DNA of 64,000 bases from contig BCHS01000009.1 in assembly GCA_039545275.1 (NCBI GenBank), forward strand, positions 434,001 through 498,000, in the 5' to 3' direction. The notes beneath the pieces were generated by a model. That model made no database searches and was not told the DNA's origin. It saw only the letters and a list, made by a program, of their open reading frames with translations. This document shows, piece after piece, positions 1 through 64,000 of the stretch (the stretch's first letter is position 1; the number at the start of each line of letters is the position of its first letter). This DNA is from Pseudomicrostroma phylloplanum. Taxonomy: Eukaryota > Basidiomycota > Exobasidiomycetes > Microstromatales. Both the position numbers and the translations under genes were made by a program.

Positions 1-3000
1 GCGACGATTGCGCCGGACCGAGCTCAACACTGGTCGTAGAGAGTCCGTGGTGCTGCATGAGGTATCTGGATGGGGAGAAATGGCGGAATTTGTGGCCTGT
101 AAGTAGTGAGTGCAAGCTGTCCGCCTCGACAAAGAGTCTTTGTTACACACCTTGTGAGCTCTTGCCACCCTCCTCCCACTCGCACCATGATCGTCCGTGA
201 TCTCAATATCCTGCAAAAGCACAAACGTGGATCTGGATGTCCTACCCAGTACTTTCCACTATGATCCTCATAGGCAGCATTCCCCGATGGCTTGACCGCC
301 TCGATCTTGACGGGCACCGACAACCTGTTGATGGTTTGGGCCACGGCAACGTCGAGCTTGCTCTTCGGATTCGCCCTGTAGCTGTTCGGTCGATCCGGAA
401 GCTTGGGTGTGGCAGCAGATGCAGGACGTCTTCGAGGAGCAGAGGCAGAAGGCTTCACGGATGGTGTTCGCGGAGTCGAAGTCCCCATGCTGGAAGGCCG
501 AGCGAAGGTGCTCGGCGCTCGAAGTCTTGAAGGCGTGGGTGTACCGAATGGATCACTGGTGATCCCAGATTTTAGATGGGGCGCAGTCGGAGTAGCTGGG
601 GATCCTGTGATGCTGGTCAAGCGAGTCCTGGCTGCAGTGGGTGCTCTAGGAGTAGCCGGACCAGGGCTTGCAGAGGATCGGCGCCGAGGCATTTGCGTGA
701 CGGTGGCATCTTGGTCCTCTAACGGTATGCTCTTGTGTGCGCCTGATTTCCTTCGAAGGGCTCTCAACGCCGTTGCGGTAGGCGCATGATTTGTTGAAGA
801 TGCCGAGCTAATCTTTCTGGCTCGAGGGATCGAAGAGGCTGAGGGAGCGGGAGACACCGAAGGACGGGCGGCAGCTGACGCGATCTTCGAAGTCGGTGCA
901 GTAGCGACACTGACCGTACTTGTAGACGAGAAGCCGAATCTGCTCGACATGCTCATGACAGGCGAAGGTGGTAGGGAGGCGCTGCTGCTTTCCCGCGAAA
1001 TGGTGCTTGCCAAGGAAGATACGCTCGAGCTTCTCTGCAAGCCCGGGTTCAGCACGTCGCTGGCCATCTCTGCCATGTCTACATAGGAGCGGTCGATCTG
1101 CGCCAGCCTCTCCTTGACTCGAACATCCTGCGAGACAGGCGCAGCTGCTTGCTTTGCTTGTTCCAAGGTGGGCTCCAGAGCTGTAAGAGCTTCACGGATG
1201 CGCTGTACGTCGCTGACGCAGGATGCAACGCCACTGTCCTCATTTCGTGGAGTATAGCGCGGAGGGTCCGTGATACGAGCTTCTTGCTTCACGGGGTGGG
1301 TATCAAAAGGCGATGAGGCACGCAGGACCTCTTCGAAAGAAGCGTTACCTGTCTGGTCTAGCAGATCCAGAAAGGAAGCAAGCGCTGCCTCACTCTCTGC
1401 CGCCTTTTGAGAGAAGATTGTCAGCAGCCTAAAGCGATTAACCTGCTCTGCTCTCTGCAGTAACACAGTCTCTAGACTAGCAGCAGCCGGCTCTGCGCCG
1501 TGATCTCGCAGGACTGCAGCTACCTCTCCTCTCAGCTGCTCCCAGTCGTGTTGTACACTTCTGTTCTGTTCATTGGTAGGGAAGTCCAAGAAGGCCTTCA
1601 TCTGGGCCATTCCGTCGAGAATAGTCTGGGTCTCGACGTCTCCGCCAGTCAGCCTGACGGCGAGCTCTGCAATCTTGGGCCCTGCATCCGGCACCTCGAT
1701 GGGCGCATACACATTCGACGAGGACTCGGTTTCTTGTGTTGGTGGCAGAGATGAGGCTGACTTGCTTCTCACCACGTCTGTAGACCCTGCAGAGATCCGG
1801 AAGCGTCCTTCCAGATCCGCAGATAGGGAGGAGACGCTCGATTTGGACCTCGTTAGCTCACTGGCCACATGTAAAGGCTGTCTGGAATAAACAGGCGCTT
1901 CACCGCCTTCAGCGAGTATCACTCCATCCAAGCGTGCTAGCAAGTCCTGCACTGCTGATGCGATCTGCGCCGCTTCTTGCTGTGCGAGAGCAACGGTAGA
2001 CGGGCTCTCGCCCAGCGCCACAGTGTCTTGCAGCAGGTCGAGTGCGCCTTTGACCACCTGAAGGCGAATTGACAGCTTCTCTTCAGCATCGTTTCTGCGA
2101 TTACCCAGCTCCGAGATGAAGGCACGTAGAGGTAGCCTGCGGCTCGCCTTCGACTCTAAGACTTTTGTGAAGGACCGTTCTCTGCGGCCAAGCTCTTGCT
2201 CACAGTCGCGTACAGCAGCGACCAAGGCGGCATAGGTCTTCGATTGCACTCGACTGTGTGGCCTCTCTTGCTCTGGCCTGTCGTCATCGGCGGCGACATG
2301 ATGCTTGACAGAGCGTTCAGGTGTGGTCGGAAGACTCGTTGATGGGAAGGCGAGACTTGCGCTCGTTGATGGCTTCGTTGATGGGCTGGTCGGCCTCTCG
2401 GCGTATTGATTGTCATCAGTGGCACTGAGTTCCACCAAGCTCTCGGTCGGAGAGAGTCTCGAGGCTTCGGCGTTGTCCGCCGCTTGATGAAGCGCGGCAT
2501 CGGTCTGATCGGTCTGACTGTCCCCTTGATCGTTTCCTTCTTGCACAAGCTGTGCCTTCGACTGCTTGTCGATGACCGCTTTGCGCAATGCTAGGAGAGC
2601 ATCTTCGATCTCTTGCTGCTTCTGAGCCAAAGTGAGGCACCACGTGTTGCTCGTATCTCGTACGTCACCATCGGTAGGGGAAAGCAGGATTGGCTTTCCC
2701 TCGACAGAGAGTAAGCTGAGGTCCGGCGGTGAACCAATCAGCGCAATGTCTTTGATTTGGGATGCTGTGAAGTGAGTGATCGAAGTTTGGAGCTCTTGTG
2801 AAACCGACTGAAGGTGGTCAATCTCGTCTAGGGATTCTGGCCCTTGAAGGAGCAGGAGACCACATTTAGCCCTGACGTGCTCAGCGTTCTGACAAAGTGT
2901 GTCAAAGTGGCCGTGCACAAGCGTGGCACACTCTGCTTGGTGCGAGATTGATGCCGCCCACTTAGCGAGTTGCTGTAGCTGCAGGACCTGGCTACTCAGA

Positions 3001-4975
3001 CGCTCGCACCGCTGTCTCAGCACGCCTACGAGCTCGGTTGCGAGCGAGGCAAGTGGATGAGCTTCGAATGCAGCCAATGAGGTAACAGCGGCGTCTGGCA
3101 ATACAAAGGCGAGGTGGTCGCCGCTCAAGTCAGAGTATTTGCCCTGGAGGCCGCTGCTGCTGTCGGTGAGGCTGAAGCGCGAGCTCTCTTCAATCTTCGC
3201 CCAGCTTGCAACGGCTACTTGCAGATTTGCTTCGCCGTTAGACAACTCTCGCTGGGTCTTCTCTACAAGATGGAGAGCTTGAACAAGAGACACTGTTTCG
3301 AGCAATACGACCTTGGTGGACGCATATTGTTCAGTCCATGCAACACTGGCTCCATTCATTTGGCGCTGTTGAGCTTCAGAGGCAAAGCCAAGCGATTTGC
3401 ACCTCAGCAAAGAATCGGTGAAGTCTGTCTGAGCCGATGCAGCTTCTCCCTCGAGAGTATTGAGACGGTCTTGTACCCTCGCAATAGCGCCAGAGAGCTT
3501 GGGAAGCGGCGACGTGTCCGACAGAGCAATCGCATCTGAGAGCATCTGAGCGGCCTTCTCTGACAGGGATGAAGAGGCAGAGCTCGCTGGCCACACCAGA
3601 TGGCATTCCGACTCGAGCCTAGCGCAGGCCTGGACTGCGCCGATGAGGCGGCTACTAGCTTTCTCCATGCGCGAAGCTGCAGTTATCATCTCCTGATATG
3701 CTTCGACGGCGATCTTGGCTCGCATCGCTTGCTTTCCCGCCTTTGTCAACTCATCATACAATGCATCGGTCAATTGAGCAGTCATGCTATCTTGCGCAGG
3801 CCACCTGGTGTGACGTGGAGCGGGAAGCATGTGATGATGCATCAGGCGTAGGCGACGTGAAGATGCGGTGGCACCTCCGAGGAACTCTTGGGCGGAAAGA
3901 CCACATAGGTCTTCCATCGACTTTGAGAGCTCGAGGTACGATTGCGCCAAGGAGCAGGCAACGTCGGCAGAGGGTAGCTCAACCTTCGCATGCTCAACAT
4001 CCGAAAGAAGTAGGTTTGCGCCAGCAGTCACAGTACGAATTGTATCATACAGCTCATCGGCTTTCTGCCATTGCTGAAGCAGTTCGGCGAGAAAGCTCGA
4101 TTGAGACATCATCTCGTCTGCCAGGGCATCGATCCGGTCCTGCTCGTCAATGAAGTCCTCAGGGACTTGTAGCTGCTCAATGACTGCATCGAGACAGACG
4201 CCAGCATTTGGGACTTGCATCTCGACAAAGTGGGTAACCCTGGCGCGGAAGTGACTGACCTCGCTGAAGAGATGCCTGTTGAAACTTTTGCTGGTTGGAG
4301 TCTGGTGTGTGCTGGTCGGCCTTGAGGAGCCATTTGGCGGGCCATGACTAGTCGTAGACCCTGTGACAGGCCACTGCGCACCGCTGATGACCAGCTCATT
4401 CGCCTCCTTGGCCAATGCAGCGTATGTGGTCCAGCAGTCTCTCCTCTGAGTGTCCCATATCAACCTTGACAAGTACAAAGAGAGCGATAGGGAGCGAACC
4501 TCGAGCAGGGAGCGTAGCTTCTCGAGTGAGACTATGGTCTCAAGGGCTACCTCGACGATGTCTGTATCTTTTGCACTGAGCTGAGAGCCATCAGACGCGA
4601 CTGCAGAAGTTGACAGGAGGACGCCGTCAGAGAGCAGAGCAACCAGCCGGCAGACCACCGGGTGTGGGCAGACTCACCCTTTGCCATTTTCCTGAGCTTC
4701 TCCATGTCCTCGGCATCGAATTCGCTGGCCTCGTCTTCGATCTGATCCCTCTCTACGATCCATTGCTTCACCTCCTCTAGTCTGGTGTCGAGGTTTGACC
4801 ACGCAGAGGCAAGATGTGCTTCGCTACTTGTGTCCCACACGGCGACGAAGTCGGAGAAAGGATCAACGGTAGGCCGTGAACCAAGGAGAGCAAGGCGAGA
4901 CTGTATGCGTGCTCTGCCCTGAGAGAAGCGACTAAGCTCAGCAGCTTCATGGTCGGTCAGAACCGACGCGGCCAT
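1..4975 (-). CDS. GAS2 (GAR) domain cytoskeletal protein, 3' end beyond window
   Basis: A very large protein (at least 1,600 residues here). Three exons are inferred: 4975-4678, 4600-151 and 65-1, with GT-AG introns 4677-4601 (77 nt) and 150-66 (85 nt). Both splices keep frame, and the second replaces a poor read-through tail with a sensible continuation (RYLMQHHGLS) that runs off the window without a stop. Near the C-terminus is a clear GAR domain (YWVGHPDPRLCFCRILRS followed by MVRVGGGWQEL), the zinc-dependent microtubule-binding module of Gas2/spectraplakin proteins. The N-terminal two thirds is predicted mostly helical with spectrin-like character. The part before the GAR domain is Ser/Pro/Arg-rich, as in disordered microtubule-binding tails. 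From family knowledge I infer a role in linking or stabilising microtubules. Start is the ATG at 4975. The copia insertion begins 255 bp upstream of it. Confidence 0.85.
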
Positions 4976-5230
4976 TGCAGCGCCGCTGATGGTCGCGAGG
5001 CGTACGGTCGTGCAGGTCGGGATATTTTATGGTTGTAGTACGCTGATCATAATCGTCCGAGTAGCCTTTCAGCATCCGATTGTAAGCGTCGAGGGCCGAC
5101 ACCACGCAGTGATACCGTAGGAGATGGGAAACAGGATGCGCCTGAAGTGAGAGCGGCACAAATGCTGTTCGTCGAAACGCACAGTCGAGGGAGCAAGGGT
5201 GGAAGGTAGGATACGGAAAGGGGCAGGGCG
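4976..5230. promoter_or_regulatory. residual promoter of the GAS2-type gene, cut by the copia element
   Basis: This is all that remains of the gene's original upstream region before the retrotransposon LTR starts at 5231. Before insertion it was continuous with 24581-25374, giving a divergent intergenic region of about 1 kb shared with the RRM gene. No motif is clear enough to name. Confidence 0.5.
5226..5230. repeat. target-site duplication (left) of copia element, GGGCG
   Basis: GGGCG directly precedes the 5' LTR. The same five bases directly follow the 3' LTR at 24576-24580. A 5-bp duplication is usual for LTR-element integrases, so the outer limits of the nest are exact. Confidence 0.93.
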
Positions 5231-5428
5231 TGTCACGAAACCGCTTACATAAGCGCCACTTTGGGTTCAGCCGCGCCAGCTCATCTCCCTGCTTATAAAT
5301 CAGTTTCCTCACTCTCTCTACCACACCACCTTTTCCTGTAACCACTACTACCACACACACCTTGATTCTCTCACTTCCCAATACCAATCTCCACATTGCC
5401 ACGTGTCTTTGCGACTCTGATCTTCACA
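5231..5428 (+). repeat. copia 5' LTR (198 bp)
   Basis: Starts TGTCACGAAACC and ends GATCTTCACA, a TG...CA terminus. It matches 24378-24575 base for base by eye. A TATA-like GCTTATAAATCAG lies at about 5290-5302 and a CT-rich tract follows, consistent with an LTR promoter. Confidence 0.96.
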
Positions 5429-5804
5429 GATTAAGAGTCAAGAGCCTCACCACCAGCTAGCACCAACTCGTCACGCCCGTCCTGACCTCGTAGTCGCGTT
5501 TTAGTCCTCTCGTCCCTTGTTTCGTCCACACATTTCGCCACACTGTCCGACAGAGTACGGTGTACCCTCGGTCAGTGGACACAGATTTCCTTTCGCTGAA
5601 CAACTCCCAAAAACCCCTCACGGGGACCATTGTTTCGTTTAATTGCACCTGTTCTCCAGACACAGGGATCGACTGAGTACGCTGTACCCTCGACACCTGG
5701 AACCCCATTCGTTTTCCTGATCGTCTCATTGTAGCACTCTCCCAGATCTTACCTCAAGACCCTTACGATCCAACAAGTCGAACAAAACAAACACCTCGAT
5801 CATC
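5429..5804 (+). other. copia untranslated leader
   Basis: 376 bp between the 5' LTR and the gag ATG, with no ORF of note. It contains an 18-bp near-exact direct repeat (5553-5570 and 5675-5692, GAGTACGGTGTACCCTCG with one mismatch). The primer-binding and packaging signals should lie here. Confidence 0.7.
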
Positions 5805-7199
5805 ATGTTCAACCCTTCGATGTTCAATCCAACGGGTACGACCAACACTACTGGCACCCAAGGCCCCTTCAACATGATGAATATGGCCAACATGATGAAC
5901 ATGGCGAACATGATCAATCCCGAGGTCCAGGAACGAACTCCCCCCTGGACTGAAGCTGAGAAGCAGTTCTTGGAGACGATCCCTATTGGTGCGGCCGCTG
6001 GCAACACGAATGATTACCACAATCTCACGCGAAATGCCCATAGTGTCATCAAGCTAGATGGCAACAACTTCACCTTCTGGGACCGCAATTTGCGAAGCTC
6101 CTGCTCATTCGTACTCTTCCAGCGAGCCATTGGACTCCTTGACGGCACCGTAGCTGGCTCAGTCGACGCATACAAGCGCCTCTACGGCACTCCAGCCTCA
6201 GGTGACAAACCTGGAAAGCTTGCTGAAGAGTCGACCGCTATCCTAGCTCGAAACACTGAAGACGCACAACTTGGAAACTACATCTTGATGATCATCCACC
6301 CTAGCCTCCAAGCCACCGTGGTTGATGTTGGCGAGCAGCTACTCGGTTCATTGATGTACCGAAAGTTCAAGAGGACCTTCATTCCAAACAGGTTCGCTGC
6401 AGAGATCCTCATCAAGAATCAACTTGCTAACCTTCAGGTTGACGTCAACAAGCCTTTTGCCACTGTCGTTGACAAGTTGAAGTTGATCTTCGAAGAAAGA
6501 GCAACCAGGACTGGAACACCATTCGATGAGAACAACAAGATCAGTGAACTCCTTGGTCTGGCTAAGAGATCACCGATTCTCCAGGCTCAGACAATGAACA
6601 TCGAGTCAAACATCATGGGACTAGTCCAGGCACCTAACTTCGAAGCAATTTGTCTCCAGCTCATCAACATCGACCAGATGTACCGCACCAGGGTCACCAA
6701 CGAGTACTTCAGGAGCATGGGCATGGGACAGCCACAGATGCAGCCTCAATTGCAACCTCAGCTCCAACAGCAATACCAGCCACAGCCTCAGATCGAACTC
6801 TTCGGTCACCTCTCTCAGCAAAGCATGCCACAGCAGAACGTCCCTCAGCAGGATATCATGCGAATCATGCCACGACCAACGGGGGACATTGCCCAAGTCA
6901 ACAACCCTAATGCTCTCCTCGCACCTTCCGACATGAATCCTCTCACTCAGGTAGAACTCGCAGCAGCAGCAGCAACTCACAGAGGAGCATGCCTACACTG
7001 TGGACAGCAGGGTCACCTCATCAAGGACTGCAAGTTCCGAGAGGCAGGATTCCGTGAGCGAGAACGATGGCGCAAGGAACTCGAGAGCAAGGAGAAGAAA
7101 GCTCAAGAGTCTCAAGCGAGCTATGTTGGCAATTGGGGACTCTACAACCCCACCGGTGCTACCAGCTCTGACTCTGCTCCTGTATTCTTCCAGAGTTAG
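5805..7199 (+). CDS. gag: copia Gag (464 aa)
   Basis: Capsid/nucleocapsid protein of the copia element. The N-terminus is Met/Asn-rich with repeated NMMNMAN-like units. The core carries the UBN2/copia Gag signature region (KLDGNNFTFWDRNLRSS) near residues 80-100. A Gln/Pro-rich linker follows. A canonical CX2CX4HX4C zinc knuckle (CLHCGQQGHLIKDC) lies at about residues 398-411. The frame ends at TAG 7197-7199. The same frame is immediately open again and runs into protease, so the stop sits exactly at the Gag/Pol boundary and may be read through. Confidence 0.93.
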   Translation: MFNPSMFNPTGTTNTTGTQGPFNMMNMANMMNMANMINPEVQERTPPWTEAEKQFLETIPIGAAAGNTNDYHNLTRNAHSVIKLDGNNFTFWDRNLRSSCSFVLFQRAIGLLDGTVAGSVDAYKRLYGTPASGDKPGKLAEESTAILARNTEDAQLGNYILMIIHPSLQATVVDVGEQLLGSLMYRKFKRTFIPNRFAAEILIKNQLANLQVDVNKPFATVVDKLKLIFEERATRTGTPFDENNKISELLGLAKRSPILQAQTMNIESNIMGLVQAPNFEAICLQLINIDQMYRTRVTNEYFRSMGMGQPQMQPQLQPQLQQQYQPQPQIELFGHLSQQSMPQQNVPQQDIMRIMPRPTGDIAQVNNPNALLAPSDMNPLTQVELAAAAATHRGACLHCGQQGHLIKDCKFREAGFRERERWRKELESKEKKAQESQASYVGNWGLYNPTGATSSDSAPVFFQS

Positions 7200-8900
7200 G
7201 AATTTGGTGTCGTAGCAGAAGAATCTCGATCGGGGCTACCATATACACTTGTAAACTGCTATGACACCGAGATTACCCCGACGAGATCAACAGGTGGAGA
7301 GTGGATTCTAGACTCCGGCGCAACAACACACTCAACATGTTTCCCAATCGACAAGTTCATTCGCTACGAAGAAAGAGTAGACGGAGATGGACTTCCCATC
7401 GGCTGCCGAGTGGCCTCGGGAGACATCATTCCAGTCAAAGGCGTAGGCGACATTCTTTTCTCTTCTCTTGACAAGTACCTACTCCTTACACACATCTTGC
7501 ACATCCCCGGATTCAAAGTCAACCTAATCTCAGTACGTCAACTTGCAATGATGGGCTTGCGCTCAGAATTCGATCACGAGAAGGGACTCGTCACCAATGT
7601 ATCACAAGCTTTCGTAGCTGTTGCGAGGTTCTCCAAGGGAGCCTACGTCCTGGCGATCAAACCCGAACTGCCATCATCATCTGTAGCACAGCAATTCATC
7701 ATCAGGCACTACCGACGGCCCACAACCAATCTTCCTATCAGCCTTTCATTCACGAATCTGGAAGTTGAAGCTATGCGCTGGCATCAACGCCTGGGACACA
7801 TCGGCCGCACGTCACTCAAGAAAGTCGCTGAGTCGACTCGAGGTATTCCCCTCAACGTGACCAAGGCATCCCAACTACCATTCTGCGACGTCTGTGCTAC
7901 CACCAAGCAGTCTCGTGATGCTTTCAAGGAAAACCTCCACTCTGCAACACACCCTCTAGACCTTGTCCACGTCGACATTGCAGGCCCTTACCCAGATGGC
8001 ATTGGAGGCTACCGCTACTTCATGGTCTTCCTTGATGACTACACTCGAAGAATCTGGGTTTTCTTCCTCACATCAAGGATGAATGCTGAGATCATGCGTA
8101 CAATCCAGTCTTTCCTAGCTAGTGCTCAGGCCGAGACAGAGCGAAAGGTCAGGGTGTTCCGATCAGACAATGAGTTGAACCAACCAAGAATCATCGAGTT
8201 CTGCGAGCAGAATGGCATCACCCAGCGATTCACGTGCCCACACACTCCACAGCAAAACAGCCGCGCAGAGCGCATTATCAAAGACATCAAGGAGAACAGT
8301 AGGGCAATGCTCGAGGCCTCACGACTACCCGTCAATTTCTGGGTCTATGCTGTCAGCCATGCAGTCTGGATCAAGAATAGGATTGGACACGCTTCACTCA
8401 ACAACGTCTCACCTTGGGAGAAGTGGACTGGCACCGTACCATCACTGACAAAGCTCCGCATCTTCGGCTGTGTTGCATTCGCAATGCTACAGAAAGGACA
8501 GCGAGACCCAGGCCCACTGGCACACAGGGCAGTGCCTGGTGTCCACCTCGGTTTTGCCCCTCAGGCTGATGGTTACCTCATCTGGTTCCCCACCCTCGGC
8601 ACCGCTAGGACCTGTCGCGAAGTCAAGTTCAACGAGGATGCACACTGGCACAGTGTCGAAGCAGAAGGTTCTAGAATGGACGCAATGAATGAACTCTCAA
8701 GGGCAATGAACCTACCGATCATTGACTACGAAGAAGTCCGTCATCCTACGTTCAATCAGTCTGACCGACGTACGAACCTGACCCCACTACCTTCGCGACC
8801 GCCAACACCTCAATCTGAGCCTACACAATCAGAGCAGTCCTCACACCACGAGCAGGGTATGAGTCCTAACCAAGAGCACCCACGTGGTGACTCACCGTTC
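7200..8900 (+). pseudogene. pol: copia Pol, 5' segment: protease and integrase
   Basis: Same frame as gag, continuing directly after the TAG at 7197. Visible in order: aspartic protease motif WILDSGATTH near residue 38 of this segment; the GAG-pre-integrase and zinc region (RWHQRLGHIGRTSLKK, then CDVCATTKQS); and the integrase core with D in HVDIAGP, D in FRSDNE and E in RAERIIKDIK. The spacing between the last two is about 33 residues because the usual DNGGEF is DNELNQ here. The segment stops where element A inserted (TSD 8896-8900). Read-through into A's LTR adds foreign residues and soon stops. The coding was intact before the insertions, so it is broken only by them and perhaps by the TAG. 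Confidence 0.92.
8896..8900. repeat. target-site duplication (left) of element A, CGTTC
   Basis: CGTTC before the LTR at 8901 is repeated at 15296-15300 after the other LTR. It fixes the insertion point in the copia pol linker between integrase and reverse transcriptase. Confidence 0.93.
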
Positions 8901-9014
8901 TGTGCGAAAGGTAGTAATCGATTGTATGAGGAAAGGGTAGGAAGTCTCGTACAAGGCGTGCGATGGTGAAAAAGCCACAAGGGGGATCGGAACGGAAGGG
9001 AGCCAGCGAGCACA
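8901..9014 (-). repeat. element A LTR, 3' LTR of the minus-strand element (114 bp)
   Basis: On the plus strand it starts TGTGCGAAAGG and ends GCGAGCACA. It is identical by eye to 15182-15295. This is very short for an autonomous Ty3/gypsy element. Confidence 0.95.
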
Positions 9015-9144
9015 TCCCCCCCCTCAGTCTTTCTCGACTAGAGGGACCATAGGGATGAGAGCGAGAAGGAGGAAGGAAAGGAAGAGTGGCCAGTACGGTA
9101 GGTGGCGACGCGTCGGTGCGACGAGCGCGTCGCGGAGGCGTCGA
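9015..9144 (-). other. element A 3' untranslated region with polypurine tract
   Basis: 130 bp between the pol stop and the 3' LTR. The plus-strand C run at 9016-9024 reads as a G run on the element's coding strand, next to the LTR. That is the expected position of the polypurine tract that primes second-strand synthesis. Confidence 0.7.
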
Positions 9145-12100
9145 TCACGTGGCCGAGTCAGGTTCGGCGGCGACGGTGGAGAACTTGAGTCGGGAGAGCG
9201 AGTCGACGTTTGTGTGCGTCTTACCCGGTCGGTGGTGAAAAGTGAGAAGGTGTGCAAAGGGTGACAAGCTGTGTCGGACCCTCGTGAGCGTGTTGGATAC
9301 GACCTTCTGGCCCGAGCCATGGATGATAGGTCCGAGCGGGGAATGGTCTGTTACCACATGCACATGGCAGCCTTCGAACAGAGGAAGCAACTTGAGATAA
9401 GCCCACTTCAGGGCGGAGGCTTCGAGCTCGACAGCTGCAAGTCGCTGCTCGGTGACGGAGGTCTCGCGGGAGGTGAAGGCGACGGGCTTCTCTACAACCA
9501 GATGAGGAGTACCCTTGACGTTGCGAATCTGTGGTCGCTTGATTGGCGACGAGGGCGAGTCGTTGGCCTCCTTAGCTGATGGAAAGTGAGGCTGAAGCGA
9601 AGGAGGTCGAGGGGTCTCAACATCGAGCGCGGACAGGTTGTAGACTTGTGCCTCGACGTCGAGCAAGGACAGGTTGTAGACTTGGGCAGCCCAATCGATA
9701 GCGGGGGGAGTAGTCTGAGATTCCTGCCAGTTGGCGATGACATCCTGGCAACCATAGTCGAGCAAGTCGTCCTCAAACTCCCAGGTGTGTCGGGAGCTGC
9801 CTCGCCACTTCACGTAGTACTGGCGATGATCATTCCTCTGTCGCTCCTCCACAATGCGCTGAGGCTCATAGTAAGTGTCAGCGTCTTCTGGCACTAGACC
9901 TGGTCGTCCAAAAGGGTCGTCCTCTGCTCGTGGAATGGGTTGGAGTTGAGTCACATCGAAAGGTTGCTTGACGGACATGTCGGGGGGAAGCTCCAGCTCT
10001 GCACGATGGTCCGAGATCATGCGCTTGATCTTGAAGGGGCCCTCGAGGTCGGCATCCAGCTTTGAGCGCACCTGGCGGCCGGCCTGGAGTGGTCTGTCAT
10101 TCAACCTGACCATAACTAGGTCGCCTTCCTTGAGCTCGGGCAAAGGACGGCGTCGCTTGTCGTATCGACGCTTCTGCTTCTGTTGGGCTGCTCGTACGGC
10201 ATCCACAGCCTTCTTGAGGCGGCTTTGCGAGAAGCCTGAGCGGTCGTTGATGGAAGCGACGCCAGAATGCTCGAGAAGGGTCGAAAGTAGCGAAGGTCGC
10301 ATCACGTAGATGAGGTCGAAAGGTGCGCACCCAGTGACGGTGCTGGGAGTTGAATTCAGGGCGAGCTCAAGTGCGGGGAGTTTGTCATGCCACTTGGTGG
10401 GGTCGTCATCGTTGATAATGGTCTTTAGAGTGGTCTTGGCAGTCTGGACGTATCGCTCGACTGGATTGGCCGCCTGATGATACGGAGCCGAAGGGGTCAG
10501 GCGGGCGTTCAACCTTCCTGCGATCTCTGAGGCGATCTCTCCGGTGAACCTAAGGTCGTTGTCAGAGATGATGCGACTAGGTTTCCAACCTCTTCGAAGG
10601 ACCAGATTCTCGAAGGCCACAGCAATGTCCTTGGCGGTGGCTTGAGAGGTCATTGGGTGCAAGAGAACCAGCTTGGAGAAGACATCGACTATGATAAGGC
10701 ACGCGTTCAGAGGGCCTGGCATCCCCAGCATCAAATCCAGCGAGATTGTGTGGAAGGGGAGACCCAGGAAGTCATCCTCAATGTCTAGCCGACCGGTCTT
10801 GTTGTTGAGCTTGAACCTCAAACAAGTGGGGCAGTGCTTGACGTAGGCCCGGACCTTGTCTGGTAGAGAGGGGTGATACCAGTGCTGCTCAACTCCAGCC
10901 ATCGTGCGATTGTATCCTGGATGACCAGCGTGTGCTTCTTCAAAGACAAGCGAATCGAGGGTCTTAGGAAGACAGATGGTGTCGTTGTCGACGCGGACCA
11001 GGACTTCTTGGACCAGAGCGTAGCCAATGGTGGGGTCGTCGGCGAAGGTATCTATGATCCTCTTCCAGAGTGCATCGTCACGCTGAGCAGCGGCGATGTC
11101 AGGTGCCTTTGGGAAAGGGTCAGGAAGATCGACCGAAACGGTAGCCACGACCTTGTCGCCCTCAATGTCTTCGGGACGCATGGGGCGTGCAAACTGCTGG
11201 TGAAGGGCCGCAGCGTAAGCATACTTGGAGGCATCGATGTAGAGGATCCATTCCTTGTCTCGGTCGGGATAAGCGAGTGTTACCTGACGCGACAGGGCGC
11301 TCTTGAGTCCTTCAAAGGCTTCGAGATCTTTGCTGTCTAGAGTGATCGGTACAGACTTGGCATTGCGATGTTCAACTCCGTCGATGCTCAACTGGTTCCT
11401 ATCAGTGCTCGTCTTCGTGTACTTGGTGCCTTTAGTCTTGGCGACCAGCCTCGATGCTAGCTCGGCAAAGCGAGGGATAAATGGGCGGTAGTAGTTGAAG
11501 AGCCCGAGTACATGGTAGACTTCCTGAAGGTTGGTCGGGGGGGAGAGATTCCTGACAGCAGCCGCTCGGTCTGGGATGATAGATACGCCATCGACGGTGA
11601 TCAATCTGCCCAAGAGGTTGAGGCTCGCAACGGCAAAGAAGCACTTCTTTGGTGACAGCCGTAGACCAAATCGATGGCAGCGTTCCAGAAAGGCGCTCAG
11701 ATGGCGAGCGTGCTCTTCTTGGCTTCCAGAGAAGATGACAACATCGTCGAGGTAGACCATGGCGCTCTGCCAGCGAAGGGAGCCTAGGAGCGTGTCCATG
11801 AAGCGCTGGAAGTGAGCAGGAGCGTTCTTGAGCCCAAAGGGTATCCTTTTGAACTGGAAGAGGCCGCGGTGCGAGACGAAAGCGGTCTTGTACCTGTCTT
11901 GCTCTGCGACATCGAGCTGGAAATAGCCACTGATAGCATCTACCGACGAGAACACGCGCCCATGTGAGAGAGCCTCAAAGACGTCGTCCGTCCTGGGCAA
12001 CGGGTATCTATCCTCAACGGTGAGTAGGTTGAGGCCGCGGTAATCTACGCACATTCGCCATTTTGGTCCTTGCCTGACCAGGAGGACGGGGTAGGAGGTG

Positions 12101-13449
12101 CAAGATGAGCTGGCCTCAATGATGTCATTCTCGAGAAGTTGGTCGATGGTCTTGTCTATAATGTCTCGCTTTTGAGGACTGGTGCGACGAGGGGGCTCAG
12201 CTTGTAGGACGGCGCCTTCTTTCAGTTTGATCTGCATGGGAAAGTCCTTGACATGACCAGGCTTGTTGTCGGTGGCGAAGACCGTCTTGAACTTGCGGAG
12301 GGCAGCCAGGATGTCATCGGTAACTGCTGAGCCGACATTGAACGTCTCATCGACGAGGGTGGTAGCTTCAGCTGCGAGCTGTTCTCGCTGGACGCTGTCC
12401 TCATGGCTCTCGCCCTGGTCGAAGGTGATAGGCTCACTCGAGTCAGCCTGTTTGAGCAAGTCCAGGTCGACTTCCTTGGGGCCCTGAGGAGCCGTGTCGA
12501 GGGCGAAGGAGTGTTCCAAGGGGATGAAGTCCTGAGACAGAACTCGGGCCTGACACAGGGTGGCGTTGGACGGAAGAACTGCGTCTGCGTTCCCAAAGTT
12601 GGTGACGAGTACCTTGCACCAGGCCGGGGGTAGCACCGATCCTTGGATGAGCAAGGAGATGTCCTGTTGTGGCTCGTGCCAGGCTGCAGGGGAGACAGTG
12701 AGATTGCAGGTCGACGGGACTGAACGGCTGGGGCGGAAAGGTACCCAAGAGTGGTGGCGCGGTGGAATGACGGTGTCCTGCTGAACGATCAAGTCGATGG
12801 TACCTGGCTTGTCCTTTGAGTCTACTGTCCAGGTTTGCTCGGCGTTACTCTTGGTGTGCACCATAGGCCAGATCTTCCAGGTGAAGTCTCCTTTCTTGGC
12901 GATGCGTTTGTCGCCGTAGATGTGTATGCCATGAGGAATGATGAAGTCCGTACCCAAGATGATTCCGGGAGCAAGCTTCTTCATGCAGTGGAATTCGTGT
13001 GTGAAGTGGAGGTCTACCCACTCTTGGCCCCTGCGAGCGGTGATGGTGAACTCAACAACGACATGGCCGGTAGTCTGGCTGGTACCTATGCCACTCAAAG
13101 GAGTGACAGTCGTAGAGCCTTTGCACAGATCGGCCACGAGAGATTCGTCAATGAGAGACATTCCAGCACCTGTATCGAGAAGGCATGTAGATGAAAGTGA
13201 CGAGTGCAGGAGCTTGATTTGCATAACGGAAGGGCGATATTTCTTGTGCCATGAGCCAGGGGCGGTAGATGTTGAGGAGGGAAGATCGAACTTGATGATG
13301 GGCCGATCTGGCTTGATTAGGGAAGAGGGATCGTCGTCTAAGTTGGGAAGTGAGGTTTCAGCCAAAGGGGATTCTGCCAGATACGCTTCAGGTGACTTGT
13401 CCGTAGAGCACTTCTTGCTTAGTTTCTCGACGTTGCGGTCGTCTAGTTT
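9145..13449 (-). CDS. pol: element A Pol: PR-RT-RNH(N)-IN-CHD-RNH(C)
   Basis: About 1,430 residues in the -1 frame relative to gag, with no need for its own ATG. Residue numbers below count from 13365. Protease LLDTGAG is near 62-68. RT has VDYRGLN, FGLKNAPAHFQRF and YLDD near 536. LYIDASKYAYAAALHQQ near 705-720 is the first RNase H strand with catalytic Asp 1. The integrase zinc region (H...H...CPTC) is at 815-855. The integrase core has D in SLDLMLG (about 879), D in IISDNDLRF (about 937) and E in NPVERYVQ (about 970). A chromodomain with YYVKWRGSSRHTWEFEDD lies near 1182-1200. Finally PVAFTSRETS, AAVELEASALKWA, VVTDHSPLG and THTNVDSLSRL (1290-1395) supply the remaining RNase H with acidic residues 2-4. 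Order and motifs are read directly; function of the split domain is inference. A 36-bp tandem duplication lies just after the chromodomain. Confidence 0.93.
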   Translation of the reverse strand, partial: KLDDRNVEKLSKKCSTDKSPEAYLAESPLAETSLPNLDDDPSSLIKPDRPIIKFDLPSSTSTAPGSWHKKYRPSVMQIKLLHSSLSSTCLLDTGAGMSLIDESLVADLCKGSTTVTPLSGIGTSQTTGHVVVEFTITARRGQEWVDLHFTHEFHCMKKLAPGIILGTDFIIPHGIHIYGDKRIAKKGDFTWKIWPMVHTKSNAEQTWTVDSKDKPGTIDLIVQQDTVIPPRHHSWVPFRPSRSVPSTCNLTVSPAAWHEPQQDISLLIQGSVLPPAWCKVLVTNFGNADAVLPSNATLCQARVLSQDFIPLEHSFALDTAPQGPKEVDLDLLKQADSSEPITFDQGESHEDSVQREQLAAEATTLVDETFNVGSAVTDDILAALRKFKTVFATDNKPGHVKDFPMQIKLKEGAVLQAEPPRRTSPQKRDIIDKTIDQLLENDIIEASSSCTSYPVLLVRQGPKWRMCVDYRGLNLLTVEDRYPLPRTDDVFEALSHGRVFSSVDAISGYFQLDVAEQDRYKTAFVSHRGLFQFKRIPFGLKNAPAHFQRFMDTLLGSLRWQSAMVYLDDVVIFSGSQEEHARHLSAFLERCHRFGLRLSPKKCFFAVASLNLLGRLITVDGVSIIPDRAAAVRNLSPPTNLQEVYHVLGLFNYYRPFIPRFAELASRLVAKTKGTKYTKTSTDRNQLSIDGVEHRNAKSVPITLDSKDLEAFEGLKSALSRQVTLAYPDRDKEWILYIDASKYAYAAALHQQFARPMRPEDIEGDKVVATVSVDLPDPFPKAPDIAAAQRDDALWKRIIDTFADDPTIGYALVQEVLVRVDNDTICLPKTLDSLVFEEAHAGHPGYNRTMAGVEQHWYHPSLPDKVRAYVKHCPTCLRFKLNNKTGRLDIEDDFLGLPFHTISLDLMLGMPGPLNACLIIVDVFSKLVLLHPMTSQATAKDIAVAFENLVLRRGWKPSRIISDNDLRFTGEIASEIAGRLNARLTPSAPYHQAANPVERYVQTAKTTLKTIINDDDPTKWHDKLPALELALNSTPSTVTGCAPFDLIYVMRPSLLSTLLEHSGVASINDRSGFSQSRLKKAVDAVRAAQQKQKRRYDKRRRPLPELKEGDLVMVRLNDRPLQAGRQVRSKLDADLEGPFKIKRMISDHRAELELPPDMSVKQPFDVTQLQPIPRAEDDPFGRPGLVPEDADTYYEPQRIVEERQRNDHRQYYVKWRGSSRHTWEFEDDLLDYGCQDVIANWQESQTTPPAIDWAAQVYNLSLLDVEAQVYNLSALDVETPRPPSLQPHFPSAKEANDSPSSPIKRPQIRNVKGTPHLVVEKPVAFTSRETSVTEQRLAAVELEASALKWAYLKLLPLFEGCHVHVVTDHSPLGPIIHGSGQKVVSNTLTRVRHSLSPFAHLLTFHHRPGKTHTNVDSLSRLKFSTVAAEPDSAT
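9616..9687 (-). repeat. 36-bp tandem duplication inside element A pol
   Basis: Two adjacent 36-bp units, 9616-9651 and 9652-9687, each encode AQVYNLSxLDVE (x is L or A). They lie in the linker between the chromodomain and the distal RNase H part. Element B has no such duplication. Confidence 0.85.
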
Positions 13450-13452
13450 GAA
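13443..13452 (-). promoter_or_regulatory. element A gag/pol junction, weak -1 frameshift site
   Basis: On the coding strand the bases just before the gag stop are TTCAAAC and then TAG. Pol is open in the -1 frame through this point. The A-site half (AAAC) matches a -1 slippery heptamer, but the P-site half (TTC) does not follow X XXY YYZ. It aligns with GGGAAAC-TAG in element B, so slippage may be less efficient here. Confidence 0.5.
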
Positions 13453-15080
13453 GGAGAGTCAAGTCGAATGGCAGTGGCTGGGCTGGAACCGGAGGCAGAA
13501 GAGGTGCCTGAGACCGTCGAGGAGGTGCTCGAAGGTGACAGGCTAGCCGTTCTGTCGGAGGAGCTGGATGAGGAGCCCGAGGGCGATGCAGACTCGACTA
13601 CAGGGTAGCCAGCGAATTCGTCGACGGTTGTGGCCAAGTATGCCTCCTTCTTGACGGTGTTCACGTAGTCGTGAGCGAAGTCGAAATGAGCACCGTTGCA
13701 GAGACCGCAGGGACGATCGCGTTTGATGAGCTGATTGTTGTCAGGACGAAGGTAGTACTCCACACCTCCTTTAACAGAGAGATTCTCCGGCTTGTATGAT
13801 CGGCGAAGCGATTCCTTGGCGCCTCGCGCGGTGGGCTGAGGCTTGGCAGCCGTCTCTTCTTCGACTTTGACCGTTGCAGAGACGGTGGCGACTTCAGTGT
13901 CCTTCTTCTCCTCTACAAGCTTTCGTGCGGCACCGCCGTCTCGACGCCAGGGGCCTTCGATGTATTGTAATTCCTTTAGCAATTCATCGGTGGAAGATCG
14001 AGCTTGAGGGCGGAGATGGAGCTGTACGCTGTCAGGTAGTCCGAGAATGATATCACCGATGAAATCTTCAGGGTCTCGACCAGGGTAAGCGGAAGTGAGT
14101 AGACGAAGCTTTGCGAAGAAGTAGGCGAGCATGGACTCTTTCTTCCATTCCCAGCGCCTCTTGTGAGCAACTTCTCGCTTGGCGCCGAGGTCGCCACCGA
14201 AAACAGCCTTGAGTTCGTTGGCCCAGCCGTCGAGGGTAGAGAGATGTGATAGCTTCCAGGCTGTGTCTTTGGTCTCGAGCCATTCGCTTGCGGCACCAGT
14301 GAGGCAGACGGGTAGCGCTTCAAGGAGTGGCTCCCTCCAGCTGGCATCGGTCTTGGATTCATAGAGCATCCTAACGCGGCTGAGGAAGAAGTCCAATCGT
14401 TGAGTGTCGCCGTCGAAGGTCATGATGTCCTTGGCTTGCCACTCGCGTCGTCGAGGCATCTGAGTACCGTGCATAGAGGGTGCAAATCCAGCTGAGACAG
14501 GCTCAGCAGCGAAGATGTCGGCCTGTGCCTCCGTGAAACCTTGGTCGATGTAAGCCTTTCGTCGTTCCGCTCTAGCTACGTCGCTATTCTGCCAGGTTAG
14601 CTCGGCTCGTCGTCGTCGGTCGGCTACAGCGTTGGCGTTGCCTTGGTGTGCAAGGAGATTCTCGATTTGTGCTTGGTGGCTGGCCAGTTGGGTGCTGAGC
14701 TCTACTCGGTGTCGAGCGTCGCGTCGCTCGATCTCAGCTCTATGAGCAGCATTCTGTTCCTCCAAAAGAGTGCGCATCTGAGAGAGGATGTCAGCGTTGT
14801 TGACTACAGCGGGGGCGGGGGCAGCAGGGTTTGGGTTGGGGTTCTCCATGATGAACTGTCGTTCCTCCCACTCGGGGTTAGGTCCTACGTATGCCGGTAT
14901 GACGTCGCCGAAAGGCTGTAGTACTAGCTGACGTTCGTGCCGAAGCCTTCGCCTGTTGGCTCGGATGACTTCTTCGGGGTCTATGGGGGTCCAGATGTTC
15001 GGTCTGACGAGGGGTTGTTGAGGTCTATTGTCGGGATGGGTACGATGTCTTCGGTTGACGTGATGGAAGTTGCGGTGCAT
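13443..15080 (-). CDS. gag: element A Gag (545 aa)
   Basis: Gag polyprotein of the chromovirus, starting at ATG 15080, 101 bp after the LTR. A helical, Arg-rich N-terminal region contains ARRHRVEL-type heptads. A retrotransposon Gag capsid region (MTFDGDTQRLDFFLSRVRML through RWEWKKESMLAYFFAKLRLL) spans about residues 220-340. A small zinc motif CGLCNGAHFDFAH near residue 465 is C-X2-C-X3-H-X4-H, not the usual CCHC knuckle. The tail is Ser-rich. The stop TAG at 13443-13445 lies inside the gag/pol junction sequence AAACTAGACGACCGCAA shared with element B. Confidence 0.92.
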   Translation of the reverse strand: MHRNFHHVNRRHRTHPDNRPQQPLVRPNIWTPIDPEEVIRANRRRLRHERQLVLQPFGDVIPAYVGPNPEWEERQFIMENPNPNPAAPAPAVVNNADILSQMRTLLEEQNAAHRAEIERRDARHRVELSTQLASHQAQIENLLAHQGNANAVADRRRRAELTWQNSDVARAERRKAYIDQGFTEAQADIFAAEPVSAGFAPSMHGTQMPRRREWQAKDIMTFDGDTQRLDFFLSRVRMLYESKTDASWREPLLEALPVCLTGAASEWLETKDTAWKLSHLSTLDGWANELKAVFGGDLGAKREVAHKRRWEWKKESMLAYFFAKLRLLTSAYPGRDPEDFIGDIILGLPDSVQLHLRPQARSSTDELLKELQYIEGPWRRDGGAARKLVEEKKDTEVATVSATVKVEEETAAKPQPTARGAKESLRRSYKPENLSVKGGVEYYLRPDNNQLIKRDRPCGLCNGAHFDFAHDYVNTVKKEAYLATTVDEFAGYPVVESASPSGSSSSSSDRTASLSPSSTSSTVSGTSSASGSSPATAIRLDSPSN

Positions 15081-15181
15081 TCAAAGGGAGAGCGTGGGGG
15101 GGTTCGAGAACTGACTCGCAGTGCTGCCAACGCTGAGATATCGTTGGAAGCTGATGAGGAAGCCAGTCAGGCTTGTCACCA

Positions 15182-15295
15182 TGTGCGAAAGGTAGTAATC
15201 GATTGTATGAGGAAAGGGTAGGAAGTCTCGTACAAGGCGTGCGATGGTGAAAAAGCCACAAGGGGGATCGGAACGGAAGGGAGCCAGCGAGCACA
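15182..15295 (-). repeat. element A LTR, 5' LTR of the minus-strand element (114 bp)
   Basis: Identical by eye to 8901-9014. Immediately beyond it (15181 downward on the minus strand) lies TGGTGACAAGCC, the inferred primer-binding site. Confidence 0.95.
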
Positions 15296-15300
15296 CGTTC
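15296..15300. repeat. target-site duplication (right) of element A, CGTTC
   Basis: Second copy of CGTTC, matching 8896-8900. The copia frame resumes at 15301. Confidence 0.93.
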
Positions 15301-15364
15301 ACCCCGCCGGCTGAGGAGCCTGCCAGGATTGTGGAGATCATCGAGAATGTTGTACCGAACGCTC
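15301..15364 (+). pseudogene. pol: copia Pol, 64-bp middle fragment between elements A and B
   Basis: The only copia sequence between the two gypsy insertions. It encodes TPPAEEPARIVEIIENVVPNA plus one base and joins in frame to 8900 on the left and 21943 on the right (1,701 + 64 + 2,291 nt = 1,352 codons). It is part of the linker between integrase and reverse transcriptase. Confidence 0.9.
15360..15364. repeat. target-site duplication (left) of element B, CGCTC
   Basis: CGCTC before the LTR at 15365 is repeated at 21938-21942. It differs at one base from element A's TSD. Confidence 0.93.
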
Positions 15365-15464
15365 TGTACACAAGTTAGCGTCAAGGAAGTATGGATCGCT
15401 CTCAAAGGCGATGGAAAACACGAGGCGGCGGAAGTAGGAGCCAGGGAGACGGAACGGAAGCACA
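15365..15464 (-). repeat. element B LTR, 3' LTR of the minus-strand element (100 bp)
   Basis: On the plus strand it starts TGTACACAAG and ends GGAAGCACA. It matches 21838-21937 except for one G/A difference (GGCGATGG here). The GGAACGGAAG stretch is also found in element A's LTR. Confidence 0.94.
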
Positions 15465-15611
15465 TCCCCCCCCCCCAAAGAGAGCCGAAGAGTAACAGAG
15501 GCGAAGAGAGGAGGAGGAAGGAGGAGAGCGAAGAGGGTGTCGACGGGTACACGACTGTTTTTGGTGAGCCGATTCGCTCGTCGATTTTACCACGGAGCGG
15601 AAAGAGGGGGC
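15465..15611 (-). other. element B 3' untranslated region with poly-G polypurine tract
   Basis: The plus strand next to the LTR is a run of 12 C, a G run on the element's coding strand, at the polypurine-tract position. Nothing else is evident before the pol stop at 15612. Confidence 0.7.
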
Positions 15612-18600
15612 CTAAGCCTCTGAGCCCAGCTCGGAGGTGCGTTGCGAGTCGGAAACCGAGTCGGAGTCGAGGACGGGAAGAAGGCTCGGTGACGTGGGTG
15701 AGGGGAAGACTCGATCGCTGTCTGGTGCGATCGCTTCCTTCGAATGTCGTGTGAGAGTGGTTGCTCCGGCAGTTTGCTCGATGGGCAGTCGAGAGAGAGC
15801 ATCGACGTTGACATGTGAGGTGCCCGGTCGATGATGGAACGTGAGGAGATGAGCGAATGGTGAGAGGCGTTCTCGAGCCCTGATGAGAGTGGGCGAGTGC
15901 ACGTTCTGCCCATTGCCCTTGATGATGGGCCCAAGAGGGGCGTGGTCGGTGACAATGTGGACCTGACATCCTCCAAAGAAGGGGACGAATTTGAGGTAGG
16001 CCCAGACGAGAGCGCTAGCTTCTAGCTCTACAGCGGCGAGTTTCTTCTCGCCTGGTAGCGTCTCCCGAGAGGAGAAGGCCACTGGCCTCTCGGTGACCAA
16101 GCACTTGCGACCATCTACAGTGCGAATGCAAGGGCGACGCAGAGGACGTAGAGGGTCGTCGTTAGCGTCTTTAGCTGTAGCGAATTGGGGTGTGGCCTCC
16201 GTGTTGTACGCTTCTGGAAGAGGTGGTGTGGCGAGACCAGCGGCACGCTCGTGGTAGTCGTCGATCAGTTCTTGACAGCCATCCTCGATGAGGTCATCTT
16301 CGTACTCCCAAGTGTGTCTAGAGCTGTTCGTCCACTTCACGTAGTATCTCCGGTAGCCATTGCGGACGTCGTCTCTGACAATGCGCTGGGGTTCGTATCG
16401 TCGATCTTGTGAGTCTTCCACCAAGAGTCCCCCCCTCTCATAGGGATCTTCCTCAGCTGGCGGGACGGGTTGCAGGTGAGTCACGTCGAACGGTTGCTTA
16501 ATAGCCATGTCGCGAGGTAGGTCCAACTCGACGCGGTGATCTGATAGCACTTTCTTGACCTTGTAGGGACCCTCGAGGTCGGCATCCAGCTTTGTGCCTC
16601 CTTGTCTCCCTGCGTAGAGAGGCCGATCCTTCAGGCGGATCATTACTAGGTCTCCTTCTTTCAGCTTTGGTAGTGGGCGACGGCGTCTATCATACCGAGC
16701 CTTCTGTTTAGCCTTCGCTTTCTTGAGGGAGTCGACTGCCTTCTGAAGACGAGCCTTCGAGAAGTGGAAGCGGTCGTAGATGGAGCCGACGCCTGAGTGT
16801 TCCGTAAGGACGGAGAAGAGGCGAGGTCGGTAGACATTGATCAGGTCGAAAGGTGCAAAACCTGTGGTCTCATTCTCGGTGTCGTTCATGAGGAGCTCGA
16901 GTGCGAGCAGCTTGTCGGGCCAGCGCTCCGGTTCAGCGTCGAGGCAGAGGGTTTTGAGGGCGTTTTTAGCAGTCTGAATGTACCTCTCGACGGGGTTAGC
17001 TTGTTGGTGATAAGGTGCAGAAGGTGTAAGCTCCGCGCCCATGCGGGAAGCGATGGCCTGGGCTATCTCCCCTGTGAATCGCAGGTCACTGTCGGAGATG
17101 ATGCGGGAAGGGCGCCAGCCTCTGCGCAAGATGATGTTCTCGAACGCGAGGGCAATCTCTGTTGCTGTGGCGCGCGAGGTCATGGGGTGGAAGTTGACAA
17201 CTTTGGAGAAAACGTCGAGGATGACCAGACAAGCGTCTTTCTCCCCTGGCAGGCCTAGCATCAGGTCGAGAGACACTGTGTGGAATGGGAGACCTAGATA
17301 GTCTTCATCGATGTCCATCCGGCCTGCTCTTCCTCGCACTTTGGTCCTGAGGCAATGCGGACAGTACTTGACGTAGGTGCGAACCTTTTCGGGCATGGAG
17401 GGGTGGTAGAAGGTGTCGCAGATCCTGTTGTAGGTCCGACCGTAACTGCCGTGTCCATCGTGAGCTCGCTCCAGTGCCAAGTCCTCGAGACCTTTGGGTA
17501 GACAGACGGTGTCTGTGTCGACACGCATGAGGATGCCGTCCAAGAGCGTGTAGCCCGTCACATTCTCGCCGTTGGTGAGGGAGGTGATGGTCTTTCTCCA
17601 CAGGGGGTCCTCCTTTTGCTTCTCAGCGATGACGGATGCCGATGGGAAGGAAGAAGGTAAGTCCACCATGGAGGCTCCAACGACGACGAGTGAGGCGGTC
17701 TTGGCCTCGTTCAGAGTCAGTTCCCTCTCGAACTGTTGATGTAAGGCGGCCGCGTAGGCTTCCTTTGACGCGTCAACGTACAGAAACCAAGGCTTGTCGC
17801 GATTGGGATACGCCAGCGTGACCTGCTTGCAGAGCGCCTCTTTGAGCGCGTCGATCGATTTGATGTCTTCATCGTCGCACGTGACGACGACGGAGCGAGC
17901 ATTGCGGTAAGTTTGGTCGTCGACAATGAGCTCATGGCGCGTAGATCCCTTACGCTTCTGATACTTCGTGCCACGGGTCTTGGCAGTGAGCCGGGCAGCG
18001 AGGGAAGCGAAACGAGGGATAAAGGGTCTGTAATAGTTAAACAGCCCCAGTAGTCGGTAGACTTCTTGTAGCGTCTTTGGGGGAGCAAGAGCTTTGATGG
18101 CCTCGGCCCTGTCTGGGATGACAGAGACGCCATCGACAGTGATGAGTCGTCCTAGTAGATTTAGACTTGTGACGGCAAAGAAACACTTGGCCGGAGAGAG
18201 CTTCAAGCCAAAAGCTCTGCACTTGTGGAAGAATGAACGTAAGTGTTCGGCGTGCGACTGAGCGTTCTCAGAGAAGATGACGGCGTCATCCAAGTACACC
18301 ATTGCTGTCTTCCATCTCATTCCTCCAAGTAGAGAGTCCATAAACCGTTGGAAGTGAGAGGGAGCGTTCTTGAGCCCAAAAGGAATTCTGCGGTATTGAT
18401 AGAGGCCACGATGACTGACGAACGCGGTCTTCCATCTATCCTCTTCTGCGAGATCGAGTTGGAGGTAGCCGCTGACAGCGTCTACGGATGAGAATATTCG
18501 ACCTTGGGATAGGGTCTCAAACACATCCTCCATGCGTGGAAGTGGGTATTTGTCGTCGACTGTGAGGAGGTTCAAACCCCTGTAATCGACGCACATCCTC

Positions 18601-19997
18601 CACTTCGCTCCTTGTCTGACGAGGTGGATGGGGTACGAAGTGGGTGAGGAGCTGGGCTCGATGATGCCATTGGCTTCCAAAGAGTCGATGGTCTTGTCGA
18701 TGATGCTCCTCTTCTCCGGATCGACTCGACGAGGAGCCTCCGGCCGCAGTGTAGCTCCTTCCTTGAGTGGAATGCGCATGGGGAAAGAAGTGACGTGACC
18801 TGGTTTACCGTCCGTTGAGAAAACATCTTGGTAGTCTCGAAGAGCGGTGAGGATGCCGTCGTCAGCAGCGGATCCGACATTGAAGAGGCCATCGACACAA
18901 CGTGTTGCCTCGGCGATGAGTTTCTCCTTGTGGGCTTGATCATAGGCGTCCTCTTTCTCGTCGTAGGGGGTGGAACCTTCCACAACGTGCTCTGTGGCAT
19001 ACGCTGCCGGTTGAGGTGATGGCGAAGGCCTGGTGTGGAGGTTGAAAGTTTGGCCTAGATCAATGGTGGCATCGGAGAATGGGAAGGCCTGACAGAGAGG
19101 AAGGTTCGAGGGAACTTCCATATCTGAAGGGCTTGGATTTGAAACCAACACCTTCGACCAGCCGGGAGGGAGAATTGCTCCGGGAGTGAAGAGTAGCTGA
19201 TCGGTGTTTTCGACGCTCCAGACGGAGGGAGTGACGGAGATAGGGCCAGCGGGGAGCGTCCTGCTGGGTCTGATAGGGACCCAGGCGTGGTGGAAAGCAG
19301 GAACGACCGTCTTGCGTTTGCAGATCAGTGTGGTTTCGCCGAAGGTGGGCTGATCCTGAACAACCCAAGTGGTGACTCCGGTGTTAGCATCCACGATCTC
19401 GGTCAGTGGCCAGATTCTCCAGTAGAAAGATCCCAGTCTTGCTACGCGACAAAGACCATCGATGATGATGCCGTGGCCGAAGACAAAGTCCGATCCAAGA
19501 ATGATACCGGGTGCAAGACGAGGAACGACATGGAACTCATGAGTGAAGACGGCGGAAACCTTCTCTCGAGATTCGCCGTGGTTCTGATGGCCTGAGACGA
19601 CGAAGCTGAGCACGACGTGTCCTGAGGTTGATGACTCGCCGATGCCAACAAGGTCCAGATTAGAGCTGGGGTCTATCTCGAGGTGTTCTACTAGACTCTT
19701 GTCGATGAGAGAGAGACCTGCGCCAGTGTCCAGCAGACAAGAGCGTACTGTTCTCTCGTCGCGGAAACGGATGTTCATGGCTGTGGGTTTGTATCCTACG
19801 TGTTGGTTTCCTCTTCCGAGCTCCATGCCTCCTGCAGGAGGGAATTCGATGGTGCGGACTGGTTGAGCAGAGGCGACAACGTCATGCTCAAGAGGAGGAA
19901 GGTGGATCAGAGCTAGGGACGGATTGGCGAAGAAAGCTTTGGCTTTATCCGGAGGGCTCTTGACACGTAGTTTCGCGACATTGCGGTCGTCTAGTTT
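15612..19997 (-). CDS. pol: element B Pol: PR-RT-RNH(N)-IN-CHD-RNH(C)
   Basis: About 1,460 residues. Pol is open in the -1 frame from the slippery site at 19994-20000, through an in-frame ATG at 19826. Residues below count from 19826. Protease CLLDTGAGLSLID is near 30. RT YLDD is near 512. LYVDASKEAYAAALHQQF near 680-698 is the RNase H N-part with Asp 1. The integrase zinc region includes YVKYCPHCLRTK. Integrase core residues sit in SLDLMLGL, IISDSDLRF and NPVERYIQ. The chromodomain includes YYVKWTNSSRHTWEYEDD (about 1160-1195). The distal RNase H part is RPVAFSSRET, AAVELEASALVWA, IVTDHAPLG and HVNVDALSRL (about 1242-1344). A 60-residue Ser-rich tail follows. The order matches element A exactly, which is strong evidence that the rearrangement is functional or at least tolerated. 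Confidence 0.93.
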   Translation of the reverse strand, partial: KLDDRNVAKLRVKSPPDKAKAFFANPSLALIHLPPLEHDVVASAQPVRTIEFPPAGGMELGRGNQHVGYKPTAMNIRFRDERTVRSCLLDTGAGLSLIDKSLVEHLEIDPSSNLDLVGIGESSTSGHVVLSFVVSGHQNHGESREKVSAVFTHEFHVVPRLAPGIILGSDFVFGHGIIIDGLCRVARLGSFYWRIWPLTEIVDANTGVTTWVVQDQPTFGETTLICKRKTVVPAFHHAWVPIRPSRTLPAGPISVTPSVWSVENTDQLLFTPGAILPPGWSKVLVSNPSPSDMEVPSNLPLCQAFPFSDATIDLGQTFNLHTRPSPSPQPAAYATEHVVEGSTPYDEKEDAYDQAHKEKLIAEATRCVDGLFNVGSAADDGILTALRDYQDVFSTDGKPGHVTSFPMRIPLKEGATLRPEAPRRVDPEKRSIIDKTIDSLEANGIIEPSSSPTSYPIHLVRQGAKWRMCVDYRGLNLLTVDDKYPLPRMEDVFETLSQGRIFSSVDAVSGYLQLDLAEEDRWKTAFVSHRGLYQYRRIPFGLKNAPSHFQRFMDSLLGGMRWKTAMVYLDDAVIFSENAQSHAEHLRSFFHKCRAFGLKLSPAKCFFAVTSLNLLGRLITVDGVSVIPDRAEAIKALAPPKTLQEVYRLLGLFNYYRPFIPRFASLAARLTAKTRGTKYQKRKGSTRHELIVDDQTYRNARSVVVTCDDEDIKSIDALKEALCKQVTLAYPNRDKPWFLYVDASKEAYAAALHQQFERELTLNEAKTASLVVVGASMVDLPSSFPSASVIAEKQKEDPLWRKTITSLTNGENVTGYTLLDGILMRVDTDTVCLPKGLEDLALERAHDGHGSYGRTYNRICDTFYHPSMPEKVRTYVKYCPHCLRTKVRGRAGRMDIDEDYLGLPFHTVSLDLMLGLPGEKDACLVILDVFSKVVNFHPMTSRATATEIALAFENIILRRGWRPSRIISDSDLRFTGEIAQAIASRMGAELTPSAPYHQQANPVERYIQTAKNALKTLCLDAEPERWPDKLLALELLMNDTENETTGFAPFDLINVYRPRLFSVLTEHSGVGSIYDRFHFSKARLQKAVDSLKKAKAKQKARYDRRRRPLPKLKEGDLVMIRLKDRPLYAGRQGGTKLDADLEGPYKVKKVLSDHRVELDLPRDMAIKQPFDVTHLQPVPPAEEDPYERGGLLVEDSQDRRYEPQRIVRDDVRNGYRRYYVKWTNSSRHTWEYEDDLIEDGCQELIDDYHERAAGLATPPLPEAYNTEATPQFATAKDANDDPLRPLRRPCIRTVDGRKCLVTERPVAFSSRETLPGEKKLAAVELEASALVWAYLKFVPFFGGCQVHIVTDHAPLGPIIKGNGQNVHSPTLIRARERLSPFAHLLTFHHRPGTSHVNVDALSRLPIEQTAGATTLTRHSKEAIAPDSDRVFPSPTSPSLLPVLDSDSVSDSQRTSELGSEA

Positions 19998-20000
19998 CCC
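19991..20000 (-). promoter_or_regulatory. element B -1 ribosomal frameshift site GGGAAAC at the gag stop
   Basis: The coding strand reads G GGA AAC TAG in the gag frame. GGGAAAC fits the X XXY YYZ rule and is a known retroviral slippery heptamer. A -1 slip gives GGG AAA CTA GAC GAC and continues uninterrupted into Pol. The stop codon directly after the A-site codon is unusual, since most sites have a spacer and a downstream structure. Confidence 0.75.
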
Positions 20001-21712
20001 GAGTCGACGTCGATGGACGTCTGAGACGTGGAGCCAGGAAGCAGACCACTCGAGGGCAAAGATCGCGCCGCGTCAGGCGACGTTGGTGCTGATGAAACAG
20101 AGAGGATGTCGGGTGATGCTCCGGAAGAGGACATGGAGCCGCAAGATACGACTGGGTACCCTCCGTAGCGCTCCTGTGTGTCAAAGAACAGAGCCTCTTT
20201 CTTGACCCTGGAGAAGTGGTCGTGTGCGAAGTCAAAGTGGGGTTGTCCACAGGTGCCGCAATCGCGGTCTCGCCTAAGCACTTGACCATTGTCTGGACGA
20301 CGGTAGCACTCCTTGCCGTTGTCATAGAAGAGATTGTTCGGGTTGAAGGTCCTCTTGAGGGAGTCTCTCTGTTGTGGCTTCTGAGTGTTGGAGACTTGAA
20401 CCTGGGGTGCTTCTGCACCGCTGGACGTGATGAGAACGGACGAGGTGCTGTCGGTGGAGCTGTCGACTCTCAGGGTGCGGTTCCTACGATCGCAGCGCCT
20501 CCAGGGACCCTCCAGGTCTTGAAGACGTTTGAGGAGCTGTTGGACCGTACGGACAGATTGGCTCCTGACCGTAAGTTGGAAGTCATCGGGCAATCCCAAG
20601 ATGATATCTTCGATGAAATCATCCGCTGGTCGATCAGGATAAGCAGAGGTGAGAACTCTCTGCTTCGCGAAGAAGTACGTGAGGGTATCCTCTTTCTTGA
20701 ATTCCCACACTCGAGCATGGGCTACGTGGCGTTTAGACGCGTTGTCACCGCCGAAGAAGGCCCTGAGCTCCGTGGTCCAGCCCTCGATCGTGTTGAGCTT
20801 TCGCATCTTGTAGTCGAGGGGTTGGTTTTCAAGCCATTCGCTAGCAGATCCGGTTAGACAGATTGGTAGAGTCTCGAGGAGAGGCTCGCGCCAGTTTGGA
20901 TCAGGCTTCATCTCGTAGAGGAGTTGAATGCGACTGATAAAGCGCTCCAGAGTGAGGCCATTGCCATCGAAAGTGCCTATATGCTCGGGCTTCCAGTCGC
21001 GTCGACGATTGGGTTGAGTGATGAGCGTAGTAGGAGGACTTTCAGTGCTGCTAGGGAGAGGTTCGCGACAGTACAGGTCGGCTTGTTCTTCGGTGAAGCC
21101 AGAAGCAATGTAACTCTCCTTGAGTCGTTCGCGGACCACATTGTCTGTCTGCCAACGGATGATGGCTTGTCGTCGTCGATCAACTTGGTCTTCACGATTG
21201 TTGGGACGCTCTGCGAGGAGTCTCTCGATTTCAGCTTTGTGTGCGTCCATTTGAACTTGCATCTCGCGTTTGTGCTGTTCATCACGGCGTGCGACGATGC
21301 GATCGAAGTGGTCGATGAGCTGCTGGCTCATGGCGAGCTGAGCTTGTGCTGCTGAAATTCCCGAAGGAGAGGGTCGTTCGGTGTCGTCTCCGACGTCTGA
21401 GATGCGAGTTGAAGCCATTGTGCTTGCCTTCTTCTTCTTCTTCCTAGACTTGCGAAGGACAGCCTCTGGATCGTTGACTTGTGGAAACTCGGGGGCTTCG
21501 CGCCGCTGAGTCGAGACTGAGCCGGTGGTGCTGTGCTGAGCAGAGTTGTGAGAAGTCGTTGATGAGGAAGCGTCGCTGCGCTGAGCGGATGCTGAAGATG
21601 TTGTGACGGGGACGTTGTCGCTGCGTTGAGCGGGGACAGAGAGGTTTGTAGACAGAGGAACGTTGCTGAGCTGAGCAGGAGAGGAGGAGGTAGTGGGTAG
21701 ATCAGAGGGCAT
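19991..21712 (-). CDS. gag: element B Gag (573 aa)
   Basis: Starts at ATG 21712, 125 bp after the LTR. The N-terminus has Ser/Thr-rich repeats built on SAQRSD and PLSTN-like units. A basic stretch RKSRKKKKK, a helical region and the Gag capsid region (GTFDGNGLTLERFISRIQLL through EFKKEDTLTYFFAKQR) follow. A CGTCGQPHFDFAH motif near residue 490 has the same C-X2-C-X3-H-X4-H spacing as element A. It ends at TAG 19991-19993 directly behind the heptamer GGGAAAC. Confidence 0.92.
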   Translation of the reverse strand: MPSDLPTTSSSPAQLSNVPLSTNLSVPAQRSDNVPVTTSSASAQRSDASSSTTSHNSAQHSTTGSVSTQRREAPEFPQVNDPEAVLRKSRKKKKKASTMASTRISDVGDDTERPSPSGISAAQAQLAMSQQLIDHFDRIVARRDEQHKREMQVQMDAHKAEIERLLAERPNNREDQVDRRRQAIIRWQTDNVVRERLKESYIASGFTEEQADLYCREPLPSSTESPPTTLITQPNRRRDWKPEHIGTFDGNGLTLERFISRIQLLYEMKPDPNWREPLLETLPICLTGSASEWLENQPLDYKMRKLNTIEGWTTELRAFFGGDNASKRHVAHARVWEFKKEDTLTYFFAKQRVLTSAYPDRPADDFIEDIILGLPDDFQLTVRSQSVRTVQQLLKRLQDLEGPWRRCDRRNRTLRVDSSTDSTSSVLITSSGAEAPQVQVSNTQKPQQRDSLKRTFNPNNLFYDNGKECYRRPDNGQVLRRDRDCGTCGQPHFDFAHDHFSRVKKEALFFDTQERYGGYPVVSCGSMSSSGASPDILSVSSAPTSPDAARSLPSSGLLPGSTSQTSIDVDSGN

Positions 21713-21837
21713 AGGACGACGTCCAAGGGGTCCGGCGGGGGAAGAGCAGGGGTTCGAACACGTCTTGCGGTGCTGTGGGTGTTAAGCGTAGTGTTAACAA
21801 CCAGAGCTAGGAGAAAGACGTGCCCGTCTTGTCACCA

Positions 21838-21937
21838 TGTACACAAGTTAGCGTCAAGGAAGTATGGATCGCTCTCAAAGGCAATGGAAAACACGAGGCG
21901 GCGGAAGTAGGAGCCAGGGAGACGGAACGGAAGCACA
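21838..21937 (-). repeat. element B LTR, 5' LTR of the minus-strand element (100 bp)
   Basis: Matches 15365-15464 at 99 of 100 bases by eye. On the minus strand it is followed by TGGTGACAAGACGGG, the inferred primer-binding site. Confidence 0.94.
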
Positions 21938-21942
21938 CGCTC
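21938..21942. repeat. target-site duplication (right) of element B, CGCTC
   Basis: Second copy of CGCTC, matching 15360-15364. Copia pol resumes in frame at 21943. Confidence 0.93.
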
Positions 21943-24233
21943 CTGAGCCCGAAGTAGCTCCTTCACCAGCACAATCGCAAGACGTACCTATTCCTCCCGC
22001 TCAACCCTTTTCTCCTCCACGACCTGTTGTTGACCAGCCTCAAGACATCCCAGTCTCACCTCAAGATGTTGCACCAGAACCAGCGTTGCCTGACGATACA
22101 CACCTTAGGCGAGCACGTCGACACAAGGAACTGTCACCAGAGTTCGGTGAACTATCGAGCAACAGGATCAAGGTGAAGACTACCAATCGGGGGACAGAAG
22201 GGAACGTCAACTATTGCCTGTCAACATTCCTAGAGATGTCTTCGACACCTGAGCAGATCCGAGACACCGCGGTTGGTGCAGACCTTGGACGAATTGTCCA
22301 CCAACATGACCAAGATCTCAGAAAGGCGGCGCAGAACCTCTTCAAGGACGTCGAACTCGATGAGACAAACGATGACCTCAGTGCTGCCTACCATGCTCTA
22401 GCCTTCGAGGCACTGCTCCACAGCACTCCTATCGAAGTGTTCGCACAGTACGGAGTCGCAGACGATGTCACCTCCTTGCTGGCAGACGCCTTCGGCGACA
22501 GACGTAAACAGACCAGAGTATCGCTTGACGGTGTACCCATGTCTCTTGATGAAGTCATGCAGACAGACGAATGGCCCAAGTGGAAGGAAGCCATGCAGAA
22601 AGAGTATGATACTCTCATGGAAATGAAGACTTTCAAGTTCGTCCCTTCACAAGACGTCAAGGGCAAGAACATTGTTGGCTGCAAGTGGGTACTGGTCAAG
22701 AAGCTCTCCATGGACGGTAAGACCGTAGCAAGATACAAGGCTCGCCTAGTAGCGCAAGGTTTCATGCAGAAGTATGGCATTGATTATGATGAAACATTCA
22801 CACCTCTACCTAAACTGGAGACTCTGAGGACCCTCATTGCTATCGCTGTTCATCGAGGATATCCCTTCATCATGATGGATGTAGTCTCTGCTTACCTGAA
22901 CGGATCTAACAACCATGACATCTACATGCGTCAGCCAACGGGTTTCGTCGACGAGAATCGTAAGGACCATGTGCTCAAGGTCGAACGTAGTCTCTATGGT
23001 CTCAAGGCCTCCGGAAGAGAGTGGTACATCACGCTTGCCGCCAAGATGAAAGAGTTCGGTTTCGAACCATCCTTCTATGACCAGAGCATCTTCAACGACA
23101 AGCATGGTGCTATCGTTTGCGTGTACGTCGATGACCTTATCATCCTAGGAAAAGACCAAGCTACCTTGGATGCCACTAAGGAGAAACTCACGTCTATGTT
23201 CAAGATGACCGTCTCAAGTGCAAGCTGCTCATTTGTTGGCATCGTGATCGAACGTCCTTTCGAGGACGGTGTTGCCCTACACCAAAAGCCGTACATTGAA
23301 GCACTTCTGAACCGATTCGATCCTAATTCGAAGCAGACAGTCAAGACTCCCATGGATCCCGCTCTCAGACTGTCAGCATACGTACCAGGCAAAGATGAGC
23401 CACCTGTCGACGCTAACGCACGAATGCAGTACCTCATGATGATCGGATCCCTACTCTGGTTATCTCAAGTCACCAGACCGGACATAGCATTCGTCGTCGG
23501 AAAGCTCGCTAGGTATTCGGCATCTCCCGGTCCCGACCACTTCAAAGCGATCAGACACCTTCTGAGATACCTCCGGGGGACGATCAACTACTGTCTAGTA
23601 TACCGAAGAAAGGGAACGAGTCACTCCGCAGACCCCATCCCACTCCACGTGCTTGGCTACGCCGACACTGGCGAGAAGAAGAAGATTGACGCCATGGACG
23701 CTGCCAACGGCAGAGGACCCCTACCACTCCGCATCATCAGCTTTGCAGATGCAGACTTCGCTGGATGCAATGACACTAGGAAGTCTACGACAGGTTTCGC
23801 ACTTGTTGTGGAGGGAATGCTAGTCCAATGGATGTCTAAGCTTCAACCAACCGTATCACTCTCAACACTCGATGCAGAGTACATCGCGCTCTCGACATGT
23901 GCTAGAGCCCTCTTGGTCTTCCATGCGCTCATTGCCTTCTCATTCATGTACATGGATGAACGACGAATGATCGGCAAGACACTACCATTGCTCTGTGACT
24001 CAGCAACTGCAGTCGCAAACTGCCGAGGTGGTCCCAGCGATCACACAAAGGTCAAGCATCTGGATGCGAAGTATCACTTCCTTCTAGACCTCATCGAGGA
24101 CAGACGCATCTCTATCCACCAGATTCCAACGCACGAGAACATCGCTGATGCCCTTACCAAAGCGCTACCAAGCCCAGCTGTCGAGCGTTTCTGCAAGTCG
24201 GTTAATCTGATCGACCTGACTCAGACAGACTAA
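21943..24233 (+). pseudogene. pol: copia Pol, 3' segment: reverse transcriptase and RNase H
   Basis: Continuous open frame to the TAA at 24231-24233. It begins with a Pro/Gln-rich linker. The copia RT core follows: NIVGCKWVLVKKLSMDG, ARYKARLVAQGF, YGIDYDETFTPL, then the catalytic VCVYVDDLIILG. The C-terminal RNase H carries FADADFAGC, RKSTTGFALV and LDAEYIALS. An ATG inside element B's LTR opens the same frame by chance, so the segment could look like a stand-alone gene, but it is the tail of the interrupted copia polyprotein. No internal damage is seen. Confidence 0.93.
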
Positions 24234-24377
24234 TCAGTGCATCTATCGGCCGAAACTCAACGTCGTCGAGTTGCCGCGATTTCCGTCACCGCAGCCATAC
24301 CTCCTCACTTCCATCGTCACCTGATTCACTCATATGATCTTGTTAGCATAGATGACCTGGCCGCCTGAACGGGGGAC

Positions 24378-24575
24378 TGTCACGAAACCGCTTACATAAG
24401 CGCCACTTTGGGTTCAGCCGCGCCAGCTCATCTCCCTGCTTATAAATCAGTTTCCTCACTCTCTCTACCACACCACCTTTTCCTGTAACCACTACTACCA
24501 CACACACCTTGATTCTCTCACTTCCCAATACCAATCTCCACATTGCCACGTGTCTTTGCGACTCTGATCTTCACA
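24378..24575 (+). repeat. copia 3' LTR (198 bp)
   Basis: Identical by eye to 5231-5428. The 144 bp between the pol stop and this LTR is the 3' untranslated region, ending with the purine-rich GAACGGGGGA. Confidence 0.96.
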
Positions 24576-24580
24576 GGGCG
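24576..24580. repeat. target-site duplication (right) of copia element, GGGCG
   Basis: Second copy of GGGCG, matching 5226-5230. Chromosomal sequence resumes at 24581. Confidence 0.93.
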
Positions 24581-25374
24581 TGGCTCGTGAGGATGAGTGG
24601 GTCGGAGTTTTGCGCGACAATTCCGGCGGTGTTGGACGCGGAGCTGCAGGTGCAGGTGCAAGGTTCCCCCTCCCCACTGCCTGTCCCGTGAGCCTCGTCG
24701 ATTGTCATGGTAAAGAGACACTGAGTATGATAGATCATCGTAGAGGAGGCAACAAGCGCCCGTATCCGACCTTTTACGCACACGATGCAATCGACCCAGA
24801 TGTGCCGGCAGGAGTGGGCTTGCTTCCCGTCGGCACAGGCGTGACACGTCAGGGCAAACGGTATTCTGTAGCGGGCGGAGAATCCTGGGAGCAATGCGTC
24901 CAGACAGAGGCGGCTGTCGGTTTCACCCAGATCTTCCTGCGTGCCGTAGGATGCGACAACGCGGTACGAGTATCAAGCTTTGCACCTCCTGCTGCAGGCC
25001 ATCGCCACTTGGCCCCACGATCGCTGCGTCCGGCTGCACAAGATCGCAAGGCAGCATAGCATACACGCCCACGCAAGCTTCCATCACACTCGCCCTCCCA
25101 ACCCACCCACTCACAGTCAGCAACACACACCCACCGCCTCGTCAAGAGAGCCGTATAAGTACATTGTACAATTGCCCAGCTTGCTTGTCCCTCCCCTCTT
25201 CCTCTCATCTCTTCCACTCCCTCTCTCCCTCCTCACCTTGTCCCATCGTACTGCTCACCAACGCCTTCACTAGCCCACTCCTTTAGACATCGCCAGACAT
25301 CAACTCTCATTCGCCCCGCCATCCTTGGACGATAGACACTCCACCCTCTACGCCACGAGAACCATCAGCCCACC
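24581..25374 (+). promoter_or_regulatory. upstream region of the RRM gene
   Basis: Originally the right part of the intergenic region shared with the GAS2-type gene. It contains a TATA-like CCGTATAAGTAC at about 25150 and a long CT-rich tract at about 25170-25275, typical of fungal core promoters. Small ORFs here have no protein-like features. Confidence 0.5.
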
Positions 25375-27815
25375 ATGATCCGACCAGCAGGAGGGACCTC
25401 GCTCCCACTTCCATCCCCAATGTCCTTGCCACCAACTCACCTTGGCGCCGGCGGCCCACTTCAGCACTCTTTGCAGCCATCCCACATGCTGACCCCCCAT
25501 GACCTGGCTCGATGGGTCACCATCACCAATCTGCCTCGAGAAGGTGAGTAGACTGCTTCTTGAGCGCCGAAAGCATCAGTGGTGCTAGTGCCTGACCTCT
25601 GTACATCCCCCATTCACGCCTGTCCCTCAACAGCCAATGAGGCGTGGCTTCGAATGGTCTTTGCCCGCATTGGTGAGCCATTGCATGGTGCAGCGACAGC
25701 TGCTTCGCATTCCACCCCACCTTGTACTGATACCATCGATCACCTCCCTGCTCAACCTCTCCTTCGAAACAGGCACTGTACAGAGCGTCGAGCTCAACCC
25801 CCTCACCGGGCCCGGTGTGGCCTATCTGCAGTTTGCCTCCCCCGATCATGCTCGCGCTGCTCTCACCATGGACGGCTATGTTGCCCTTGGCATTACTCTG
25901 TAAGTAGAGCCCGCATCCAAAGCATCACCGAGTGCGATTGTCGCAGAGCCTTCTGACTGACGTGGCCATTCTTCGTCTCCTGCGACGACATCGTTCATTC
26001 TTCTTCACAGTCGCGTCAGCCCTGGAAGGAGCACTGCCCTCCACAACCTCGCCCTCTTTGGACGTAAAGACAGCATGCACACGGCATACAGCCCCACCCT
26101 TGTTGGCGATGGCAGCCTGCCTCCTGGCACTCCCCCAAGTCGTCGAAATGGATCGCTCTCGCTTCCTGGCCATCGCATCTTGGAGCAAGCTCAATCGCCA
26201 CCTCACAAGAATCTCTACATTCTCAACCTGCCTCTTGACGCTACCAGTGATCAGCTCGCCGCTCTCTTCAGTGCTCACGGCACCGTAGTACACTGCGTCA
26301 TACTCGCCATGCTGGATGCTCAGGCTCGCCGACGAGGTTTCATCGACATGTCGTCTCCACAAGAGGCCAAGGAGGCCATCGAGTCCCTCAACGGCTTCGT
26401 TTGGCACGGCTACCCCATCGAAGTCTCCTACGCCATCGTGCAGCGATCTGGTGGTCCTCTCAGTGGTCCCAACATTGTCCGAAGAACGGTACCTCGCTCT
26501 CGCTGGAATTGTGGACCTCGTCGACAGCCTGTCCAGGCCTCTGCGTCTCCCTCTCCCAGCAGCGGAAGCTCCGAGAGATCCTTCAATCCTATCATGAACG
26601 ACGGCATGGCTGCCTCCACGAACCGACTGCATGCAATCAATGGTCCAGAGACTGGTGTTTGCGTTGATCCTCACAGTGAGTTGCTGTCGGTGCTACCTTC
26701 CGACCAGGTACTCTGTCTGATGCTACTATCGATCTGTCGTCTTGCTACAGCCATCTTCGTTACCGGTCTTGACCCTGTTGGTAAGTCACCGACGAACTGC
26801 CGTCTCCTTCAACCGTCTATAGCCTCTGCCATGACACTGATTCCACCTCTCAACCTCCTCACATCTTCTTCACTGCAGCTATACTCGACGACGAGGACTT
26901 CGCCAACAGTTTGCGACCTTTCGGCAAGGTCGTTGCTTGCTCACTCTCTCGCGACGTCAACGGCATGTCTCTTGGCTACGGCGTCGCTTCTTTCTCATCG
27001 TCTGCTGAGGCGGCCACTGCTCAAGCTGCCCTCGATGGCAAAATTCAAAACGGTGTTCAGCTCTCTTGCAAGAAGTAAGTTCACGCGTCGATCGTTGATG
27101 AGGTCTCGGTGCGTGTCGCTCACATCTCAGCCTGCTCTACACCGCTGCTCGCCCCCAGTCTACACTACACGCAAATGCCATCGCCTTCTCCTCAGATGCC
27201 TCCCCTTCTCAGCCTCAGCTCCGTAGGCGGCCTTCCGGAGAGACTGATGACTCCCACAGCCTACAATGGTGGCGCTGCATCTGCTCCCCTCTGCGCTAGC
27301 AAGAGCGTATCTGATTACTGGACCAGGCCTGATGCCATGCCCTCCCCTTATGCCAAGGAGTTCCTCCCCCTCAACCGGAGCTTTAGTGACAGTCAGCACA
27401 ACCCTCAGTTTGCTCAGCCCGTCTACGTCGGCTTCGACCTCACCCCCGTCAGCAGCCCGGAAGACAGTCGCGATGACAGTGGCGTCACTCAAGCCTCGAA
27501 GATCACTACGCCATCCGAGTCTCCCGACATCGACGCCAAGAAGCTGTCATACCCCAAAGAAGGGCCTGTTGTAGCCATCAACAGCGTCTCTGGCGACGGG
27601 TTGTGGACCCTCTCTTCAGCGAGAGCAACGGCACTGCTCGTAAAGCTCATGCCGAGCAGGGTAACAGTATCCCATCCTTTGGCCCCATCGGCTCCAGCCC
27701 ACCAAGGAAGGACCATCAGCCATTCTCCGCAGACACCGCGGGAAGCCCCACTAGCGGCCTGGGCCTCTCGAGCCTCTCACTCGGTTCTGGAGGTCGGGAA
27801 GACCAAGCAGCTTGA
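25375..27815 (+). CDS. three-RRM RNA-binding protein (3' end uncertain)
   Basis: Exons inferred from GT-AG sites that keep frame: 25375-25543, 25634-25672, 25773-25899, 26011-26675, 26751-26780, 26879-27074 and 27159 onward. RRM1 spans WVTITNLPRE, ANEAWLRMVFARIG and GVAYLQFAS. RRM2 is KNLYILNLPLDATSDQLAALF through RRGFIDMSS. RRM3 is IFVTGLDPV, FANSLRPFGKVVACSL and GYGVASFSS. The C-terminal part is Ser/Pro-rich and looks disordered. Exons 2 and 5 are microexons of 39 and 30 nt inside RRM1 and RRM3. Near 27600 the plausible coding frame changes: one frame runs to 27969 but becomes UTR-like, while another reads PLFSESNGTARK...GLGLSSLSLGSG to a stop at 27815. A small intron or an indel may explain it. 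I infer a cytoplasmic or nuclear mRNA regulator and cannot name an orthologue. Confidence 0.78.
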
Positions 27816-28841
27816 GCTGTGGATTCTGATTCGATGCGGCAAGCTTCAAGTACCATCCACGACCATCTCAAGACATACACATACTACTCTACACAAACAC
27901 CACATTCTTTCTCGGATACCCTCCTTCACCGATACAACATCGTCACCGTACACTCTCCGGCACTCTTGATGGCCTTGCATTCGCGGCAAGTCACGGGGTC
28001 GCCGTCGTCATCATCTGTGCTCCCTCTCACCCCTCGCACGTCGGCATGCCGTTCCTTCCTCTCACTCCGTCACCAAGCGTAGGTCATCATCGCTTCGTTC
28101 GATCATCAACATCAACACCACAGCATCCGTATCCCGTCATCATGGTCAACACTTCTCATCTCTGTCATCACACTACTACCCTTAGACACGTCTTCACGGC
28201 TAGCACGCATCTCCATAGATTCCAATAGACCCCGACTCTGAAATGATAGCTCAGCCCAGCCTCAGCTCAGCATTCCTATCGCTCCCCTCCGAACACAACG
28301 CTGGCTGTCCTAGCCCGCCAATGCCCTCCTCAATTCCACGTTTGTCTCTCACTCTGTCCCTCTGTCTACCATGGTTCGTGTTACGTTCTGTTCCGCTCAT
28401 GACAACCGAAAAATCCAAAAGCAAGTTTTGTGCGTCTGCTTTTACCCCGTCTCGACGTCTGATCTCGACATTTGATCCATTGAGACTTTTGTGCTCCCCT
28501 GCGTGCATGTGCGATTCGCTCTCCATCTACAACAGAAGGAAGAGATGGTATTGAGAAGCACTGGATGAATGACTGACTGATTGAACGCGACATAGAGACT
28601 GGAGACATAGAGACTGGAGACATCTGGAAGGGATGCAGATTGAGAGAGACAAGACACGAATACGAATCATCGCGAAGCTTGACGATGTTCGAAAAGAAGG
28701 CTGGGAAGAGAGCAATGCCCTGTGGAACTTCGCTTCGTGGGGTTATACCAAACTAGACGACCTCGCCTCGCCTGTACGACTTCGCCAGCTGCTGCTGCTC
28801 CTCCTCTCCCCCCTGCCCCTCTCCCCTCGCATACCCACCAC
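27816..28841. other. intergenic region between convergent RRM and E2 genes
   Basis: About 1 kb containing both 3' UTRs. The only structure seen is a 15-bp tandem duplication at 28591-28620 (CATAGAGACTGGAGA twice). No supported gene. Confidence 0.5.
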
Positions 28842-30391
28842 TCAAATCAACCTCCTAACAACAAGTCCACACAGCAACAGCACCACAGTGAGTATAGCCC
28901 TATCAAGCTGCGCTACCCTCGCCTCAGATCGTGTCGGCCTCCTAGGCGCAGGCAGGTCCTCGGCTGGTACCCCGCGTCTGATCAGCGGTAGAGGCGGGAG
29001 GGGCTGTCCGTCTGGAGATGTGTCGGGCCCGCCTGGTGGGACGGGGCGGATGGTTGCTGCGCTTGGAGGGGGGATGGAGAGAGGACGTGGGTGGGGTGCT
29101 TGAGGTCGTGAGGGTTGTTGTTGTTGAGGCGGAGGAGGTGGGGCTCGCTGTAGTGATGATAGAGAGGATGTGTGGGCTTGAGGCGGCTGAGGTGCTGTAG
29201 GCGCTGCTGGCTGGTTGGTAATATGGCGCTGGTACGGAGCTGCTGAGGTTGATTGGTCATCGGAAAGCGTGGAGAATCTCGAAGATGCCCTCGACATGGA
29301 CTGCTGTGATGTAGACGAGGCAGCTCTCTCCATGCTTTGATCCGCCGGTGGAAGAAGACTGGCACTACTGCCGTTGTCCCCTGCGAGAGGTGTGGCAGCA
29401 AGATCCGAACTTCCCGGTGGTACCATAGGTCCTTCCGCAGATACACTCGCTAGCATGGCCGATGCTGATGCGGCGCTCTGAGCTCCTTCGCTTGGAGAAG
29501 CTGCCATAGCTTGACTCTGCGAAGCCTGAGCAGCTAGTCCACTACCAGCCGCTTCTGTCCCGCCATCGGTCTGCTCCCCTCCTTTACCGCCAGTAGCATC
29601 CACCACTAGTCCCTCTGGCAGCTCCTCCTTCTTCCTGCTCTTGTCCGGGTCTCCATCAGGCAGTAGCTCCACATTCGACTTGCCACAATCGGAGCAGGCC
29701 CACCCGCGAGACTTCTTGGCTAGACGGATTCGCTCCTCGACTGGGTAGTCGACCGAGGCGACGCCTGTGGCGGCTTCGGCTCGGGCGCTCATGAAGCCCT
29801 GTACTCCGAGTAGGGCTGTGCGGATGCCCCAGGCTGGCTGCCACATCGACTCGTGGTATCCAGTGAAAGTGAGACAGATCTGAATCAGGAGAGGGGTGCA
29901 GATGACGGTCAGCTCGGGCGCTCCCTAACACGACAGCCACCCGTCTTTATAAGCTCGCCTTCTTGTTACACTCCCACCTGCCATTCGGTGTGAGGAGCAT
30001 CAAGTCCGGTGGTCTAAAGGGGTACTCCACAGGCAACAGGACTCTGCCATGGTACAGGCCCTCCTCGAACTCAGTCCCGCTAGGCCCTCGAAGTGTAAAG
30101 TGCCATTCGAAGATGTTGGACTGGCAAGGAGGGAATGTAGAGAGTGAGCGTGAGGCAATCATCAGACTGTCATCCTGTTTGCTGCTGCAGCTCACCTCGA
30201 GAGGTCTGGCCTCGTACTCGTCACTGCCATCCGCTTCGAGCTCCCTAGCCTCGGAAAGGATCCTCTTTACGGCCGACGACTTCTTGTTGCTACAGACCGG
30301 GGGAGGCATATGCGTTTACATGTGAGTACGGATATGTCTGATAGTGAAGGGAGATCCTTTCAATCACTTACTGGCTCGTCGTCGTCGCCAT
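28842..30391 (-). CDS. UBC6/UBE2J-type E2 ubiquitin-conjugating enzyme, tail-anchored
   Basis: 437 residues in four exons: 30391-30372, 30289-30196, 30120-29959 and 29879-28842. Splicing joins MATTTS to HNKKSSAVKRILSEARELEA, then EARPLE to SNIFEWHFTLRGP, then NGRWECNKK to ICLTFTGYHESMWQP. The UBC fold covers about residues 5-160. WQPAWGIRTALLGVQGFM is the typical non-canonical UBE2J signature. The catalytic Cys is in KKICLT (about Cys94), straight after the third intron. That intron has a GC donor (GCGAGC) and an AG acceptor. A long disordered Ser/Ala/Pro-rich linker precedes a C-terminal hydrophobic segment (AILTVVLLLCGLVVRRLI), a tail anchor for the ER membrane. By family it transfers ubiquitin to misfolded ER proteins in ERAD. 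Confidence 0.92.
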
Positions 30392-30876
30392 TGCGAGGGC
30401 GTGAACAAGGTTAGCCTCGTGCGTGTGGCTTGGGATGTCGGGTAAGGGGAAATACTGGTCAGGTGGGGGAGCGGAACTCCCGCTTGAACGTCTCCTTGTG
30501 GGTAGAGGATGGGGAAGGGACAAGTCGCTACTGGCGCTGCTGAGGGTGTGAGGATATAGACAGGATGGCGTGGTATTGGGTATCAAAGTGGGGAGCTGTG
30601 GGTATTGATCATCAAAGGGGGAAGGCCGACGTGGAGCAAGAACCGGAATGGCGGTCCGACCACACCTCGCTTCGCCTCTCCACACTCCCACGCGGGGAAG
30701 ACAGCCAAGGGCAGGGGAGACGAGGACCATGACACCGAGTGCGCAAGATTGGGTATAATTACAATGGGTGAAATCAGCAGCATCAGAGCAGGACATAGCA
30801 GTATTGTACAAGGTGGGGCATACCAAGAAAAGAAAGGAGAGTCTAGTCAGGGTCAGGATATCCTACCCGCCATCCT
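30392..30876. other. intergenic region between gtr1 and the E2 gene
   Basis: 485 bp downstream of gtr1 and upstream of the E2 gene, both on the minus strand. Pyrimidine-rich patches are seen; no supported gene or RNA. Confidence 0.45.
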
Positions 30877-32196
30877 TCAGCCTAACTTCTCGAAGCGCTC
30901 CCTTCCCAATTGGACATTGAGCTTGATCGCTGAAAGCTCTGTGAGCGAAAGAGTGGGACAGATATGAGCAGTGGTCAGCGAGTGGCGACGACATGAAGCC
31001 TGTTCCTTCGCCACCGACTCACCAACTCTCGGGTCAGCCACAATGACCATGATGTACGTATTTTCGGTAAAAACATCCAGGTAGGCCGAGAAGGTCGCCC
31101 CTCGCACTTCGAAGGCCTCGAAGCTCGCTTGCAGCTTGTTACAGCTGCCACGCAGATTCTTCACCAGCTCAGAAATCTTTTCGAAGCGCTCAGGATGCAT
31201 CTCACCCCGAGCTAGCAGCGCCTTTCTCTCGGCCTCGGTAGGAGGGTACCCCTCGAGAAGCGAATCCCTCTCTTTGTCATCGGCAAGAGTGCCATGTGAG
31301 GAGACGGTAGACAGACGATTTGTAGTCGCAGTCCGCTTCGATGAGGGCGAAGATCCTGGGCCGGCTGATGCTTTGGCCTTATCTGCTGCGCTGCCTACCG
31401 ACTTGGCGACTGTATCTCCCCCGCTTCTGGCAATGACGAGGAACGTCGTCTTCTCAAAGATGACGGCTTCTGTAGCTGCCGTGATCTTTGTGAACTCTGT
31501 CAAATTGCTCTCTAGTGTCGTGATATTGGGAATGAGGGCATGGATGATCCTTGACCACGCTCGGTAGAGAGTCTCATCCCAGATACTGGTTCCGTAGCAG
31601 CTGAGCTCAGTAGCTCCGAGCTCCTTGGCCTTGCCGCGAAGGTCCTTGACTCGGTCAGTGTAGATATCCTGTCGCCTTGCCGAGTTCAGCAAATCCATCT
31701 TGTGCAAGAGACAGACGACGTGAGCATTCGGCGAGAGTTGACGGAGAATCTTGAGACAGTCCCTGGAATGTCAAGGAGCAGAGGCGTGAGCAGTGGAGCC
31801 AAAACAGGGCCGCCGCCTTTGCCCTCTGCCGGCCTCTTCTCACCTCCAATATCTCAGATCTCCCTGCCAACCATCTTCGCCTTCTTCATTGTTGGCACTA
31901 CCCATGTCAAATACATAGACGAAGGCGCCCACATCCTTGAACACCTGCTCCCTCTTGTCCTCCACGTACGAGTCCATGTACGTCTGCTGTCCTCCGCAAT
32001 CGAAGAGGTTGATGAGGAGATTCTTGAGGAAGCGGAACGTGCTGAGCTCCATTCCCGTCGTGGGCCCCAACCTCTGCGTTGAAGCAGGATTAGAGTAGAG
32101 GGCAGAGGAGAAGACGAGGGCTCGCATGGACGTCTTTCCACATCCTGAGCGGCCCATGAGGAGGATCTTCTTCTTCATGCTGGGCATCGCAGACAT
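30877..32196 (-). CDS. gtr1: Rag-type GTPase Gtr1 (RagA/B orthologue)
   Basis: 384 residues in three exons: 32196-31844, 31762-31023 and 30938-30877, with introns of 81 and 84 nt. The N-terminal GTPase domain has the P-loop GRSGCGKTSM, G3 in LFDCGGQQTYMDSY and G4 HKMD. KKKILLMGRS at the start is characteristic of Gtr1/RagA. The C-terminal roadblock domain ends IKLNVQLGRERFEKLG. In yeast Gtr1 pairs with Gtr2 on the vacuole and relays amino-acid supply to TORC1. Compared with the usual length of about 310 residues there is an insertion of about 75, rich in Ser/Ala/Lys (TVAKSVGSAADKAKASAG onward), inside the C-terminal domain. The P-loop has Cys where yeast has Ser. Divergent from upf1 with 315 bp between starts. 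Confidence 0.92.
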
Positions 32197-32511
32197 GGAG
32201 AGCGGGGCTGCGGATGCTGCCGCCTGAGGCTGATGAAAGCTCTGCCTCTGATTGTGCGGTGGGCGACGCCTGGTGCTGACTTTGGGAACTGCGAAGGCTC
32301 GATGGAATGGTAGGCGAGATGGGGACGGAGGATAGGAACGGCTTGGTGTGTTTCAAGTCCCGCGCAGAACGGATACGGATTGCCCTTCCGCTTGAGCCAT
32401 GAACTTCGGTTGAATTCGAGCCTCGCCCCTTTGTGCCTCTTTGCAAGATCCTCTGAAGAAGCAGAAGAAGCAGCATCAGCATCTTCACCTCCCCCCTTCA
32501 TCACCATCACC
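32197..32511. promoter_or_regulatory. divergent promoter region gtr1/upf1
   Basis: 315 bp between two divergent start codons, so it must drive both genes. No named motif is clear. Confidence 0.5.
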
Positions 32512-35500
32512 ATGGCGGAGAGGGATCTGGACCCCTTTGCTCATCTAGAGGGGGCATCGTCCTACGGGCGACCAGGAACCGCCGCTTCTTCCTCGGGCGC
32601 AAGCAGCAGCGCCTTGTCCGAGTACTCGGCCTTCGATGATGAGGACGGCGCCAGCACTGTAGGCGATCCATCAGAATATGACACTCAGCAGCAGAGCCGT
32701 AGTCGCCCTGCCAACGGACAGCAGCGACCCATCGATCTAGACCTTGATCTAGACATTTCCAACCTGAACCAGTTGACTCTGGGATCTCAGTCCTCTGCGA
32801 CCACTCACGGCAGCAGAGGACCCAAGCAGCGCAACACGCGCGGTAATGCCTTTGACGATACCAGAGAAGATGTGATCGTGGACCTCAATGGAGAGAATGG
32901 AGCATTAGTGAAGGCAGAGGATGAGGATGACGGAGAAGCCGAGGGTCTGGAGGAGGAGGAGTTGCCAGAGCACGCTTGCGCTTACTGTGGCATTCACAAT
33001 ACCAGCTGTGTAGTGAAATGCCTCATCTGCAACAAGTGGTGAGTATTTAGCCGCTATATGCTAGGGTTCATGCAGTCTCACACCGCTTACCTTGCTTTGG
33101 CATCTCAGGTTCTGCAACTCTCGCTCTCTCCTATCTTCTTCCCACATCGTCCTCCATCTGGTACGATCTCGCCACAAGGAAGTCACTCTCCATGCCGAAT
33201 CGCCACTGGGCGACACCACCCCGGAATGCTACAACTGCGGTGGGAAGAATGTCTTCCTGCTCGGCTTCATCCCGGCCAAAGGCGAGAGCGTGGTAGTCTT
33301 GCTGTGTAGGCAGCCGTGCGCCGCTCTACCAACCTCAAAGGACATGATGTGGGATACATCCCTCTGGGCGCCTCTCATCGCCGATCGCTCCTTCCTCTCC
33401 TGGCTCGTCAAGGTTCCGAGCGAGGCAGAGCAGCTTCGGGCTAGGCAGATTACCTTCCATCAGATCAATCGTCTGGAAGAGGTCTGGAAGGAGGGAGACT
33501 CCAAGGCCACCGTCAAGGACCTGGATCGTCCGGGTAACGATGAGGAGCCGGCAGGCATCATTTTGCGCTATGAAGATGCCTATCAGTACCAGAACATCTT
33601 TGGCCCCCTTGTCAAGATCGAAGCCGACTACGATCGAAAGATGAAGGAGAGTCAGACGCAGCAAGGCTTGGTGGTCAGATGGGATCAGGGTCTGAACATG
33701 AAGAAGATCGCTTGGTGTACTCTGCCTGGCCTGGAGAGTGGGGAGATCCGTCTGGCTGTGGGAGATGAGCTCAAGCTGCGCTACGAGGGAGAGCTGGCAG
33801 CCAAGTGGGAAGGTCTGGGCCACGTCCTCAAGATCCCCAACAACGTATCTGACGAGGTAGCGATCGAGCTGCGACGCAACGAGGGCGTTCCTGAGCACTG
33901 TACGCACAATTTCTCTGCCGACTTCGTCTGGAAGGCAACCTCCTTCGACAGGATGCAATCGGCTCTCAAGACGTTCGCCGTTGACGAGCAGAGCGTCAGC
34001 GGCTACATCTATCACAGGCTCTTGGGTCACGAAGTCGAGCCCAACGTCCTGCGTACGTCGATGCCTAAGCGCTTCTCGGCTCCAGGCCTGCCTGAGCTCA
34101 ATCACAGTCAGGTCCATGCAGTCAAGAGCGTCCTACAAAGGCCGCTTAGCTTGATTCAGGGACCCCCTGGAACAGGTAAGACTGTGACCTCGGCTACTAT
34201 CGTCTATCAGCTCAGCAAGATGAACCCTGGGCCCGTCCTGGTCTGCGCGCCCTCCAATGTCGCTGTAGACCAGCTGACCGAGAAGATTCATGCTACTGGT
34301 CTCAAGGTCGTTCGTCTGACAGCCAAGAGTCGTGAGGCGCTGGACAGCTCTGTCAGCTTTCTGACTCTTCACGAGCAAGTCGCAAACAACGACACTAACA
34401 CCGAGCTGCAGAAGCTCATCCAGCTAAAGAATGAGCAAGGAGAGTTGAGCTCCAGCGATGAGAGAAAGTACAAGGCTTTGACCCGCGCAGGTGAGCGCGA
34501 GATCCTCAACACTGCCGATGTCATCTGCTGTACGTGTGTTGGTTGCGGAGACCCTCGTCTGTCAAAGCTCAAGTTCAGGACCGTCCTCATCGACGAAGCC
34601 ACGCAAGCTGCTGAGCCCGAATGCATGATTCCCTTGATCCTCGGATGCAAGCAAGTCGTCTTTGTTGGTGATCACCTGCAATTGGGTCCTGTCATCATGA
34701 ACAAGAAAGCCGCCAGGGCTGGACTTGGCCAATCGCTCTTCGAGCGTCTCATCGTTTTGGGCAATCGACCTATCCGGCTGCAGATCCAGTATCGAATGCA
34801 TCCCTGCCTCTCGGACTTCCCGAGCACGATGTTCTACGAAGGCTCGCTACAGAACGGTGTCACGGCTCCGGAGCGTCTGAGGAAGAATGTCGACTTCCCT
34901 TGGCCGAACCCGACGATGCCAATGTTCTTCTTCCAGAACCTCGGACAAGAGGAGATTTCTTCATCGGGTACATCATTCCTCAACCGCACCGAGGCTTCGA
35001 ACGTCGAAAAGATTGTCACAGCCTTCTTCAAGGCTGGTGTCACCCCAGGCCAAATCGGAGTCATCACCCCTTATGAAGGTCAAAGGAGCTACATCGTCAA
35101 CCACATGCAGACCCATGGCAAGTTGCGCAAAGAATTTTACAAAGAGGTCGAGGTTGCAAGTGTTGACGCTTTCCAAGGACGAGAGAAGGACTACATCATC
35201 CTGTCGTGTGTAAGAAGCAACGATCATCAAGGCATCGGTTTCCTCAGCGATCCCCGACGACTCAACGTCGCCCTGACTCGTGCCAAGTACGGTCTCGTGC
35301 TGCTAGGCAATCCGAAAGTCCTCTCTAAGCATCCGCTGTGGCACCGTCTTTTGACCCACTACAAGGAGAAGAATGTCCTCGTCGAGGGCGTCCTTTCGAA
35401 TCTGCAGCCATCCATGATCCAGTTCAGCAACCCGCGAAGACCATTGCAGACTCCCGGGGACCTCACTGCTCGTCACAAGTACAGCGATGTTGAGGCTGCT

Positions 35501-35944
35501 CGGGCCAACAATGGAGGCACCGGTCTGCGAACCCACGACCCGATGTCGTACATTCCATCAGATGCTCAAAGCGTTGCTAGCCTGGACTCGCAAGCTCCTT
35601 ACCCCTCTGCTCATCTGCCTCCCTTTAGCTCTGGCCTCGCCTCCCTCTCGAACAAGCCTCGCCTCAATGGCCACGGCGATATCAAGGGCGGTCCCGGCTA
35701 CGCTAGCAGTGTCATCTCTCAAGCCGTGGGTGATACAGAGTCGATCTCGGGCTCTTCAATGGTATCGTACAACCAGCACGATCGCATGAACAGGAGACTC
35801 TCCATGGCCTCGTCTTCGGGTGGCAATTCGGACCTTGCGAGCCTCGAAGGCTACAAGACGCAGCCGTCTACCAATGACGATGATGATGACGGGGCGAGCA
35901 CTTATTCGGCTGCGATTAGTCAGAGCTCATTCACTACATTTTGA
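32512..35944 (+). CDS. upf1: Upf1/Nam7 RNA helicase, nonsense-mediated decay
   Basis: 1,120 residues in two exons, 32512-33038 and 33109-35944, with a 70-nt intron inside the zinc domain (CNKW joins FCNSR). The CH domain has [20 protein letters not shown], a Cys/Ser-rich hairpin with [11 protein letters not shown], then CYNCGGKN and CRQPC (about residues 153-250), which binds Upf2 and three zinc ions. The SF1 helicase core has the Walker A GPPGTGKT (about 527), the Walker B DEAT in [17 protein letters not shown] (about 668), [16 protein letters not shown] and [12 protein letters not shown]. The C-terminus is Ser/Gln-rich. Upf1 recognises premature stops at terminating ribosomes. Start is the ATG with a CACC context. 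Full length with no missing motif. Confidence 0.96.
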
Positions 35945-36807
35945 TCGACACTGCGACTTCTTCTTCACTTCCGAAGATGTGCAGGCCTCTTTGCCTCCAT
36001 GGCATCTCGATTGGCGCGCGACAAGTGCCTGTTTGGGCCTCACTGCAAGCTACATGTAGTGTCGCTTCTTGTCTCGGAGTCGGCTCAGCTGTTTGCAGAC
36101 ACAGAAGCACAGAAAAGCCAGGGGGCCCAGTCACAGTCATGCAAAGACGCTCCTCGCTCAAATTGCGAAGCTTTTCCCAACGAGGAAGGACTTGTACCCT
36201 CTTTGGTCCTTTCATCTGCTCCCGGAGTAGCTGAGCTGACTTGTGTTGGAGGTCGATCGGAGAGCCACCACCTTCACCCTATTGGTCTTTGCGTGTCTGC
36301 GGAGAAATGGTGAAGAGAAAGTAGCAAAATATATCTAGGCAAGAGATTGTCCCGCTGTCATCGGCCCCGATGAAAGGCCCTGACTGCTTGCCAGATCCGA
36401 TGACGGCCCGACTCCATTGCTTGTCTCCCCTAGTCTTTTCTCCGACTTCCTTCCCTTCATGTACTTTTGAATGCCCAGGAGTGTGAGGCAATGGCATCGA
36501 TTCTCTTCCATTCTCTCCACTGGCCTGACCGAATGGCTTCCGTGCTGTGCCAAGCCGGAAGCCTGCAGCTGCACCTCATCGTCGGCTTTCGGAGATCTGA
36601 TTGCGGGCGGGGCTTCAAATCGACTCGACTCACGCACCGCCGCCGCTCCTTCACTCATCCTGCCTCCTCCACTGTTCCGCACGCACACACCGAATGAGTG
36701 GCTGTGGCTGTGGCTGTGGCTCTTTCCTTAATCTCCTTACCTCAATCCCCTTCCTCTACCCTCACTCTTCCTCGAGTCCTTCTTATATCAGTCGTTAGCT
36801 CTTTCGA
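35945..36807. other. intergenic region, upf1 3' UTR and promoter of the next gene
   Basis: 863 bp. The last part (about 36600-36790) is CT-rich with short GGCTGT repeats at 36700-36722, typical upstream sequence. No supported gene. Confidence 0.45.
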
Positions 36808-37741
36808 ATGGCCATGAGTCTCTCACGTCGAGCGCCCGAGATTGCGGGGTCCTTCTGGGTCTTCATAGGCGTCATTGCCGGAGCTGGGGTGCTCTTCCTG
36901 GTCATCGTTGCAGTGGTGTGGTCAGCGTGAGTAGCAAAGAATATTCTCGGGGCGTATGTGCATCACAGCAGCTAGACAGATCATCTGATACGAAACTGCC
37001 GTTTTCTTCCTCGCTCAATGCTTCCGTAGGGTTCGCCGGTCTCGCAGGCGCGCTCGGCTCACACGCCGCGAAGGGATCCGTACCGAGTTGCCCGTTCGGC
37101 ACCCCGGCCCCTTCACGCCAGGTCCGCCTCACCAGCCCCAGGTCAGCTCACATCGCCCCTCCGGCGGTGCTCTGCCTGCTCAGCAGCAAAAGCAACATAG
37201 CCGGCAATTCTCGTCTTCCACTCGCGGAGCCGCCCTCGCTGCTTCTGCTCCAGCGTCTGGACCTCGCGCGCCTATTCCGTCTCGGAGGCAGAGATTAGAA
37301 GACGAAGACGACGAGGAGGACGACTGGGGCGAGGGTGATGCCTTCAATGCTGATACCGAGTACGATGCTGGCCACCGTCAAGCGCATCGACCTCGACAAC
37401 AGCAACAGCAACAGCGGAGGCATGATTACCAACCTCGACAGCAGCAGCAGCAGTATCCGCACAGCCAAGCACAATGGGTACCAGAGCCTCAACCGCACTC
37501 GCAGCACCTGTACGAAGAGCCGGAGCCCCTCTCGGAACAGCCGCAGCGCGAGTACTCCGAAGACGTCTGGTCTGCTACGGGCGATCAAGACAATGCTGGG
37601 TATGGTCTGCCGACGTACGACTCGTTGCCGCCGGTGGGCCAGACGCATACACAGTACCCTCCTGCTCCGGCTCCGGCCGAGGGAGGGGCTGCACTGGGTC
37701 CTCGCAGGGCTTCGATGCAAAAGGGACCGCTGCCTGGGTAG
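36808..37741 (+). CDS. single-pass membrane protein with Gln-rich tail, unknown function
   Basis: 276 residues in two exons, 36808-36926 and 37030-37741; exon 1 is only 119 nt. The spliced N-terminus reads MAMSLSRRAPEIAGS followed by a hydrophobic segment (about residues 15-38, FWVFIGVIAGAGVLFLVIVA). A strongly basic stop-transfer stretch (VRRSRRRARLTRREG) places the tail in the cytoplasm. The tail has an acidic patch (EDEDDEEDDWGEGDAF), polyglutamine runs and a Pro/Tyr-rich end with GLPTYDSLPP, a possible PY-like ubiquitin-ligase motif. The second ATG, six bases downstream, is an alternative start. The topology is visible; no family is recognised. Confidence 0.75.
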
Positions 37742-37926
37742 TCTATAGGTACGAAGAGAATGTGTGATACCCCTGCCTGATTCTCTTGCTCATGAACACT
37801 ACCTAAGGACACGTCCAATCTTGTAAATATCTCGTATCTGCTTCTGTACGGACTCGCTCGGCAATTATACTATTCACGTCTGACAAAGGTGGTATCAAGG
37901 GATGAGGGGTCCCCCATCGTCCTCTC

Positions 37927-39267
37927 TCAGACTTGTACAGCCGTCACGTCCGCTCCCTCCTTCACCTCCTTCTCGCTCTCAGTCCACCCCACCTGGACTA
38001 GATAGTCCAGGAAGAGTCCGATCCAGATGATCAGCCCCAGGTACTGATTACTGACGAACTTGCTCCAGCAGTCTGGCCTGCTCTCAAAATCGACCGTCTT
38101 GATCTGCCAAGCCAAGTGAGCTCCCGCTGTAGTCAGCGCCGCTAGAAAGAAAGGGTGCCCAGTAGTGAGCAGCGCTAGCGAAGAGGGCAGGAGGGGGCCG
38201 GTAGTAGCGACGGACTTGGCGAGGAGCCCAAGGAAGCCCACGGAGAAGGTGGTGAGCACCGGTCGGGAGGAGTCGCCAAAGAGGAGGGCGGTGCTTTTGA
38301 CTCCGGCCGAGACGTCGTCGCGCTTGTCCTGGTGGGCGTAGATGGTGTCGTAGACGAGTGTCCAGCAGATGGAGCCGGCGTAGAGGGGCAGGACGGTGGA
38401 CCAGGCTGGGGGAGCGGATAGGGCTGCCCAGCCCAAAAGTGCTCCCCAATTGAAGGCTAGACCCAGGACGAATTGAGGCCAGTACGTGATGCGCTTCATC
38501 AGTGGGTAGATGATCACCACTCCCAGGGAAGACGCCCCAAGGAGGATACTGTAGTAGTTCAGCTGCAGTAACACTCCCAGGCCGACGGAGAGCTGCAGAC
38601 CGAGGAAGGTCCAGGCTTGCAGGTAGGTGACGTCCCTTGCTGCTAGCGGGCGAGAGGCAGTGCGGGAGACCATCCTGTCCATCTTGGAGTCCCACATGTC
38701 ATTGATGGTGCAGCCTGCTCCACGCATGACGAAGGCGCCTGCCGCGAAGATGGTCAGGTTGAAGAGGAGCGAGGGGAGGGGCACGGCGAGGGTGTGAGCT
38801 GCGAGGGTCAAGGACCAAGCTGCAGGGGTGACGAGAAGCAGAGTGAGTTGAGCTAGAACCGTCTTCCACTGTACCGTCGTCTCGTGCTCACCGCAAGGCC
38901 AGTAGAGCAGCCAGGACCCTATCGGCTTGTCTATCCGGCTCAGGGCCATGTATGGCTTGACGCTAAATGGTTTCTTTGAGGGGAGCTGAGAGGAGGGAGA
39001 GGTGACTGACGTCGATGAGTCCTTTGGTGCAGAAGAGTTCCATCGAATAGCAGAAGGGACTCGTGACGCTTGCAGTATGGGAGAAGCTTCATACCGGCCT
39101 AATGTCTTGCGAAGTGTGGTGGTAGCAGGAGGGAGTAGCAGGGAGGAACACGGCCGTGCCCCGACCTGCCGACTCGAGTCCCTCACAGCTGCTGCTGCTG
39201 ATCTCAGTGGGAGGCATGGCCGCACCGAAGGACCAGCCCTCCTCAGGGCTACCGAGGCCAGGAGCAT
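37927..39267 (-). CDS. coq2: 4-hydroxybenzoate polyprenyltransferase Coq2, mitochondrial
   Basis: 446 residues, single exon. A UbiA-type membrane prenyltransferase that attaches the polyprenyl tail to 4-hydroxybenzoate in ubiquinone synthesis at the mitochondrial inner membrane. The first 80 residues are Arg/Ser/Ala-rich with few acids, as in a mitochondrial presequence. The core starts at [22 protein letters not shown]. The first Asp-rich motif is NDMWDSKMD (about residue 190) and the second is [12 protein letters not shown] (about residue 304), both needed for Mg-diphosphate binding. Several hydrophobic helices lie between and after them. Divergent from ymr1 with 277 bp between starts. Confidence 0.95.
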
Positions 39268-39544
39268 GGCGCAGATGTAGAGTGAATCTGAGCTCTGTAC
39301 GGCGTGATGGTGATGATGGTGATGGCGTGTGGTAGGAAGAAGTGCGGAAGTGTTGCTCTCCGTATGAAGCCAAGCTCAAGCTCAAGCTCCACATTTGGCC
39401 GCGAAGCGGATCGGAAGCCAGGCGGGACCATGCTTCGCCCCTCGCCTCTTCCTCCCACACACCTGCCTTAAAGCCGCAAGATTCTTGTTGGGTACTCAAT
39501 GGCCGGAGCCTTGGTAGCTTGTATCTAGTCTCATCATCTACGGC
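39268..39544. promoter_or_regulatory. divergent promoter region coq2/ymr1
   Basis: 277 bp between divergent starts. It contains a GATGGTGATGATGGTGAT stretch at about 39306-39323. No named motif. Confidence 0.45.
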
Positions 39545-42500
39545 ATGGACAAGCTCAGGGTGTCCAAGGTGAGCCAGGCGAGGTGACCTGCGTCAAAATA
39601 GTCGCGCTTGTGCTGACCCCCTGACCATCGCGACTCGTGGCTCAGGTCGAGGATGTCTTTCTACAACGAGGAGCGGAAACACGAAGAGGTAGCTTGCATT
39701 TGACCCAGCATCATCTCATCTTCAGACCGAAGGACTCCTCTGAGGAGCAGTGGGTGAGTTGCCTCGCGATACTCAAGCGCCCTTGAAATATGATGCCAGC
39801 GAGGAAAGCTACTGACATGCTGAGGTCCTGCTTTTGACGTCCTAGATCCCCTACGCATTGCTGTCCTTGGTCACTCGGCAAGCTTCCCTTCTTCCTCTCA
39901 CACATCGCAGACCAGCTTCTCCCCAGGGATCAGCATTTGCGTCTTCCTCTTCTCGGAGCGGCCGCATCTACCCTCTTCAGCTGCGCTTTAGGACCTTTGA
40001 TGCCGCTTCTCTAGGCTTCGACAGCGAGGCCAAGGCAACTGACGTCTTCGAAAGCCTGAAAGCAGTAGCAGTGATTCGTGAGTGTACCAAGTGCTATTTC
40101 CAACGTCACCCTTTCTGCTACTTACCTCCTCTCTTACCACCTTGACAGCCAAGCCTGAGGAGGTCTATGCATTCTACTATACCCCGCAACCTCCCTCCGA
40201 ATACCGAGATGCTTGGTCTATATATGACTTCAAAGCAGAATTCACGAGGCAAGGAGTCGGGAGCAGATCGAAGGCGTGGAGGTTCTCGGATATCAACGCC
40301 AAATACGAGGTGAGCAGATGAAGTCGTGTCAGGTCTGTTCTGTGCGCAGAAGTGTGTGTTTCTGACCATAGGTCTTGCACTTCCTCAGCTCTCCCCTACA
40401 TACCCGGCATTGTTTGCTGTCCCTTCGAGGATCAGTGATGCAACTTTGCAATACGCAGCAAAGTACCGCTCAAAAGGGCGGATACCTACCCTCACCTATC
40501 TCCACTGGGCAAACGGAGGGTCGATCACACGCTGTGCCCAGCCTCTTCCTGGCCTGAAGCAAGCCAGAAGCGTCCAGGATGAGAAGGTAGTAGAAGCCAT
40601 CTTCTCTTCTCATTCCTTTGCCGATACCCAGACTGGCTCTCCGTCGGGAAACATCGGCGCAGTCTATGGAGCTACAACCACCAATCTCATCGTTGACGCA
40701 AGGCCTACCACCAATGCTGTTGCGACCTATGCTCGTGGAGGTGGAACCGAGAACATGGATCACTACAAGGGCTGTCGAAAAGCGTACATGGGTATAGAGA
40801 ACATTCACGTCATGAGAGACTCCATCAATCGCATCGTGGACGCATTGCGGGCTGCTGATGAGCCGACGACGTTTGGGCTAGATGTGGGAGTCGAGGCAGA
40901 GAGCTACAACCATAGCGAAGGCACCGACAGCGACGTTAGCTCATCAAGACCCAGGAGAGTCGCGCCTGCAAGGCAACCGCTAGATATTGCTGCCCTCAAG
41001 AGGTCGAATTGGCTTCGTCATCTTGCTACGCTTCTGGAAGGGGCCGCTCTCATCACGCGCAACGTCCACATTGCTTCTTCGCATGCCATGGTGCACTGCT
41101 CTGATGGATGGGATCGGACATCACAGCTCGCCGCTCTTGCGGAGGTGTGTCTAGACCCCTACTATCGGACAATGAAGGGCTTCGCTGTGTTGGTGGAGAA
41201 GGACTGGCTCTCCTTTGGACATCGCTTCGCTGATCGATGCGGACACGGAGGGTTTGTGAAACACTTTGTGACTGCTGCTGGACACGCCGAGTCTTCAGAA
41301 GAGGAAGACGGCGATGACCCAGAAGGCGTCATCAATGCTCCCCAGGCCGCAGGAGGAGCTTCAGCAGCAGCCAATGCCTTTTGGGGCTTCACAAAGCAGC
41401 TCACGTCAAACTTCGGCGGCGGTGGTGGAGAAGGTCATGGCAACATCAAGGAGACCTCGCCCGTCTTTACCCAGTTCCTGGACTGTGTCTGGCAAATCAG
41501 ACGGCAATTCCCAGATCGCTTCGAATTTAACGACGAGTGGCTGTCTGGTCTCCATCGGGAGCTCTACGAGTGCCGCTTTGGCACCTTCCTCGCCAATTGC
41601 GAGAGGGAGAGGAAGCTACCTACTGAGGTGGGCGGTAAGAGCGTGATGGAACGCACCCACTCAGTCTGGGAGTACATGCTGAGCGAGTCCAACCGGACGC
41701 GCTTCCTCAATCCGCAGTACAACCCATCGCTGGACGATCCCAAGAGGGCCGATGCAGACATGGGGGTGCTTCTGATCAAGAGCAACGACGTGCGGTGGTG
41801 GTCGGGCGTCTTCGGTGAGCGCATCGAGGAGGCGAATGCTGCTTTGGACTTTGAGGAGTCAGAGAGGAAGCGTCGCAAGGCCGAGAAGGCTCGTTGGGAG
41901 GAAGAGCGGCTAAAGGAAAGAGAGAGGAAGGACGCCGAGGAGAGAAGACTCCTTGAAGAGCAGAGGAGAGAGGCCTTGCTGCATGCGCAGATAAGCTCCG
42001 AGGGCAGCGGCTCGGCCATCGGCAACAGCAGTGGGAGCAAAGGTGCTGTGGACCTGATGACTGCCTCGCAGCTACAGGCGGGCAACGGTGGAGTCGACCC
42101 TACCAAGCTCGCATACAAGCCCAGAGCCTCCCCAAGTACAGCCAATCGCAGCGCAGCGACATTGGCTCCGAGTAGCAACAATGCTGCCTCTAGCACGCAG
42201 CAACCAGTCGACGCAGCTGCGAGGTTCAGATCGTGGGCAATCGGCGGTTGGGATCGGCTTCAGGAGGTTGTCTCCGCTGGCACTACCGAAGAAAGCAACA
42301 ATCTGCCATCGTCCTCCTCCTCCTCCTTCTCTCAAGTTTCTGCTTCACATCAGCAACCTCAAGCACGGGATTCTCTAGGTAGCAGCAATCCCTGGACAGC
42401 AAGTGGAGACGACTCGCTCCCTCCTCGAGGAAGTCGAGGATCGTCTCCTGCCACCCGCCCGTCCTACAAGGAAGACGCCTACGCCAGCAGGGAGAGAGAA

Positions 42501-42857
42501 TCCTCCCTTCGATCCCAGCAACATCAGTCTCAGCCGCAGACACACGCTCGCCCATCTACCAATCTCAATCCCAACCCCTGGAGAGACGAAGAGGTCTCTT
42601 CTGCCAGCATGCGCGAGAACAGCGGGAGGGAGAGGCCGGCCGCTGCTGCCAAGGCTCTGCCGAACGGGCTGGAGAGCAAGATGAGCGCCCTCGACGTCGG
42701 TGATAGCGGTGTCGGTATCAAAGGGCGCGCAGGTCCTGCAGTGGGAGCACATGGTGGAGTGGAAGGGAGAGGTACGGAGCAGAGTGCAGTCCAGCAGCAG
42801 CAGCAGCAGCAGCAAGGAGCATCAAGGGAGTCTGATCCACTCGGTGTCGGGTTTTGA
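39545..42857 (+). CDS. ymr1: myotubularin phosphoinositide 3-phosphatase Ymr1
   Basis: 997 residues in five exons: 39545-39568, 39646-39753, 39846-40077, 40149-40309 and 40389-42857. All joins keep frame and rebuild a PH-GRAM domain (MDKLRVSKVEDVFLQRG, LHLTQHHLIF, WIPYALLSLVTR, LRFRTFDA). The catalytic myotubularin domain follows: SPTYPALFAVPS, YRSKGRIPTLTYLHW, then the CX5R loop HCSDGWDRTSQL at about residue 410, and GHRFADRCGH. The enzyme removes the 3-phosphate from PI3P (and PI(3,5)P2), controlling endosome and vacuole traffic. After the catalytic part come a Glu/Arg-rich predicted coiled coil, a long Ser/Pro/Gln-rich region and a (CAG)n polyglutamine run near the end. The first exon is just 24 nt. 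Confidence 0.93.
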
Positions 42858-43080
42858 GGGTCGAATAGCTGTTCGGCTTGGACGGAAGTGTACTTTTGTA
42901 TCAACCGCTTCATGTTCATCTTAAGCTTCCTGAGTACAACAAGCTCTCATTGTCCTATCTCATTTGTGTCCTTGCGACCCTACATTACGAAGAATCGCAG
43001 TGCACTCCTTCAATTGAACGGATCTCTTCGAGTATATACAATACTTTATTCCTAATGCCTGCTATCCCGAGCCACATATT
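42858..43080. other. convergent 3' region between ymr1 and any1
   Basis: 223 bp holding both 3' UTRs. It is AT-richer than its surroundings (TATACAATACTTTATTCC at about 43035-43052). Nothing else is seen. Confidence 0.4.
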
Positions 43081-44717
43081 TCAGTCCTCGTCGGCTTCGA
43101 TGGTGAACACCTTTGACCCAGAGGAAAGATCACCTCCACCCGCACCAGCATTCGCCCCACCTCGAGCCTTGCCGGCCATACTGTCCAGCTTCGCAGAGTC
43201 AAATAGAAGCGCATCGTCCTCGAGTTCCTGATCGAGGTCCTCATCTCTTCGTCTCCTCGAGGATACGTCGAGCACGTCTGCTCTACCGCCGGCAGTAGCA
43301 GCGCCTCCCCTATAGACGTCGGCCGCTGCTTCTTCCTCGAGGCGGAGCGCCTCATCGGCCCTCTTGCGTTCCTCCTCCTCTCGATCATCCCTCTCCGTCT
43401 GCTCCTGAAACATCCTACTCTGCACCACGATCCCCGCATCAATCGCCAGTGCGAAGCACCCACCGAGGAGAAAAGGCCAAGGTGAGGAGCGAAACAGGAA
43501 GTAGGCCGTCTTGAAGAGATCTCCGAAGAGCCAGCCGCCCAATACCGAGAGGCGGAAGCCGCTTAGGGAACGACGCCGTTGGTTTGCTAGGAGTTGAGGT
43601 AGGGGGAGAGCAGATTCGAGGCCGAGGGCGTACAGGCCTAGCAGGCTGTTGTAGGTTGATGAGGAGGAGAAGATGAGGTGGAGGAAGAGGAGGACGAGAC
43701 AGTAGAGGAAGAGAAAGGCGAGGTAGCTAGAGGACGGAAGGAAGTCGTGGTTCAGCACACAGTCTTGCCTAACAAGCGTCTGGGGCTCTCTGGCGGACTC
43801 ACCTCGGCATCGTCGTCCACGTCCAAAAGCCCAACGGCCTACTGCTTGAGCTTCCATCTTGCCTCAGACTACCATCTGTCCTCACGCCCAACAAAGTCTT
43901 GAGCTGTGCCCCTCTTCTCCGAGCCACCTTGTGCGCCCTACGGGAGGTCCGTGTGAGCAATGAAGTCGGCTCCTGGTCCTCCTCCTCCTCTTCTCCCTCC
44001 TCCTCGTGCACCTCTGGTCCAGCAGAGGATGGCTCGAGGTAGGGCAGTGTAGGGAACTGCAGACCGCTAAGCACGGGGGCGTACCCGCCTCGACTGCCAG
44101 ATCCGCCGAAGAGAGCTGCGAATCCAGCGTCCGGAGCTCGGCTCGCGGCGCCTCGGCTCTGCGATGCCGGCTCAGGCTGAGAGGACCGCAGACTCTCCCT
44201 CTCCCCACTCTGCTCCTGCCCTGCCGAAGCTGCGCCGGTATTTCTTGCAGGTCCCCGCCTCGCAGCCGCCGGTCCGGGATCTCTCCCCCTCGCATAATCC
44301 TCCGAAGAACTAGTAAAAGCACTACTAGCATAGCTCCCCTCTCTATACTTGAGCAACAATCCCAATAATCCCAGCTGAGAAACGATCATGAGGACACTTT
44401 GTAGTAAGAGGGGTAATTCGAAGCGTTCTGTGAGCCACCAGAAACAACGGGCGATGTTGGCGAGGAGGAGAACGGCGCAGACGTCCTTTGAGAAGCCAGT
44501 GGAGGAGCGCTTCTTCTGGATGGAGTAGGCTTTGAGGATGAGGTACCATGGGCCGTTGGTATGGAGGGGTCAATGGTCAGCATGGCTTCCAGGTAGCAGA
44601 CCTTTTCAGGGCCGCATCTAGCCCTATCCTCCCTTCTGACACCTCACCTTGATCTGCATAGATGAGGGGAGCGCCCACGGCCATGGCCAGAGAGGCCACC
44701 AGTCCAATCGACGCCAT
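43081..44717 (-). CDS. any1: PQ-loop membrane protein Any1 (SLC66A2/PQLC1 family)
   Basis: 480 residues in three exons: 44717-44648, 44529-43803 and 43726-43081 (introns 118 and 76 nt). The first PQ-loop repeat is split by intron 1: SLAMAVGAPLIYADQ joins AYSIQKKRSSTGFSKDVCAV. The next helices are FELPLLLQSVLMIVSQLGLLGLLLKYR. A 150-residue Ser/Gly/Glu-rich loop follows. The last exon brings the second repeat, ESALPLPQLLANQRRRSLSGF, with GGWLFGDLFKTAYFL. In yeast, Any1 acts in Golgi/endosome lipid asymmetry and opposes flippase needs. The charged C-terminal tail has RDDREEEERKRADEALRLEEE. Confident by both PQ motifs and the spliced order. Confidence 0.9.
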
Positions 44718-45402
44718 CCTCGCAGCCTGTCAGAGCTTCTCGAGGGCTTTGCTTTGATCTTCGAACTCAAGAGTGACAGAGAAGTCGGACAAAGCAGTAG
44801 ACACCTCCAGTCTCAGGAAGAGGAAGGGGGGGAAGTAGGAGGTTGATATCGTGAGGATGCCGAAGTCGAGGGTTGTATAGGTAGCCTAGACTGAGTCTAG
44901 TCTTGTCTATTTTGGCGCCCTTGCCGAGCCAGGCTTGCTGCTTCCGCATCGGCTGGGCTCGACTCCACAAGGATGGCCGCACGCGCCTCACGCGCCAACG
45001 CTCACGCTCACGCTCACAGCATACATCTTGCTCAGACAGGTCAACGAAGGTCATGATGATGATGATGGCAACATCGTTGCAGAGCAAATCAGAGGGCGAA
45101 GGAGTAGAAGTGGTAATGGGGATGACAGGAACAGGTGACATGAGAACCTCTACCCCACCGGACTAATCTGCCAGATCGCCTATGCCCAACGACATCCTTC
45201 CTCATACCCTTCTTTGGTCACGATGACTGGTTTCAAGTGAATCAGACCGTCTCTGCCGCATCTGACAGCCTCTGCGGGTCTCTCCGTCTCTTCTATGTAT
45301 CGTCTGAATGCCACGTCACGCTCATCTGTCTCCCTTTCTCTTCGCCTCTTGTATGGACATCCTCACCATCCATCTAGCACTGTACATCGATCGTCGATCA
45401 TC
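44718..45402. other. intergenic region upstream of any1
   Basis: 685 bp between the any1 start and the stop of the arrestin-like gene, both on the minus strand. It contains short simple repeats (CGCTCA three times near 44998-45017 and ATG repeats at about 45053-45066). No supported gene. Confidence 0.45.
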
Positions 45403-48400
45403 TCAAAGGGACCCCTTCCCCTTGACCAATCGCACATTGACCCAAAGAGCTCCCACCGTCTTCTGTAGCTTACTCGAGTCAGCACCCCCAATGATCGTAG
45501 GGTCCGAGGGGGACCTCCTGCTGTACCCGGCTTCGGAGGTATCGAAGGAGGTCCTGCCTCGACCACCAGCCACGCTCCCGCCAGCTCCGATGGTCCCTGA
45601 GCTAGATCCAGACTGGGACATGCGCACAGAAGAGTCGTAGGTATGGCTGTGCAGGCCGAAAGGTACAGCGGCTCCGGGCGTCCAGAGCGTCTGTGAGCCA
45701 GATGTGCTCGTAGAGGGTGGGTGATGCGAAGAGGCCGAGGGGCCAGCATCAGTCTGCTGCTGCTGCTGCTGTTGAGACGTCTTGATGGCACCGGCTGGGC
45801 CTCGCGCTCCGAAGGTCAGAGGAGAGGGATGATAGGGCGGGGTGACTGGTGGAGAGGAAGAGGGCCCATGGTACATGGACGAGGCCGAGGAGGCTGGGAA
45901 GCTCGTAGATGCATTCCCTCTGCCCGGCAGGACCACAGTGCCAGGTTTCGCGCCAGCGCGAGAGTTGAAGGGCAGGAGATCCACCTTGATTGCATACTTG
46001 ACCTCGATGCCTTGTACGCGGAAAGAGGGGGTAGCCTCTCGGGGGATCCTGAGTAGACCGCGCAGGACTCTCACTCCACTGACCTTTGCATCGGCTACCA
46101 GAGCCACTGCATTGGGCACGTCGTATAGCAGGCTGAGGTCTCCGTAACCGTGTTCGTTGGCGAGTCGGCCTAGATCGATTTCTTCCAGATCGGCAACATT
46201 CATCAGGCGACGCTTGTTCTTAGGCGGCTCATTCACGTTGGAGCTGTTGTAGTAGACGTTCTGCAAGATGCTCAGCCTGACCAGAGCAGGCAGGCCCTGT
46301 TGTGCCACCCCATCTCCCTGCACGCTGCTAGGAGCGCCACCCCCTCGGATCGTGTAGGACATGCTCGACTCGTCACTGCTTGCTCGAGAGATGCCAGATT
46401 CAGGCCTCTTGTTGAAGGAAAAGGTCGATCGAGAGATCTTCTTGTGGATTCGCTGCGGAGGATCTTTGTGAGAGGCGCCGGAGGCCGAGGGGGCAGCATG
46501 ATTGGAGGCACTTGTCGCATGCGCAGGAGAATCCGATATCGACATAGAGGACTGCATCGAATTCGAAAGGCCGCTACCTTGCGCATGTAGCGCAGCCTCG
46601 TCACCTTGCTTACGGGGCTCGGTAGGACCCGCCTTCGGACCTGTTAGGAGAGCACTGTCAGCAGTGCTCGCTGGGCCGCTGTTGCCGCTGTTGAGGACCG
46701 GTACCCTGGAGTTCTGCAAGACAGTGGCGGACTCTTCGCTGGCACCTCTTTTGATGCCTGGCCGAGGTGAGCCCACAGGCGAGGTAGAAGCAGCAACGAT
46801 AGGCTTAGGCAGCATCTCCGGATCCTCCGGTCTGATGATGAGTAGCACGGGTACGACGCTTGGCGCTTGTACAGTCCTGCTCGGCAGGAAGAGTTCCAAT
46901 TGGACATTGCGCTTCATTGTCTTGAAGAACTTTCCAGACCATTGTGCTGTGGCTACGTCTGACTCCCACTGTGGCGCGAGGAGTTGACTTGGCTGCTTGA
47001 GGATAGCAGGGCGGATCGGTGGAAGCAAAGAAGGAATAGGCGGTTGTGAAACAATCTCGCCGAGGAACACAAAGGGGATGGAGAGACTGAGTGGTGCGTA
47101 CAGACAGTAGCGGCGTCAGCTCAGATGCTTACCACCGTGCCTGCCGCCCTTCTACTACTACTCACGTTCGTGATCCCTTCAACTTCTTGGCGGCTTTGCT
47201 CTTCTTGCTACCAAAGAGGGCCCCTGCAAGCTTCCGTCCACTTTCTTGAACCTTTCCGCCTACAGGGTTCAGAGTGAACGTAATCCTGTAGAAGCAGCCG
47301 ATTCGATACACCTGCCGCAAGCCTGCCTCCACAGCTTCCCTGACCGTTGTTGCAGTCATCCTGGTCATCTTTGTCCTGACACTGGCAGCCGAGCTGCCAA
47401 CCGCTCCTGCAGCTTCGCTCATACTCTTGAAGACGGCCTTGTCCTTGTTGTCCTGCTCCGACGACATTTCAAAAGAGGGTGGCAGAGCTACCGCTACAGT
47501 GGCCACTTCTCCATCTACGATTCTTGTAGAGCCTCCCACCGGCATGTTGGTCGTAAAGGGAATGACAAGGATTCCGTCTTCGGTGTTGTTGCTCTCTGCG
47601 AATGCTTTGGTCGACGAGCTGGATGCAGTAGGCGAAGGAGCGGAAGACGAAGCACGGGAGTAGTCGACGTGACCTTCAGAGGCTGGGAATGTGTCGGTAG
47701 CAGAAAAGACTACCCGTTCGGAACCGTTTGCAGCCGGCTGTAGAGCGATGCCATCCCAGACCATTGCGGTAGATCCAGTGGTTGTATGCGCCGAGATCTA
47801 ATACCGGAGGAAAGTCTGTGTCAGCTTACACTCTCATTCACTACTCTCAACATTCAAGACATCCGACGAACCTTGATTGTGACATCGCATTCATCCGACT
47901 TGGGCATCCTGATCACACCAGTGATTGGTGCTGCCCTCCCGCCGTATACCGGGTACCCTCTATGATCGAAGCTACGCGCTTTGAGCTCAACGCTGAAGCC
48001 GGGTACCTCCTTTGATCCACTTGCGCCTTCACTTGAGTCCACTCCGCCTGCATTGGTCGATTGAGGTGGAACGACTCCACCTGGAAAGAATGCTGGGTCT
48101 GCCAGGGAGTTCTGCATCTGTAGCGTGGGTCCTAGACCGAAGTAACGAGACTGCATAGGCTGGCGGGAGAGGGGAGTCGCAGTCGCAGAGACATCACGAG
48201 ATGATGCGTCGGACTGATTCCAGGCTCCACCTCCGAATGTGCACTGAGAGGCATTGTAGAGGTGGCTAGCAGGCAGTGCAGAGGAGTCTCGATTTGGGCC
48301 ACCAAAGCCAGCGTGATTTGCCTGGCCGATGGGATTTTGCCGTGACCTGTCGAAGCTGGTAGAGGGGTATACACTCGTAGGCCTGCTTTGCGAAGAGGAC

Positions 48401-48879
48401 TCTGCGATTTGGCTAGGGCGAGACGATGCTTGCGCATTCGAAGGATATTGAGACCTCTGAGCTCCGGAGACGCTGTTGCTTCCGCTGGCTTGTGCTTCTG
48501 CCGATGATCCTGCTCCAGGCTGGTAGTGTTGTGCTGATGTATTGTGGGTATGATATGCATTCGAAAAGTGCTGACCTTCCGAGTCCTGTCCATTGGGCTG
48601 TTGCCCCAGCTGGCCGTCTTCTTGTCCTCCACGTTGCTGTCCATCTAGAGACACATGGTGGTGCGAAGGCAAAGGCGGCGGAGGCCAGGGTCCCTGGTGG
48701 TGATGGGCGGCTGATACTGCCATTGCGTCTGGTTTGGAGTCTTTTCCACTGCTGCTGCTATGGCTAGAATGATCTGCAAAGGCCGCCTCTGACGAGGTGC
48801 TCTCGGAGTGACGTCCGGACGTTTGACTGGATGTGGCGGTAGATGAGCTATCTGGATTGGAAGAAAGGGAGCTGCTCAT
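45403..48879 (-). CDS. arrestin-like (ART-type) adaptor protein
   Basis: 1,107 residues in three exons: 48879-47872, 47797-47166 and 47086-45403 (introns 74 and 79 nt; the first donor is GTTCGT). The first 290 residues are Ser/Gln/His-rich and disordered. An arrestin-N-like beta region begins at FSVELKARSFDHRGYPVYGG and RAAPITGVIRMPKSDECDVTIK, then ISAHTTTGSTAMVWDG, GILVIPFTTNMPVGG, and YRIGCFYRITFTLNP. The last exon holds the arrestin-C-like part (SIPFVFLGEIVSQPPI, GKFFKTMKRNVQLELFLPSR, VPVLLIIRPED), with Ser/Pro-rich loops. By family, such proteins recruit Rsp5-type ubiquitin ligase to plasma-membrane transporters. No clear PPxY was found, so partner choice is uncertain. The specific orthologue is not recognised. 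Confidence 0.78.
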
Positions 48880-51048
48880 TGCGAGTCAGGAGGAACGTCC
48901 TTCGAGGAAGGAGGTATTGCCTGCTTTGCCCTCAATGGCAGGATGCAAGGTGGTCTTCGCCTCCAGAGAGAAGGGAGCTGAGTGCGTTGCGTTGGTTCAC
49001 GCAGAACGTTCAGCGGTGGAGCGACAGAGACTGCTGTGTGAAGTGGCAGAGGAGGAGGATATAGTCGCTGAAGGCTGTTGATCCAGCTGGGGCAGCCGGA
49101 CCTAAAGAGGTTCTTGGGCGCGGGCGCGAGGAGGGGGGAGGCCCAGTGTTCCTGGTGCCTGACCCTTTGCTCTCGAGAAGTGCCTACGATGGGCAGGGAG
49201 CCCTCGTATACAGCCGCGAGAAGCAACCGAGACTTGAACCGGTAGCTTCAAGTAGGCACAGCCCAGACACCGTGCTGCTGGACGGGTACCTGACCCTCTC
49301 GGGAGAAGCAGTGAAGACCCTGATGTTGCTCACGATGAAGCAAGAGGAGGTTGACCTGTGCGTTGCCAAGTAGAGGGTCGTGAAGGAGGGTATGCCGGTG
49401 ATGCTGGTGAGCGTGAAGGCGTCTAGGGGCCAAGGATGTGATCAGGGTATGGTACAGATGGTATCGTGTGGAAGATGACGTCGAAGGGGGAAATGAAGTG
49501 TCGAGTGTAGATCTCTGCTTGATGCCGAATGCCCCGATCACTTGGTCGCAAATAGAAGTGCGATCAATTCGTCGCTTGCTGGCTGAGTTGGAAGACCCTG
49601 CCTGCGTCTGCGTGCCGTGAGACTGTGGTACCAATGTCTTGGCAGCAGCCCTGGTACACAGGCAAGTGAGCAAAGTGGCGTTTGAACTCGGTCTGGCGAA
49701 TGCGTCCAAGGAAAGGGGGAAAAGAAGAAGACAAGAGGGGAACGAGCTCAAGGGAAGAGCTTAACCGTGTCAGGGGTCGGGGAGGAGGGAGGGAGCGATA
49801 GGCAGAAGGCAGAAGGAGGCGTATGGTCAAGGCGCGTTTGTCTCAGCCAGCTGGGCCGGCGGGCGAGAGAAAGTAGGCAAACCGAGGGCCGGGCATCAAC
49901 GCCGAGGTTTTGGGCGTGGACGCCAGCCTAGTCATTCTTGCCGCCGTCTGCCAAGTGGTGCACTCTAGAGATACCATGGCACACCTACGTACGCACGCAC
50001 GCACGCACGCACGCACACCACCACTCTGGTACCTTTTCTTGCTGGCGCTGTATCCCTCTCAGCCCAATTCCCGCAAGTGCCGGAGGCGTGAGGGCAGCGC
50101 TTTGGTCGCCTTCAGTCAACATCTGGTACCATTAGAGCTGAGCCTGACTGCCCGCTTAACCACAAAAGCCACGCGGCACACTGTTCCATGCTCCGCCGAT
50201 CGCTCCGACGCAAAGCACCGCACCACACTGCACCGCCGCCCTTGGCCGCCCTGACGCCCTCTGACCGCACATGCCAGACGCAGAGGCAGCAAGAGAGCAA
50301 GAAGCGGTCAGGGCGACAGGGCGACAGGGCTCTCCTTCTCTGCTGGCCTCGCTCCGCTTTCAGCACTTCCTCTTGAGCTCCAGCTCCAGCTCCACTTCCA
50401 ACTCCAGCACAACGGTACTTCCGTCGAGTCGAGTTTCCTCGCTCGGAAAAGATCGCTGGCCCCTGCTATTTTCCGGCGCAGGGCGTGGATAAAAATATTG
50501 CACCAGACGAGAGCCACCAATGCTAGGGTCACACGAGAACCCGGCGAGAAAGTCGCGAAGTGCTCTGACTCTGACTCTATTTCCTGTTCCTGGTCGATGC
50601 CGTGTGCCCCTCGTCCTTGCACCTCGGCTAGCGAAGCGAGCATTCCCGCGTTTTACTCACAAAAGGGCGGGCGGGACCTGGCATGCGGGGGGTAGGCAAC
50701 GTCGGCAACCCCCAGGGCGCTCTCGCAAAGCTCACCAGGAATAGGAGAAGTCGAAGAATGAAGTGAGATAAGATGTGGACTGCTTTTGACGCCCAATTGC
50801 AGCGGGACCTAGACAGGCTCGTCGATCGACTGCGAGAGTACTATCACATGCATGCACGCAGTCAGGCACACTCTCAATGCGGTAGAGAGAGGGAGAGGCA
50901 ATAGTGACCATGGCGCATTGCTGAGCGGCTCAGAACAAAGATGGTGGGGGAACATATGGACATTGGACATCATGATACGACAGTGACAGCGATCGTCAGC
51001 ATGATCTGGACCGCCAACCCGACCCCCAAGCCGCGATAGGAAGCTTGC
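48880..51048. other. 2.2-kb intergenic region with microsatellite
   Basis: Lies between the arrestin-like start and the sla1 stop, both on the minus strand. It holds the arrestin promoter/leader and the sla1 3' UTR. A CGCA microsatellite (ACGC six times) lies at 49991-50014, and a TATA-like GGATAAAAATATTGC at about 50488-50502. Several small ORFs are present, but their sequence has no protein-like features. A tRNA-like box near 49230 was examined and rejected. Confidence 0.5.
49991..50014. repeat. (ACGC)6 microsatellite
   Basis: Six uninterrupted ACGC units followed by ACAC. Noncoding context; possibly polymorphic. Confidence 0.9.
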
Positions 51049-54000
51049 TCAGTATTGCTGCTGATAGCCATAGCCCTGCTGGCCGTACTGGCCCTGACCA
51101 TTGAACCCAGTCGGCTGCCCATACATCATCCCGCCCTGTTGCTGCTGGGGCTGCTGCTGCATCGCAGTGTACTGAGGCTGCATCATCCCCATGCCCATAC
51201 CCGTCTGTTGAGGGTACATCCCTCCTCCGAATGCGCCGGTCTGCTGAGGTTGTTGCACACCTGCCGGCGACCAGCCAGTGGGCTGTGGTCGCAGTGCATC
51301 GTACTTGGCTGGGGGCTGAGCAGCATTGTTGGCGTCCTTGCCGAACTGACCACTCTTCATCTGAGCAAAGATGTTACCCGCTCCGTACTTGTCTCCAGCT
51401 CCGGCTGTGCCTCCATTCTGACCCATGCCGGTCTGCTGAGCAGAAATACCCGTCTGCTGAGGCTGCTGCTGCTGCTGCTGCTGGCTTTGGAACGCAGGCG
51501 ACGGTTGCGGTTGCGGTGAAGCGAAACCAGAGATGTTGGTAGACATTGCAGTCTGCTGTGAGCCCATCCAACCCGTGGGCTGAGAAGCCATACCTCCGAA
51601 GCCAGTCTGCTGTGGCTGCTGCTGCTGCTGGTAACCGCCGCCGCCGCCGTAGAAGCCGGTGGGCTGCTGTTGCATGCCTCCCCATCCAGTTGGCTGCTGC
51701 CCCATCATCCCCGTTGGCTGTTGGCCCATCATGCCTGTTGCCTGCGGACCCATCATACCATTGCGGGTAGGGACAAATTGACCTGTACCCTGAGTCGAGA
51801 TGAGCGGTTGCAGCAAGCCATGATTTTGTGGCACTGGGGCCATAGGTCCTCGTGCGCCGTTGGGGTTGTACCCGCCGGCAGTCAGGAAAGAGGAGCCAGG
51901 GCTAGCACCTGGACGCTGCTGTTCAGCGGCAGAGGGCGGTTTCATAGCGGCCAATTTGTCGAACAAAGCCGAGTTGGGGTCGGCGGGCTTTGCCGGCTCC
52001 ACTGGTGCTGGTGCTGGAGGAGGGGTGGGGGCCTTAGGAGCGGGCGGTGGGGGTGTGGGAGTGGCTGCTTTCGCAGGCGGTGGTGGCGAGGTTGGCTTTG
52101 CGCTGTTGGGACGGGGGGTCCAGGCATCGTCATCGAAGCCGCTGGCCTTGGTAGACGCACTCGCCTTGGTCTGGCTCGATCCGCGGTCGATGTTCGGACT
52201 CGAGGTGTTGCTACGCTGAGCCGGACTTGCAGTGCGACCCAAGCTCTCACCAGCGGCAGCGATGGAGGCAGCATCGACTCCACTCGTCGAGGCCTTGGGA
52301 GTCGGTCTACCTCTGCGAGTGTTGTTCTTCAGGGTGCCGTCTGGCCCAGAGAAGAGACCCGGCGACTCTGAGCCGCTTCCTTTAGCCCCACGCTCTTGCT
52401 CCTGCAGCTTCTTTGCTAGTTCCTCGTCAGACTTCATCTGCTTGGCGATGTCGGCCTGCGTCATGCCGCTGGTCGAGCGCTGAGGCTTGTACTTGCGCTC
52501 AATGAACTTCATGACTCTGATGTTGTCGCCCTCTCGCAGACCTAGGGATCTCAATGTTGTCGGCTCCATGTCGGGCAGAATGGTGTCGTCGATGTTGTCC
52601 TTTTCAAAAGCAGTAGCATAGCGCGTGCAGTCATGCACATCCACGCCAGCGGCCAGGAAGAATTCAAACCAATCGATGTTACGGCGAGGTCCACGTGCGG
52701 CCGCCTGACGCCGGCGAGCTTCACGCTCCTTCTCCTTTCGCCGTTCCCGCTCTCGCTCGCTCTGTCGTGGGTCGCTAGCGCCGCCCGAAGCAGCGCCTCG
52801 GCTAGACTCGGCTGCAGCCTTATCCCTCCTGGGCAACAGAGGCTTGCCGGTCGCTTCTTCCAGATACTGAATGTCCGGCTTCGACATCTTCTCGATGGCG
52901 ACTTCAATGACGACTCCGTTGAGCTTGTGCAGTCGTAGCTTGCCCTGGTTGAAACCCAGGAATTCAGCCTCGACCCTGAATTGGCCACTTCGATCGTGCC
53001 AGACTCTGGTCTTGCTCGGAGCAGGCTTGGCTTTGCTGCCGGCCTCCTTTGGCCGTGCAGGCGCCGACCGCCCTTCAGGGATCTTGACGTCCTTGGCCGC
53101 TGCACGTGCACCATCAGCAGCAAGTGTACTCCTGGCTACAGTAGGGGGTGTAGGAGCAGGCTGGGCCTTGAGAGCTTCTCGCCTGCGTCTCTCCTCGGCC
53201 TCCCTGGCCAGCCTGTCGCGAGCTTCCTTTCGACGTTGCTCGGCGGCCAGAAGTTGCTCTCTCTCGGCCTCTTCTCGTTGCCTTGCAGCTTCCGCGTCGG
53301 TCTCTGCGTCTTGCGGAGCAGCCTCTTCTGCCTGCCCGGCAGCCCCGCCCTCTGCCACTTCGATGTAGCTAGCTGGTACCACTCCTTCTTGGCCTTGAGC
53401 ATTACGTACTTTCCACCAGTCATCATTCTCTCGCTCCAAGAGTGTAAGGCTCTCATTCTCTCCTACACCCAGCTCATCGTCACCTTGGGCTTCGAAGTCA
53501 TATAGAGCAACGCATGGCTCGCCACGCGAGTGACCATTCGTCGCTGGCGCAGGTGGTGTCTCTCTGAGCGGTGTTGATGCAGCGGACGCACTCGGACTCG
53601 TACCTGTCCGACGTTGCGGAGGTGGAAGCAGGGTAGACGAGTTGGTGCGCTGAGGAGGCGGCAGAATTGGGGCCGCTGCTGCGACAGGAGGGCGGGGAGC
53701 AGTAGGTGCGGGAGGTGCGACTGGAGCTCCGTATGCCTCTTCTTGCTCTTCTTCTTCGGGTGCTTCTTGGTTCTGCATCTCTGCGGCTGCTACCCTCTCT
53801 GCTTTGCCGCGGCTCTCGTCCAGCTTGCTGATGAGCTCGTCCCCCTCCTTCTTCTCGCATGCAAAGGTCATCAGGTCTCCCTCCACTCCAGCACTTGGGT
53901 CAAGTTCGACGCGGAGCTGTTTGCCCTTGTTCTCAATCGTGTAAGTAGCAATCTTGAGCACAGGGATCTTCTGAACTGGGGTCTTGTCCGAGTCCGAAGC

Positions 54001-54711
54001 AAAGAAGAGGGAGCCATTGCCAATTCCAAGGGTACCCTTCTTCTTTTTCTTCTTGGCGTCCAGTATCGAGACTGCCCACATCTTGATTTCGTCAGTTTTG
54101 TCGACTGCTGGTGCACTGGTGTTGATAGTGGGGATGCTCGTTGACCGTGGAGCAAAGTATGATGCACTGGCTTGGGGAGGCTCCTCTACGACCTCTGCTG
54201 CGCCATCAACGTCCACAGCTTCCATCTGTCAGGGGGAGAGAGGTGATCGGTCAGAACGAGCGGCAACCGGCAGAGCAGCTCCTCTACTTACTTCGTCTAC
54301 GTAGTTGGCGGGCACGTAGCCCAGGTTGCCCACCCCTCCTTCTCCCAGAGAGTCGTGACCTTGCTTCTTTACCAGTAACCAGAGACCATCAGAATCGTAG
54401 ACCCTCAGCAGCTCATCCTCGGCAATCGACAATTCGTCCTCGTTCTGAGCTTCATAGTCGTAGAGAGCCCGACTCAACCGGAGTGGTTCAGCTTCTTCAA
54501 CGTAGTTGGCCGGCACAAGGCCAATCTCTGCATCTTCGTCAGCCTGCTCTACGGGTGTTCCATCGGGATTCAGCCGACGCAGCTTGGCCTTGAACCAGTC
54601 TGCGTCGTCGTTCTCCAGGATATACAGAGAGTCGTCTTCCTTGAGGTTGAGCTCGTCTTCTCCTTGGGCTTCGTAGTCGTACAGGACCTTGGCCACCTGT
54701 ACGTAGGCCAT
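51049..54711 (-). CDS. sla1: Sla1 endocytic actin-patch adaptor
   Basis: 1,198 residues in two exons, 54711-54292 and 54225-51049, with a 66-nt intron joining NYVDE to MEAVDVDG. Three SH3 domains: KVLYDYEAQGEDELNLKEDD (about 5-74), RALYDYEAQNEDELSIAEDE (about 79-139) and VALYDFEAQGDDELGVGENE (about 376-435). SHD1 (TRVWHDRSGQFRVEAEFLGF, about 548-610) binds NPFxD endocytic signals. SHD2 is SAM-like (IDWFEFFLAAGVDVHDC, about 655-722). The C-terminal third is built of QPTGMMGQ/QQTG repeats, the type phosphorylated by Ark/Prk kinases and bound by the End3/Pan1 complex. It acts at the cell cortex in clathrin endocytosis and restrains Las17. Full length and typical. Confidence 0.95.
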
Positions 54712-55297
54712 GGCGAGAGAGGAGGATTGGTCACCGACTGCGAAGATGCTGCTGGCACGTCAGAGGAAGCTCGACGGCTTGTCTATATCTCTGTGGGGAA
54801 GTTGTGACAGATCGTGATGAGACTTCTCCTGCGGTTGGAAAGTGTATATATGCCAAAGGAGCTTGCGGCCGGTGAGACGATGGTAATGGCGTTGGGGGTC
54901 GTTCAGAAGGGGAAGGCGGGGAACGGCGGGCGAGCGAGCGGGCGGTGATCTTGTGGAGCCACGCTGCCCCCAAGCCTGGCCGGACATGAGATGTCCGCCG
55001 CCAGACAAGGCCAGCCAGGGACAGGCAGGGACAGGCCAGGGTCGGGCCGGGCGACGACGGATTCGGAGCCGCGCAGTTCATCCGGACAAGCAGGCGAGGC
55101 AGGCGGGCAGGCGCATCTGGCCGAGGGGAACTCCAAGACACGACCTTCGTCTCACCAATCCGAAACACTGTACCACCCTCTCTACCCACACCTCGTACCG
55201 CACCACAACATCAACGTGCGTACATGCGCAGAGAGCTAGTCTAGACGCAACACAGATCTAACCATGCCTTTGCCGCTTCATATCTCTCCCCCGACAG
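54712..55297. promoter_or_regulatory. divergent promoter region sla1/cox9
   Basis: 586 bp between divergent starts. It is rich in GGCAGGGACAGGCCAGG-like direct repeats at about 55014-55050. A polypyrimidine tract plus CAG (CCCCCGACAG) abuts the cox9 ATG, and a donor-like GTGCGT lies at 55216-55221, so a 5' UTR intron is likely. Confidence 0.55.
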
Positions 55298-55737
55298 ATG
55301 CCCGCCTACGGAATCCCTGCTATCACCGGCAAGTTGCGCAAACGCTTGATCCTCGACCTCTCCGTCGCCCTCGGAGGAGGAACAGCCCTCGGCTACGGGT
55401 ACTGGTGAGTAGAGGCACCAGCTTGGACGTTGCAGTGCTCGCAGTCAATTGCGCGAGGGGCTGGCATTATGGGCGGTCCACGATGGTAGACGACGATCCG
55501 ATGCAATGGGGGTACGATCTCTGTGAGGGGTAGAAGAGAAGCAATGGCCATGTTTAGTAGGCTCGGCCTCTTTAGCCTGGGCCAGTACAGGCCCATGGGA
55601 ACCTCCAGGCAGGCAGGCTAACCCCTTGCGACCCTTTCTCTCATCCTTCTCACGAACTCAGGTACGGAGTGCACCTCCCCTCGGTTCAGAGGCGCGACGC
55701 CTACTACGCCAAGCTGCAGGCTTCTCAGGACCAGTAG
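55298..55737 (+). CDS. cox9: cytochrome c oxidase subunit VIIa (Cox9)
   Basis: 60 residues in two exons, 55298-55404 and 55662-55737, split by a 257-nt intron that is the longest in the window. The spliced product begins MPAYGIPAITGKLRKRLILD and ends YYAKLQASQDQ, with one membrane helix (LSVALGGGTALGYGYWYGVHL). Size and the ITGKLRKRL and DAYYAKL motifs match fungal Cox9/Cox7a, a small inner-membrane subunit of respiratory complex IV. A CAG acceptor-like site right before the ATG suggests a 5' UTR intron. Tail to tail with the RING gene (256 bp). Confidence 0.9.
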
Positions 55738-55993
55738 ATGCATACAGTCACACACAGATAGGGAGACGTGCGGATTAACTTGTCTGTCAGCAGAGTCCGC
55801 ACGGATGACCTTTCCTCGCAATGACAAACTTTTACATTGAAGGTGACCTGTCTGAATGGAGCTGGACTTCTAAGGGTGGTTGGTCTATATGGACATAGGG
55901 TGACAGGTGACATGCTGGGGAAAGTACATGGGGTGAGGACTGCTGACTTGAAAGATGCGGGGGGAAAGAAAGTGAAGGGATGCTATGTGCGGA

Positions 55994-57598
55994 TCAGTAG
56001 CCGCCCTCCTTGACCCTTTGCTTGGGTCCGCCGGCCGACCTCTTGCTCATATCCGCCGTGGCCGGGTCGAGTCGAGGAAGTTTGCCCTGTGGGCGATGGT
56101 TGGGTCCGCCGTCGGCGGCTAGAGACCCAATGGTGGATGAATTGGTGTCTGCTGACTTGCTCTTCGTCGCGAGAGGTTGGCGCGTAGAGAAGAGAGGTCC
56201 AGCTGTCGTCGACGACTTGCTTGAGGAAGCTGCGCCTCGATGGCGAGGCATGCCTGGCATCGGCATATTGTCGAGCTCGTCTGAATCCCACCCATCGTCG
56301 GCTCCGCGATGAGATGCTCTGCCCGGTCTGGGCGGATCGACGACTAGTGACAGGGATTCGTCGCCCCACGTTGCATTTGAGACTGATGAGTTCGACCTCT
56401 TGTGGCCTCGAGGGACGACGGGAGAGGCTGCCCTCCCGTTGCTCGAGTTCACGGGGGAGCGATGTGCGCTTGCTACCTTGCTGCTGCTTCCTGCTCCTTG
56501 GTTCTGAAGCTGTGTCTCAGCAGCGAGCAAACGGTCCCGCAATCGTTTCACCTCTGCAGCATTCTCCTCTTGCTCCTTTTTGCGCTTCCTCCTTTCGTCC
56601 ACCTTCAAGTCCTTTTGCTCCTGAAGCTGTCTCTGGAGGGTACGCAGCGTGTCTGCCAATGTGTTGTTCTTTGCTCTGGTCTCTTCTCGTTCCAGCTCGG
56701 CTTCCCTCTGGCGTGTTAGGGCAACGGCGACCTGCTCCTCAGCTTCTTCCTTTTTACGCTGCACCTCTAGGTCCTTGGCGGCCACTTTCTGACGAGCTTC
56801 AACGTGTGCTCGAAAGGCGGATTGGGCACTCTCGAGGGCCTTTGTCTTGGCGCAGGCAACTTCAGCCTCCATGCGCTTCTTGGTCTCGGTCCATGCTGCC
56901 TCTTCAGCAACGAGCTTCTCCTTCCTTGCACGGAGCTCAGCGCTACGCGTTTCGTTTGTCGCTTGGTGAGCTGCAACGCGAGCTAGACGATCACTGTGCT
57001 TGGCAATGTTTTCGGAGAGGAGCTTCTTCTTGGCTGATAGGTCCTGACGTTGCTGCTCTACTTCTGCAATCTGTTTGTCTAGATCGGAAGTTCTCTCGTC
57101 GAATGCCTTTGTCGCGTCCTCGAGTTGGAACATGGCATCCTCGAATGCCAGGGCGGTCTCTTCGTCGTTGACTGTTGCGGCGACAAATCTGTACACCTTC
57201 TCTCCTGCTCTCTTGGTAGCTGTCACTCTCACTCCCATCATGGATGAGACCCAGGTCTGTAGATTGACTGTAAAATCATTCAGGTCATCAAAGAGCTTGT
57301 GGGCCTCGGCGTGGGTGAAGCCCTTCAAGGCGGACATCCAGCTCGGGTCATCGCTGTCGATTGCCGCCTGGATGGCATCGAGATCGTGCGGTGCGCTTGG
57401 GTAGAGTGATATGAGATCTGTGATCTTGTACGTCTTGCCAGGTGTCTTGCCGCAGAGAGGACAGTAGTCGCGTTGGCTCGTCTGTAGCCACGTTTTTGCA
57501 CATGCCAGGTGGTAGAGGTGCCCACATGGCAGGCAGGCAGGCCTTGTGTCTCCTACATCCTCTTCGGAGAATCCCTCTAGACAGATTGAGCAGCCCAT
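55994..57598 (-). CDS. RING-H2 and coiled-coil protein, probable E3 ubiquitin ligase
   Basis: 534 residues from ATG 57598, single exon. The RING starts at residue 3: CSIC, then CGHLYHLAC, then CPLC. The spacing is C-X2-C-X18-C-X-H-X2-H-X2-C-X12-C-X2-C, a complete C3H2C3 set. KTYKITDLISLYPS follows the RING, and residues about 130-370 are charged with heptads (AEVEQQRQDLSAKKKLLSEN, EEQVAVALTRQREAELER), a long coiled coil. The tail is Ser/Arg/Pro-rich. An N-terminal RING plus coiled coil resembles TRAIP-type ligases, but I cannot confirm orthology. Divergent from the next gene with 316 bp between starts. Confidence 0.85.
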   Translation of the reverse strand: MGCSICLEGFSEEDVGDTRPACLPCGHLYHLACAKTWLQTSQRDYCPLCGKTPGKTYKITDLISLYPSAPHDLDAIQAAIDSDDPSWMSALKGFTHAEAHKLFDDLNDFTVNLQTWVSSMMGVRVTATKRAGEKVYRFVAATVNDEETALAFEDAMFQLEDATKAFDERTSDLDKQIAEVEQQRQDLSAKKKLLSENIAKHSDRLARVAAHQATNETRSAELRARKEKLVAEEAAWTETKKRMEAEVACAKTKALESAQSAFRAHVEARQKVAAKDLEVQRKKEEAEEQVAVALTRQREAELEREETRAKNNTLADTLRTLQRQLQEQKDLKVDERRKRKKEQEENAAEVKRLRDRLLAAETQLQNQGAGSSSKVASAHRSPVNSSNGRAASPVVPRGHKRSNSSVSNATWGDESLSLVVDPPRPGRASHRGADDGWDSDELDNMPMPGMPRHRGAASSSKSSTTAGPLFSTRQPLATKSKSADTNSSTIGSLAADGGPNHRPQGKLPRLDPATADMSKRSAGGPKQRVKEGGY

Positions 57599-57914
57599 AT
57601 CGGGCTGCACCAAGTAGTCGAGGCCAGGTGTGGAAGACGATGAGTGAGGAGGGTTGAGTGGTGGTGAGCAGGGATGATGGTGGGAAGATGATCAAAATTG
57701 CCCCCGTAGGCCGTAGGCAGTGACTTTCCTCCGGCGCACGGCGTGGCTTGAGTGAAATTGGCTGCCTTCTCCACAACACGACGCGAAACACGTCTGGCGT
57801 TTTTTGGCCTTGCCTTTTGCTCCCGATGGTTTCTAGTCACCACATCGTCTCACGGTACCCAAAATAGATCCGCACACCTGAGGTTGTGAAGGCAGGTCCT
57901 TGATCTTCATCGTC
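57599..57914. promoter_or_regulatory. divergent promoter region of the RING gene and the Ser-rich gene
   Basis: 316 bp between divergent starts. No named motif. Confidence 0.45.
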
Positions 57915-59418
57915 ATGCTGAGATCTCAGCATCATCAGCTGATTGATGCTCAGTCCGCTGGCGAGCCTTCCTCGAGGCCGTTCTCCAGGGCGAGGTGAGT
58001 TCCGAGACGCGCCTCATTGATCAGCAGGAAGACCGTCGAGCCTCACCAGTCGCAAATTGTTACCTTTGCATTCCTCCAGAGCGCCTCAGCGATGTTATGG
58101 TCACTTTGCTGAATCTTCAGGAGTAAAGCGCTTTCGATCCATCCTGCCTAGCAGCTCCCCCATAGATCACCTCGACTGGCAGACTAGCAACACTGCTCAT
58201 TCTTCGCAAGGCCCCGCCTTCAGCCACGCCAACCAAGCAACATCCTCATCTCTTCTCACACAATCACCTGACATGCGATCAGACACCAGCTCGCCCCTCT
58301 CCTCGCCGCCCGCCTCAGCAAGGGAACCTCCTTCGCCATGCGGGTCCACGTCCTCGTCCCTCTCGTCCGAGCCGCCTTCCAGCATCTTCGACCACGACTC
58401 TGCCGCAAAGCCGAGCTGGACCTCTGGTGACGCAGTGGCGAGCCCTGCAACTAGTCCTATAGCCTCCTCCAGCCAGCACCACTCAAGCGGAAAAAGAGCT
58501 CGCGAGCCGAGATTACTGCATTCGCTCCGTGGATCGAGTGGCGCAGGGAATGAAGCTGAGCCACCCCGCTCTGAATCATCTGCTGGAGGGCGACTCCTGA
58601 GGAGGTTGCGAAGGGCTCCTAATCGAGAGCCAACCATCCTACACGAAGCACGAAGAGAGGTGACAGCAGCGGAGACCTCGTTTGCGCCGTCGGATCAGGC
58701 CAGCGCAAGCTCTCCTAGCCCAGCGGATGCGAGCTGGAATGTCTGGATCTCTGTATCGCCGCCCTCGCCCAAGCCGATGCCACAAGGACGAAGGGTAGTC
58801 AAGCCCAACGTCAAGTCTCACGATAGCTCGGATGCCAAGAAGTCAGGAATCAGAGCTGCTACGATTGCTCAACGTGCTGGCGTAGTACGTGGTGGAACCC
58901 CAACCACCTCGTCCGAATCCCACTCGGCCATCCTAGCACAAAGTCAATCCCGCCCCGAGCCCCCAGAGAACCACCCAGGACGCAGCAAGAGTCACGCAAA
59001 GCAGCAGGTGGACTCTGCGCCGAGTCTGCTCCGAGACGACGGGACGATCGAAGTGTCCTATGAAGATGAAGAAGATGACGCGGATGATGTCGTCTATGAG
59101 CTGCTCAAGGGCCATGCGAGGAAGAGGCCAAGGAGGAAGCTCTGGGAGGGGGGCGTAGACGAAGACGAGGTGGCTGCCTTCTTTAACGACCAATCCGCAC
59201 AAGTAGCCGCCTCAAAGCGAGTGGGGAAGCTAGCAGCTGGTGGAAAACTCGCCTACTGGCTTCCGGCGAGAGAGCTGCCGGTGAAGAGCTTCTATGCTCG
59301 AACCAAGAGGGAGGAGAAGAGCCCCACGCCAGAGATACGAGCGGTGCAGAGGGCGCAGTGGAAGATCACCAGCTCGGTACTTAAGATTAGGGGCGCTTCC
59401 CGTGGCGGGGGAGTGTGA
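57915..59418 (+). CDS. Ser/Pro-rich protein of unknown function
   Basis: 472 residues in two exons, 57915-57994 and 58080-59418, with an 85-nt intron. This gives an ATG start (MLRSQHHQLIDAQSAG) in frame with a long ORF that otherwise lacks an early ATG; the first ATG without the exon would be at 58273. Most of the protein is Ser/Pro/Arg-rich and disordered. An acidic patch (SYEDEEDDADDVVYELL) is followed by a more ordered C-terminus (RKLWEGGVDEDEVAAFF, then LAYWLPARELPVKSFYAR), which is the likely conserved part. No family recognised. Basic clusters (GHARKRPRRKLW) could be nuclear signals; that is inference. Confidence 0.72.
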
Positions 59419-59930
59419 TTGATTGCCAGAGGACACACTATAGACGAGAACGTTTCGCATTGTACAGCATTCATACCCAGCCATTACATCGCTTCGGCCC
59501 ATCGCCAGGAATTAAGCAGGCTTTGCGCGAGTGTGATTGTCGGACGGAGGGGGCAGCCATGAGCTCGAAGGGGTCCCTCTGAGGTTCACGGGGAGACTCT
59601 CCATCCTCTGCGTTCCTGTACGACGCAAGAGGGTCATGTAGGAACAATGCACGTAGACACTCGCATTCAGAACGAGCAAGGAGAGCCAAATGCTGGTTGA
59701 GGAGACAAGTCTGATGCCATGAAATTGATTCCGTGAAGGTGGCGATGGTATGCGGATAGATAGATAGATACAATGCGTATGGCAATGGGATATTTGTAGC
59801 GCTGGGGCTTCGTATGGTGGAGGAGCTCTACAATGTCGAGGTCGCAAATGGTATTTTCGAGCAGCGGGTCGTCATCCGCCATGAAGCCAGATCGTCCTCA
59901 TCCTCGTCAGCTCCTTGCGCGACTCAGAGT
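59419..59930. other. convergent intergenic region
   Basis: 512 bp between two stops. It contains a short GATA repeat (GATAGATAGATAGATA at 59756-59771). No supported gene. Confidence 0.45.
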
Positions 59931-62900
59931 CTATTGCGACAGCTTCCTCCTAGCCTCGGCCTGCAGCGCCGTGTGACCTGCCCAGAAGTCAGCATCCGAT
60001 GCCGCCACCTGCTCCCTCCCCCGGGACGCCTGCTGAAGCGAGCAGAGAGCGCTGTACATGCGCGTTACTCTGCTTCGAGTCTCCACCAGCTCCTCCTCGA
60101 GACCGAGCAACTCTGACTCTGCCTGCGCCAAAGCCGCTGCGTCCTCTAAGGAGGTCCCTGACCCCACGTGCCTTTCGAGAAGAAGGTGTTTGAGGAGTGC
60201 CAGTCCACAAAGCACCTGCAAGTCTCTTTCGACCATGTAGTCTCCGTTGTATTTGATACAACCTGCATCGAAGACTACAATGGCGGCAGCGCGGTGCTCA
60301 CCCACCTCGACGACGTGAAAGGTACCAGCTTGCTGCAGAATGTCTTCTGTCTTCATCGAACCCTGTGTGTGATCGGGCGAGTCCGAAGACAGGCCACGGC
60401 GGGTGATGAGACAATTGAAGCTGTCACCCGAGTGGATGATCAGGGTCTGCAGCTGGCCTGCTTCTTGACGTACTGAGAGGATGTCGCGTAGGAGTCTGCA
60501 GTATTGCGGCAGATAATCCATGCGAGGCGCACTAAAGGGCCAAAGGTCCGCACTGGGTCCCATTAGCTCCAGATTTTCGCCATTGGTTTGTTGCCCTCTA
60601 GCCCACGCCATCGCGTTGCGGAAGGACGAGAGGCCAGGACCAGCAAACGCCCCGAACCGAGTGGCCTCCCCAGCCATGTCTTCGGCCGTCACGTCTTTGA
60701 GCACGTGGAAGGTCCGTCCCGGAGCAGCGGCGTAGAGGGTGGTCGACGCAATGATGTGCGCCGGGACCGGAAGGGACAGAGCAACAGAAGCGCTGCGGAA
60801 TCGCCACCACCTCTTGCCTGACGCCGCCGAGGGGAGGACGTGGGCCGCTGCAGGCCTGCGCCACCTGAAGCCGGAGAGCCTGCACTCTTGGAGGGACCGC
60901 CATGCCGTCCAGAGTGCCCAGTCCGCCGTGACTGGCCGAATTCAACATTGGGCTGCCTATAGCTCCACAGTGAATCAGCGCAGCCTCCCTGGGTGCAACG
61001 ACGGCATTGCTTTGCTTGAGACGCATTTGCCGTGTCACAGCCAGGGGCAGAGTGGTGGGGGCGATGGATGCGCAGATCCAGCCATAGGAGTCCACCAGCG
61101 TCTGCAACGGCATTCTTGTCGGCCCAGGAGCTGGCAGCTCGAGGCTTGGCACAGCGTACGTCGCCCATGTCCCCTGCTCGGAGAACTTCGACATGAAGTT
61201 GATGATTCGGGAGGTGTTTGCCCCTGCCGATGATGTCTCCAGGGCCGCGGCTGTGTCCTCGTCCTCCTCCAGCCGCCATGCTGGCTCGCCATCTACGCAG
61301 ATTCCGGCGTATCGGATCGTGGCCTTGTTTGGCGCCCGGTCTCGTTGAACTGGATGAGCTTCCTCGAAGGCCGCCAAGACCGCCTCTACCGTCACACCTG
61401 CGTTAGGAGTCCATTCTCTGATGTAGAATGTCGCCCAATGCTGGTGCTCGTGGTTGCCTCTTGCCGCGTTGAACCTCACCGTCCTTGACCCCACCCTTTC
61501 GCCTTCGCTGGGCCTTAGCAGCCCCTCGTCAATCAGCGGCGCCAGTGCACCACCCCCTGCGAGTGTCTCAAAGACACGTGGGCACAGCTGCCAAATCGCT
61601 TCCGCGTCAGCGTCCTCCAGCGGCATTTGCGCTTGCTTGCGTCTCTGCTGCTGCAGTGTCTGCGCAGAGAAAGGAGGAGACGAGTGCGCCGTGCTTGCGG
61701 GGGGAACAGCGTGGTAGGCTTGCCACTCGGTCTCGGTCCTCTCGAGCTGCTGATAGGCCGCAGCGATCTTGCCCTCCGTCTTGTCGCTGCGCTCGCGGCG
61801 TTGCGCCTCAATGACGGCAGCAGGCGGGGGCGCGTTAGGCGCAGCAGCAGCGGTGAGAGTGGCGGGGCCAGCAGCAGTCGTGGCGACAGATGCTGGGCGA
61901 GGAGGTGGCCGAACCGGAGCAGGCCTGGCTGCGTTGGTAGCTCGACGTGGTGCGGCAGGAGAGGCTCTTGCAGCAGAGGAGGCGCTGGAGGCGTTGGTAA
62001 CTGATCGTGGAGCTGTAGGCGAGGCTCTTGCAGAAGAGGAGGCGCTGGAGGCGTTGGCGGCTGATCGTGGAGCTGTAGGCGAGGCTCTTGCAGAANNNNN
62101 NNNNNNNNNNNNNNNNNNNNNNNNNNNNNNNNNNNNNNNNNNNNNNNNNNNNNNNNNNNNNNNNNNNNNNNNNNNNNNNNNNNNNNNNNNNNNNNCTGAT
62201 CGTGGAGCTGTAGGCGAGGCTCTTGCAGAAGAGGAGGCGCTGGAGGCGTTGGCGGCTGATCGTGGAGCTGTAGGCGAGGCTCTTGCAGAAGAGGAGGCGC
62301 TGGAGGCGTTGGCGGCTGATCGTGGAGCTTGAGGCGAATGGCTGATGGGCAGCAGCACTGGATGCGGTGCTTGGTGAGGGTGGGCTTGGTGCGGCTTCGA
62401 TGATTTGATGGCGGGTGGACGAGGATCCTGGGATGGGAGTGGGGATAGCGAAAGAAGCGGCCTCTACTGCACTGTCGGCATCTTCCACGGACGTGCTCGC
62501 GTTCTCTATGGCAGTCGTAGCCATAGCGAGTGCCGTGGGAGCGGCGGCGAGGGCCTCTCTGACTGTACTGAGGGCGACAGTGGCAGCCGTGAGCTCTGCT
62601 TCGAGAGGCGGGGAAGGCGCAGGGATTGGAGCTCTCATGGGTCCGGGGGAGGCAAAAGTTGAGGACCTCCTGGCAGCGCGGGGGGCAGGAGGAGCAGGTG
62701 GGCTCCTGGGTGCGAGAGGAGCAGCGGGATGAGCAGGTGGGCTCCTGGGTGCGAGAGGAGCAGCGGGAGGAGCAGCGGGAGGAGCAGCGGGATGAGCAAG
62801 TGGGCTCCTGGGTGCGAGAGGAGCAGCGGGATGAGCAGGTGGGCTTCTGGGTGCGAGAGGAGCAGCGGGAGAGGCTCTTGTAGCAGAGGATGCGCTGGAG

Positions 62901-63652
62901 GCGTTGCTGGCTCGACGAGGAGCAGCAGGAGAGGCTCTTGTAGCGGAGGAGGCGCTGGAGGCAGCGTCCGCCAAAGCATCCTCGATGGCCTGTGTAGCGT
63001 TGTCAACAGCTACGGCGGCAGCAACAAGGGCATCTCTTGCTGCTTGAAGCGCCCCTATGTTCGTAATGGAGAGGTCGGCACTGTTCGCCGGTGATGTGTT
63101 AGCGGCGGCGAGTAGGGCGGCGGCAGCGGCGAGCAGAGCGGCGGTGGGCTCGATTCTACCTGGGACCGCAGAGGTTGACGTGGAGGAGGTCGGGCTTATG
63201 GCACTCGGGGGAGGGTTGGCGCCCAAGGCAGCAGAGCCTGATGTGGAAGCAGAAGTGGAAGGAGTGATCGTTGGTGAGGCGGCAGCACTGGCAGCGGCGA
63301 CTTGATCAGGCCTAGGATCCGTGACTGCCGAGGCAGCTGCTGTCACCCTCAGGGCGGCGTTCGAAGAAGGCGAGGCAGGGACGGAAGCTGCAGGCCTTCT
63401 CAGCGCTCCAGGTGTCGCTGCGAAAAGGTTTCTTCCCGGAGCAAAGAGTGAGTGAGCAGGTGGTGGGACATGGCGAGTTGGTTGGGGACTTCTGTCGAGC
63501 CAGCTCGGCGCGGCAGGAGGAGGTCGACGTGGGGTCGCAGGGGCTTGGGGGGCCACCGTGCGTGGGCGCTGGGTTCCACGCGGGGGCGCCTCAGCCTCTT
63601 CGTCAGCAGTTCGCTTGTACGGCCTCGGGGCGGAGGCGTGTCGCCTATCCAT
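59931..63652 (-). CDS. large Ala/Ser/Pro-rich protein, unknown; model broken by a gap
   Basis: Probable single gene from ATG 63652 (MDRRHASAPRPYKRTADEEA, with a basic nuclear-type signal) to the stop at 59931. Upstream part: low-complexity Ala/Pro/Ser with 13-residue repeats (PLAPRSPPAHPAA) and 20-residue repeats (SAANASSASSSARASPTAPR). A more ordered middle includes ERTETEWQAYHAVPP, AIWQLCPRVFETLAGGG and HWATFYIREWTPNAGVTVEA. The C-terminus includes FHVLKDVTAEDMAGEATRFG, AGTFHVVEVGEHRAAAIVVF and a coiled-coil end (ESELLGLEEELVETRSRVTR). Frames change at about 62330-62400 and at about 60800-60950, which I could not resolve into certain introns. The 100-N gap lies in the 20-residue repeat. No family recognised. 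Confidence 0.5.
61980..62334 (-). repeat. 60-bp coding tandem repeat interrupted by assembly gap
   Basis: The unit reads SAANASSASSSARASPTAPR on the minus strand. At least four complete or partial copies flank the gap, with units before the gap almost identical and more variable ones toward 61980. Because the unit is 60 nt, it is open in more than one frame; another frame reads SRQRLQRLLFCKSLAYSSTI. Confidence 0.85.
62096..62195. other. 100-N assembly gap
   Basis: Exactly 100 Ns, the usual placeholder for a gap of unknown size. It lies inside the tandem repeat, so true copy number and reading frame across it are unknown. Confidence 0.98.
62683..62873 (-). repeat. 39-bp coding tandem repeats
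   Basis: Units of 39 bp (GAGGAGCAGCGGGATGAGCA...) encode PLAPRSPPAHPAA, about four copies, with shorter GAGGAGCAGCG spacers between two of them. They lie in the Ala/Pro-rich part of the unknown protein. Confidence 0.8.
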
Positions 63653-64000
63653 GTTGGTAAGACGTGGTGTGAGTGTATGCTGGACAAGGCTACGAGAAGA
63701 AGCAATCCAGCGCCCCGTGACTGTGGTGATACAGCACCGACGGTACGGACTGTGCAGTTCCAGCATTGATGCAGCCGAACAGAGAGCCTGTGTGATGTAG
63801 GCTGGTGCTGCGTCAGTGCGAATCCTTCTGGTACTGGTGTGCTTCACCAATGCTCACCGCGACTGGTCATTCAACCACTTTGCTCATCCTTTGAGCTAAG
63901 TTCATAAGATGTCGTCGTCGTTCTTGAGTCGCTAGCCGCATCTGTGCTTGTAGTCCTGCTCGTGGACGTTTTTCGACCCCGTTCGTTCAATGATTCGACC
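63653..64000. other. upstream region at right window edge
   Basis: 348 bp upstream of the last gene. The minus frame stays open to 63850, but the first good ATG context is at 63652. No other gene is seen. Confidence 0.45.

Follow-up and report, generated by a model that had tools for sequence, protein, structure and literature searches.

Ty3/gypsy-like retrotransposons of smut-related fungi in which RNase H is split around integrase and chromodomain

The Pol domain order of LTR retrotransposons serves in their classification, and each catalytic domain is commonly annotated as one block. Within a 64,000-nucleotide stretch of the Pseudomicrostroma phylloplanum genome (contig BCHS01000009.1, positions 434,001 to 498,000; hereafter the window, in whose coordinates all features are given), the Pol protein of one retrotransposon, element A, appears to break this pattern, with one catalytic domain opened around another. 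The locus thus raises the question of whether the RNase H of A is truly divided by integrase and chromodomain, whether that layout is inherited rather than accidental, and how an RNase H so arranged might work. If genuine, it would provide a natural split RNase H and a natural test of protease partitioning of RT and integrase.

The RNase H of element A lies in two complementary pieces

The pol of element A occupies the minus strand (9145..13458) as a single open frame, 1437 codons long, whose product is a 1436-aa protein (P0001) with the order protease, RT, proximal RNase H, integrase, SH3, chromodomain, and distal RNase H. The best Pfam stretches place RVT_1 at aa 465-616, RT_RNaseH_2 at aa 708-756 (profile 3-51 of 100), Integrase_H2C2 at aa 830-882, SH3_Tf2-1 at aa 1111-1173, Chromo at aa 1196-1245, and RT_RNaseH at aa 1322-1399 (profile 30-104 of 105); both RNase H models returned one extra stretch each for P0001, which is listed without a placement. 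The rve match (aa 918-993) scores 26.6 bits, below its cut-off of 32.6, and both the rve and the protease matches fall below the Pfam cut-offs in A and in the second element of the window, B; Chromo scores 28.9 bits in A and 26.0 bits in B, against a cut-off of 25.1. On the DNA, all on the minus strand, these domains correspond to the RT core (11485..12126), the proximal RNase H half (11185..11334), the integrase H2C2 zinc domain and catalytic core (10303..10968), the integrase C-terminal SH3 domain (9937..10125), the chromodomain (9721..9870), and the distal RNase H half plus lead-in (9184..9549, aa 1303-1424).

We also searched P0001 with an RNase H profile of 152 positions to which ordinary elements alone contributed (18 aligned stretches; 14 proteins picked after a motif scan). 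It matches aa 708-757 at positions 3-52 and aa 1321-1422 at positions 54-151, two complementary matches with zero overlap and a break at position 52/54. An earlier note on this DNA, made from the letters alone, had proposed that the RNase H of A is split round integrase and chromodomain, that its halves are complementary and permuted rather than duplicated, and that the distal part follows about 570 residues later; both Pfam and the ordinary profile bear this out, the distance being 564 residues (1321-757), and the best Pfam stretches are partial, as the note had anticipated. The proximal piece comprises the first RNase H hairpin with the first catalytic Asp (D741, 11233-11235), and the distal piece contributes Glu, Asp, and Asp (E1345, 9421-9423; D1370, 9346-9348; D1418, 9202-9204). 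All four D-E-D-D acids of an active RNase H are therefore present in A. No further RNase H was matched by profile search in the pol frames of A or B beside the two partial pieces; in particular, RT and integrase of A do not enclose a complete copy of the domain, the presence of which the note had named as fatal to its proposal.

Elements A and B are recent, complete insertions

Element A is a whole LTR retrotransposon of 6395 bp on the minus strand (8901..15295), flanked by a 5-bp target duplication, CGTTC (8896-8900 and 15296-15300). Its 114-bp LTRs (3' LTR, 8901..9014; 5' LTR, 15182..15295) are identical and of the form TG...CA. A polypurine tract, GAGGGGGGGGA, read directly, adjoins the 3' LTR (9015..9025), and a putative primer-binding stretch with a TGG start, TGGTGACAAG, lies directly behind the 5' LTR (15172..15181) and is common to A, B, and the C4 copy described below. 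The Gag-like frame (13443..15080) is assigned by position and has no Pfam match; from the coordinates, pol occupies the -1 frame relative to it. In A and B alike the Gag-like frame ends in ...AAC TAG within DNA common to both, AAACTAGACGACCGCAA (13440-13470 and 19985-20010), and the sequence directly ahead of the stop is GGGAAAC in B versus TTCAAAC in A, the former of which we take to resemble a -1 slippery heptamer.

Element B, the second retrotransposon with the split layout (minus strand, 15365..21937), has CGCTC on either flank and 100-bp LTRs that are 99% identical (15365-15464 and 21838-21937). Its Pol frame (15612..20072) encodes the 1485-aa protein P0002, 64% identical to the Pol of A across the aligned stretch, with a proximal RNase H half at 17721..17873 (D766 at 17772-17774) and a distal half at 15789..16151 (E1350, D1375, and D1423). 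Because the LTRs of each element are identical or 99% identical, and in view of the 5-bp target duplications and open frames, A and B are recent insertions, and elements with the split layout have been mobile in the recent past, although the movement of A and B may have had help in trans from another copy. Both insertions interrupt a plus-strand element of the Ty1/copia type (5721-8900 and 21852-24233), with its integrase to the left (7200-8900) and its RT (RVT_2) to the right (21852-24233), making a double nested insertion in which 59 bp plus two target duplications separate A from B. Within the window, no RNA family was matched at gathering threshold and no tRNA was found.

The split layout recurs within the genome and across related fungi

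In the genome to which the window belongs, RT_RNaseH matches occur in at least seven places, two of which begin at profile position 1 or 4 and five of which, including A and B, begin at position 29-30; three further frames besides A and B thus carry the split layout. A third copy, on contig C4, carries a 109-bp terminal repeat whose two ends, 6630 bp apart, differ by one mismatch, again in keeping with recent insertion, and TGGTGACAAG comes next. A direct-repeat search of 9-kb stretches around the C4b and C5b copies gave no LTR pair, and the split Pol frames in the stretches so searched (L007:3256-7998 and L008:3109-8115) have longer C-terminal tails. A lone relative of the A LTR (85%; G000:C4:1078614-1078727) lies less than 500 bp from a contig end and is possibly subtelomeric.

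Protein searches returned 570, 434, and 131 relatives, of which 120 each were examined among the matches listed. We classed 313 Pol-like proteins (308 relatives, P0001-P0308, plus the 5 genome frames) using a separate profile for each RNase H half, and found 147 split, 123 ordinary, none with both layouts, and 43 with a domain match missing; these counts do not represent population frequencies, since split members served as queries in two of the searches and an ordinary member in the other. The two layouts are far apart in the number of residues between the RNase H halves, which is 0-62 in the 123 ordinary elements (median 6; above 30 in 2/123) and 461-647 in the 147 split elements (median 532). 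Of the incomplete rows, 27 lack a distal match, 5 a proximal match, 5 integrase, and 3 both RT and the proximal half, with 3 others. Two of those lacking a proximal match, C4b and P0188, show one at a looser setting. In split rows the distal half, about 100 residues long, begins 179-372 residues past the integrase core; 26 of the 27 rows without a distal match have at most 233 residues after that core, not enough to accommodate it, and on the split side 25 of 26 end too early for it. P0107 (Tilletia indica, annotated as partial) falls on the split side and extends 385 residues past the integrase core without a distal RNase H match; it is either a genuine exception or a copy that has been broken.

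Two proteins, P0123 and P0128, were considered as carriers of overlapping or duplicate halves and rejected: their longer matches are poor alignments, extending into the integrase lead-in in P0123 and into the stretch ahead of the distal half in P0128, and with the half profiles each falls among the split proteins. The annotated protein P0003 (Jaminaea pallidilutea, 2176 aa) has two RT-proximal RNase H-integrase sets in series with a single distal half between them, and is probably two elements joined by the gene model.

Among the matches listed, split members with a named host come from Jaminaea, Parajaminaea, Tilletia, Pseudozyma, Ustilago, and Melanopsichium, and by their taxonomy four host species belong to three orders of Ustilaginomycotina (Microstromatales, Tilletiales, and Ustilaginales); the deeper split members (P0104 and relatives) are metagenome proteins. 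The arrangement has thus persisted through a clade spanning at least three orders. The same order, which the note had proposed to seek elsewhere, is accordingly present in B, in three more frames of the genome, and in 147/313 Pol-like proteins, and this recurrence in independent sequences answers its concern that the C-terminal part might be an assembly artefact. Nested repeats are difficult to assemble, a point in favour of an assembly error, frameshift, or chimera; we nevertheless regard this explanation as having next to no chance of being correct, given that the same break is shared by 147 proteins drawn from several databases and contigs, including relatives 33-57% identical to B, and that both A and B retain intact LTR pairs and target duplications.

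Might the pieces instead be leftovers of an RNase H that is dead or dispensable, with a host RNase H as substitute? Catalytic residues have been lost from the original RNase H of some elements that carry another one besides (in the available part of PMC5348765). In the split clade, by contrast, the catalytic acids are retained at 145/146 (Asp), 148/148 (Glu), 145/147 (Asp), and 139/139 (Asp) among 148 split rows, so that each is present in more than 98% of rows scored, including the first Asp, which stands alone ahead of integrase. In addition, A and B have no second RNase H, and the same partial source regards an element-encoded RNase H as obligatory for LTR elements, since their reverse transcription takes place in the cytoplasm. 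We consider a dead or dispensable RNase H quite improbable. In four comparisons among the five genome elements (three of the comparisons have elements in common), identity is 0.55-0.76 in the distal RNase H versus 0.30-0.44 in the flanking linkers. Amino-acid identity per segment was used alone here because most segments are saturated at synonymous sites, leaving dN/dS mostly not measurable.

The break probably arose once, at a hairpin

For phylogenetic analysis, the 237 proteins with sufficiently long RT and integrase were dereplicated to 76 rows (20 split, 56 ordinary). In the RT tree a single branch separates the 20 split rows from all others (bootstrap/SH-aLRT 100/99), and the same is true of the integrase tree, obtained by a quick search (SH-aLRT 99). 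As split rows form a single clade in both, the split layout probably arose once, judging from these sequences. The nearest ordinary row in the RT tree is P0231 (97/76), which in the integrase tree groups instead with the P0111 and P0112 groups; the P0111 and P0112 groups together with P0118 neighbour the split clade in both trees, and RT and integrase have therefore apparently travelled together.

Ordinary neighbours of the clade, including P0118, P0239, P0242, P0273, and P0112, have about 20-62 residues at the hairpin where the split elements are broken, which suggests that the hairpin is an insertion-tolerant site. The longest of these stretches, 62 residues from residue 716, belongs to P0118, whose domain order is ordinary. 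The distal RNase H segment would have moved behind the chromodomain, or would have come to lie there through duplication and reciprocal loss, the break being placed at a hairpin that tolerates insertions.

Comparison with known elements

The best PDB sequence match of A is Ty3 Gag-Pol (E 9.3e-78), and Ty3 is also its top fold match. Elements A and B share with Ty3/gypsy elements an RT ahead of integrase, a placement in the RT tree among Ty3/gypsy-type Pols, TG...CA LTRs (A), and 5-bp duplications, but lack the single RNase H block before integrase. Like the chromoviruses (Metaviridae with a chromodomain integrase), A has RT, H2C2 integrase, SH3, chromodomain, LTRs, and a polypurine tract, and both elements carry the chromodomain on the C-terminal side of integrase; unlike in chromoviruses, it does not form the C-terminal end of Pol, since the distal two thirds of RNase H follow it.

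Other departures from the usual Pol differ in kind. Gmr1-like Ty3/gypsy elements also have an altered Pol order (Goodwin and Poulter 2002, as reported in part of PMC3587641), but there integrase lies upstream of RT, which is not the case in A and B, and the portion concerned mentions no broken domain. Tat, Archon, and Chronos resemble A and B in an unusual RNase H make-up, and Chronos has a chromodomain too; according to the available part of PMC5348765 they added a second RNase H while the original lost catalytic residues, whereas A and B have one RNase H, divided, with its catalytic residues kept. A 2011 survey of fungal LTR elements in 8 basidiomycete genomes (PMC3248453) reports, in the part available, that domain order differs among families and that RNase H clusters as RT does, and that part does not mention a split RNase H. 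Searches of the open-licence PubMed Central literature gave no published description of the layout, consistent with the note's statement that it knew of no described family. Annotation that expects one block per domain could miss a split RNase H.

Predicted structure and proposed mechanism

Beyond the order, its clade-wide conservation, the retained catalytic acids, and the recent insertion of split elements, we propose, with a probability of roughly 0.8, that these elements form a Ty3/gypsy-like chromodomain clade in which integrase and chromodomain are nested in RNase H and the halves fold together in cis. AlphaFold models of A and P0104 (36% identical to each other) align to Ty3 RT (4ol8_A), the former covering 384/390 residues at 2.8 A and the latter 388/390 at 3.4 A. 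In both models the aligned ranges run from RT to the C-terminal piece, and the Ty3 RT-RNase H is thus matched using both pieces, the rejoining that the note had expected of structure prediction; the two are predicted to make up a single Ty3-like RNase H that is attached to RT. These alignment ranges are the basis on which contact between the halves is inferred; pTM is 0.50 in both models, and AlphaFold may be recalling the RT-RNase H fold.

Under this proposal, RNase H would fold from full-length Pol, with integrase-chromodomain as a large insertion in the beta2-beta3 hairpin and the halves meeting through two variable linkers. An enzyme joined in cis on full-length Pol would be competent only after synthesis of the complete Pol, integrase included. 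Integrase might then be carried on RT, or be cut out by protease to leave a nicked two-chain RNase H.

Alternatively, protease cleavage could place the RNase H pieces on separate chains that reassociate non-covalently, with integrase freed as in Ty3. Both linkers are variable (0.30-0.44 in the four comparisons above) and include stretches of low confidence in the model of A (model residues 380-390 and 861-916), and could contain cleavage sites; a fragment of about 150 aa would, however, have to remain bound throughout replication, and we hold this alternative to be possible but distinctly less probable than folding in cis. Much further down the scale is an alternative transcript from which integrase-chromodomain is removed by splicing, yielding an ordinary RT-RNase H protein. 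Introns occur in the host genes of fungi of this kind, and splicing would obtain both enzymes from a single locus, but a scan of 40 codons after the hairpin revealed no shared splice donor in any of the 5 genome elements; a consensus-like donor is present in one (C4b), and acceptors vary in place and phase. Splicing is accordingly very unlikely.

Returning to folding in cis, we tentatively raise a stronger form, in which RT, RNase H, and integrase are one obligate polypeptide whose integrase, inserted in RNase H, is never released. If so, RNase H activity would report a complete Pol, and integrase would ride on RT from reverse transcription to integration. The beta subunit of avian retroviral RT, in which RT is still joined to integrase, is a functional single chain of RT, RNase H, and integrase; there integrase comes after RNase H, whereas in A and B it is nested inside. 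The linker between chromodomain and distal RNase H in P0001 also contains a tandem repeat of 12 residues, near-exact and not seen in B (AQVYNLSLLDVE / AQVYNLSALDVE, aa 1257-1280).
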